Shown in pieces: positions 1-36,808 of a stretch of 36,808 nucleotides of DNA; the stretch's first letter is position 1; each line of letters starts with the position of its first letter. The notes beneath the pieces were generated by a model. It did no database searches. It saw only the letters and a list, made by a program, of their open reading frames with translations, and had not been told where the DNA came from. Location of the stretch: assembly GCA_002696275.1 (NCBI GenBank), contig NZRO01000012.1:1-36808 (forward strand), read 5' to 3'. Position numbers and translations under genes: made by a program. This stretch comes from Flavobacteriales bacterium. GTDB lineage: Bacteria > Bacteroidota > Bacteroidia > Flavobacteriales > BACL11.

Positions 1-296
1 CAATAGACAACTCTTCTACTTATAATGCTAAAAATTATTTTAATTCAAGATTTGAAGAACTAAAGAAGGAATATGAGGAGCTATTATTTGAAATGAATTG
101 GACAAAAATACTATATGAGTCAGAATATTCATTTCAACCTATAACTGGAAAAAATTATCATTTATATAAGAAAAAAAATAATAGTTATTTTTTAAGTATA
201 ATTGAACCTAACCAATGGAACAAAAAGTTTATTGGCACATTTTGTCTTCAAAATAATGGCACCTGGAAAAAAATTGAACAAAATGAACAAAAATGA
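1..296 (+). CDS. DUF2452 family protein, 5' partial
   Basis: The reading frame is open from base 3 without a start, so the gene begins outside the window; 97 codons are visible, ending in TGA at 294-296. The frame shows an acidic helical stretch (FEELKKEYEELL), then the segment YSFQPITGKNYHLY and the pair FLSIIEPNQW / FIGTF. I recognise this pattern from the DUF2452 family of Bacteroidetes, sometimes mislabelled as a GTP-binding protein; no biochemical role is known to me. A shorter start at 93 exists, but the upstream codons also look coding and match the family, so it is not the true start. The stop overlaps the next gene by 14 bp, indicating translational coupling. In flavobacteria this family often sits near photolyase and flavin reductase genes, which agrees with the neighbours here. 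Confidence 0.75.
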   Translation, partial: IDNSSTYNAKNYFNSRFEELKKEYEELLFEMNWTKILYESEYSFQPITGKNYHLYKKKNNSYFLSIIEPNQWNKKFIGTFCLQNNGTWKKIEQNEQK

Positions 297-1182
297 AACT
301 GTTCTAATTACTGGAGAAAATGGATCCTTAGCAAAAAAAGTTAGAGATCAACTTAAACAACTAGGCTATAATGTAATTACATTTACTTCTAGAAAAAATT
401 CCACTAAAAAAAATAGTCATTATTGGAATATTGAAAAAAAAACTCTAAATTTAAAAGTACTTAAAAAATGTGATCATATAATTCATCTTGCTGGTTTTAG
501 TATAATCAAACCATGGACAAATAAAAATAAAAAGTTAATGTATAATAGTCGAGTTCTGTCCTCAAGACTATTGTTTAATGAATGTGAAAAGAACAAGATA
601 TCTATTAAAACTTTTATTTCAGCTTCTGCAATAGGTTACTATAACGAGAGTTCAACAGATGAAAATCATGAAGAATCTAAACCTGGAAATTCGTGGCTTT
701 CAAAATTAGCTCAAGATTGGGAAAAATCAGCAAATATGTTTAATGGAATAGGATCACGAGTAATAAATTTGAGAATTTCATTATTAATTGACAAAGATTC
801 AGGCTTTCTAAACAAATTATTACCATTTATGAAAATAGGAATAGTTCCATTAGTAGGTGGAAAAAACAATAGGTTCGAATATATTCATATTGATGATGCA
901 GTAAATTTTGTTATTTACTCCATTAAAAATTCTAAAATCAATGGACCATACAATTTAGCATCAGATAATAAAATAAATTTGTTTGACTTTTACAAAAAAA
1001 TTACAAAATCCTTAAGTAAAAAATATTTAATAATAAAAATACCAAATATTATTATGAAACTAATACTAGGAGAAAGATTTAAAATAATTAACTCAAACAT
1101 TAAAGTCTCATCAAAAAAGATTATAAACTCGGGATTTCAATTTAAATTTTCAAAAATAATTGACATCATAAAAAAAATATAA
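283..1182 (+). CDS. TIGR01777 family NAD(P)-binding epimerase-like protein
   Basis: A 299-aa extended short-chain dehydrogenase of the TIGR01777 (YfcH/SDR39U1-like) family. Residues 7-17 carry the Rossmann loop (LITGENGSLA, with Ala where the third Gly is common). HLAG follows at about residue 70, and SASAIGYY carries the catalytic Ser/Tyr region. Toward the C-terminus, PLVGGKNNRFEYIHIDD and GPYNLAS are characteristic of the family. The substrate is unknown. I chose the ATG at 283 rather than 202 because the Rossmann strand begins immediately after it, and the longer version reads through the upstream gene in another frame. It overlaps the DUF2452 gene by 14 bp and is followed after 1 bp by the SOUL-MsrA gene. 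An SRPBCC protein, a frequent companion or fusion partner of this epimerase family, lies two genes downstream. Confidence 0.85.
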   Translation: MNKNETVLITGENGSLAKKVRDQLKQLGYNVITFTSRKNSTKKNSHYWNIEKKTLNLKVLKKCDHIIHLAGFSIIKPWTNKNKKLMYNSRVLSSRLLFNECEKNKISIKTFISASAIGYYNESSTDENHEESKPGNSWLSKLAQDWEKSANMFNGIGSRVINLRISLLIDKDSGFLNKLLPFMKIGIVPLVGGKNNRFEYIHIDDAVNFVIYSIKNSKINGPYNLASDNKINLFDFYKKITKSLSKKYLIIKIPNIIMKLILGERFKIINSNIKVSSKKIINSGFQFKFSKIIDIIKKI

Positions 1183-1183
1183 C

Positions 1184-2296
1184 ATGAAAACATATTCGAT
1201 TATAGCAGTAACTCTTACAGTAATATTCTTCTTTATATATAAATACAGTTCATCTAAAGTTACAAAAACAGATGAAAACTATATTGTATTAGATAAATTT
1301 AATGATATTGAAATAAGAGAATATAAAAATCAATTATATGCATCATTTACTCCTAGAAATTATGATGAAAGAAATATGTCCTTTAGAAATATTGCTCCGT
1401 TTATTTTTGGTGACAACTCAAGAAATGAAGAAATAGGTATGACCACACCTGTAGTTATAAAAATGAATAATAATGAAATGGCATTTATTATGCCTAATAG
1501 ATATAATTTAGACAATCTTCCTAAACCAAACAACAAAAAATTAGAAATATATGAAGAAAAAACAAGTAGAAAAGCTGTAATCAAATATTCTGGCTATTCA
1601 AATAAAACAAAAGAATTGAAAATGATTAATAAATTAAAGTCAGAACTTTCAAAAATTAATTTAACTCATAAAAATGATTTTGAATTATTAGTATATAACT
1701 CACCGTATGAGATCATCAATAGAAAAAATGAAATTACAGTGAGTGTTGAATACAACAAAACAAAAAAAATAAAGAATAAAAAAATATATTTTGGATCAGG
1801 ATGCTTCTGGTGTACAGAAGCTGTATTTGAAGATGTTATCGGTGTAGAGAATGTTGTTAGCGGATACTCAGGAGGAAATATAGACAACCCAACATACAAT
1901 CAAGTTACTTCAGGAAGGACTAATCATGCTGAAGTATGTATGATTGAGTATAACGAAGAAATAATAAAACTAGAAGAACTATTAGAAATATTTTTCTTTT
2001 CTCATGACCCCACAACAAAAAATAGACAAGGGAATGATATCGGGACTCATTACCGTTCAATTATTTTATTCAACAATAGTATAGAGGAAGAAATAATTAA
2101 TTCAAAAATAGAAGAATACAATAACAAATATTTTAATAAGAAAATCGTGACTGAAGTAAAAGAATTTTCTAAATTCTTCATTGGAGAGAATTATCATCAA
2201 AATTATTATTTAAACAATCCAAAAAATCCTTATTGTAATAATGTTATAACTCCTAAATTAATAGAAGCTAGAAAAAAATTAAGTAAATATTATTAA
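1184..2296 (+). CDS. msrA: SOUL haem-binding domain fused to peptide-methionine (S)-S-oxide reductase MsrA
   Basis: A 370-aa two-domain protein. Residues 4-20 form a hydrophobic N-terminal segment, either an anchor or a signal peptide without a clear cleavage site. Residues 30-190 match the SOUL/HBP fold: DIEIREY, then a gap, then EEIGMTTPVVIKM, then ELLVYNSPYEIINRKNEITV. Residues 200-365 are MsrA: GSGCFWCTEAVFE with catalytic Cys207 and a second Cys210, GYSGG, and RQGNDIGTHYRS. FIGENYHQNYYLNNP and NPYC at Cys351, a plausible recycling cysteine, complete the domain. MsrA reduces methionine-S-sulfoxide; SOUL proteins bind haem or related hydrophobic ligands. The linker at 190-200 is lysine-rich and the frame is uninterrupted, so this is a true single ORF. 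Spacing of 1 bp on either side places it inside the operon. If exported, it would repair oxidised envelope proteins, which is inference. Confidence 0.88.
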   Translation: MKTYSIIAVTLTVIFFFIYKYSSSKVTKTDENYIVLDKFNDIEIREYKNQLYASFTPRNYDERNMSFRNIAPFIFGDNSRNEEIGMTTPVVIKMNNNEMAFIMPNRYNLDNLPKPNNKKLEIYEEKTSRKAVIKYSGYSNKTKELKMINKLKSELSKINLTHKNDFELLVYNSPYEIINRKNEITVSVEYNKTKKIKNKKIYFGSGCFWCTEAVFEDVIGVENVVSGYSGGNIDNPTYNQVTSGRTNHAEVCMIEYNEEIIKLEELLEIFFFSHDPTTKNRQGNDIGTHYRSIILFNNSIEEEIINSKIEEYNNKYFNKKIVTEVKEFSKFFIGENYHQNYYLNNPKNPYCNNVITPKLIEARKKLSKYY

Positions 2297-2297
2297 A

Positions 2298-2756
2298 ATG
2301 AAACTTACACAACTACATTTTGAACAAAAAATAAATACAGATTTAAGTAATTTATGGGAATTTATTTCCTCTCCAAAAAATTTATCAAAAATAACTCCAA
2401 ATTACATGGACTTTAATATTAAAAGTAAAATTCCTAATAAAATGTATGAAGGACTGATAATTTCATACACGGTTAAACCTATTCTTGGAATAAAACTAAA
2501 TTGGGTTACTGAAATTACTCATATTAAAGATAAAAACTATTTTGTTGATGAACAAAGAAGTGGCCCTTACAAAATGTGGCATCATGAACATATTTTAGAG
2601 GAAACGAATGATGGAATAATAATGAAAGATATTATTTCTTACATACCTCCATATGGAATTATTGGATTAATACTAAATAAATTATTTATTAAAAAACAAG
2701 TAAAAGAAATATTTCAATATAGAACAAAAATTTTAGATAATATCTTTAAAAAATAG
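2298..2756 (+). CDS. SRPBCC-fold ligand-binding protein
   Basis: A 152-aa protein of the START/SRPBCC superfamily (polyketide-cyclase-like, CoxG/YfcH-partner type). It starts with the typical strand and helix (KLTQLHFEQKI, then LWEFISSPKNLSKITP). A long curved sheet (WVTEITHIKDKNYFVDEQRSGPYKMWHHEH) and the C-terminal helix (FQYRTKILDNIF) follow. These proteins hold hydrophobic ligands in a cavity, and no ligand can be read from the sequence. Length is normal for the family. It follows the SOUL-MsrA gene by 1 bp and its last 11 bp overlap the convergent flavin reductase gene. SRPBCC proteins are commonly adjacent or fused to TIGR01777 epimerases, so a joint role with the gene at 283 is likely but unproven. 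Confidence 0.8.
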   Translation: MKLTQLHFEQKINTDLSNLWEFISSPKNLSKITPNYMDFNIKSKIPNKMYEGLIISYTVKPILGIKLNWVTEITHIKDKNYFVDEQRSGPYKMWHHEHILEETNDGIIMKDIISYIPPYGIIGLILNKLFIKKQVKEIFQYRTKILDNIFKK

Positions 2757-3375
2757 GTAACCTTTCTATTCTAGAATAAGGAAACTTAGTTAACATTTGT
2801 AATTTATAGTAAGTATTAAGACCTCCTACAGACAAAGAATCACTGCTTTCAAGATTAAGTGTTCCATCTTCTTCAATAAACAAACTATCAACATATATAT
2901 TTATTATTTCACCAATTATCAAATATGTATTGTTAGATTTAATATCAATTTTTTCTTTGAATTTCAGACCTATCTTAACATCACACTCTTTAACATAAGG
3001 AGCGTAAAATTCTTCAATATATTCCTCAATAAGATTACATGATTGAAATTCTGATATGTGTTTGTCAAACTTAGCTGATGTCCAATGTGCTCTTTCATTA
3101 ATTTTTGAATTTATATGATTTATTGTATAAAACTTTTCTTGTATAATGTTTTCATAAGTATCTCTTCTTACTTTCTCATTTGGCCTAAATATTACACCAA
3201 CTAATGGAGGATTACTTCCTATATGAGTGATAGAGTTAAATACTGCAAGGTTTGTGCCATTTATCTTAGACTTCGTGCCAATTAAACAAGCAGATTTAGG
3301 GCCGGTTATAGAATTTATTAAACGAATTTTAAATCTATAATCTAAATTATTTATGTCATTTTTATTTAGCTTCAT
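2746..3375 (-). CDS. flavin reductase family protein (FMN-binding split barrel)
   Basis: A 209-aa protein with the FMN-binding split-barrel pattern: an N-terminal strand (INSITGPKSACLIGT), the flavin-contacting segment NLAVFNSITHIGSNPPLVGVIFRP, and YTINHI. The family uses NAD(P)H to reduce or bind flavin, and the flavobacterial members with HIGSNPPL are usually found beside cryptochrome/photolyase genes. It is convergent with the SRPBCC gene and overlaps its 3' end by 11 bp. The 5' side carries a perfect 16-bp palindrome (3388-3403) and no TAnnTTTG element, suggesting regulation different from its housekeeping neighbours. Specific substrate and electron partner are unknown. Confidence 0.82.
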   Translation of the reverse strand: MKLNKNDINNLDYRFKIRLINSITGPKSACLIGTKSKINGTNLAVFNSITHIGSNPPLVGVIFRPNEKVRRDTYENIIQEKFYTINHINSKINERAHWTSAKFDKHISEFQSCNLIEEYIEEFYAPYVKECDVKIGLKFKEKIDIKSNNTYLIIGEIINIYVDSLFIEEDGTLNLESSDSLSVGGLNTYYKLQMLTKFPYSRIERLPIF

Positions 3376-3387
3376 TTGAAATATATT

Positions 3388-3403
3388 TTACTAATATTAG
3401 TAA
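3388..3403. promoter_or_regulatory. perfect 16-bp palindrome upstream of the flavin reductase gene
   Basis: TTACTAATATTAGTAA is a perfect inverted repeat ending 13 bp before the flavin reductase start codon. It has no T-run behind it, and its AT-only centre argues against a terminator. The position suits a repressor or activator operator, or a symmetric promoter element. The bound protein is unknown; a MerR-type regulator is common in related clusters but none is in this window. Confidence 0.4.
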
Positions 3404-3418
3404 TGTAAAAAAAAACAT

Positions 3419-3460
3419 AAAAAGAAAGGAATACATTATTAAATATATTCCTTTCTTTTT
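3419..3460 (-). terminator. intrinsic terminator of the gpx-FAS1 operon
   Basis: A perfect 15-bp inverted repeat (arms 3419-3433 and 3446-3460, loop of 12). Read on the - strand, TATTCCTTTCTTTTT is followed shortly by a run of nine T. It starts 19 bp after the stop of the cupredoxin-FAS1 gene. It is the clearest terminator in the window. Confidence 0.85.
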
Positions 3461-3479
3461 CTTTACAATTAAACCTAAC

Positions 3480-5813
3480 CTATTTATTTACTATTTTTTG
3501 AATACTTCCATCTGAATACACTCTGAATAATAGTTGATTTTTTAAATTATCATCAACTTCTACTCCTAAAATATTTAATGTATGTAAATATTTTATATTT
3601 GAATTATTTGATATATCAACTTGTGATGAAATATTCGGTAATAACACCGCATCAATTACATGAACAACTCCATTATCTCCAACTAAATCAACTACAGATA
3701 CCATAGCGTTATCAATATACACATCTCCATTTGGATTTATTGTAATTGTTACATCTGTACCTAAAAGTGTTGAAACTACTTGATTATTTGATAACATCCC
3801 AGACATTACACTATCTTCTACTACATGATGTAATAAAATGTCTTTTAACTGTGGTATATCATTTAAAAGAGCTGTTAGAGTTCCAGCTGGTAAATTATTA
3901 AATGCATTATTTGAAGGAGCAAATACTGTAAATGGCCCAGGACCAGACAATATCCCTTCAAGATCACACGCGTCAATTGCAGTTTTTAATGTAGTATGGT
4001 CTACTGAATTTGAAATTATATCATAAACTGTATTTGATGGAGTTGGTGGAAGTAATACAGCATCAATAACATGTACAACTCCATTATCTCCAATTATATC
4101 AACTACTGTTACCATAGCGTTATCAATGTATACATCTCCATTTGAATTTATTGTTACTAAAACATCAGTTCCTAAAAGCGTTGTAACTATCTGGTTGTTT
4201 GATAACATTCCTGACATTACACTATCTCCAACTACATGATGTAGTAAGATGTCTGTAAGTGCAGGTATATCATTTAATAAAGAAGTTACTGTTCCAGCGG
4301 GTAAATTTCCAAATGCATTGTCTGTAGGAGCAAATACTGTAAATGGTCCAGGTCCTGAAAGTGTTCCATCTAAACTACACGCGTCTATTGCAGCTTTTAA
4401 TGTACTATGATCTATTGAATTTGAAATTATATCATAAACTGTATTAGGAATACATCCACTATTCCAATATGGATTCATAGGATTATCTGGTAAAACTAAT
4501 ACTTCAGTTGCTCCTAAAACAACATTATTTGTATCATTTAAAAAAGTAACATTATGTGTCACATAATCATAAATATAAGCTAATTGACAATCACCACATG
4601 TATCAACAAGTGCAGGACCATCGACAACTCCGTTACAATCAAAATTTGGCAACAGAACAGCATCTACTATATGAACTACTCCATTATCTCCTATTACATC
4701 AGCTAATGTTACTAAAGCGTTATCAATGAACACATTACCATTTGAATCTATTGTTACTGTAACATCAGTTCCTAGTAACGTTGTTACTATTTGATTGTTT
4801 GTTAACATTCCTGACATTACGCTATCCCCTACTACGTGATGTAATAAAATGTCTGTAAGTGCAGGTATGTCATTTAAAAGAGCTGTTAAAGTTCCGGCTG
4901 GTAAATTATTAAATGCATTATCTGTGGGAGCAAATACTGTAAATGGCCCAGGACCAGACAATGTACTCATTAAATTACATGCCATTACAGCCGTATTAAG
5001 TGTGGTATGACTTGGCGAAGCTGAAATAATATCATATACACTATTAGAACTTGTCACAGGAACCATTACAGCATCTATTACATGAACAACTCCATTATCT
5101 CCAACTAAATCAACTACTGTTACTAAAGCGTTATCAATGTATACATCTCCATTTGAATTTATTGTTACTAAAACATCAGTTCCTAGTAATGTTGTTACTA
5201 TTTGATTGTTTGTTAACATTCCTGACATTACACTATCTCCTACTACGTGATGTAATAAAATGTCTGTAAGTGCAGGTATATCATTTAAAAGAGCTGTTAA
5301 AGTTCCAGCTGGCAAATTATTAAATGCATTATCTGTAGGAGCAAATACTGTAAATGGTCCAGGACCAGATAGTGTTGCATCTAGACTACATAAGTCAATC
5401 GCTGTTTCAAGTGTAGTATGATCTACTGAATTTGAAATTATATCATAAACTGTGTTAGGAGGTGACACCACATTTATTGACGCTACCATTCCCAATACCG
5501 CATGACTACCAATTGAACAATCATAATCATAAGAACCTGGTACAGTGAATACATATGAACCAATTGTATCTGGAGAATTTACAGCAGATAAATAAAAGGA
5601 TACAGGATTATTAAAACTGGATCCAGTTTGTGAATTAACATCTCCATTTACATCATGTGTACCACCTGTATTGATCCAGGTTACTGTATCACCCTGATTA
5701 ATGGTTAAAGAAGATGGTAAGTAACTAAAATTGGATGCCTCAATATAATGTTGGGCTGCATTAATGTTGTATATTGTCAGTATAGACAATATAAGAGTAG
5801 TGATTTTTTTCAT
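3480..5813 (-). CDS. secreted cupredoxin with four FAS1 (fasciclin) domains and T9SS tail
   Basis: A 777-aa exported protein. Residues 1-19 are a signal peptide. Residues 20-116 are a plastocyanin/pseudoazurin-like cupredoxin with a complete type 1 copper ligand set by motif: His53, Cys99, His104, Met109. Four FAS1 domains occupy about 121-252, 258-389, 458-589 and 595-726, each opening with VYDIIS and containing GPFTVFAPTDNAF, HHVV and NGVVHVIDAV. Residues 390-457 form a Cys-containing linker (VDTCGDCQLAYIYDY) seen in other Bacteroidetes surface proteins. The C-terminus (LHTLNILGVEV, then LLFRVYSDGSIQKIV) is a T9SS-type sorting tail. FAS1 domains mediate adhesion; the copper site suggests electron transfer or copper binding at the cell surface (inference). 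The gene starts 3 bp after the glutathione peroxidase stop, so the two are probably co-transcribed. Confidence 0.9.
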   Translation of the reverse strand: MKKITTLILSILTIYNINAAQHYIEASNFSYLPSSLTINQGDTVTWINTGGTHDVNGDVNSQTGSSFNNPVSFYLSAVNSPDTIGSYVFTVPGSYDYDCSIGSHAVLGMVASINVVSPPNTVYDIISNSVDHTTLETAIDLCSLDATLSGPGPFTVFAPTDNAFNNLPAGTLTALLNDIPALTDILLHHVVGDSVMSGMLTNNQIVTTLLGTDVLVTINSNGDVYIDNALVTVVDLVGDNGVVHVIDAVMVPVTSSNSVYDIISASPSHTTLNTAVMACNLMSTLSGPGPFTVFAPTDNAFNNLPAGTLTALLNDIPALTDILLHHVVGDSVMSGMLTNNQIVTTLLGTDVTVTIDSNGNVFIDNALVTLADVIGDNGVVHIVDAVLLPNFDCNGVVDGPALVDTCGDCQLAYIYDYVTHNVTFLNDTNNVVLGATEVLVLPDNPMNPYWNSGCIPNTVYDIISNSIDHSTLKAAIDACSLDGTLSGPGPFTVFAPTDNAFGNLPAGTVTSLLNDIPALTDILLHHVVGDSVMSGMLSNNQIVTTLLGTDVLVTINSNGDVYIDNAMVTVVDIIGDNGVVHVIDAVLLPPTPSNTVYDIISNSVDHTTLKTAIDACDLEGILSGPGPFTVFAPSNNAFNNLPAGTLTALLNDIPQLKDILLHHVVEDSVMSGMLSNNQVVSTLLGTDVTITINPNGDVYIDNAMVSVVDLVGDNGVVHVIDAVLLPNISSQVDISNNSNIKYLHTLNILGVEVDDNLKNQLLFRVYSDGSIQKIVNK
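3636..5453 (-). repeat. four near-identical FAS1-coding repeats
   Basis: The four FAS1 domains are encoded at about 5453-5058, 5042-4647, 4442-4047 and 4031-3636, each 396 bp. The central blocks (encoding TVFAPTDNAF to LLGTDV) are almost unchanged at the DNA level, while the first and last 30 codons of each unit differ more. Such identity implies recent duplication or gene conversion. Confidence 0.85.
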
Positions 5814-5816
5814 TTT

Positions 5817-6377
5817 TTATTTAATTAAATTAGTAATTTTTGAACTTAGTGGATCGGTTGTAGAATAAAAATAATCAACTAGATGACCATTTTTATTAAT
5901 AAAATATTTTTGAAAGTTCCATTTCACGCTTGAATCAAGAACTCCATTTAAGTTAGATGATGTTAACCAATTATAAATTGGATGAATCTTATCACCCTTT
6001 ACAATAATTTTTTCTGTCATTAAAAATGTTACCCCATAATTACTTTTACAAAATTCTATTATTTCTTCATGAGTACCGGGTTCTTGTTGTCCAAATTGGT
6101 TGGAAGGACAACCTATAACAACAAGCTCATTCTTATACCTTCTTGACAATTTTTCCAAAGCTTCATATTGATTAGTAAAACCACATTTAGATGCGACATT
6201 CACAAACAAAATGTTTTTACCTTTAAAATTTTCTAAATTAATTGAAGTTCCATCAATATTATTTATTGAGAGTTCAAATGGGAAAGTTTTTGGGGATTTA
6301 GACTTCAAATTCGTATTGTTAAATGAAAATAAAAATGATGTAGTTAATAATAGAATTATTAAATATATATATTTCAT
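5817..6377 (-). CDS. glutathione peroxidase family thiol peroxidase, exported
   Basis: A 186-aa protein starting at the internal ATG (6377), which gives a good hydrophobic signal sequence (MKYIYLIILLLTTSFLFSF). The longer start at 6407 would overlap the upstream gene and bury that signal. The catalytic tetrad is visible: peroxidatic Cys65 in NVASKCGFT, Gln98 in NQFGQQEPG, and Trp153-Asn154 in KWNFQKY. Cys110 in IIEFC sits where thioredoxin-dependent members keep the resolving cysteine, so it probably uses thioredoxin-like donors rather than glutathione. It reduces peroxides, here likely in the periplasm. It lies 7 bp after a small basic ORF and 3 bp before the cupredoxin-FAS1 gene. Confidence 0.9.
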   Translation of the reverse strand: MKYIYLIILLLTTSFLFSFNNTNLKSKSPKTFPFELSINNIDGTSINLENFKGKNILFVNVASKCGFTNQYEALEKLSRRYKNELVVIGCPSNQFGQQEPGTHEEIIEFCKSNYGVTFLMTEKIIVKGDKIHPIYNWLTSSNLNGVLDSSVKWNFQKYFINKNGHLVDYFYSTTDPLSSKITNLIK

Positions 6378-6384
6378 AATATAT

Positions 6385-6567
6385 TTATTTGAATTCAACA
6401 ACTCCATCTGGAAATTTGTTCATAAATAACTCAAGTTGTCTTTCATTTCTTAATGTTACTATCATTTTTTTTGTTCTAAAAACAATTTTTGCTGAAGTGT
6501 TTTTTATGTTATTCAAAACTTCGTTCATTTGTTTCTTTGATTTTCCTCTGTTATATTTTTTTTTCAT
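6385..6567 (-). CDS. small basic hypothetical protein (60 aa)
   Basis: A 60-aa lysine-rich protein: a basic N-terminus (KKKYNRGKSKKQ), then an amphipathic helix and two probable strands (AKIVFRTKKMIVTL) and a short C-terminal helix. I do not recognise a family. It is supported as a real gene by a TAnnTTTG promoter element 30 bp upstream, by the 7-bp spacing to the glutathione peroxidase gene, and by a plausible compact fold. It would be the first gene of the three-gene operon. A nucleic-acid-binding role is possible from charge alone, but unproven. Confidence 0.55.
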   Translation of the reverse strand: MKKKYNRGKSKKQMNEVLNNIKNTSAKIVFRTKKMIVTLRNERQLELFMNKFPDGVVEFK

Positions 6568-6596
6568 TTGTATAATTTTTGTTGTTAAAATCTATA

Positions 6597-6604
6597 CAAA
6601 AATA
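6597..6604 (-). promoter_or_regulatory. -7 promoter element (TATTTTTG) of the gpx operon
   Basis: On the - strand TATTTTTG matches the Bacteroidetes sigma-ABfr -7 consensus TAnnTTTG, with its G 30 bp before the ATG at 6567. No clear TTTG -33 element is seen at the usual distance. Confidence 0.45.
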
Positions 6605-6822
6605 ATAAAAAAATAATATGTATAACTTTTTTTAATAGAAATTATACATTTTTAAAAAAATTAAGAAAATTAACCTAGTGTAATAATTCGAAAAACAAAA
6701 AATATAATGAATAAAATTAATTGAAAAATGGGAAATAGAAAAAAACAATCGTTAAAAAATGATAAATTTAGTTGACTTTTTGAAATTTATAAGCTTCGAA
6801 AAATATATAATTCATAAAATAA

Positions 6823-7884
6823 TTATAATTGATTCATTCTATTAATAAAATTATCCCTAATATTTTTCCAATATAAGTTGAAATCTCCTGGATGATAATT
6901 TTTACTTGGATATAACCTAAGTAAAATATTTTTTGGTCTGTCTAACCACAATAATCCTTTATGATTACTGACTGTTAATGTATTTTTAAATAGAAGAAAT
7001 CTATTTGGTAGTAAAATCCCTTCATGGTCCTTAAGATTACTAATAGTAGAATCATCAGTCCAGTTTATTGGATTTATTGAAGCAATATGATTACCATAAT
7101 CCCAATTATCTGGATAAATACCTTTTGAGAAAGTTCTCCAAGAAAGAAAACAAAATAAATCATTCGATGTCTGACAAGGTGGAATAAAACTAAATTTTTT
7201 CTTAACATCCATTCCGATTAAATAAGACAGTAATAATTTACTAGAAACATCATTATCATACTGTATAAATTCGTTGATTAAACGAACTGCATGGTTGGTA
7301 CCTTGACTGTGTCCAACTAATATAAAAAAACTATCATTATTTATATTATTTATAAAATACTTGAATGATTGTAAGACATCATTAAAAGCTAGATCATATG
7401 CCTTATACCCATTAACTGTATCTATGTAAGAATATATATGCATCTGCCTATAATTTGGAGCATATATATTAGCAATTCCCGCAAAACAAGAAGCCTGATT
7501 TTCTAAACCTAATTTAATTATTTGATCTTTTCCAAAAGATGCAGTATCTGAATTCCATCTATTTGATGAATAAAGTGTAGTTGGATGAATATAAAAAATA
7601 TTAACTTGATAATTTTCAATCAAAGTATCTTTTAAACTTTTAGGTAATAATTTTTCCATATCATCATAATCACTCCTAAAAGCCCAGTTTTTGTGTTTTG
7701 AGTAATCTAAATCATAATTCTCAATTAATGAATCAAAATCAGATTGAGGCACATTATTTTTTTCATAATAATTATAAAATGAATTTTGAGCGTTAGAATG
7801 ATATAAAACTATTAAAGTAAATATTGTAGTGTACTTCACCTTGCATAAAAAAATACTATGTAATAAATTGTTTATACTTAACAT
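6823..7884 (-). CDS. DUF3089 family alpha/beta hydrolase (lipase-like), exported
   Basis: A 353-aa protein of the DUF3089 alpha/beta-hydrolase family. Residues 1-32 form an export signal ending in HSNAQ. VNIFYIHPTTLY and the following W/N-rich segment match the family core, and the nucleophile elbow FILVGHSQGT places Ser193. DUF3089 members are predicted lipases or esterases; the substrate is unknown. I chose the ATG at 7884 because its A is the last base of the umuC stop (TAATG) and a signal peptide follows. The longer frame to 7959 lies wholly inside umuC. The coupling to umuC is unusual for a secreted hydrolase. No terminator hairpin is convincing in 6568-6822. Confidence 0.8.
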   Translation of the reverse strand: MLSINNLLHSIFLCKVKYTTIFTLIVLYHSNAQNSFYNYYEKNNVPQSDFDSLIENYDLDYSKHKNWAFRSDYDDMEKLLPKSLKDTLIENYQVNIFYIHPTTLYSSNRWNSDTASFGKDQIIKLGLENQASCFAGIANIYAPNYRQMHIYSYIDTVNGYKAYDLAFNDVLQSFKYFINNINNDSFFILVGHSQGTNHAVRLINEFIQYDNDVSSKLLLSYLIGMDVKKKFSFIPPCQTSNDLFCFLSWRTFSKGIYPDNWDYGNHIASINPINWTDDSTISNLKDHEGILLPNRFLLFKNTLTVSNHKGLLWLDRPKNILLRLYPSKNYHPGDFNLYWKNIRDNFINRMNQL

Positions 7885-9134
7885 TATACTTTGACTTCTA
7901 ACATATCTGCAAATCGTGTAGTATAACAAGGAGATAGTTTTTCCTGTTTCAACTTCCATTTCCTTCCCGTTCCTTGGACTGCTAGTTTAACTTTATCCTT
8001 ACCCATTCGCTTATTAATTCTATCTACAACAGAATTTACTTTCCTCCTCTTATCTCTATCTAAATTATCAAATAAAGATAGCTGGACCTGTGACTCTGGA
8101 ACTGTCCTTCCTACTATTACTCCAGCTTTTTTATAAATATAACTAGGAAGATAAATTTGATCTAATCCTTTTAAAGCAAATTTAACAATTTCAATACTGT
8201 CATTTGTAGGAACATCTAATCTAAACATTTTATATGGATAATATTGTTCTGCTTTTGATTTAAAAGGATTGGTGTTTAAAAAAACTCCTACTGTAGAACA
8301 ACAGCTTTTCTCTTTTCTAAGTTTAATAGCACAAGTATTAGCATGGGAACTAACAGCTTCTCTTAATTTTTTAACTTCATTAATCTCATTAGCAAAGGAA
8401 CGAGATGTACAAATATTTTTTTTTCTTTGTGTAGTTAACTTTAAAGGATAACATATTTCTCCTTTTAATTCCTTTTGAAGCTTTACCCCATTAATAGATA
8501 GATTTCGTTTAATCCAATGTGTATTTGTTTCTCTGAACTGAAGTGCTGTATGTATTCCTACTTCTTTTAATCTCTTTGCGTTTTTCCTCCCTATTCCCCA
8601 TAAATCCTCCACAGGAAACACATTTAGAGCTCGTTTAACCAAGTCTTCATCCTCAAAGATAAATACTCCTGCTTTTGTATGTTTTTTAGCTATATGATTA
8701 GCTACCTTAGCAAGTGTTTTTGTTTTAGCCACACCTATAGAAACTGGAATACCTGTCCACTTCTGAACTTTCATTTTTAATTGTACTAATCTATCTTTAT
8801 CTAAAAAATCTGTGAAATCCAAAAAAGCCTCATCAATAGAATATACTTCCATCTTATTTACTTCTGTTCTGAAAGTATTCATCACTCTTCTAGATAAATC
8901 TCCATACAAAGCAAAATTGGTGGAGAATACATTTATATTATGTTTCTCTATTATTCCTTTAATCTTAAAAGCAGGCTCACCCATCTTTATACCTAACTTT
9001 TTAGCCTCATTGCTTCTTGCAATAATACAACCATCATTATTAGATAGAACGACCACTGGCTTTCTATCTAATTTAGGATTAAACACTCTTTCACAAGAGG
9101 CATAAAAATTATTACAATCAGCAAGTCCTATCAT
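7884..9134 (-). CDS. umuC: DNA polymerase V catalytic subunit UmuC (Y-family)
   Basis: A 416-aa Y-family translesion polymerase. The metal-binding carboxylates are present: Asp6 in GLADCNNFYASCE, and Asp101-Glu102 in VYSIDEAFLDF. The palm/fingers motifs VVVLSNNDGCIIARS and the thumb (IPVSIGVAKTKTLAKVANHIAKK), the HhH segment (VEDLWGIGRKNAKRL) and the little-finger domain follow. The C-terminal 50 residues match DUF4113 (INKRMG, then KLAVQGTGRKWKLKQEKLSP). Length is normal. It overlaps umuD by 4 bp (ATGA) and the hydrolase gene by 1 bp. Together with cleaved UmuD it bypasses DNA lesions with low fidelity. Confidence 0.97.
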   Translation of the reverse strand: MIGLADCNNFYASCERVFNPKLDRKPVVVLSNNDGCIIARSNEAKKLGIKMGEPAFKIKGIIEKHNINVFSTNFALYGDLSRRVMNTFRTEVNKMEVYSIDEAFLDFTDFLDKDRLVQLKMKVQKWTGIPVSIGVAKTKTLAKVANHIAKKHTKAGVFIFEDEDLVKRALNVFPVEDLWGIGRKNAKRLKEVGIHTALQFRETNTHWIKRNLSINGVKLQKELKGEICYPLKLTTQRKKNICTSRSFANEINEVKKLREAVSSHANTCAIKLRKEKSCCSTVGVFLNTNPFKSKAEQYYPYKMFRLDVPTNDSIEIVKFALKGLDQIYLPSYIYKKAGVIVGRTVPESQVQLSLFDNLDRDKRRKVNSVVDRINKRMGKDKVKLAVQGTGRKWKLKQEKLSPCYTTRFADMLEVKV

Positions 9135-9583
9135 ACTGCTTTATGTATAATATAAGTTACCACTCCCCATATCTGAAAATCCATTTCCTCTGTTATCTTT
9201 ATCGGATTAAAACTATCGTTTTCTGGCATCAAATATAATTCCTTATCATTTACATTTACTCGTTTTACTGTAAACTCCCCATCAATTACAGCCAATACAA
9301 TACTTCTATTCCTAGGTTCTAAAGACCTATCTACAATCATAACATCTCCGCTTTGTATTCCCGCATCTTTCATACTCTCCCCTATTGCCTTAACACAAAA
9401 AGTTGAAGAAGGATTCTGAACTAAATGATCATGTAAATCTAAGTCCATATCTATATAATCCTCTGCAGGAGATGGGAAACCAGCTTGAACACTACCTTCA
9501 AACAAAGGTATTTTTTCTAAAGCAGATTTATCTAGTGAATAAAAATCAAATTCTTCTGTGTGTTTAAGATGTTTTAATTTCAT
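9131..9583 (-). CDS. umuD: UmuD-like S24 self-cleaving subunit of DNA polymerase V
   Basis: A 150-aa S24/LexA-fold protein. The cleavage site is Ala34-Gly35 in VQAGFPSPAED, with the catalytic dyad Ser70 (IGESMKDAGI) and Lys107 (DGEFTVKRV). All are offset by exactly 10 residues from E. coli UmuD (Cys24-Gly25, Ser60, Lys97). It has no N-terminal helix-turn-helix, so it is UmuD rather than LexA. It would be activated by RecA filaments and then partner UmuC. The promoter region contains a partly symmetric element (9604-9628) but no canonical LexA box that I can identify. Confidence 0.96.
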   Translation of the reverse strand: MKLKHLKHTEEFDFYSLDKSALEKIPLFEGSVQAGFPSPAEDYIDMDLDLHDHLVQNPSSTFCVKAIGESMKDAGIQSGDVMIVDRSLEPRNRSIVLAVIDGEFTVKRVNVNDKELYLMPENDSFNPIKITEEMDFQIWGVVTYIIHKAV

Positions 9584-9603
9584 TTAATAATAAATTTTTA
9601 TCG

Positions 9604-9628
9604 CTATAAAATTAGTATAAAATTATAG
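9604..9628. promoter_or_regulatory. candidate operator of umuDC (imperfect palindrome / tandem repeat)
   Basis: The 25-bp stretch begins CTATAAAATTA and ends AAAATTATAG. Eighteen of 25 positions agree with its reverse complement, and it contains two copies of TATAAAATTA 11 bp apart. It ends 21 bp before the umuD start, where a damage-responsive repressor could act. AT-richness makes chance symmetry likely, so confidence is low. Confidence 0.25.
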
Positions 9629-9694
9629 GAAAAATCATATGTATCATAAAAAATACTTAAAATAAAAAGAGATAAAATTTTATATAAAAAATAT

Positions 9695-9726
9695 TTTGAT
9701 TAACATATTTAATATGATTAAATTTG
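9695..9726 (+). promoter_or_regulatory. Bacteroidetes-type promoter of the C39-like gene
   Basis: TTTG at 9695-9698 and TAAATTTG at 9719-9726, separated by 20 bp, match the -33 TTTG / -7 TAnnTTTG promoter of Bacteroidetes. The predicted start site lies about 16 bp before the ATG at 9749. It is the best two-part promoter match in the window. Confidence 0.65.
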
Positions 9727-9748
9727 TTAAAATTAAAAACATATTATT

Positions 9749-10663
9749 ATGAAAAAAGTGTTACTACTAATATTTTTTGTTCCGTTTTTCGGGTACACCC
9801 AACAGAGTAAAGGAGAGCCTAATAGACCAATGAGTGTACCTAGTGGAAATATAATAAAAAGTAATTCTATAATAATAGATAATGTACCTATATATATATG
9901 GCACAGAGGATGTGGACCGACAGCATTAGGTATGATTATCGGTTATTACGATCTACATGGTTATTATGATCTGTATGATGACAGCACTTTATTACAAACA
10001 AATAATATCAATACTTTGATTGCAAGTGATGAACATTATAATGATTATTCAATACCAGAAGATTATTATCCTAATTTACTTCAAGATATGTCAGAAACAG
10101 GAGTTCCTCATCAAAATAATTCAATTGCAGATTTTATGAAAACATCTATGAGTAGTTGTGGAAATTATTGGGGATGGAGTTGGGCAAGTGATATTGGAAC
10201 TGCATTTGAAGATTATATCAGTTATAGAAATCCAAATTATATAACAAATACAGAATATGAATATTACTCGGGTAACAGTTGGGACGAATATAAAACAGAG
10301 ATCGATAATAATAGACCTGTAATTATTTTAGTAGACACGGACGGAGATGGATCTACTGATCATTTTGTTGTAGGCGTAGGATACGATAATTCTACACAAG
10401 AATTTGGATGTTATGACACTTGGGATAGTAACTTACATTGGTATAGTTGGAGACAAATAGGAAATGGGATAAACTATGGAATATATGGGTTTAATAAATT
10501 TAACATAGATAAGATATTTACTGAAGTTGAAGATGATTTAACTATTAAAAAACTGTATAAAATTATTGATATATCAGGAAAAAAAGTTAACAAAAAACAA
10601 AATACTCCATTGTTCTATTTATATGATAATGGAACAGTAGAAAAGAAAATAATTATTGAATAA
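9749..10663 (+). CDS. secreted C39-like papain-fold protease with T9SS tail
   Basis: A 304-aa exported protein with a signal peptide at 1-18 (MKKVLLLIFFVPFFGYTQ). The papain-like catalytic set is visible: Cys55 in HRGCGPTALGMIIGYYD, His205 in STDHFVVGVGYD, and Asp223 or Asp226 in CYDTWD. This matches the peptidase C39-like fold used by secreted cysteine proteases and cell-wall or peptide hydrolases. The C-terminus (LYKIIDISGKKV, then NTPLFYLYDNGTVEKKIIIE) is a T9SS sorting tail, so the protein should reach the surface or medium. The gene stands alone: divergent from umuD and convergent with the hypothetical gene at 10738. Its promoter is well defined. Substrate unknown. Confidence 0.85.
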   Translation: MKKVLLLIFFVPFFGYTQQSKGEPNRPMSVPSGNIIKSNSIIIDNVPIYIWHRGCGPTALGMIIGYYDLHGYYDLYDDSTLLQTNNINTLIASDEHYNDYSIPEDYYPNLLQDMSETGVPHQNNSIADFMKTSMSSCGNYWGWSWASDIGTAFEDYISYRNPNYITNTEYEYYSGNSWDEYKTEIDNNRPVIILVDTDGDGSTDHFVVGVGYDNSTQEFGCYDTWDSNLHWYSWRQIGNGINYGIYGFNKFNIDKIFTEVEDDLTIKKLYKIIDISGKKVNKKQNTPLFYLYDNGTVEKKIIIE

Positions 10664-10675
10664 CTAAATATTCTA

Positions 10676-10728
10676 TCTAATCAATCTACTAAAAACAAAC
10701 TTAAAAAATTAATTGGATTTTGATTAGA
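10676..10728. terminator. weak candidate bidirectional terminator
   Basis: TCTAATCA (10676-10683) pairs with TGATTAGA (10721-10728), with an inner ATC/GAT pairing and an A/T-rich loop, between two convergent genes. The stem is AT-rich and the loop long, so this is only a candidate. Confidence 0.3.
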
Positions 10729-10737
10729 AAATTATTT

Positions 10738-11073
10738 TTAAAATAAATTCCCATGCAATCCATCATATTCAGTAGAGACACCATTCTTAGTGATTGTAAA
10801 TGTACCATCCCAATAGACACCGTGATCTTGTCTCCAAAAACTGAGGGCATTAGCGATATCATATTCATCCAACTCCTGGAAATCTCCAAAAGCCATTTCT
10901 TCATCCCATGTTCCTTCTATAGTTATATATCCTTTATCATCTATATCCATGATTTGCTCCAAAACATAAAACGCATCACCATTACTTCCATCAATCATAT
11001 TTTCACACATATCTGAAAAAACATCACTATCATAATTATCAAGTGATTTTATATTAAAACTGTATTCTATCAT
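10738..11073 (-). CDS. hypothetical acidic protein (111 aa)
   Basis: An 111-aa acidic protein of no family I recognise. It alternates predicted strands (IEYSFNIKSL, GYITIEGTW, YWDGTFTITKNG) with helices (DMCENMIDG, DIANALSFWRQD), with no signal peptide or membrane segment, so probably a small cytoplasmic alpha/beta protein. The frame has typical codon use for the window, and the overlapping 67-aa frame on the same strand is a shadow. It stands alone between the C39-like gene and the MORN lipoprotein, with no clear promoter element read. Confidence 0.6.
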   Translation of the reverse strand: MIEYSFNIKSLDNYDSDVFSDMCENMIDGSNGDAFYVLEQIMDIDDKGYITIEGTWDEEMAFGDFQELDEYDIANALSFWRQDHGVYWDGTFTITKNGVSTEYDGLHGNLF

Positions 11074-11191
11074 AATTTTTCCTTTTATAATTACAAAGTT
11101 ATAAAAAATCGATTACCAAATATTTTGATTGAGTTCTTTTATTTTTTTCCAATATCACACTCTTCAATATCTTCCAATACTTACAGAAAAT

Positions 11192-11278
11192 TTATTGGGA
11201 ATATAAAAGAGAAAAAAGTCGGGGTAGCCCTAACCCAACCAAAGGTACACATAGTAAAATAAATAGTAGTTTTTTCAT
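11192..11278 (-). pseudogene. decayed remnant: orphan signal peptide just downstream of the MORN lipoprotein gene
   Basis: A 28-codon frame starts at 11278, four bases after the stop of the MORN gene, and begins MKKLLFILLCVPLVGLG. This is nearly the same as the start of the MORN lipoprotein (MKKLLLLLLCVPLMFSC). It stops after a few non-descript residues; a shift of one base would extend it by about 18 codons. The likeness suggests the surviving 5' end of a duplicated secreted-protein gene. A genuine short peptide cannot be excluded. Confidence 0.4.
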
Positions 11279-11282
11279 TTTG

Positions 11283-11834
11283 TTATTCTCCTATAAATTT
11301 TCCGTTTTTCCATAAACCTTCTTTTACAGTTCCGTCAGCCAAAGTCAATCTTCCTTGTCCATGATATTTGTTATACTCAAATTCTCCTATGTATCTATAT
11401 CCAGTAGCAGAAGTAAAAATTCCTTGTCCGTGATATTTGCCATACTCCCATTCTCCTAAGTATATACTGCCATCAAAAAAAGTATAGGTTCCTTGTCCAT
11501 GCTCCATACCATTCTTATGTTTTCCTACGTATTTATCTCCTGCAGCATAAGTATAAGTTCCTTGTCCATGAAATTCACCATCCTTATATCCTCCTGTGTA
11601 ATTCTCTCCATCAGTGAAAGTATAAGTTCCTTGTCCATGAAATTCACCATCCTTAAATTCTCCTATGTATTTATCTCCTTCAAATTTACCTTTTCCATAA
11701 GTATGAGTGCCTTTTCCTGTATATCCATCACTAATCATTTCTTGAGTTACTTCTCTTTGTAAATTATCAGTATCCCCATTCCCACAAGAGAACATCAAAG
11801 GCACACATAGTAATAGTAGTAATAGTTTTTTCAT
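11283..11834 (-). CDS. MORN-repeat lipoprotein
   Basis: A 183-aa protein with a lipoprotein signal (MKKLLLLLLCVPLMFSC, lipobox Cys17), so it should be lipid-anchored in the envelope. Residues 56-170 hold five 23-residue MORN units of the form Y-x-G-E-(F/W)-x-x-G-x-x-H-G-Q-G-x-x-T, flanked by partial units at 38-55 and 171-183. MORN repeats form an elongated beta-hairpin ladder that acts in protein or lipid binding; no specific role is evident. A TATATTTG element lies 6 bp before the ATG, which would give an mRNA with almost no leader. A signal-peptide remnant of a paralogue lies directly downstream. Confidence 0.85.
   Translation of the reverse strand: MKKLLLLLLCVPLMFSCGNGDTDNLQREVTQEMISDGYTGKGTHTYGKGKFEGDKYIGEFKDGEFHGQGTYTFTDGENYTGGYKDGEFHGQGTYTYAAGDKYVGKHKNGMEHGQGTYTFFDGSIYLGEWEYGKYHGQGIFTSATGYRYIGEFEYNKYHGQGRLTLADGTVKEGLWKNGKFIGE
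11325..11669 (-). repeat. five 69-bp MORN-coding repeats
   Basis: Five tandem 69-bp units encode the 23-aa MORN repeats. The stretches coding for HGQGTYT are nearly identical between units 1 and 3, and the unit ends diverge. This is coding repeat structure, not a CRISPR or VNTR outside genes. Confidence 0.8.
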
Positions 11835-11839
11835 GGAAA

Positions 11840-11847
11840 CAAATATA
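11840..11847 (-). promoter_or_regulatory. -7 promoter element (TATATTTG) of the MORN lipoprotein gene
   Basis: TATATTTG on the - strand matches TAnnTTTG, but its G is only 6 bp from the ATG, which would place transcription start at or next to the start codon. A TTTG lies 16 bp upstream, shorter than the usual 19-21 bp. Confidence 0.35.
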
Positions 11848-12075
11848 TAACTTTATATGTACACAAATGGGACTATATACATGCAATAAGTCTTATGTAC
11901 TAAAATACAAATTGATTATCCTGAAATGGGTGGTTATAAATACAGAAACTTAGAATTCACAATAAGAAATAAATATTGTTTGAATAAAACTTGTAAATAA
12001 AAATAAATCGCCGTAGCTTAAAAGGCAAAAAATTAAAAGCCTTACCTAGTAAACATTTAAAAAAATCTTAACTAA

Positions 12076-12408
12076 ATGATAGAAAAAACAGTAAACGAGG
12101 GACAAACTACAGTACATTTTATAGTTCCACCACTAAAAGCAGATTTAATGAGAATCTGGAAATCAACATTCTTGAAACCAAATAATACTGAGAGAGTAAG
12201 CAAGATGATATTGAATCATAACATTTCTACATTTCCTAAATGGACAAAGATTAACACAAATAAGATGAATAGTTTCACTCTAATATTTGAATCATTACCT
12301 AAAGAATGTACATCCTTTGATTTAATCGAAGACGCTCTTGAAGATGGAGGTTTCCATTTCAAGAATATAAAAAGAAATATTAATGATGTTTATCAAATTA
12401 TTTTATAA
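12076..12408 (+). CDS. hypothetical protein (110 aa), first of a three-gene operon
   Basis: A 110-aa protein with no signal peptide. The C-terminal half has a pattern (FTLIFESLPKECTSFDLIED, then GGFHFKNIKRN) that I recall from beta-sandwich tails of various Bacteroidetes proteins; I cannot name the family with confidence. It precedes the gene at 12419 by 10 bp. The leader region 11835-12075 holds no clear TAnnTTTG promoter, only a near match (TATTGTTTG) about 95 bp upstream. Function unknown. Confidence 0.6.
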   Translation: MIEKTVNEGQTTVHFIVPPLKADLMRIWKSTFLKPNNTERVSKMILNHNISTFPKWTKINTNKMNSFTLIFESLPKECTSFDLIEDALEDGGFHFKNIKRNINDVYQIIL

Positions 12409-12418
12409 AAATATTTAA

Positions 12419-12697
12419 ATGTATTATTCAGATAAAAATAAAAAAGAAAAAATTTCAAATGAATTTAGAAAAGAATTTTCACTCTTATCGGATGATGATT
12501 TAATTAAAAGATTCAACACCCTTTCTACTAATATTAGAAAAAAAAGATTTTCATATGGAATAACAATGAGTATTTATATGAAGAAAATGCATGATGAATT
12601 AAATAATAGATTTGACATCTCTAATATTGTAAACGACTCTCAGATATCATTTAAAAATGAAATAATGATTATAAATAAAAAAATAATAAAATGTTAG
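12419..12697 (+). CDS. hypothetical protein (92 aa)
   Basis: A 92-aa lysine-rich, mainly helical protein of no recognised family. A helix (KKEKISNEFRKEF), the phrase LLSDDDLIKRFNTL, and a further helix with MHDELNNRF are visible. No signal or membrane segment. It overlaps the next gene by 7 bp (ATGTTAG contains both the start of the downstream gene and this stop), a sign of translational coupling and possibly of joint function with the membrane-anchored protein. Confidence 0.55.
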   Translation: MYYSDKNKKEKISNEFRKEFSLLSDDDLIKRFNTLSTNIRKKRFSYGITMSIYMKKMHDELNNRFDISNIVNDSQISFKNEIMIINKKIIKC

Positions 12698-13242
12698 GAT
12701 TACTATTAATAATAATGATAGTTTATATAATGTATGTTTTGCATAAATGGAATAAAAAAACAGAAAAAAAATTACATGAACTTGAAAGAAAAACCTTTCA
12801 ACAAATGAATTATTATGAGTTGATAGATTATGAAGAGATGTTGGATAAATCAAAAACCCCTAAACTAGACAAGTATATAAATGAAATTAAGAAAGATTAT
12901 GAGAAAATAGATATAAATGAAGAAAAAAAATATTTAAAAAAAATTAATGATGGATGTAATCTTACCTTGTTAAGATTTGTTAAGAAAAAGTTATATAATG
13001 TGATAGAAATAGTAAATAAATTAAATAAAAATGGATTACATCCAGAGTTAATTGATGTTGGAATTAAAGCATTAATTGAGTCCTGCAAGTCATTTAAAGG
13101 GGAAAAAAAATTTGATATATATTCTAAAAAAATAATATCAAATTACATAACTGAAGAACTAAAAAGAAATAAAAAAGAATATTCTACTATATATGAAGAA
13201 AAAAGTATTAGATACAAAAGAGTGTTTATTCGCAATCTATAG
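12691..13242 (+). CDS. membrane-anchored protein with sigma-70 region-2-like segment
   Basis: A 183-aa protein. Residues 2-17 are a strongly hydrophobic N-terminal anchor, followed by a charged helical region (20-85, probable coiled coil). Residues 88-160 resemble region 2 of group-3/4 sigma-70 factors. NLTLLRFVKKKLY would be region 2.1, NGLHPELIDVGIKALIESCKSF would be the 2.2 core-binding helix pair, and FDIYSKKIISNYITEELKRNKKE would be 2.3-2.4 (compare F-S-T-Y-A plus I-R-x-A-I-x-x-E-L-R-R in true sigma factors). No region 4 follows; only 23 residues remain. The topology would hold the domain in the cytoplasm beside the membrane. The similarity is by eye and could be a fold coincidence. It is translationally coupled to the gene at 12419. 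Confidence 0.6.
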   Translation: MLGLLLIIMIVYIMYVLHKWNKKTEKKLHELERKTFQQMNYYELIDYEEMLDKSKTPKLDKYINEIKKDYEKIDINEEKKYLKKINDGCNLTLLRFVKKKLYNVIEIVNKLNKNGLHPELIDVGIKALIESCKSFKGEKKFDIYSKKIISNYITEELKRNKKEYSTIYEEKSIRYKRVFIRNL

Positions 13243-13261
13243 AAAAAGTAAATTATAAGAT

Positions 13262-13705
13262 TTACTTAATTGACAAATATTTAAGTACCGAATTCCAGTC
13301 AGGAAATTTATTTGAACCAAAATGAATTAATTCACCTTTAAATTCTCCTGCTCCATTAGCTGTCCTATCATCTATTAAAAAATCGCCAATTAAAAAATCT
13401 TTTCTATGAGTTAAAATCAATCTTTTCTTTAATTTATCTCCAAAATATTTTTCAATCCAAATTCGTTTATGTGATAATGATTCAATATTACCCCAAGGTG
13501 CTGTCGATGCAATATAAACATCATATTTTCTAGAATCAATAATTCTATTTACTGATTTGATAGCTTGTTTCATCGGCGGTGCATTTAAAAATATATCCGG
13601 AATTTTATCTAATTCGTTAATATATCTTTCATAATCTGGTGAGTTTTTAGCTGATTGTATAAAATCTACAATTACTCCATCCATATCTACATATAATATC
13701 CTCAT
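13262..13705 (-). CDS. 5' nucleotidase, deoxy (NT5C-type HAD phosphatase)
   Basis: A 147-aa HAD-superfamily enzyme of the 5'(3')-deoxyribonucleotidase (NT5C) type. Motif I is YVDMDGVIVDF with nucleophile Asp7 and acid Asp9, motif II is IASTAPWGN, the motif III Lys lies in LTHRKDFLIGDFLIDDRTANGAGEF, and the last also supplies the metal-binding acids. The family removes the 5' phosphate from deoxynucleoside monophosphates. It follows the DUF481 gene by 3 bp and is the last gene of a long co-directional series. It could be a housekeeping nucleotide-pool enzyme transcribed by read-through. Confidence 0.85.
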   Translation of the reverse strand: MRILYVDMDGVIVDFIQSAKNSPDYERYINELDKIPDIFLNAPPMKQAIKSVNRIIDSRKYDVYIASTAPWGNIESLSHKRIWIEKYFGDKLKKRLILTHRKDFLIGDFLIDDRTANGAGEFKGELIHFGSNKFPDWNSVLKYLSIK

Positions 13706-13708
13706 GTT

Positions 13709-14431
13709 TTAAAAATTATATTGTACTCCATTTTGGAAACTATAAGAAAATGTTTTAACCCCAATAGCGGGACAGGAATCATAAATCATTTCAATCGTAT
13801 TAATAAAACCAAACCCCTTTTTAAACTCAAAATTTAATTGAGTCTGATTAGAAGTTTTAAAATCTGTAAATTGTCTAGTGTTAGGTTGATAATATGTTGT
13901 TGATAACAAATAAATATTTTCAGAAATCTTGTAGTCTAATTGTAAATATGATCCTAATCTAATATCCTTATTAATAATATTATTAGTTAAATTTTCTATT
14001 TCATAAAATGAAGAAACACCAAAGTAATTACCATCAGATAAATTAATTCTTATACCTGATCCGAATAACTTTCTGTTATCAATTTTTCTTACAGGGTCAA
14101 ACTGATTTTGAATAAAAGTCTCATGAGAGAAATTTTTATTAAAATGATAACTAATCCTAAGGTGTTGAAAACCATCATTTTCAAAATCAACTTCACCAGC
14201 TCTATCAAGATTTATCTCATTTAGTAAAAGAACACTCCAAGAAGCATTATTCCATTGAAGATGTGAGGTATTAGCAAATTCCCAATCAATCTGTTCAGAA
14301 TCATTATAGTCAAATGAAAACTCAATAGTTCCACTTAAACCATTAGCATCTGATTGTCTTTTATTTTCTACATTGACTACTTGTGAGAATAATGTTAAAG
14401 GAAAAAATAAAAAAAAATAAAATTTCATCAT
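13709..14431 (-). CDS. DUF481-like outer membrane beta-barrel protein
   Basis: A 240-aa exported protein with a signal peptide (MMKFYFFLFFPLTLFSQ, residues 1-17). It then shows regularly alternating strands with aromatic residues (TIEFSFDYN, HLQWNNASWSVLLLNE, HLRISYHFNKNF, YFGVSSFYEI, YLLSTTYYQP), ending in FQNGVQYNF. The terminal Phe and strand pattern fit an outer-membrane beta-barrel of the DUF481 (YdiY-like) family. Role unknown. It begins 6 bp after the stop of the helical-repeat gene at 14438, so it may be read from the same transcript. Confidence 0.7.
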   Translation of the reverse strand: MMKFYFFLFFPLTLFSQVVNVENKRQSDANGLSGTIEFSFDYNDSEQIDWEFANTSHLQWNNASWSVLLLNEINLDRAGEVDFENDGFQHLRISYHFNKNFSHETFIQNQFDPVRKIDNRKLFGSGIRINLSDGNYFGVSSFYEIENLTNNIINKDIRLGSYLQLDYKISENIYLLSTTYYQPNTRQFTDFKTSNQTQLNFEFKKGFGFINTIEMIYDSCPAIGVKTFSYSFQNGVQYNF

Positions 14432-14437
14432 AGAAAA

Positions 14438-16363
14438 TTATTTTTTATATTTCTTTCTAAATTCATCAGCTAAAACTTTGTCATTATACCCCCATTCATT
14501 TTGAACCTCATCTAATATATAATCTACTAATTCATTATCGTTAATAGATATTTCCAGAGCTTTTATGAAAATTTGTTTAGCAAAATCCTTATCATTTAGA
14601 TTAACATTTACTAGATTAGCTAGATTAACAAGATTATATGGGTCTAAATTATGAAAACCCTTATTTGAATCTAATTGCATTTCACAAAGTTCTTTAGCCC
14701 ATTTCTCGTCTTTTAAATCCTTAGAAACATGTCTTGTTATCTCATATAAATCAATATTTTCTTGAATTTTCTCTACAGATATATGAAAATAATCTTTAGC
14801 TTTTTTCATATCAATAGGATCCATATTATATCCTCCAGAATAGTGAGCTCCCAATTCTTTGAAATCGAAACTTGTTCTAGCGTATTTCTCTCCTGTAGTT
14901 AAAACTTCCAAAGCCCACTTAGAATCAACAAAAACTGTATATATTTCATTAGATAATCTATTATAATCATCAAAAGTTACACATAAATTATGTGCTTTTA
15001 CAAGTATTTCTTTTGCCCATTTATTATCCTTAAATGGTCCATACTCATTAGATATATTACTTGCTAATCCTAATAAGTCACTAGTAGAACAACTAAGGTT
15101 TATCGCCTTTTTATAAACTTCTTTAGCCCATTCTAAATCAGAGAGATAATTTTCATTAGAAATATTATCTGCAAGAGAGATTAAATCTGTTGGTCTATAA
15201 GAACATAATTCACAAAGACGCAACAACTCTCTAGCTTCATCTATCTGTTTATTTTCACATAATTCATCAGATAATGAAAGAACCTCATATCTACTATCCA
15301 TCTGGGTAATTTTCTCAATGGTAGATTGTGTAAGAATGTTCTCATGAGAAAGCATTGGGTGAATAGTAAATCCTTGCTTTAATACTCTAGCAAATTCAGA
15401 ATCATTTAATCCGTACTCGTCTTCAGCAAAATATATTAAATTATCTCTCTCATAACTCTGAAAGGTTGTATTAGATGCTTTATTTATTAATTCTCTAATC
15501 CAATCACGATACTTTAGATTAATATATTCTTCTAATTCCATATCTTCACCATCAAGTGCCTCACAGATCTTCTCAGCAATAGATTTATAATCTTCAGAAT
15601 CTAAACATAAACTCTCTGCCTTTTTAAAATATTGATCAGCATCTTCTCTTCCTTCTTTATGCCATGTTAGATAAAAATATGCAATATCTAAGACATCACT
15701 AACAGATCTTGATTTGTCCGAAGCTATTTCTAGTATTGGATTAAGTGTTTCTGGAAATACTTGTTCTATTTCATATGTTATTACTAATTCTGCAAGTCTT
15801 AAGAAATCAATTGTTTCAACTGCAATTTTTTTTGCTTCTGAAATCATTTTTTCTAACAAGTCTTTATCCGATTTTTTAACTTGTTTATAACGACTGTATT
15901 TTTTAGTCTCCTGACAAAAAACTGAAGGAAATAATAAATCAATGAACATTCTTATAGTCTTATCATAATCCCAAATAGTATTACATTTAGATTGTGCAGT
16001 TTTACATATTTCTAAAGCCCAGTCTTTATCATTTAGATTTTCTTTTATTGATGATGATATAGTAATATAATCTTCAGCTTTCAATACTCTATCTAATAAT
16101 AATTTATAAATATTTCGAGAGGTCTCTAAAGATGGATTTATTTTCATAACCTTTTCTTCTCCATTACTATCCCAATATCTAAACTCAGTATTCTCTATTG
16201 ATTCTTGAGTTATTTCGTCCTCATAAGTTACTATACCATCTTTTAGCTGTGATAAATCCAATTTACTCTCACCTAAAGATGTCTCAACCGCAAAAGATTC
16301 AGCAAGTTGAATTGAAGTCCATAAATCTTGAGTATAAATTATATCTAAGTATTTCTGTTCCAT
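14438..16363 (-). CDS. TPR/Sel1-like helical-repeat protein (641 aa)
   Basis: A 641-aa cytoplasmic protein built from degenerate helix-pair repeats of about 38-45 residues with the signature (N/D)-D-x-x-W-A-x-E-(I/V)-x-x-x-A followed by a Cys and D-(Y/L)-x-x-L-(A/S). Clear copies include KDWALEICKTA (about residue 113), LEWAKEVYKKA, NKWAKEILVKA, SKWALEVLTTG, EKWAKELCEMQ and KDFAKQIFIKA. Such arrays are protein-interaction scaffolds. The first 80 residues are different, rich in acidic residues and strands. It lies 55 bp downstream of the gene at 16419 and could be a target-recognition or scaffold subunit of the putative DNA-processing cluster. No enzymatic motif is seen. Confidence 0.72.
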   Translation of the reverse strand: MEQKYLDIIYTQDLWTSIQLAESFAVETSLGESKLDLSQLKDGIVTYEDEITQESIENTEFRYWDSNGEEKVMKINPSLETSRNIYKLLLDRVLKAEDYITISSSIKENLNDKDWALEICKTAQSKCNTIWDYDKTIRMFIDLLFPSVFCQETKKYSRYKQVKKSDKDLLEKMISEAKKIAVETIDFLRLAELVITYEIEQVFPETLNPILEIASDKSRSVSDVLDIAYFYLTWHKEGREDADQYFKKAESLCLDSEDYKSIAEKICEALDGEDMELEEYINLKYRDWIRELINKASNTTFQSYERDNLIYFAEDEYGLNDSEFARVLKQGFTIHPMLSHENILTQSTIEKITQMDSRYEVLSLSDELCENKQIDEARELLRLCELCSYRPTDLISLADNISNENYLSDLEWAKEVYKKAINLSCSTSDLLGLASNISNEYGPFKDNKWAKEILVKAHNLCVTFDDYNRLSNEIYTVFVDSKWALEVLTTGEKYARTSFDFKELGAHYSGGYNMDPIDMKKAKDYFHISVEKIQENIDLYEITRHVSKDLKDEKWAKELCEMQLDSNKGFHNLDPYNLVNLANLVNVNLNDKDFAKQIFIKALEISINDNELVDYILDEVQNEWGYNDKVLADEFRKKYKK

Positions 16364-16418
16364 TTCTTATTAATTAAATTATTTTACAGGATTTTTCTAT
16401 ATTACTTTCTTTCATAAA

Positions 16419-17366
16419 CTATATTAATCTTACATCTAACTTATCATCTTCTCTCTTAAAGATCTCCCAAACACCATGTAAATCCTTATTATATCTACAA
16501 ATAGTTTTATCATCATTCTCAAACAAGAAATCAAATTTATCATCACCGCATATTCTTTCTTTATTACATTGATAATATCCGGTTCTTGCTCTCTTATTAA
16601 TTATTTGAATTGAAACTTGAGCACTTAAAGTTCCTTTTTTAATATTAGTATATTTATCAAGAATAATATTAATAAATTCTTTCTTTGAAATAGAATCTTT
16701 TCCTAAATTATTAAATTCATTTTGTATAATTTCCCATATAGATAGATCATTAGATTTTGAATTAGATTGATTAGAAATCTCTTTAGTGTTTACTTCCTCT
16801 TTGGCTTCTGAACTAGTTTTTAAAAAAATACAATTTTTTAAATCTATTTCAACCGAAAAACCATCATCTTTGTATGCAGTTTTAAAAAATGTGTTTAATG
16901 AATTATATAAACAAACAATTTCATCAGCTGACACAATTGATTTGTCAAATATCATTGATGATGAAATTCCAATAACTTGTGGACCTCCTTCTAATCTAAT
17001 TAGTGGTTGGCCAGTATCTTGAATTGTATAAATTCCTATATCTTTAAAATCTGAAAATGGTATAAACATATATTCTGTACCATCATCAACTCTTGGATCT
17101 AATGTAACAATACCATGTGTTGTAACTAATAATGGAGTGTCAAATGCTTGATTAATGCTTATTCCCTCAGTAAAATAAATTAAACCATTTTCAGCACGTG
17201 ATTCACTAGGTATATCTTCATCATCAATTAATTCTGCAAAATCTAATCCATCTTCACCCCATTCAATTAATCTCATATTTTCATCCATTGGGATAAGTGA
17301 AAATTTATCATTAGGAAATGTAGTTGTTGTAAAACTATTTAATTCTAAAATTTCTTTAAATTCCAT
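16419..17366 (-). CDS. hypothetical protein with possible PH-like domain and C-terminal winged-helix-like module
   Basis: A 315-aa protein. Residues about 77-165 read like a bacterial PH-like barrel (LLVTTHGIVTLDP, YMFIPFSDFKDIGIY). A low-complexity linker (185-207, Ser/Asn/Lys/Glu) leads to a module at 208-303. There a helical segment (IWEIIQNEFNNLGKDSISKKEFINIIL, written here across three helices) is followed by GYYQCNKERI, DKFDFLFE and the ending HGVWEIF. I know this C-terminal pattern (KYDFLF, then YDPEKHGVWEI) from restriction- and defence-associated proteins, where it looks like a winged-helix DNA-binding unit, but I cannot name the Pfam family with certainty. It sits 30 bp after the gene at 17397. 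Confidence 0.62.
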   Translation of the reverse strand: MEFKEILELNSFTTTTFPNDKFSLIPMDENMRLIEWGEDGLDFAELIDDEDIPSESRAENGLIYFTEGISINQAFDTPLLVTTHGIVTLDPRVDDGTEYMFIPFSDFKDIGIYTIQDTGQPLIRLEGGPQVIGISSSMIFDKSIVSADEIVCLYNSLNTFFKTAYKDDGFSVEIDLKNCIFLKTSSEAKEEVNTKEISNQSNSKSNDLSIWEIIQNEFNNLGKDSISKKEFINIILDKYTNIKKGTLSAQVSIQIINKRARTGYYQCNKERICGDDKFDFLFENDDKTICRYNKDLHGVWEIFKREDDKLDVRLI

Positions 17367-17396
17367 ATTTTATTTTTATTAATTATTAATTTATAT

Positions 17397-17981
17397 TTAG
17401 TGATTAGTCCAAGCGTATGCTTCAAAACCAACTCCTCTAACATCGATTAAATCAAATGGAACATTTTGTCCATTATATTCAATTGAAGTAACAATAGTTA
17501 TTTCATTATAAATTAGTGTTATTGTTTTTAAAAAAACTTTTAACTTATTAATATCAAACTGATCTTCTGATTGAAACTCTCCATAAAACCACATTGCTTT
17601 TTCTTGTGAAATTGAAGATACGAGCGTCGCCCCTATTTCTGGATCCGGCGCTAATTCAACAACTTCATCTTTAATGATTGAAACTTCACAATCAATTGAG
17701 GTTTCATCAGAAAATTGATACTCTCCAATTAAATCATCTCCATCAAGATTTCTCACAGTAATTTTCTGAAATTGGTCTGGTCCATGATGATATCCTAGAT
17801 CTGAAATATCAGAAAACTGATATTTCTCTGAGATAATAGAATCTAAATTCATCATTACAACATCCCATTCACACTTATTATCATTCATGTAATTAAGACA
17901 TTTGTTAGTTTGCTCAACATTTAATGTGCCAGATGCAATCTCATATCCTTCACCTGCCAATTTGATTGAAAATTTATTCAT
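17397..17981 (-). CDS. hypothetical acidic protein (194 aa)
   Basis: A 194-aa acidic cytoplasmic protein of no recognised family. It begins with a strand-rich segment (FSIKLAGEGYEIASGTL) and contains two short internal echoes (KYQFSDISDLG and EYQFSDETSID). It ends in a strand-rich region (YNEITIVTSIEYNGQNVPFDLIDVRGVGFEAYAW, in several strands). No catalytic motif is visible. It lies 6 bp downstream of the KAP ATPase gene, so the two are very likely co-translated, and it may be an accessory of that ATPase. Confidence 0.6.
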   Translation of the reverse strand: MNKFSIKLAGEGYEIASGTLNVEQTNKCLNYMNDNKCEWDVVMMNLDSIISEKYQFSDISDLGYHHGPDQFQKITVRNLDGDDLIGEYQFSDETSIDCEVSIIKDEVVELAPDPEIGATLVSSISQEKAMWFYGEFQSEDQFDINKLKVFLKTITLIYNEITIVTSIEYNGQNVPFDLIDVRGVGFEAYAWTNH

Positions 17982-17987
17982 TTTAAT

Positions 17988-19847
17988 TTATTTATCTGTA
18001 ATTCCTAATATTTCATTCACATTTGGATGACTTCTTTTTAATAAATTAAGTTTTTTATCTCTAACTTCATAAGACATCTTAAAACATGATTTTATCTCCT
18101 CATCTAAGGAATTAATATTAATTATAGTGTAATATTCACATCCTTTTGTGTCATTTCTCATATTTTTAACTTCATGAGAAATGTTAGGAAATCTATATCC
18201 ATTTTCTTCTGTTCTTAATAGATTAATTGTAACACCATACTTACTAAATACATTAAGATTCCCAACCTTTTTACCATTTTTATGAAATAGAGCCGCACCA
18301 TGCTTTCTTAACTTTATATTTATTTCAGGATAATCAGATTTAATATAGTCGTGTATGGATTTATGAATTGTAATCATTTCAGGAGTAATGTTATCATCTT
18401 CTTTTCTTCTTTGTTCTTCCCATAACTCATAAGTATCAAAATTACTTACAGTAAAAGTAAATTTTTTATTAGTTTTAGATTCTATAGCATCATCAACAGA
18501 GGTCATAGAAGCAAATTCCATAGCTCCGTCTATTTTTCTATAAAGATCTTCCTTTTTCTTAAAATGATTTCTTAAATCATCCAAGAGCATTGCCGTTCTT
18601 GTCCAATTTGCTTTTAAATAACTATCTTTTTGAGCTAAACCAAATAATACTCTTTCCCAATCTTCGTCTGCCTGTTCATTAAACTGTTCTGATTGTTTTT
18701 TTAGTTCAGACAATGATCCTAATTCAAATTTTGCCGCAACTACTTCGTTCCATTCTAAAAACTTAGGAAACTGATTAAATAAACGGAAAACCCTTGGAAA
18801 AGAAACTTGAATTCCTATAAGATTAAAGAGTACAAAATCATCATTCTTATCATTGGTGCCATCATCGGAAATTTCGGATATTTTTCTTAACAAAGAGAAA
18901 GTATTTAAGTATCTTTTTAAACTTCTTGGATTAAAACCAACAGTATTGCTTACTACTTTAACATATTTAGGCAAAATATCTTCATCAATATTAATTCCCA
19001 ATTCTTTAAGTTTTTTATCTAAGAAATTTTCAATATTATATGCTCCTGTAGGCATTGAAAAAGGAACTTGAATAATCTTATCAAAAAAAGAACGAAACTC
19101 TCTTTCATTTTCATCTGTCTTTTTTCCAAACTTTTCTTCTAGCCCTTTCACAACTACATCATAGTCGATCGCAAGAATAAAAATACAGTCATTAATATCA
19201 AAAATGTTTTTTAATGATTCTAAAACTTCAACAGCGTCTACCGGGTTTATTCTGTCTAAATCATCAATGAAAAAAACAACTCTTTTATAAGGATTTTTTT
19301 CATCATTAATCAAATCAGTAATTACATCCTTTATGTCTGCTTTAATCTCCGCTATGTCAGCGAGTATATTATCTGAACTTACTCCAGCAGCATTTTTAAC
19401 ATCTACTCCTGTTTGAGAAGAAACAATTTGATTAGCAACATTTCCTAAAAAACTACCAACTTTTTTAATCTTATTTTCAACATCATCTGTTAAAGTCCAA
19501 TTGTCTCCACAAGATTCTTTTAACTTTTCAAGCATTCCCTTTAAAACAGCAGGAGTAGTTTGATCTACTCCTTTAAACATGGAATATTCCCATGTATTTA
19601 CCCAAGAAGTTGCAATCGCATAGTTTTCCTCTTCAGCAAAACTATCAAGTTTTTCTTTTATCATATACATTAATGATGTCTTACCAGTTCCCCATTCACC
19701 CTGCATACCAATTGTAAGTGGTGTGCCGCTTTCTAAAATAAAACTACTTAGAGCGTTTGCATATTTTTCAGCTTCTAACAAATCACTTTTAGTGTCAAGT
19801 ATAGGTTGATCCGTAATTGAAGTTATTTTATTATATAACATATTCAT
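17988..19847 (-). CDS. KAP family P-loop NTPase
   Basis: A 619-aa KAP-type STAND/AAA-like ATPase. Walker A is Gly50 to Thr57 in MQGEWGTGKTSLM; Walker B is VVFFIDDLDRINP with Asp195/Asp196/Asp198. FILAIDYDVVVKGLEEKFG and NPRSLKRYLNTF are typical KAP sensor segments. Unlike many KAP proteins it has no transmembrane insertion between Walker A and B; that region (about 130-180) is short and polar. The last 130 residues (from about 490) form a separate alpha/beta domain (IHDYIKSDYPEINIKLRKHG, then LNLLKRSHPNVNEI). That domain resembles DUF5655-type domains associated with nucleases, a low-confidence call. KAP ATPases recur in anti-phage gene clusters. It precedes the gene at 17397 by 6 bp and follows the DUF2779 gene by 33 bp. 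Confidence 0.88.
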   Translation of the reverse strand: MNMLYNKITSITDQPILDTKSDLLEAEKYANALSSFILESGTPLTIGMQGEWGTGKTSLMYMIKEKLDSFAEEENYAIATSWVNTWEYSMFKGVDQTTPAVLKGMLEKLKESCGDNWTLTDDVENKIKKVGSFLGNVANQIVSSQTGVDVKNAAGVSSDNILADIAEIKADIKDVITDLINDEKNPYKRVVFFIDDLDRINPVDAVEVLESLKNIFDINDCIFILAIDYDVVVKGLEEKFGKKTDENEREFRSFFDKIIQVPFSMPTGAYNIENFLDKKLKELGINIDEDILPKYVKVVSNTVGFNPRSLKRYLNTFSLLRKISEISDDGTNDKNDDFVLFNLIGIQVSFPRVFRLFNQFPKFLEWNEVVAAKFELGSLSELKKQSEQFNEQADEDWERVLFGLAQKDSYLKANWTRTAMLLDDLRNHFKKKEDLYRKIDGAMEFASMTSVDDAIESKTNKKFTFTVSNFDTYELWEEQRRKEDDNITPEMITIHKSIHDYIKSDYPEINIKLRKHGAALFHKNGKKVGNLNVFSKYGVTINLLRTEENGYRFPNISHEVKNMRNDTKGCEYYTIININSLDEEIKSCFKMSYEVRDKKLNLLKRSHPNVNEILGITDK

Positions 19848-19880
19848 TATTCATTTTTAAATTCTCAATATTACAAAAAT

Positions 19881-21875
19881 TTATGCTTTTATCATCTCTC
19901 TCCAAGCTTCTATTATCATAACCATAGCCATAGTATCTAACTCGCAGTACTTATAAAGAGCCTCTTGCAATTTTTCTCGTTGTTTATCTGTAATATTAGA
20001 ATATTGTAAAAAGTTGTATGCAGTTAAAGCCGCTCCACCATCATTCAATTCTTCCAAACCCTTAATCTTTTCAACCTCATCATGGTCATACTCGGGAAAA
20101 ACTGGGTCTAATGATTTATACGGATCTATTTGACCTGATTTTATCCATTGATGATCAATGCAGTTTAAGCTATTTATTTCTAATCCTTTTCCATACACAC
20201 CCAATTTCCCATATTTATCTTGTAAAAACTTACTCTCAGATATGATAGCAGGTAAAATTACTTTTATCGAGTTACTTCCTTTAGCATATGGAGAGTAATA
20301 GTAAGATGTAACTAATTTAAAAAGATCTACCATATCCCTATCCCCACCGTTCCTTCCTTTATCATGTGTAATTTCTTCAATAAAACAAATAAGTTCTTCT
20401 TTATCTGGAATACTTTCCGTTGACGCTAATAACTGCTCTCTTATTTTATTAAGTGTAGTATTTTCATGATTGTGGTACCTAAATATTGTCCCTTTATCTT
20501 TACTGAGAGCTTCTTTTAATGCTCGTACGAAATTAAAATTAGGAAAAGTATTTTTCTCAAAACAGAGATATTGATTTTCATGTTTAATATTCCAATCTTC
20601 ATCAATTGTATGGTGAGAAAACTGAAAAGCAATTGTCTCATAAGGTTTCATTCCCTTGAAAAAAGGTAAGGCTACAGCTGAAGTTTCAAAATCAATCATA
20701 TGTAAAGGATAAACCCATTCTTTACTTTTTTCTTCGAATGCTTCTGAATCAAAATAACTCTCAGAAACACCTTCCTTTACTCTATTTATCTGTTCCATTC
20801 TTCTTTGTAAAGGAGAGAGACCATTATACACTTTTAGACTCGGAGATAATGGTGCTACATCTTCCTCATTAATATCTTTTAGTAAATAAATTCCTTTTTC
20901 AATAAGCTCACCACTAAATGAGCGACTACCACCACCACCTCCCCAAATTTCCATAGACAAGTTTTCTTCTTTAAGCTGTCTTTCTGTCAAATTAGTTTGG
21001 CTTAACCAACATTCGTTAAACCCACTTTTTAGTTCAGGATTATTTTTATTATGAAACTGACAATCTTTACATTTCTTTCCAATATGTACTTGTGTTTTTA
21101 TATCATTTTCATACATATAAGAACATCTCTGAATAAATTCAGTGAACATAATCCCCTCTCCTAGATCAGTTGGCACGGGGAAATCATGTTCAATTTTCCA
21201 ACATTCATCATTCACATTTTTATTAATAAGGAGTTTAACTTCTCCTAAGTGACTTCTTCTTAAACCTTCTTTTACCCTAACAGTAGTTCGGTCCCCAGTT
21301 TTATCAATCATAAAAAACTGGTTCATTCCATCTAATTCAGCGGTTTTTGATTTATCAACTAAAGTAAGATAAGCTTTAATATCCTCTTTTTTCAATGCAT
21401 TACTAACGACATATTTCTGGAAAGCAACATCATATACATAAGGCATCCAAGGTGAAGTTATTTTAGTTTTATTTTTATCAAAAAAACTATCTTCATCCAC
21501 ATCCCATGATTTTGCTTTAACCTCGTAAATTGAAATCTGATTATCCTCTTTTACTAATATATCGATACGAACAAAAAGATTATTAAATTTAAAAGCTGCC
21601 TCTGCAATTACAACTCTTCCCTTTTGAGATAAGCGTTCTTTAGTTTCGATTAAAGCTTCCTCTCCACTACTTTCTATGGTGATACTTTCCTCAATAGGAT
21701 TGTCATGAAAATAGAATTTTGCTAATTCTCCAACTTGAAAACCACCTTCGGCTAAAGATTGTAAGAAAGAATCTTCATTACTAGTATTTGCATACTCATC
21801 TTTTTTATTGGTGTAGAAAAGTTTTGTAGGACATTCCAATCCTTGTTTAAAACGTGATTTAGTTAAATATCTCAA
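19881..21875 (-). CDS. DUF2779 protein: Cas4-like PD-(D/E)XK nuclease plus DEDD exonuclease-like domain
   Basis: A 664-aa protein. Residues 1-295 form a Cas4/RecB-like nuclease: candidate Fe-S cysteines Cys15 (GLECPTKLFY), Cys269, Cys272 and Cys289. The PD-(D/E)XK core comprises Glu92, Asp105 (VRIDILVKE) and Glu118/Lys120 (IYEVKAKS). A polyglycine loop (WGGGGGSRSF) lies near 311. Residues about 390-664 are the DUF2779 region with a DEDD exonuclease-like pattern: Asp395/Glu397 in MIDFETSA and Tyr643/Asp647 in YCELDTM (DEDDy spacing). It probably degrades or trims nucleic acid ends. The start codon is TTG at 21875, directly after the stop of the upstream nuclease gene (TAA-TTG); an in-frame stop precedes it and DUF2779 proteins begin at this point, so TTG is accepted. 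Confidence 0.88.
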   Translation of the reverse strand: MRYLTKSRFKQGLECPTKLFYTNKKDEYANTSNEDSFLQSLAEGGFQVGELAKFYFHDNPIEESITIESSGEEALIETKERLSQKGRVVIAEAAFKFNNLFVRIDILVKEDNQISIYEVKAKSWDVDEDSFFDKNKTKITSPWMPYVYDVAFQKYVVSNALKKEDIKAYLTLVDKSKTAELDGMNQFFMIDKTGDRTTVRVKEGLRRSHLGEVKLLINKNVNDECWKIEHDFPVPTDLGEGIMFTEFIQRCSYMYENDIKTQVHIGKKCKDCQFHNKNNPELKSGFNECWLSQTNLTERQLKEENLSMEIWGGGGGSRSFSGELIEKGIYLLKDINEEDVAPLSPSLKVYNGLSPLQRRMEQINRVKEGVSESYFDSEAFEEKSKEWVYPLHMIDFETSAVALPFFKGMKPYETIAFQFSHHTIDEDWNIKHENQYLCFEKNTFPNFNFVRALKEALSKDKGTIFRYHNHENTTLNKIREQLLASTESIPDKEELICFIEEITHDKGRNGGDRDMVDLFKLVTSYYYSPYAKGSNSIKVILPAIISESKFLQDKYGKLGVYGKGLEINSLNCIDHQWIKSGQIDPYKSLDPVFPEYDHDEVEKIKGLEELNDGGAALTAYNFLQYSNITDKQREKLQEALYKYCELDTMAMVMIIEAWREMIKA

Positions 21876-22901
21876 TTATTTTCTCTTTTTTTTCTTAAAT
21901 AATTTAGGAAATTCTTTGTCGCATAATTTCTTTCCTGTATTCTTAATTTTAAATTGCGACAATGAGTCTTGACCGCTCCCCCCTTTAACTTTGTTGACTT
22001 TTAATTTTATTCCATTATTAATGAGCGTGTTAGGTGTAGAGAAAGGTTCTCCGTCAAACCACAAGAGATAATCAGATTTTAGAATCACTTCATGTTCTTC
22101 CTTAATACCTCCTTTAGGTGTATACTCTCTAATCAAAACTAAGGGAGTTCCATATTTCTCACCTACTTTCTTCAATCTATCATCAACTTTAGGCATATGA
22201 TCATAAAGTATATTCAAAGCTTCTCTATATTCTGAATTCTTCCAAATCGTGTGACATAACGTTTCTAGATCTTTATTTTTCATAATTTTTTTCTTTTTTA
22301 ATAAATCTAAATAGTTATCAATTAGTATTTTGATTTCATCTTTTAATTTTTTCTTATTATCTTTAAGATATTTCAATAAAACTTCTGACAGATCATTATA
22401 GTTTGCAAGTGCCCATTTACCACTAGAGGGCTTTTTTGAATCTAATTTTGCTAAATAAATGTAATAAATCTTGCAATCTATTGATGGATATAATTTTGTA
22501 GAAATACTTTCATACTTTTGTAATTGATTCTTAGACTCTGAAGAGTTAACTTTATTCTCTATAACAAATATTTTACTATTAGAAATATCTTCTATAAGAA
22601 TATCTATGTCTTCCTTTTCCCTATAAATATGTATTGGGCCATTTATTCTAGATTCTGTATATCTTAATAAATCTATATCATGTTGAAAAACTTTTTTTAA
22701 AAAATCAAACAATATTTCATTATGGTTAAATTCAAACAACCAAGACAAAAAATTAGAATGTTTAATTTCCTGATTTTCCATACCAGTAATCTCAAAAATA
22801 TTAATTTTATTAGATTTTTTAGAGATTTTTGATAGATCTTGTTTAACATTATTTAAGAAATTATTTATGATCTGGATTTGTGATTTTTGTTTGTTGTTCA
22901 T
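21876..22901 (-). CDS. PD-(D/E)XK nuclease superfamily protein (PDDEXK_4 type)
   Basis: A 341-aa protein. The N-terminal 200 residues match the PDDEXK_4 pattern: HSNFLSWLFEF with upstream acidic residues (about 45-56), the catalytic core Asp98/Asp100 (KEDIDILIED) and Glu115-Asn-Lys117 (FVIENKV). A QxxxY motif at Gln126-Tyr130 is like that of RecB-family nucleases. A central helical region is followed by a lysine-rich C-terminal domain (200-341), suited to DNA contact. Proteins of this type often appear as orphan nucleases in defence islands. It starts 1 bp after the ligase stop and its own stop abuts the TTG start of the DUF2779 gene. Confidence 0.85.
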   Translation of the reverse strand: MNNKQKSQIQIINNFLNNVKQDLSKISKKSNKINIFEITGMENQEIKHSNFLSWLFEFNHNEILFDFLKKVFQHDIDLLRYTESRINGPIHIYREKEDIDILIEDISNSKIFVIENKVNSSESKNQLQKYESISTKLYPSIDCKIYYIYLAKLDSKKPSSGKWALANYNDLSEVLLKYLKDNKKKLKDEIKILIDNYLDLLKKKKIMKNKDLETLCHTIWKNSEYREALNILYDHMPKVDDRLKKVGEKYGTPLVLIREYTPKGGIKEEHEVILKSDYLLWFDGEPFSTPNTLINNGIKLKVNKVKGGSGQDSLSQFKIKNTGKKLCDKEFPKLFKKKKRK

Positions 22902-22902
22902 T

Positions 22903-24255
22903 CTAATTTACTTTTTCCCATCCTTTTTTTACATTGGTCTCTAATTCCAACTTTAAAATATTTTCAATCTGTTTTAAATTCTCTGATACCTTTATTTCCT
23001 TTTTCAAAGGCTCTTTTCTTTCTGGTGAGTAATCAGTATAATGATATACGAACGCAGGAAAGTCATTAGTTTCTTCTTTATTTGTTTTCCAAACTATAAA
23101 TTTTCTTACCTTTTTAACTCCCTTACTCTCTTTTACATAAACTTCCCTGTGTAATATTTCACTTTCTTTTAGTTCGGTATTACTTTTTTTATTAGGCTCC
23201 AAAGAAATAATCTTGGTAATTTGACTAATTCCAACATCTTCAGTATTTACCTTTTTATCATCTCTGAAAGACAAAAATACACCAGATGTCACTGAAAAGG
23301 ATGGCTTCTTGAACTCAGCCGAATAACTATCTTTATTAAATTTAAGACTCATTTTTTTAATACTGCCCTTGGAGGTTTCACTATATACATCTAAACAAGA
23401 AAACTCAACCACCTTGGTTGGCTTAACCATAGTAAAAGCTATATTAGAAGATGAAACCTCAACATAATCAGAATCTACTTTCTGTCTTTCTAAATCCTTA
23501 AAAATTAAATCTCTTTGCTCCTCAGAAAATCCATTCCCAACTTTAGCAATAGTCAAATATTCATTTTCTGATATTTTTAGAGCTAATAATAATTCTTTTA
23601 GCTTATTTTCCCTAATTCCTTGTCCTTCCGAAAAACCGACAACTACTGCATCTAAAGTTAAAAGTGGTTTTATTTTATAAGTTGGAGCGTTATCAGATTG
23701 AACAATAATTCCTTCTTCATTTCCTTTCACTACAATATCATCAAACAAAGATTCAATGTCTTTTCTGCTTTCAACAAAAAAGGAGTCTACTGAATTTATA
23801 GATTTCCCTCCTTTTAATAACTCTTTCAACTTATTATCTAAGTCTTTTATATTTAAATTTTTTTCTTCACCGTCTAACAATAAAATGTCGAAAACTTTAT
23901 ATCGAACATCTTTATGTTTATCATCTAATGCTGAAATCAAGTCAAATGAACGAGATCGTTCTCCTTCTTTGTGTAGATACAATTCACCTGCTAATATTAC
24001 TTCTGTATACTTTCCTTTTAATAATTCGTCTGCTTCTTTCAAAACCCCTATATCAGTTAACTCTTTTCCCCCATGGTTATAAAGTATCGATTTCTTACCG
24101 TCAAAATAAAGAAGGTATAAATGTCCATCATACTTTTTTGAAACATAATATAAATCTGAATCAATTATTTTGGTTGTTATTTCCTCTGATGAGACTGGAA
24201 GATATCTTGAAGCTGTTTTCCTTTTATATTCTTTTGCTAATTGTAATATATCCAT
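22903..24255 (-). CDS. ATP-dependent DNA ligase (minimal N-terminus, long C-terminal extension)
   Basis: A 450-aa covalent nucleotidyltransferase. Motif I is KYDG with Lys41 as the AMP-accepting lysine (VSKKYDGHLYLLYFDG); a motif II/IIIa-like LAGELY follows with Glu91. Motif III is YKVFDILLLDGEE, motif IV EGIIV (181-185) and motif V YKIKP (193-197). The catalytic domain begins almost at the N-terminus, so there is no separate N-terminal DNA-binding domain. After motif V about 250 residues remain: an OB-fold-like part (DAVVVGFSEGQG, then LTIAKVGNGF) and a Lys/Glu-rich tail I cannot assign. RNA ligase activity cannot be excluded. It lies 1 bp before the PDDEXK gene and 4 bp after the gene at 24260, which implies that it seals ends produced by the neighbouring nucleases (inference). 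Confidence 0.88.
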   Translation of the reverse strand: MDILQLAKEYKRKTASRYLPVSSEEITTKIIDSDLYYVSKKYDGHLYLLYFDGKKSILYNHGGKELTDIGVLKEADELLKGKYTEVILAGELYLHKEGERSRSFDLISALDDKHKDVRYKVFDILLLDGEEKNLNIKDLDNKLKELLKGGKSINSVDSFFVESRKDIESLFDDIVVKGNEEGIIVQSDNAPTYKIKPLLTLDAVVVGFSEGQGIRENKLKELLLALKISENEYLTIAKVGNGFSEEQRDLIFKDLERQKVDSDYVEVSSSNIAFTMVKPTKVVEFSCLDVYSETSKGSIKKMSLKFNKDSYSAEFKKPSFSVTSGVFLSFRDDKKVNTEDVGISQITKIISLEPNKKSNTELKESEILHREVYVKESKGVKKVRKFIVWKTNKEETNDFPAFVYHYTDYSPERKEPLKKEIKVSENLKQIENILKLELETNVKKGWEKVN

Positions 24256-24259
24256 ATTC

Positions 24260-24994
24260 TTATTTTTTAGGCAAAGATTTTAATTCCTGGTCCGTTAAAT
24301 GTAAGATTAAACAATATTTATCATCTTGCACCCTTCCTTCTAAGAATGATCTATATGGTTTTCCTCCATCATTCAGCACTAATGGTTCTTTTCCAGATTC
24401 CCCACCTCCTAACATCATTAATGAATCTTTTTCATCAAGTTGTTTAGCCATATCAAATAAGAAATCATAAGTAAGACCGTTAATGTGTTTTATCTGATAC
24501 TTCTTGTTAAAAACTAATTTATTATACACCTTTGATTTTGGCATCATTTTACCAGTCCATTTTACGATCTGATCTAACACATTACTTTTGTTATACTTAG
24601 GTTCTCTCTCTTCTTTCAGCTCAGCTGTTGGACTAAATATTTTTTCTATTTTTTTGACTTTAAAAACTGGTTTATTTTCCTCATTGATATATACTCTCTG
24701 CAAATCTGAAATATATTTTCCACTCATTTCAAAATCAATTTCTGTATCATCTGTTATTATTTTTTCAGATAACAAAATAGATTTCTGCAACTGTTCATCT
24801 TCCGTTTTATCTACTTTAAGTCCTTTGATCAAAGAACTAAATTCAGTGTTTGAGGTAGATTTCAAAACCCTTTTATTTATCACATCTCCAGGAGCGTTAA
24901 TTCCTAATTTAACAGATGCCTTAGGGTTTAATGAACGGTAAGTTACCTCTGCATCTCTATTTTTCTCATTTGATAATTTTATATATCTAATCAT
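24260..24994 (-). CDS. hypothetical protein (244 aa) coupled to DNA ligase
   Basis: A 244-aa protein of no family I can name. It opens with IRYIKLSNEKNRDAEVTYRS and NPKASVKLGIN. A Lys/Glu-rich central part (about 60-140) follows, then a better ordered C-terminal half with GGGESGKEPLVLNDGGKPYRSF and KYCLILHLTDQELK. The GGGESGK segment resembles a P-loop only superficially; there is no Walker B partner. No signal or membrane segment. It lies 4 bp upstream of the ligase gene and 10 bp downstream of the gene at 25005, so the three are almost certainly co-translated. Confidence 0.65.
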   Translation of the reverse strand: MIRYIKLSNEKNRDAEVTYRSLNPKASVKLGINAPGDVINKRVLKSTSNTEFSSLIKGLKVDKTEDEQLQKSILLSEKIITDDTEIDFEMSGKYISDLQRVYINEENKPVFKVKKIEKIFSPTAELKEEREPKYNKSNVLDQIVKWTGKMMPKSKVYNKLVFNKKYQIKHINGLTYDFLFDMAKQLDEKDSLMMLGGGESGKEPLVLNDGGKPYRSFLEGRVQDDKYCLILHLTDQELKSLPKK

Positions 24995-25004
24995 ATTTTA
25001 TATT

Positions 25005-25607
25005 TTAAAACATTGCAAAATCTAGTTCATCTTCTTCCGAGCTTTCTTCTTCATTAAGTACAAGTTCTTTTTCATTGTCATTCATCCCAATAAATTCTAA
25101 ATCAGCTATTTTACCTGTAACTACAAAAGCGGTTTCTCCATTACTAATAAGAAAGGCATCATCTCCTTCATAATCCGCACGATAATTAAATACAAAATAT
25201 AATACTTTACCGTCTTTTAGTAGAGATAACATTGTAGTATCATCCTCCATATTTAACTGATAAACTGTTTTTACTGCTAAGGATAGATAATCATCAATTG
25301 TAGATTCTTTTAATTCTATTATTCCATCATAAATGGAAGGAACCTTTTCAACCTTTTCACCATTCTGATTAAAACCAACTAAATCCGAAGATGAAACAGT
25401 CTCTCCTTTATCATTAAATTTTAAAAGAGATGAACTGCCAGATGGTAAGACATGTATTCCATCTGAGATAGATGCTAATTTACATTTACTTCCATTTTCA
25501 TCAAATACCTCTACAGAGGACCAACCATATATCTTCTTTCGATCTACTTTTTTTAATTCCGCTTTTATTGATGTCCCATTAATTATGAATTCCGCTTGTC
25601 TTGCCAT
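25005..25607 (-). CDS. hypothetical protein with acidic SSB-like C-terminal tip (200 aa)
   Basis: A 200-aa strand-rich protein. The N-terminus (ARQAEFIINGTSIKAELKKVDRKKIYGW, in two strands) leads to a beta-rich body (KCKLASISDGIHVLPSG, VLYFVFNYRADYEG, FVVTGKIADLEFIG). The last 16 residues are almost all acidic and end DELDFAMF. That layout, an acidic tail tipped by hydrophobic residues and a terminal Phe, recalls the SSB C-terminal tail that docks repair enzymes. No family assignment is possible from memory. It lies 10 bp before the gene at 24260; the 83 bp upstream of it hold nothing I can assign. Confidence 0.65.
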   Translation of the reverse strand: MARQAEFIINGTSIKAELKKVDRKKIYGWSSVEVFDENGSKCKLASISDGIHVLPSGSSSLLKFNDKGETVSSSDLVGFNQNGEKVEKVPSIYDGIIELKESTIDDYLSLAVKTVYQLNMEDDTTMLSLLKDGKVLYFVFNYRADYEGDDAFLISNGETAFVVTGKIADLEFIGMNDNEKELVLNEEESSEEDELDFAMF

Positions 25608-25690
25608 ATTATTTTATTTTCTATTCTATTTATTTTAAGTTCTTTAATTAATTCAGCAGGGATTTCATAACATTATTTACTAAATAAATT

Positions 25691-26269
25691 TTAATCAATG
25701 AACATCATATTCCCAGGTATTTCACCGGATACATATTCAATATCAAGGTGACCCAAATAAAGTTCTTCATTCCAGTCAACATTATCGTTTGAATACCAAT
25801 ACGAGTAATTATCCTCTACTAAATTAGAAAGTTTGCTTTTATAACATAGAAACATTTCATCATATCCTGAATATTCCTCTACTTCTTCTGATGTATATAC
25901 CAGATCTCCTCCCCAGAATAAAATATTATTCCATAAATCATCTAATTTACTAAACATCTCTTGAGTTTCAACTTCATTAATTTCTTCAATAGATCCAGCC
26001 GAAGAAGGATCAAATACTCTACTGTCTCCAACATAAAGATCCCAAGTAGCCCATTCATTTTCGTGGTCATATTCCGCTTTACATACAATATTATATTCAC
26101 CAAATGTTCCTCCTCCCTGAGATTTAAGATGATAAGCATATGCCCAAGGGGAGTTAGGCTTTTGAATAATTATTAAAGCTCCTGTGACTAAACATAAATC
26201 ATCTCCTAAGTCATCAGGAACAGATTCAAAACATATCCTAATCCTAGTATTGAATTTTATATTTTCCAT
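25691..26269 (-). CDS. hypothetical acidic protein (192 aa)
   Basis: A 192-aa acidic, Trp- and Tyr-rich protein with no recognised family, signal peptide or membrane segment. Strands at the start (FNTRIRICFESV, CLVTGALIIIQK) and WAYAYHLKSQGGGTFGEYNIVCKAEYD suggest a beta-sandwich-like N-terminal half. A helix (VETQEMFSKLDDLWNNILFW) and an acidic C-terminal half follow. It lies 28 bp after the LRR-like gene and has the same acidic character as the proteins at 26298 and 27098. Confidence 0.6.
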   Translation of the reverse strand: MENIKFNTRIRICFESVPDDLGDDLCLVTGALIIIQKPNSPWAYAYHLKSQGGGTFGEYNIVCKAEYDHENEWATWDLYVGDSRVFDPSSAGSIEEINEVETQEMFSKLDDLWNNILFWGGDLVYTSEEVEEYSGYDEMFLCYKSKLSNLVEDNYSYWYSNDNVDWNEELYLGHLDIEYVSGEIPGNMMFID

Positions 26270-26297
26270 ATTTTTTTAAAAATTATTATAATATTAT

Positions 26298-27095
26298 CTA
26301 ATCTTCTATATCATCTCGATGCCTTGTGTAAGAAGTAATAAATGTCCAATCATTAGTAAATAAAGCTAGGCAAGATTCATTATCTGAAGGCCAAATATAA
26401 CTGTTTTGTGAAAAATGTTCATCTAATTTATCTTCTCCTATCCAAAAACCTAACTTTTCACGGGTAGTTACATTTATTGATTTTGGACCTGACCATCTAA
26501 AATCCGCAATAGTTTTATCGTGAAAATCTTCTTCAGAAATAGTGATAATACCTATCTCACCAAATAAATGATCTAATTCAAGTTCATCAAATAAGAAATC
26601 GAGTTGTTCCCACCAATCTTCTTCCATAGCCTCAATATTTCCTCCAAAATGCATTCCTGAGTTAGTTCTCAATCCCGTTACATTAGGTAAATCTTCTAAT
26701 TCATCAACATCTAAACTCAGTAAAGATGGAGAATTTTTAACATTTAAAAACTCTAAATTTTTAAGTTTTTTTAATCCTATAATATTAGTTAAATTATAAC
26801 AATAACTTGCATTTAGAGAAATTAAACTTATAAATTGTGAGACATCTAATTCATCTATCTCACAAGTACTTATATCAAGACTAGTAATGTTTGGTGTAAA
26901 ATCCTTAAGTATTGAAAGCCCTTTATTTACTTGAATATTATCAATAATTCCTTCAAAATAAAGCTCACGTACTCTTTCTTGAATTAAACTAGAAAAAGAT
27001 TCTGATATCTCTTCATTTTTAATATCCTTAAGTAATTTAAGTCCTCGTTCTATATCAGATGATTTTAATAAATTTTCTATCTTTTGTTTACACAT
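26298..27095 (-). CDS. leucine-rich-repeat-like protein (265 aa)
   Basis: A 265-aa protein. Residues 1-60 are helical and Lys/Glu-rich. Residues about 65-150 carry four or so degenerate leucine-rich repeats (ITSLDISTC, LISLNASYCYNL, LEFLNVKNSPSLLSL, LPNVTGLRTN). The C-terminal 110 residues are acidic and aromatic (DWWEQLDFLFDELELDHLF, FRWSGP, FWIGEDKLDEHF) and look like a separate domain. LRRs usually bind protein. No export signal is seen, so a cytoplasmic partner-recognition role is likely. It lies 2 bp after the 67-aa acidic gene. Confidence 0.65.
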   Translation of the reverse strand: MCKQKIENLLKSSDIERGLKLLKDIKNEEISESFSSLIQERVRELYFEGIIDNIQVNKGLSILKDFTPNITSLDISTCEIDELDVSQFISLISLNASYCYNLTNIIGLKKLKNLEFLNVKNSPSLLSLDVDELEDLPNVTGLRTNSGMHFGGNIEAMEEDWWEQLDFLFDELELDHLFGEIGIITISEEDFHDKTIADFRWSGPKSINVTTREKLGFWIGEDKLDEHFSQNSYIWPSDNESCLALFTNDWTFITSYTRHRDDIED

Positions 27096-27097
27096 TA

Positions 27098-27301
27098 CTA
27101 TTCAATAGTATAAACTTCATCATCATCATAACAATCTTCATCAATTTCAATCATATCATCAAATCTAGAGTTATCCCAAATGAACCCAGTAGGATCACCA
27201 TCATATTCTTCTTGTATTTGAGTATATTCCTCCTCAGTAATTTCCAATTCTAGATACTGAATAGTAGACCATCTTTTCTCACACTTGATTTTTCTTTTCA
27301 T
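27098..27301 (-). CDS. small acidic hypothetical protein (67 aa)
   Basis: A 67-aa protein with a basic start (KRKIKCEKRW) and a very acidic remainder (EITEEEY, then MIEIDEDCYDDDEVYTIE). No family recognised. It is retained as a gene because it begins with an ATG in an appropriate context and ends 2 bp before the LRR-like gene. Its acidity matches the following two products. A DNA-mimic or small partner role is conceivable but unsupported. Confidence 0.5.
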   Translation of the reverse strand: MKRKIKCEKRWSTIQYLELEITEEEYTQIQEEYDGDPTGFIWDNSRFDDMIEIDEDCYDDDEVYTIE

Positions 27302-27356
27302 AATTATAAATTTTATTTTTCTTCATCAAAAATAAAAAAATACTATTAAATATAAA

Positions 27357-28481
27357 TTAATTAAATAATTGAATATTATTTTTATTTGATATCTCATTTT
27401 CAATTGCGCTTCCCAAAGATCTAATATAAATAGAGGGTTCTTTGTAATATTTCCTGAAAATATTTGCGGTCTTAATATTACTATAATTATCATGACTAAT
27501 ACAAAAAACTATTGAACTTTTAGAATCAATAACATTATTTTGATTAATGTCAGTAATAACACTATAATCTTGTTGGTTCTTTTCAATTAAATTAAATTCA
27601 CAATTAAAATCAATATCAAATAAAAATTTAAAAGAAGACCATTGTCTTTTAATGTTGGAATCAATAATTGTAACTTGTTTTAAAAAAGTTTCCTCACTTA
27701 GATACAACTCCTTTAGCAGATTCTGACCAAACCTTCCAAAACCAAATATTACTAGATTTGATTTAGAAAGTAAATCTGATGATTTAATCAGTCTCATTGC
27801 ATTTTCTTTATGAACACTTCTAATTTTAAACCTATCCATAAAAAGGTTAATCATTCCTAAATCTTCAACTCTTACCACACTATTTTGATGATTTAATACT
27901 AATGCGGTATTTATATTTACCTTATCTTTATTTGTAAAAAGACATATTCTTTTTGATTCATTTATATTGATCCTTTTCTGAATACTTTCATTTTTGATAT
28001 CTCCAACTATATATTCATCAACCAATAATTTTAACTTTTCCTTATTCTTATGATTAGGATCTTTATCAACAACAATAATTTTTTCGTTTGGCATCTTATT
28101 AACCTCCTTTAATGTAAGATTACCAGATCCAACAAAAATAATATGATTCTTTAATTTTCTTCTAAATCTACCTGGGCTTAATGACAATACTATAGCTTCT
28201 ATTATTGTGATAGCTGTCATTAGTGGAGCTATTAAATAACATATTAGTAAAGCATTTCTTAATAAATAATTACCTCCAATTGGCATACCCATGTCTAATC
28301 CGTTTAGAAAAAACAAACTTATTGCGTAATAAAATTGAACAATAAAACTTTCTGATTCAATCTCAGGATTTGAAGAAAGCGATACTCCATTATTAAATGA
28401 GTATAGTGCTATAAAGAGTATTATTAGAGTTGGGAAAATTCTAAATAAAAGAATTTTCATCAATTTTAAACGATTTTTCAT
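27357..28481 (-). CDS. two-TM channel-like protein with tandem TrkA-N/RCK domains
   Basis: A 374-aa membrane protein. TM1 is about residues 12-28, TM2 about 74-100, with a re-entrant-like stretch between them (FYYAISLFFLNGLDMG) in place of a canonical potassium-channel filter (no TVGYG). Two Rossmann/RCK units follow: the first at 112 onward (IIFVGSGN, VVDKDPNHKNKE, IVGDI), the second at 243 onward (LVIFGFGRFGQNLL, VTIID). This is the layout of RCK-gated ion channels and of Castor/Pollux-like proteins. Ion selectivity cannot be read. A -7 element lies about 78 bp upstream. It is 55 bp upstream of the acidic small gene and could share its transcript, but whether it belongs to the ligase/nuclease cluster is uncertain. 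Confidence 0.75.
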   Translation of the reverse strand: MKNRLKLMKILLFRIFPTLIILFIALYSFNNGVSLSSNPEIESESFIVQFYYAISLFFLNGLDMGMPIGGNYLLRNALLICYLIAPLMTAITIIEAIVLSLSPGRFRRKLKNHIIFVGSGNLTLKEVNKMPNEKIIVVDKDPNHKNKEKLKLLVDEYIVGDIKNESIQKRININESKRICLFTNKDKVNINTALVLNHQNSVVRVEDLGMINLFMDRFKIRSVHKENAMRLIKSSDLLSKSNLVIFGFGRFGQNLLKELYLSEETFLKQVTIIDSNIKRQWSSFKFLFDIDFNCEFNLIEKNQQDYSVITDINQNNVIDSKSSIVFCISHDNYSNIKTANIFRKYYKEPSIYIRSLGSAIENEISNKNNIQLFN

Positions 28482-28558
28482 ATTATATCTTTTAAGTTCT
28501 TAAATCAGACTATCACTTCACAAATGATATCATACTAATTCAAAAATTTTATCTAATA

Positions 28559-28566
28559 CAAACTTA
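28559..28566 (-). promoter_or_regulatory. -7 promoter element (TAAGTTTG) before the channel gene
   Basis: TAAGTTTG on the - strand matches TAnnTTTG and predicts a transcript with a leader of about 70 bp for the gene at 28481, and possibly for the whole downstream gene series. No clear -33 TTTG is seen. Confidence 0.4.
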
Positions 28567-28711
28567 AAAAAATAATTAAACTATCATCATAAAAATAATA
28601 TTTATATGAACATATCTATTCGAATCATTCTTATTATTTTTCCATAAATTTTTTATTAAATTGTATTAGAAAAAATACTTAAAATATCTTACTAAGTATT
28701 ATTTTTAAAAA

Positions 28712-28719
28712 TAAATTTG
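28712..28719 (+). promoter_or_regulatory. -7 promoter element (TAAATTTG) for the membrane protein at 28761
   Basis: TAAATTTG matches TAnnTTTG and gives a leader of about 35 bp. Together with 28559-28566 it makes the 28482-28760 region a divergent promoter region; nothing else is evident in that gap. Confidence 0.45.
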
Positions 28720-28760
28720 TATTTTGAAATAAATGTTCTAAAAAATAAATTAATCAAAAA

Positions 28761-29252
28761 ATGAAAAATATACTATTATTACTATATCCATTTTTTCTTA
28801 TTATAGCATATTCAATTACAGCTCTCATAGTACCAGAATTTCATGTTCCGGAAGAGGTAATGATATTAATAGTACTGTCAGTTCCTCTTTCATATGGTTT
28901 ATTTGGGTATTTTGTTTCAAAACAAAAAGGAAATAGTCCAATAGTAGGTTTTATATTATGTTTTATGTGGTCAATCCTTGGTGTTATTATTGTTCTTTCA
29001 TTATCTGCTAAAAACAAGAACTATACTGATAAATTCAAACCTGCGATAAACAAAATATTACATAAATATATATACCTTAATCATTCTAATTATGCGGCTA
29101 AATCTTTTGCAGGATTAGGTTGGTTTTTTGGAATTGGGAGTATTTTTATATTAATTATAGGAGTAGAAGCGGAAGATAGTGGAGTTGAATTTCTTCCACT
29201 GATTTCAATAGGTTGTTTTCTATTATCATATATTTCATCATTGCGTGAGTAA
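28761..29252 (+). CDS. hypothetical integral membrane protein (163 aa, about five TM)
   Basis: A 163-aa protein with hydrophobic segments at about 4-24, 32-52, 60-82, 115-135 and 142-160, and a basic loop at 83-112 (AKNKNYTDKFKPAINKIL). No family motif recognised. It stands alone: it diverges from the channel gene and is followed at 90 bp by a hairpin. The positive-inside pattern suggests the 83-112 loop is cytoplasmic. Function unknown. Confidence 0.65.
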   Translation: MKNILLLLYPFFLIIAYSITALIVPEFHVPEEVMILIVLSVPLSYGLFGYFVSKQKGNSPIVGFILCFMWSILGVIIVLSLSAKNKNYTDKFKPAINKILHKYIYLNHSNYAAKSFAGLGWFFGIGSIFILIIGVEAEDSGVEFLPLISIGCFLLSYISSLRE

Positions 29253-29341
29253 AATCTTCTATTTAGACTATTTAAAAAACAATAATTCAATCAAAATAAA
29301 GTTTATATAAAAAATGTAATTAGTTGATTTTTAAAAAAAAG

Positions 29342-29384
29342 AATTAGATTTATTAAAAGCCTCTTCTAATAAAAAAATCTAATT
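29342..29384 (+). terminator. hairpin terminator after the membrane protein gene
   Basis: Arms AATTAGATTT (29342-29351) and AAATCTAATT (29375-29384) are a perfect 10-bp inverted repeat, followed by a T-run (29387-29392) and preceded by an A-run, so it could act in both directions. The stem is AT-rich. It lies 42 bp before the next gene, so a leader-hairpin role is also possible. Confidence 0.5.
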
Positions 29385-29425
29385 AATTTTTTAAGCTTGT
29401 TTATGAAAACACTAAATTATCTAAA

Positions 29426-29680
29426 ATGGATTATAAAAAATTAGAAAATTATGCAACCAAGATCGGTATTTTTTCCTTATTAATATTAACAGGAATCGGT
29501 TTTTTAATGGTTTTTGACATTACTTTTGATTTAGATATTTTACCTGGCGCGGCCGCAAAAACTGCTGCAGGCGTATTTGCTGCTCTATTATTTATAGTTT
29601 CATGTTCCTCAATTTTCATTAGTATAATGTTAAATATGAAAAGAGTAGTTAAATTATTAGAAGACTATTTAAGTAAGTAA
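29426..29680 (+). CDS. small two-TM membrane protein (84 aa)
   Basis: An 84-aa protein with hydrophobic helices at about 11-30 and 44-70, an acidic link between them (FDLDILPG), and a charged C-terminal helix (MKRVVKLLEDYL). No family recognised. It lies 9 bp before the gene at 29690, implying a two-gene operon. The alanine/glycine-rich turn of the second helix explains the local GC-rich patch. Confidence 0.55.
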   Translation: MDYKKLENYATKIGIFSLLILTGIGFLMVFDITFDLDILPGAAAKTAAGVFAALLFIVSCSSIFISIMLNMKRVVKLLEDYLSK

Positions 29681-29689
29681 TAGAATTAC

Positions 29690-30436
29690 ATGAAAAAACT
29701 ATTACTAATATTACTACTATTAATATTTGTGTCTTTGTTATTTACAACTTGGGAAAAAAAAGTTGCATTAATAATGAAACAACATGTTACTGAATATTTC
29801 ACTCCTATTGAAGTAAAACACACTATAGATCTTGACAGTCTATTAACTTCATATTTAATTGCTGTTGATACAGTTTCCCCGTTTTATAAAATTATTAAAG
29901 AATATGATACTATATCTCAGAAACTAAAGTCCTGTAGGTTTTATAATTATAAAAATGAATTATTTGCACAAGAATGTTCTTGGTATTGGAAATATGAAAA
30001 TTATTCTGATATAATAGAGGATACTGCAATCTGTAATGAATTTGATTTTTACAGAGATTGGTATAAAATAAACTTTCCGAATGGTGGTATTATAGTTGGT
30101 GATAGTTATTTGAATCTTGATGGTAGTAGAACAGTAGCTTACTATCATGGATCCGGATGTGCATGTTGTAGTCAGGTAAATATTAAATTTAAATCAGTTC
30201 CTTTTCATGATTACGATGACCCAAGAAAAATAATAGAAAAATATCATCTAACTAATCAAGTATTAAGTCAACAAGATAGTGAATATCAAAGGAGGAAAAG
30301 CGGAGCTATTAGTTTTGTTAGTAATATAGATAGTATAAACCATATAAATCTAAGTATTACAAAACTAAATAATCATTCTTTTAATAGTGATAAAACAGAT
30401 GTTGTAATAATAAAAAAAGAAACAACAATTTATTAG
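29690..30436 (+). CDS. hypothetical exported or membrane-anchored protein (248 aa)
   Basis: A 248-aa protein with an N-terminal hydrophobic segment (residues 4-19) lacking a clear cleavage site, so either a signal anchor or a signal peptide. The body contains a Trp/Tyr-rich section (ECSWYWKYENYSD) and a compact cysteine motif at 157-160 (GSGCACCSQ). The motif could bind a metal or form disulfides. No family recognised. It follows the 84-aa membrane protein by 9 bp. The last 60 residues are Asn/Ser-rich. Confidence 0.6.
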   Translation: MKKLLLILLLLIFVSLLFTTWEKKVALIMKQHVTEYFTPIEVKHTIDLDSLLTSYLIAVDTVSPFYKIIKEYDTISQKLKSCRFYNYKNELFAQECSWYWKYENYSDIIEDTAICNEFDFYRDWYKINFPNGGIIVGDSYLNLDGSRTVAYYHGSGCACCSQVNIKFKSVPFHDYDDPRKIIEKYHLTNQVLSQQDSEYQRRKSGAISFVSNIDSINHINLSITKLNNHSFNSDKTDVVIIKKETTIY

Positions 30437-30759
30437 TTCCCTAACTATTCTACACATCTACTCATGTTTGTCCTCACTTTCAAATATTCTGTTAGAAGTA
30501 ATAATCTATTATCCCCAAATTTTGTTGATATAATTTTTACATAAATTTTTGTAAGTTTGTTTTATGAAAAAACTATTAAAAAGACGAAAAAGTTTTATTA
30601 TTAATAACCCTATTCTATCATCATATTTAGGCTTTATAAAGGGAGTATTTCTTACTATATTAATTTATGAACTTATATTAAGTTAACTTCTCATAGTATC
30701 ACTTTATTAATAAATGAATAAAAAAGGAAATGTGAATTGGTTAGGTATAATCTACTATT
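30437..30759. other. 323-bp region between the 248-aa protein gene and arsC
   Basis: Apart from the 40-codon ORF at 30564-30686 and a TAAGTTTG element at 30552-30559, I see no gene, RNA or repeat here. No convincing terminator hairpin separates the two flanking transcription units. Confidence 0.5.
30564..30686 (+). CDS. possible 40-aa single-pass membrane peptide
   Basis: A 40-codon frame starting with a basic stretch (MKKLLKRRKSF), then an asparagine-proline turn and a hydrophobic helix (YLGFIKGVFLTILIYELIL). This is the usual layout of small bacterial membrane proteins. A TAAGTTTG element lies only 5 bp before the ATG, which would give a near-leaderless mRNA. Too short for firm support; conservation would decide. 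Confidence 0.35.
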   Translation: MKKLLKRRKSFIINNPILSSYLGFIKGVFLTILIYELILS

Positions 30760-31176
30760 CTAACTTAAATATTTCTTTACAAATTGTTCAATATAAATTT
30801 TAAGACTTTTACAGACCTTAGAATAAATCTTTATTAACTCCTCTTCTTTTCCTCTCGCTTTTGCTGGGTCAGGAAAAGATTCATGTAAAACATTAGAAGA
30901 AGGAAATACCGGACAGAGTTCTTTTGCACTATCACAAACTGTAATCACATAATCAAAATTAACATCCTTATATTCCAATACATTATTAGATGTATTTTCA
31001 GAAATATCAATACCATATTTTCTCATAACTTTTATGGCATATGGATTTACCTTTTCTGGATGAGTCCCCGCAGAATAAACCTCAACTTCATCACTAGATG
31101 TAAGATGATTCAACCAACCATCTGCCATTTGAGATCTACAGGAGTTTCCTGTACATAAAATCAATACCTTTTTCAT
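30760..31176 (-). CDS. arsC: arsenate reductase, thioredoxin-coupled (LMW-PTPase type)
   Basis: A 138-aa low-molecular-weight phosphatase-fold arsenate reductase. The anion-binding loop is Cys8-TGNSC-Arg14 (CTGNSCRS). The redox cysteines Cys81 and Cys88 lie in VCDSAKELCPVFP, and Asp103 in FPDPAKA is the expected general acid. The spacing matches the pI258-type, thioredoxin-dependent enzymes (Cys10/82/89). It reduces arsenate to arsenite in the cytoplasm. No ArsR, ArsB or Acr3 gene is nearby. Its ATG shares one base with the stop of the upstream CotH gene (TAATG), so the two are translationally coupled. Confidence 0.9.
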   Translation of the reverse strand: MKKVLILCTGNSCRSQMADGWLNHLTSSDEVEVYSAGTHPEKVNPYAIKVMRKYGIDISENTSNNVLEYKDVNFDYVITVCDSAKELCPVFPSSNVLHESFPDPAKARGKEEELIKIYSKVCKSLKIYIEQFVKKYLS

Positions 31177-32918
31177 TACCTTAAAATTATCTTTCTTTCT
31201 ACACTACCATCATCGTAAATAAAGAATAATGGAATGTTTTTTATTTCTTTCACTTCTCTTCCTAAAACATCTACAACCTTTATAAGTCTTTTCAGTTCTG
31301 ATATTGGGGAGTTTAAATTAGCTGATACAGAAGAATATTCATAAAATTCATATTCTGCTTTTTCAGGCGACAACATCATTGCATCATTGTTTTGTGCTCT
31401 GATATAAAATTTAATATCTATTGTAATTGGTAAACTCACAGAATACACACCATCCCCAGCAATTTGGTCTCCATTTACTCCGTCATCATTCATTGTTAAT
31501 GATTGAAATTTAGAATTATATTCACTTGTAGTATACATAAATTCAACTGAAGAGGTGTTAAACACATAAGCTTCAACTATATTATTATTTAAAGAAACAT
31601 TAGAGATCGATGGGGGTATTAATGCAATTTCGGGGTGATTTAGTAAATAATTTTTTCTTTCATCAATACTAGACATAATCCCTCCAAAACCCCAGCCAGT
31701 CCATATTGGATTTTCTACATTATTGTAAAAGTCAGTCACTCCGAATGCTTTATAATTATCATTAACAACAGCGTTATGAACAAGGCCTTGTAAGTTGTGA
31801 ATTTTACCTCTAATGACAGAAGTATCTAAACTTTCATTAATAATTGTTCGTAAATGTGCTGTATATTGTTTTCGATATGTTGGATGATTCAGCAACAATG
31901 CAGTTAATGGCCTTCCAATTGATGGATCATCTCCATAATACGGATCATATTCGTATACATCTGATGGATTCCAAAAACTCCATCCCATAATAGCACCAAC
32001 AAAACTTTCACTTAAGTCCCATGGTATCATATTGAATAAACCGTCTTCTCTTTGATATAGATAATAATTATGAACATAATAACCATTATAAGTATCTAGA
32101 TTTGAAATAACTTGATTAACAGCAAAAGCCCATAGTGTTCTATCAACATCTAATATACTATCAATAAATTGCGGATTAAAATTTATTATTTCAATTAAAT
32201 TGAGCAAATTTTCCCATCCAAATTCAGACTTCATATCATAGCTATTGTAATATAAGGATGTATCTTCTCCTAACCAATTTAAGTCAGGTATTCCTCCAGT
32301 AGGTGTTCCAGTAGTATCACAAAACATTCCACTTCCGTCACATTTAAACATAGATCCATTTTTTTCGTCGAAATGTTTATCTGTAAATTGTTTATTAATA
32401 GACTCAGTATTTACATATAGTCCTAAATAATTTCCTTGAACATACAGTTTAACAAGATTTACTTCAGGAGAGGGTAAATAATTTCTATAAATCTGAGATG
32501 CTGAAAACTCCTTCATAAATGTTGGATCCATCCAAGCATTTGCTAATTTTAATTTTTTCTTTCCCATAAACTTCTGTCCAGAGACAAAATAATTGAAATC
32601 TAAATTATAAGGCACTTTAGGATTACCTACATCATTTGGTAAACAAAAAGTAGAATTTCCCTTATATCTTACTCCAACACTATCATAAACCATACCATTA
32701 CAAGTAACAGTAGCTGGAATTCTGTATTTAGGATTTGTAAAAAAAGAATTGACAAGTACCGAATGATAATTTGGGTCGTAAAAATCAATATATATAGATC
32801 TAACAGAATCAATATCAAATAACCCACCAGGAGTTTCGTAGAATTGGTGAGGGTTATAAGTCGTTTGAGCACTTAAAATTAGAGGTACAAAAAATAATAT
32901 CAATAAAGATTTCTTCAT
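31176..32918 (-). CDS. CotH kinase family secreted protein with T9SS tail
   Basis: A 580-aa exported protein with a signal peptide (MKKSLLILFFVPLILSAQ). I use the ATG at 32918 rather than 32939, because the latter lies inside the -7 element and would delay the signal. The CotH-like kinase domain spans about 35-420: VGVRYKGNST, KKLKLANAWMDPTFMKE, VQGNYLGLYVNTESI, a Cys-containing segment, and the metal-site motif FNMIPWDLSESF. A beta domain of about 100 residues follows. The C-terminus (LKRLIKVVDVLGREV, then FFIYDDGSVERKIILR) is a T9SS sorting tail. CotH proteins phosphorylate secreted or surface proteins. It is coupled to arsC and diverges from the TonB-dependent receptor gene. Confidence 0.88.
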   Translation of the reverse strand: MKKSLLILFFVPLILSAQTTYNPHQFYETPGGLFDIDSVRSIYIDFYDPNYHSVLVNSFFTNPKYRIPATVTCNGMVYDSVGVRYKGNSTFCLPNDVGNPKVPYNLDFNYFVSGQKFMGKKKLKLANAWMDPTFMKEFSASQIYRNYLPSPEVNLVKLYVQGNYLGLYVNTESINKQFTDKHFDEKNGSMFKCDGSGMFCDTTGTPTGGIPDLNWLGEDTSLYYNSYDMKSEFGWENLLNLIEIINFNPQFIDSILDVDRTLWAFAVNQVISNLDTYNGYYVHNYYLYQREDGLFNMIPWDLSESFVGAIMGWSFWNPSDVYEYDPYYGDDPSIGRPLTALLLNHPTYRKQYTAHLRTIINESLDTSVIRGKIHNLQGLVHNAVVNDNYKAFGVTDFYNNVENPIWTGWGFGGIMSSIDERKNYLLNHPEIALIPPSISNVSLNNNIVEAYVFNTSSVEFMYTTSEYNSKFQSLTMNDDGVNGDQIAGDGVYSVSLPITIDIKFYIRAQNNDAMMLSPEKAEYEFYEYSSVSANLNSPISELKRLIKVVDVLGREVKEIKNIPLFFIYDDGSVERKIILR

Positions 32919-32936
32919 AAGAATAAAGTGTTTTGG

Positions 32937-32944
32937 CAAATATA
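32937..32944 (-). promoter_or_regulatory. -7 promoter element (TATATTTG) of cotH-arsC
   Basis: TATATTTG on the - strand matches TAnnTTTG; the predicted start site lies about 13 bp before the ATG at 32918 and downstream of the alternative ATG at 32939. This supports the shorter start of the CotH gene. Confidence 0.5.
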
Positions 32945-32989
32945 CTAAACAAAATAATCTGGAGTTTATATGTAGGTCAACTTTATTTA

Positions 32990-32997
32990 TATTTTTG
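32990..32997 (+). promoter_or_regulatory. -7 promoter element (TATTTTTG) of the TonB-dependent receptor gene
   Basis: TATTTTTG matches TAnnTTTG, with a TTTA at 21 bp upstream as a poor -33. The ATG at 33006 follows its G by only 9 bp, so the leader would be a few bases at most. Confidence 0.4.
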
Positions 32998-33005
32998 TAA
33001 AATAT

Positions 33006-35456
33006 ATGTACAAAAACATCTTCATTATTATACTTAGTATTATAAGTTTTTCCGGTTTAGGACAAAGCCTAAAAGGAAATATTACTGATATCAATAAAGA
33101 TGTTCTTTCTGGAGCGAACATTATTATAAAAGGAGAAAACACAGGGGTTTCTGCAGATAGAAATGGAAATTATATACTAAATCTTAAAGCAAATAGATCG
33201 GTAGTAATTGAAGTTTCTTTTATTGGTTATGCGACAAAGAGTATCCGTATTCCAATGCTTAAAGCTGGACAAAGTTATACACTTAATATTGAATTAAATC
33301 CGAAAGGAAAATTAATTAATGATGTATTAGTAAAAGATAAAAAAAGCCGAAAACAAGCTCTAAGTAGAATAAAAACACAACATGTTACTTTGATACCAAA
33401 TTCTGGAGGTGGTATAGAATCTGTTCTTAAAACCTTACCTGGTGTAAGTTCAGCAAATGAATTAAGTTCTCAATATTCAGTAAGAGGAGGTAATTTTGAC
33501 GAGAACATGGTATATGTAAATGGAATTGAAATCTATCGTCCGTTTTTAATTCATTCTGGACAACAAGAGGGTTTAAGTTTTGTAAATTCAGACATGGTGG
33601 AAAGTATCTTATTTTCTGCTGGTGGTTTTGAGTCAAAATATGGGGACAAGATGTCTTCCGTATTAGATATTAATTACAAAGTTCCTACAGAAAATAAAGG
33701 TTCTATTCAAATGAGTTTGTTAGGTGGTTCAGCTCATTTTGAGGGAATTGCTATTAATAAAAGGTTTTCATACATAATGGGTTTAAGAAATAAAAGTAAT
33801 AAATACCTGTTAAACGCAATGGATACGGAAGCGGAGTATCAACCAAATTTCACAGATTTCCAGACTTATTTACAATATAGAATTAAAGATAACTGGACTA
33901 TTAGTTTTCTAGGAAATATATCTGAAAACACCTACAAGATGGTTCCTGAAAATAGAGATACAGAATTTGGGAACTTGAATGAAGCTCTAAAACTCAGAAT
34001 TTATTTTGAAGGTCAAGAATCAGATAAATACAATAGTTATTTTGGAGCCTTTAATACAAGTATTTCTCCTAATCTAAAAACAAAATTACATTTTACAATA
34101 TCTGGATTTCAAACAATAGAGTCTGAAAGTTATGATATCTTGGGAGAGTATTGGTTGTATCAATTAGATAATAATTTAGGATCGGATAATTTTGGTGAAG
34201 TACAATTCGATAGAGGAGTTGGTAAATTTATTGACCACGCTAGAAACAATTTGAAAGCAAATGTTTTCAATGTATCTCATAATGGCCATTTTATAAAGGA
34301 AGAAAATACTAAATTAGAATGGGGATTAAAACTTCAAAAAGAAAATATAGAAGATAAGATAAAGGAATGGACATTAATAGACTCTGCTGGTTTTACCCTG
34401 CCGCATCCGGACGATAATATTGGAGGCATATCCGATACCAATCAGGAGATATTGATGACAGATTTTTTAAAAACAGAATTAAAATTAACAACATACAGAA
34501 ATTCAGGGTACTTTCAGTTTAATAAAGAAATAGGAAACTTTACTCTAAATGCAGGAACTAGAGCCTCATATTGGACTTTTAATGACGAATTTTTATTATC
34601 CCCAAGGTTAAATGTTGCCTACATTCCACTTTGGGAAAAAGATGTAGTATTTAGAGCTGCTAGTGGAATTTATTACCAATCACCATTTTATCGAGAGTTA
34701 AGAGATTTAGAAGGAACCTTGAATTACGAAATTGAAGCTCAAAAATCTACTCATTTTGTTTTAGGTTCTGATTATCTTTTTTATAGTTGGGGACGTCCTT
34801 TTAAATTGGTTTCTGAAATATATTACAAGGATTTACATAACTTGATTCCTTACAAGGTGGAAAATGTACGAATTAAGTATCTGGCAGAAAATAATTCTAA
34901 CGGATTTGCAACAGGTATAGATTTAAAGATTAACGGAGAATTTGTTCCTGGAGTAGAAAGTTGGGCATCTCTTTCGATTATGAAAACAATGGAAGATATA
35001 GAAGGGGATTTTTATTTAGATGACCAAACGGGTGATTCAATATATCCAGGATTTATACCGAGGCCAACAGATCAGAGGATTAATTTTTCTATGTTCTTTC
35101 AGGACTATTTACCAGGAAATCCAAATTATAAAATGCACCTAAGTATGATATATGGAACGGGACTTCCATTCGGACCTCCTAAATCCGAAAAGTTCCAAGA
35201 TATACTAAAAATGCCGGATTATAGACGAGTAGATATAGGATTTTCTGCAGTTCTAAAAACAGAAAATAAAAAAAGTAGAATTTCTTTTTTAAACAAGCTG
35301 AATAATATGTGGATTTCTACAGAGATATTTAACTTATTGGATATAGACAATACGGTTTCTTATTTGTGGGTAGCGGATGTTAGTGGAAGACAATATGCGG
35401 TCCCAAACTACCTAACTCCAAGACAGATCAACTTTAAATTGATTATTGGAATCTAA
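33006..35456 (+). CDS. TonB-dependent outer membrane receptor with carboxypeptidase-regulatory domain
   Basis: An 816-aa outer-membrane transporter. Residues 1-19 are a signal peptide ending in SGLGQ. Residues 21-105 form a CarboxypepD-reg-like domain (GNITDINKDVLSGANIIIKG, then GNYILNL and VSFIGY). The plug domain runs about 125-225 (ESVLKTLPGVSS, YSVRGGNFDENMVYVNGIEIYRPF, FSAGGFESKYGDKMSSVLDI). The rest is a 22-strand barrel pattern with repeated aromatic strands, ending LTPRQINFKLIIGI. No SusD gene is adjacent, so it may be an orphan receptor for iron complexes, peptides or other ligands; substrate unknown. Its 3' end overlaps the convergent gene by 4 bp. Confidence 0.92.
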   Translation: MYKNIFIIILSIISFSGLGQSLKGNITDINKDVLSGANIIIKGENTGVSADRNGNYILNLKANRSVVIEVSFIGYATKSIRIPMLKAGQSYTLNIELNPKGKLINDVLVKDKKSRKQALSRIKTQHVTLIPNSGGGIESVLKTLPGVSSANELSSQYSVRGGNFDENMVYVNGIEIYRPFLIHSGQQEGLSFVNSDMVESILFSAGGFESKYGDKMSSVLDINYKVPTENKGSIQMSLLGGSAHFEGIAINKRFSYIMGLRNKSNKYLLNAMDTEAEYQPNFTDFQTYLQYRIKDNWTISFLGNISENTYKMVPENRDTEFGNLNEALKLRIYFEGQESDKYNSYFGAFNTSISPNLKTKLHFTISGFQTIESESYDILGEYWLYQLDNNLGSDNFGEVQFDRGVGKFIDHARNNLKANVFNVSHNGHFIKEENTKLEWGLKLQKENIEDKIKEWTLIDSAGFTLPHPDDNIGGISDTNQEILMTDFLKTELKLTTYRNSGYFQFNKEIGNFTLNAGTRASYWTFNDEFLLSPRLNVAYIPLWEKDVVFRAASGIYYQSPFYRELRDLEGTLNYEIEAQKSTHFVLGSDYLFYSWGRPFKLVSEIYYKDLHNLIPYKVENVRIKYLAENNSNGFATGIDLKINGEFVPGVESWASLSIMKTMEDIEGDFYLDDQTGDSIYPGFIPRPTDQRINFSMFFQDYLPGNPNYKMHLSMIYGTGLPFGPPKSEKFQDILKMPDYRRVDIGFSAVLKTENKKSRISFLNKLNNMWISTEIFNLLDIDNTVSYLWVADVSGRQYAVPNYLTPRQINFKLIIGI

Positions 35457-35920
35457 ACTATAAACCTATTGCACCAACCATCTTTTATAGGTTTTAAATA
35501 AGTATTTAAATCCTCTTTTTTCTGAACTGTAAGGTCGTAAAAAAGGGTGTGTGAATCCACATTACCTTTAAGGTTAAGATAAGGTATACAATGTATCTCA
35601 CCGTCAATCTTACAATAAACATTTAATCTATTCAGTAAAGAAAGAGAAAGTTCCATCTCTAATTTTTGTATGGTTTGTTGTAAAGTATCTATTGAACAGC
35701 CACTTGCCTTATTCTTACTCTCATCTAAAGCGACTACTATAAAATGATTTTCTAAAATAGTAACTCCAGCAGTTAAGTCTGCTTTATGTGCATTCCAAGT
35801 TTGTAAATGATCAGAAATATAATCTAAAATAAAATCTTGCTGTTTACTTGTTAAAGTCTCCTCTGAAGCATACATCCAAATCCGAGAAAATTCTGGTAAA
35901 CTATGAAAATCTGACAACAT
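35453..35920 (-). CDS. small conserved Bacteroidetes protein (usually mislabelled ABC transporter ATPase)
   Basis: A 155-aa protein with the family pattern I know from Bacteroidetes: FHSLPEFSRIWMYAS at the start, then LQTWNAHKADLTAG, HFIVVALDESKNKASGCSIDT, and a C-terminal WCNRF. The family is often annotated as an ABC transporter ATPase but has no Walker motifs here; the true function is unknown. It is typically linked to the CCG-domain Fe-S gene, as here, where its ATG shares one base with that gene's stop (TAATG). It overlaps the convergent receptor gene by 4 bp. Confidence 0.8.
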   Translation of the reverse strand: MLSDFHSLPEFSRIWMYASEETLTSKQQDFILDYISDHLQTWNAHKADLTAGVTILENHFIVVALDESKNKASGCSIDTLQQTIQKLEMELSLSLLNRLNVYCKIDGEIHCIPYLNLKGNVDSHTLFYDLTVQKKEDLNTYLKPIKDGWCNRFIV

Positions 35921-36696
35921 TATAGACTTTCTGCAATAAGTTCTGCAATATCTTTTACCTCAGCCGCACCTTCATCTACTGCCTTTACTCCATCCGTCAT
36001 CATGGTATTACAAAATGGACACCCAGTAGCAATAACATCTGGTTCTAACTTAAGGGCTTCTTCCGTTCTATTAATGTTTATATCCTGAATCCCATTTTCG
36101 GGTTCTTTAAACATCTGAGCTCCTCCCGCGCCACAACAAAAAGAAAGTCTTCTACTCCTTTTCATCTCTAAAATTTCCACTCCTAAATTCTTTATCAATT
36201 CTCTAGGGATGTCATATACATTATTTGCTCTACCTAAATAACAAGGATCATGATAAGTTATTTTTTTTCCTTTTAAATCTCCAGTAATACTCAGTTTACC
36301 CTGTTTTAATAACTCTGCAATAAACTCGGTATGGTGAAGCACTTGATATTCTCCACCAAGTGCTTTATATTCATTTTTCAAGGTATTGTAAGAATGAGGA
36401 CAGGTAGTTACAATTCTTTTTACATTATAAGCATTTAACATCTCAATATTCATCATGGCTTGCATCTGAAACAAGAATTCATTTCCAGCTCTCTTTGCAG
36501 CATCCCCACTTGATGATTCCTCTGAACCTAAAACTCCAAAATCAACATTTGCACTATTTAATATTTGAACGAAAGCTCTTGTTATTTTTTTCGCCCTATC
36601 ATCAAAACTACCAGCACTTCCGACCCAAAAAAGAATTTCTGGTTCTTTTCCCTCTGCCTTAAATTCCACCATGGTTTTTACTTTCAGGTTACTCAT
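35920..36696 (-). CDS. CCG-domain (Fe-S)-binding oxidoreductase subunit, with N-terminal cluster motif lost
   Basis: A 258-aa protein of the HdrB/GlpC/LutA-type CCG family. The second CCG motif is intact: Cys152 (HDPCYLGRANNVYD), Cys187-Cys188 (FCCGAGGAQMFKEP) and Cys226/Cys229 (GCPFCNTMM). The first is broken: where relatives I recall have Cys, this protein has Ser27 (WVGSAGSFDDRAKK), Ser62 (EESSSGD) and Ser102 (CPHSYNT), leaving only Cys99. Ser181 also replaces a Cys seen in relatives. Family members pass electrons with a ferredoxin-like partner usually encoded upstream, which here would lie outside the window. Start: ATG at 36696; Met9 is an alternative. It is coupled to the gene at 35453. 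Confidence 0.88.
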   Translation of the reverse strand: MSNLKVKTMVEFKAEGKEPEILFWVGSAGSFDDRAKKITRAFVQILNSANVDFGVLGSEESSSGDAAKRAGNEFLFQMQAMMNIEMLNAYNVKRIVTTCPHSYNTLKNEYKALGGEYQVLHHTEFIAELLKQGKLSITGDLKGKKITYHDPCYLGRANNVYDIPRELIKNLGVEILEMKRSRRLSFCCGAGGAQMFKEPENGIQDININRTEEALKLEPDVIATGCPFCNTMMTDGVKAVDEGAAEVKDIAELIAESL

Positions 36697-36700
36697 AATA

Positions 36701-36808
36701 TTAAGATTTAAAAACTTGAATAGTCACATCCTTCTCTACTAATTCGGTAAATTTACCATCAAATCTTGTAGCTCTTACTATATGATTATCTACCCAATGA
36801 TAATTACC
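36701..36808 (-). CDS. 3' end of an unidentified upstream gene
   Basis: From the window edge an open frame of 35 codons (beginning GNYHWVDNHIVRATR, ending VTIQVFKS) runs to a TAA at 36701-36703, 4 bp before the CCG protein start. The spacing implies the same operon. Too little remains to name it; the ending does not resemble a ferredoxin-type partner. Confidence 0.55.
   Translation of the reverse strand, partial: GNYHWVDNHIVRATRFDGKFTELVEKDVTIQVFKS

Follow-up and report, generated by a model that had tools for sequence, protein, structure and literature searches.

A conserved gene trio encoding two predicted Ku-like proteins and an ATP-dependent DNA ligase within a Flavobacteriales gene run

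The window analyzed here is a stretch of 36,808 nucleotides from a Flavobacteriales bacterium (contig NZRO01000012.1). It contains 12 co-directional open reading frames (ORFs), all on the minus strand, that run from position 27301 down to 14438. The gaps between consecutive ORFs, listed from the 27301 end, are 2, 28, 83, 10, 4, 1, 0, 33, 6, 30 and 55 bp, in agreement with the first-pass annotation, which had described 12 co-directional genes mostly separated by 1 to 55 bp. An acidic ORF of 67 amino acids, known from its translation (27098–27301), opens the run and is followed by an LRR-like protein of 265 residues (26298–27095) and an acidic protein of 192 residues (25691–26269). The next two genes, 25005 (25005–25607, 200 residues) and 24260 (24260–24994, 244 residues), encode proteins predicted to be Ku-like subunits 1 and 2 on the basis of AlphaFold, Foldseek and VIA analyses, and precede a gene for an ATP-dependent DNA ligase of 450 residues (22903–24255). 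A PDDEXK_4 nuclease gene (21876–22901, 341 residues; Pfam 2.4e-17, PADLOC PDC-S26 1.8e-51) lies 1 bp from the ligase gene and 0 bp from the gene of a DUF2779 nuclease (19881–21875, 664 residues; Pfam PF11074 6.6e-23). Further along are a KAP-family P-loop ATPase (17988–19847, 619 residues; Pfam 5e-36), an acidic protein of 194 residues without family match (17397–17981), a protein of 315 residues (16419–17366) and, closing the run, an acidic protein of 641 residues (14438–16363).

Domain searches thus agree with the initial ligase, PDDEXK_4, DUF2779 and KAP assignments. The LRR, winged-helix and TPR calls made at the same time are weak: the LRR_4 match (3e-4) falls under the cut-off, the C-terminal DUF7669 match of the 315-residue protein is borderline (22.9 bits, just below the cut-off of 23), and the possible TPR-like repeats of the last protein are backed by a TPR_8 match with an E-value of only 0.07. 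No family match was obtained for 25005, 24260, 25691 or 17397, and the window contains no tRNA or Rfam match. Promoter-like sites in the window are fewer than in shuffled sequences, and we therefore claim no promoter.

The ligase matches NCBIfam NHEJ_ligase (1e-20), phrog_114 (9e-19) and Pfam DNA_ligase_A_C (1e-5). Its nearest curated family is the ligase domain of LigD, involved in non-homologous end joining (NHEJ), which is matched by all 61 members of the ligase family; at 74 bits the window's protein is below the curated NHEJ_ligase_lig cut-off of 227.75 bits, yet this remains its best family. The ligase motifs are conserved and intact (K41xDG, E91, E181G, K194xK196 and R331xDK334), and the LigD-like nucleotidyltransferase and OB domains are followed by an extra conserved C-terminal domain (approximately residues 345–450).

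Single-sequence searches of Bacteroidota samples, plasmids, phages and viral contigs with the ligase, 24260 and 25005 did not recover any close relative. A genome scan anchored on the ligase C-terminus identified 165 relatives. Its degenerate search pattern came from an alignment of the window's ligase C-terminus with three invented variants used solely for this purpose; the matches were confirmed by tblastn with the real ligase sequence, and full-length matches to the real proteins were then found. Because of this anchoring, Ku-like pairs lacking such a ligase would be missed, and 165 is a lower bound. In 50 of the 54 related loci with all three genes resolved, 25005, 24260 and the ligase gene occur in the same order and on the same strand, and the trio is spread over at least 10 bacterial phyla. 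The three proteins co-diverge (r of 0.77–0.81, where shuffling gave at most about 0.23). 25005 was undetected in some loci (L048, L049, L066 and L069). The hosts are scattered species from many phyla; gut Bacteroidales, Planctomycetota, Myxococcota and Clostridia are among them.

This three-gene core, and not the 12-gene cluster, is the unit that recurs across genomes, contrary to the initial view of the whole set as a single conserved operon. That all 12 genes form one dedicated DNA-processing system is very improbable and was largely refuted by the neighborhood survey, in which only three of the 12 genes proved broadly conserved, despite their tight co-directional spacing in the window and the co-occurrence of the core, DUF2779 and KAP in both the window and locus L024. 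A KAP homolog lies near the core in one of 80 loci (L024, E-value 4e-74, beside GmrSD and DUF2779), and no PDDEXK_4 homolog lies near the core in any related locus. L024 also encodes, close to its core and on the opposite strand, a distant homolog of 25691 (E-value 9e-8). In this survey, which the first-pass annotation had proposed for the ligase, 24260, 25005, the nucleases and KAP, the core alone is conserved, and DUF2779 is an occasional but significant partner. The possibilities that the components always occur independently or that the set is a known named system were also examined, and the core withstands both.

The first-pass annotation had singled out 25005 and 24260 for tracing without recognizing them, and both are key parts of the core with a predicted Ku fold. 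For 25005, a guess of Ku was recorded ahead of its structure model (pLDDT 86.1), which comprises a predicted Ku-type β-barrel, an acidic disordered linker and a conserved C-terminal DELDFAMF tail; the D and F of this DFxM-type tail are invariant in 61 of 61 family members. The model of 24260 (pLDDT 90.0) shows a predicted Ku-type barrel, and its bridge region carries a long insertion. For each model, the best 50 Foldseek PDB matches listed are all Ku, with TM-scores of only 0.4–0.5. VIA aligned 25005 with Bacillus subtilis Ku 9vnq_A (Z 10.4, rmsd 4.8 Å, 153 residues), and 24260 with Ku80 9cq6_b (Z 13.0, 3.0 Å, 123 residues) and Mycobacterium tuberculosis Ku 9i91_B (Z 12.8, 4.1 Å, 170 residues). 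The only two matches of 24260 in a viral library at an E-value of about 1e-3 or better are both phage Ku. At the level of sequence profiles no such similarity was found: the Pfam Ku profile PF02735 matches none of the 61 members of the 25005 family and none of the 58 of the 24260 family (0/119 at E≤1), hhalign against 13 canonical Ku proteins gave probabilities of 6% and 0.2% for the two families, and a profile link between the two proteins was sought and not found. Neither model shows the C-terminal arm of helices that bacterial Ku has.

The absence of sequence similarity to Ku would also suit a rather unlikely alternative, in which 25005 and 24260 share only a barrel fold and serve as protein-binding adaptors for the ligase, without binding DNA ends. 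SPOC domains are protein-interaction domains that possess the same Ku-type β-barrel, and they score well too (Z 8.2–8.4 for SPOC and Integrator barrels against 25005, and 11.7 for SPOC, which shares the barrel, against 24260). However, SPOC aligns over the barrel only, about 112 residues, whereas several Ku matches extend past it (165–178 residues), Ku occupies all top Foldseek ranks, and SPOC proteins are not known to be linked to ligases. Moreover, chance is unlikely to explain why the two proteins that share an operon with an NHEJ-type ligase both have this fold. The models predict a Ku core fold for both proteins, strongly for the barrel and less confidently for the bridge region. The core may form heterodimers, bind DNA ends and join them.

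DUF2779 was found near the core six times against an expectation of 0.05 (P ~1e-9 to 1e-11). The window's protein matches PF11074 and carries an N-terminal Cas4-like PD-(D/E)XK part with conserved-type cysteines, for which the Cas4 match is weak, and a C-terminal DEDD-type 3′–5′ exonuclease part (RID/EVK near residues 103–121, DFET395, DMVDL514 and CELDT644). DUF2779 has been placed in a 3′–5′ exonuclease clade, with reported fusions to DUF83 (PMC3985635). It is a predicted end-trimming nuclease and a recurrent partner of the core. Plasmid relatives of DUF2779 from Prosthecochloris and Comamonas lack the core.

The surrounding genes raise the possibility of anti-phage defense, in which the Ku-like proteins would catch incoming DNA ends for destruction by nucleases or inert sealing, general break repair being secondary. 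The KAP protein, which has no clear transmembrane segment (highest 19-residue hydropathy 1.58), matches PifA, QatA and PDC-S20 in PADLOC, so that both it and the PDDEXK_4 protein resemble defense proteins; no complete multi-gene PADLOC system was detected among the ten proteins scanned. GmrSD stands beside KAP and DUF2779 in L024, and a NACHT protein occurs in L071. The ligase was not found in five same-genus genomes, and in one genome (G024) the flank is syntenic and the run is missing. We nevertheless consider defense an unlikely primary role: the defense-like genes are the non-conserved part of the run, a ligase fits the destruction of invading DNA poorly, and many core loci have no recognizable defense neighbor, while several directly adjoin break-repair genes encoding SbcC/D-like proteins (L083 and L062), RuvB (L048 and L049) or an NAD+ ligase (L081). 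A link to the tellurite-resistance (Ter) DNA-processing system was considered and may exist; among the neighbors scanned, TerC was present in L024 only.

Predicted structures and gene neighborhoods favor, with a probability of about 70%, a reading of the core as a compact bacterial hetero-Ku/ligase end-joining machine with swappable nucleases and accessory genes. The computations show a predicted Ku fold for both proteins, a ligase with all its motifs intact, a conserved order of the genes, their inheritance together and an enrichment of DUF2779. The two distant Ku-like subunits would most likely assemble into a heterodimeric ring where double-strand DNA ends. The partner ligase would most likely be recruited by the flexible tail of 25005, with the extra C-terminal domain of the ligase most likely serving as a docking or DNA-gripping site, and the ligase would then seal the break in vivo. 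In the window's genome and several others, the DUF2779 double nuclease may trim the ends ahead of sealing. The cutting, trimming and sealing proposed initially, with its link to end repair, holds up. The PDDEXK_4, KAP, acidic, LRR and TPR-like genes would form an accessory layer that is exchanged locally and might connect repair with defense. We give even odds to the broader proposal of an undescribed end-joining lineage in at least 10 phyla, with an obligate Ku-like heterodimer unrecognizable by sequence and a tail-recruited ligase, which would stand in for Ku/LigD in the genomes that carry it.

The hetero-Ku/ligase reading invites comparison with known systems. As in bacterial Ku/LigD NHEJ, predicted Ku-fold proteins are encoded with an ATP-dependent ligase closest to the LigD ligase domain, and a Ku tail potentially recruits the ligase; in M. 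tuberculosis the Ku C-terminus recruits LigD (PMC9638933). Most bacterial Ku is reported to form homodimers (PMC11936186), as in Ku/LigD, whereas the core has two unlike Ku-like subunits without sequence similarity to Pfam Ku, and its ligase has a new conserved C-terminal domain and no polymerase or phosphoesterase domain. In addition, most genomes that carry the core lack canonical Ku and LigD: canonical Ku is found in only 5 of 50 core-bearing genomes and LigD polymerase in 4 of 50, and the window's genome has neither canonical Ku nor a LigD primase-polymerase, attached or separate. It is doubtful that this rarity is unusual, because just 12% (24/198) of a Bacteroidota sample has canonical Ku. 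The eukaryotic Ku70/Ku80 and ligase IV system likewise has two different Ku subunits, and the best structural score of 24260 is with Ku80, but the bacterial operon lacks vWA, SAP and DNA-PK-binding domains as well as XRCC4. More than one Ku-like gene per bacterium is also known from Streptomyces (KuA/KuB/KuC, PMC5124664), where the genes are recognizable canonical paralogs at scattered loci, in contrast to the fixed Ku-Ku-ligase operon. Deinococcus radiodurans DRB0098–DRB0100 (PMC1978522) is a three-gene operon with an ATP-dependent ligase that has been discussed as a possible unusual end-joining set; orthology to DRB0100 was considered, but the domains described there are of phosphatase/kinase types and, by that description, not Ku-like.

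With its three small genes, the core could provide genome editing with a compact tool for end joining. The Pfam Ku profile finds nothing in many bacteria, which are for this reason counted as lacking NHEJ. If the core is an end-joining system, the count of NHEJ-lacking bacteria would be wrong for scattered species of many phyla, and hetero-Ku would exist outside eukaryotes rather than being a eukaryotic specialty.

The window is one entire contig (36,808 bp) of a 1.79-Mb metagenome-assembled genome, and the twelve co-directional ORFs described in the first-pass annotation are present at 14438-27301, separated from one another by 0-83 bp. Profile searches against Pfam, NCBIfam, PHROGs and PADLOC bore out its domain calls, namely a KAP ATPase (17988; ORFs are named by their lower coordinate), a DUF2779 protein (19881), a PDDEXK_4 nuclease (21876) and an ATP-dependent ligase (22903). 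The two genes immediately upstream of the ligase, 25005 and 24260, gave zero family matches in the same four collections. No relative of the ligase was detected in the five same-genus genomes searched. In one of these five (G024), synteny covers the right flank of the window (30760-36696), beyond which housekeeping genes stand in place of the gene run, which identifies the run as accessory. An S24 peptidase and a Y-family polymerase, which form a UmuD/UmuC-like pair about 5 kb from the cluster (7884-9583), are kept in same-genus relatives at different sites. MORN-repeat proteins are encoded near the cluster both in the window (11283-11834) and, as recognized by eye, in a related Marinimicrobia locus, L024 (3789-4451).

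The C-terminal region of the ligase is unusual, and we used it to scan the genomes of 84,980 species, with a pattern made degenerate by three invented variants and with confirmation of matches by the real sequence; this recovered 165 ligase relatives, and 80 loci (numbered with the prefix L) were retrieved. The ligase is accompanied in these loci by 25005 and 24260; of the 54 loci in which all three genes could be resolved, 50 have the order 25005-24260-ligase on one strand, with a spacing from 25005 to 24260 that is usually about 10 bp. Apart from this core, no gene family within 10 kb is common to more than 7 loci, and many copies are a three-gene unit flanked by unrelated genes. Pairwise distances of the three core proteins correlate at 0.77-0.81 across 42 loci, far above the top shuffled value (about 0.23), which shows that the proteins are inherited jointly, with some contribution from shared host ancestry. 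At least ten phyla are intermixed in the ligase tree, in which the closest relatives of the window ligase come from two Flavobacteriaceae metagenome-assembled genomes, pointing to a Bacteroidota bacterium as the source of the window; this mixing of phyla is compatible with horizontal spread of the core, without proving it.

The Ku-like look of 25005 was read from the consensus and recorded before modelling had finished. Confident AlphaFold models of 25005 (pLDDT 86.1, alignment of 61 relatives) and 24260 (pLDDT 90.0, 58 relatives) were compared with the PDB using Foldseek, and for each model all 50 of the 50 listed matches were Ku, with best E values of 7.5e-6 and 6.8e-7, respectively. VIA-align superposed 25005 on Bacillus subtilis Ku (Z 10.4, 4.8 Å, 153 residues), and 24260 on human Ku80 (Z 13.0, 3.0 Å, 123 residues) and Mycobacterium tuberculosis Ku (Z 12.8, 4.1 Å, 170 residues). 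In a viral structure library, the sole two matches of 24260 at about E 1e-3 or better were phage Ku, the next standing at 0.4. SPOC domains, which have the same barrel as Ku, rank next after Ku in the PDB list, their alignment being limited to about 112 residues. None of the 119 members of the two families matches Pfam Ku, and hhalign gave no signal for either family against 13 canonical Ku proteins. Since the structures match Ku while these sequence comparisons see none, 25005 and 24260 are predicted to be Ku-fold proteins outside the Ku sequence family. In the models, both seemingly miss the helical arm found at the C-terminus of bacterial Ku. The C-terminus of 25005 is instead an acidic, disordered linker followed by a tail that has the form D-[LIMF]-D-F-x-[ML] in most members and retains both residues of the DF pair in every one (61/61).

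The ligase carries a complete nucleotidyltransferase motif set (K41xDG, E91, E181G, K194xK196 and R331xDK334), and the K of K41xDG is kept in 59 of the 61 family members. The curated family that fits the window ligase best is the LigD NHEJ ligase domain (1e-20, under the curated cut-off of that family), which matches all 61 members. An extra domain past the OB domain, at about residues 345-450, holds many invariant residues (S365, R370, K375, K385, T391, K393, R413 and GW445-446). Pfam Ku was found in 5 and LigD polymerase in 4 of 50 core-bearing genomes, many of which are metagenome-assembled genomes of unknown completeness, and neither was found in the genome of the window. These counts show the core to work in the absence of canonical NHEJ partners; they do not imply exclusion of these partners because Ku is also rare in a Bacteroidota sample (24/198).

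Across 49 core-bearing genomes (251 Mb), DUF2779 has 16 copies, six of which fall within the 0.83 Mb surrounding the core, where 0.05 are expected (P 1e-11); after removal of two hand-added genomes, five are observed against 0.048 expected (P 1e-9). Because the loci with these six copies fall into distinct regions of the ligase tree (L021/L022/L024, L028 and L063/L094), the association arose or was retained more than once; in L063 the protein is a shorter and more distant form. DUF2779 has been placed in the 3'-5' exonuclease clade and occurs fused to a Cas4-like nuclease (PMC3985635), and the window protein carries the motifs of both. The window order, Ku1 (25005)-Ku2 (24260)-ligase-PDDEXK_4-DUF2779-KAP, is close to that of L024, Ku1-Ku2-DUF2779-GmrSD-KAP with the ligase upstream, so that the extra nuclease seems exchangeable. 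PF13482 families, from the same exonuclease clade, may fill the role of DUF2779. In L087, an RNase_H_2 (PF13482) protein (4398-6098) lies near the core, next to a gene that resembles an NAD+ ligase. The extended cluster may alternatively be a defence system, since its variable genes are defence-like.

At some other loci, the ligase is directly followed by an Mre11/Rad50-like fusion (L083), by SbcD then SbcC (L062), by RuvB (L048 and L049), by a Strawberry-notch-type helicase (L052) or by an NAD+ ligase (L081), which are mostly break-repair genes; neighbours at further loci are unrelated. A nucleotide-handling link of the core is possible: NT5C-type 5'-nucleotidases are found near it in the window (13262-13705), L021 (13143-13610), L022 (17714-18163) and L050 (6180-6626), and an unrelated 5'-nucleotidase (PF06189) in L034 and in L094, there close to DUF2779. 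Six loci from distant phyla (L043, L063, L064, L071, L087 and L096) have, near the core, a pair formed by an AAA_5 ATPase and DUF2201, a VWA-like metallopeptidase. BspA-type leucine-rich-repeat genes lie between or beside core genes in L054, L074, L080 and L097, as does a weak LRR gene in the window (26298-27095). In Acidobacteriota loci and a single Planctomycetota locus (L076, L088, L093, L095 and L040), the neighbour of the ligase, directly downstream in most, belongs to a family of 390-440 residues; the one member scanned has no Pfam match. In L024 (7245-8438), TerC (Pfam 4e-35) and a TerB-like protein, the latter recognized solely by eye, lie shortly upstream of the ligase, a possible tie to Ter stress-response clusters.

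Our searches of the open-access literature turned up no bacterial Ku-Ku-ligase operon, although one may have been described elsewhere. Bacterial Ku was described as mostly homodimeric in a 2025 survey (PMC11936186). End joining is the simplest reading of the core, based on predicted folds, motifs, gene order, co-divergence and DUF2779 enrichment: the predicted Ku-like subunits Ku1 and Ku2 would assemble on a DNA end as a ring, and the ligase, recruited by the tail of 25005, would seal the break once the end had been trimmed by a nuclease such as DUF2779.
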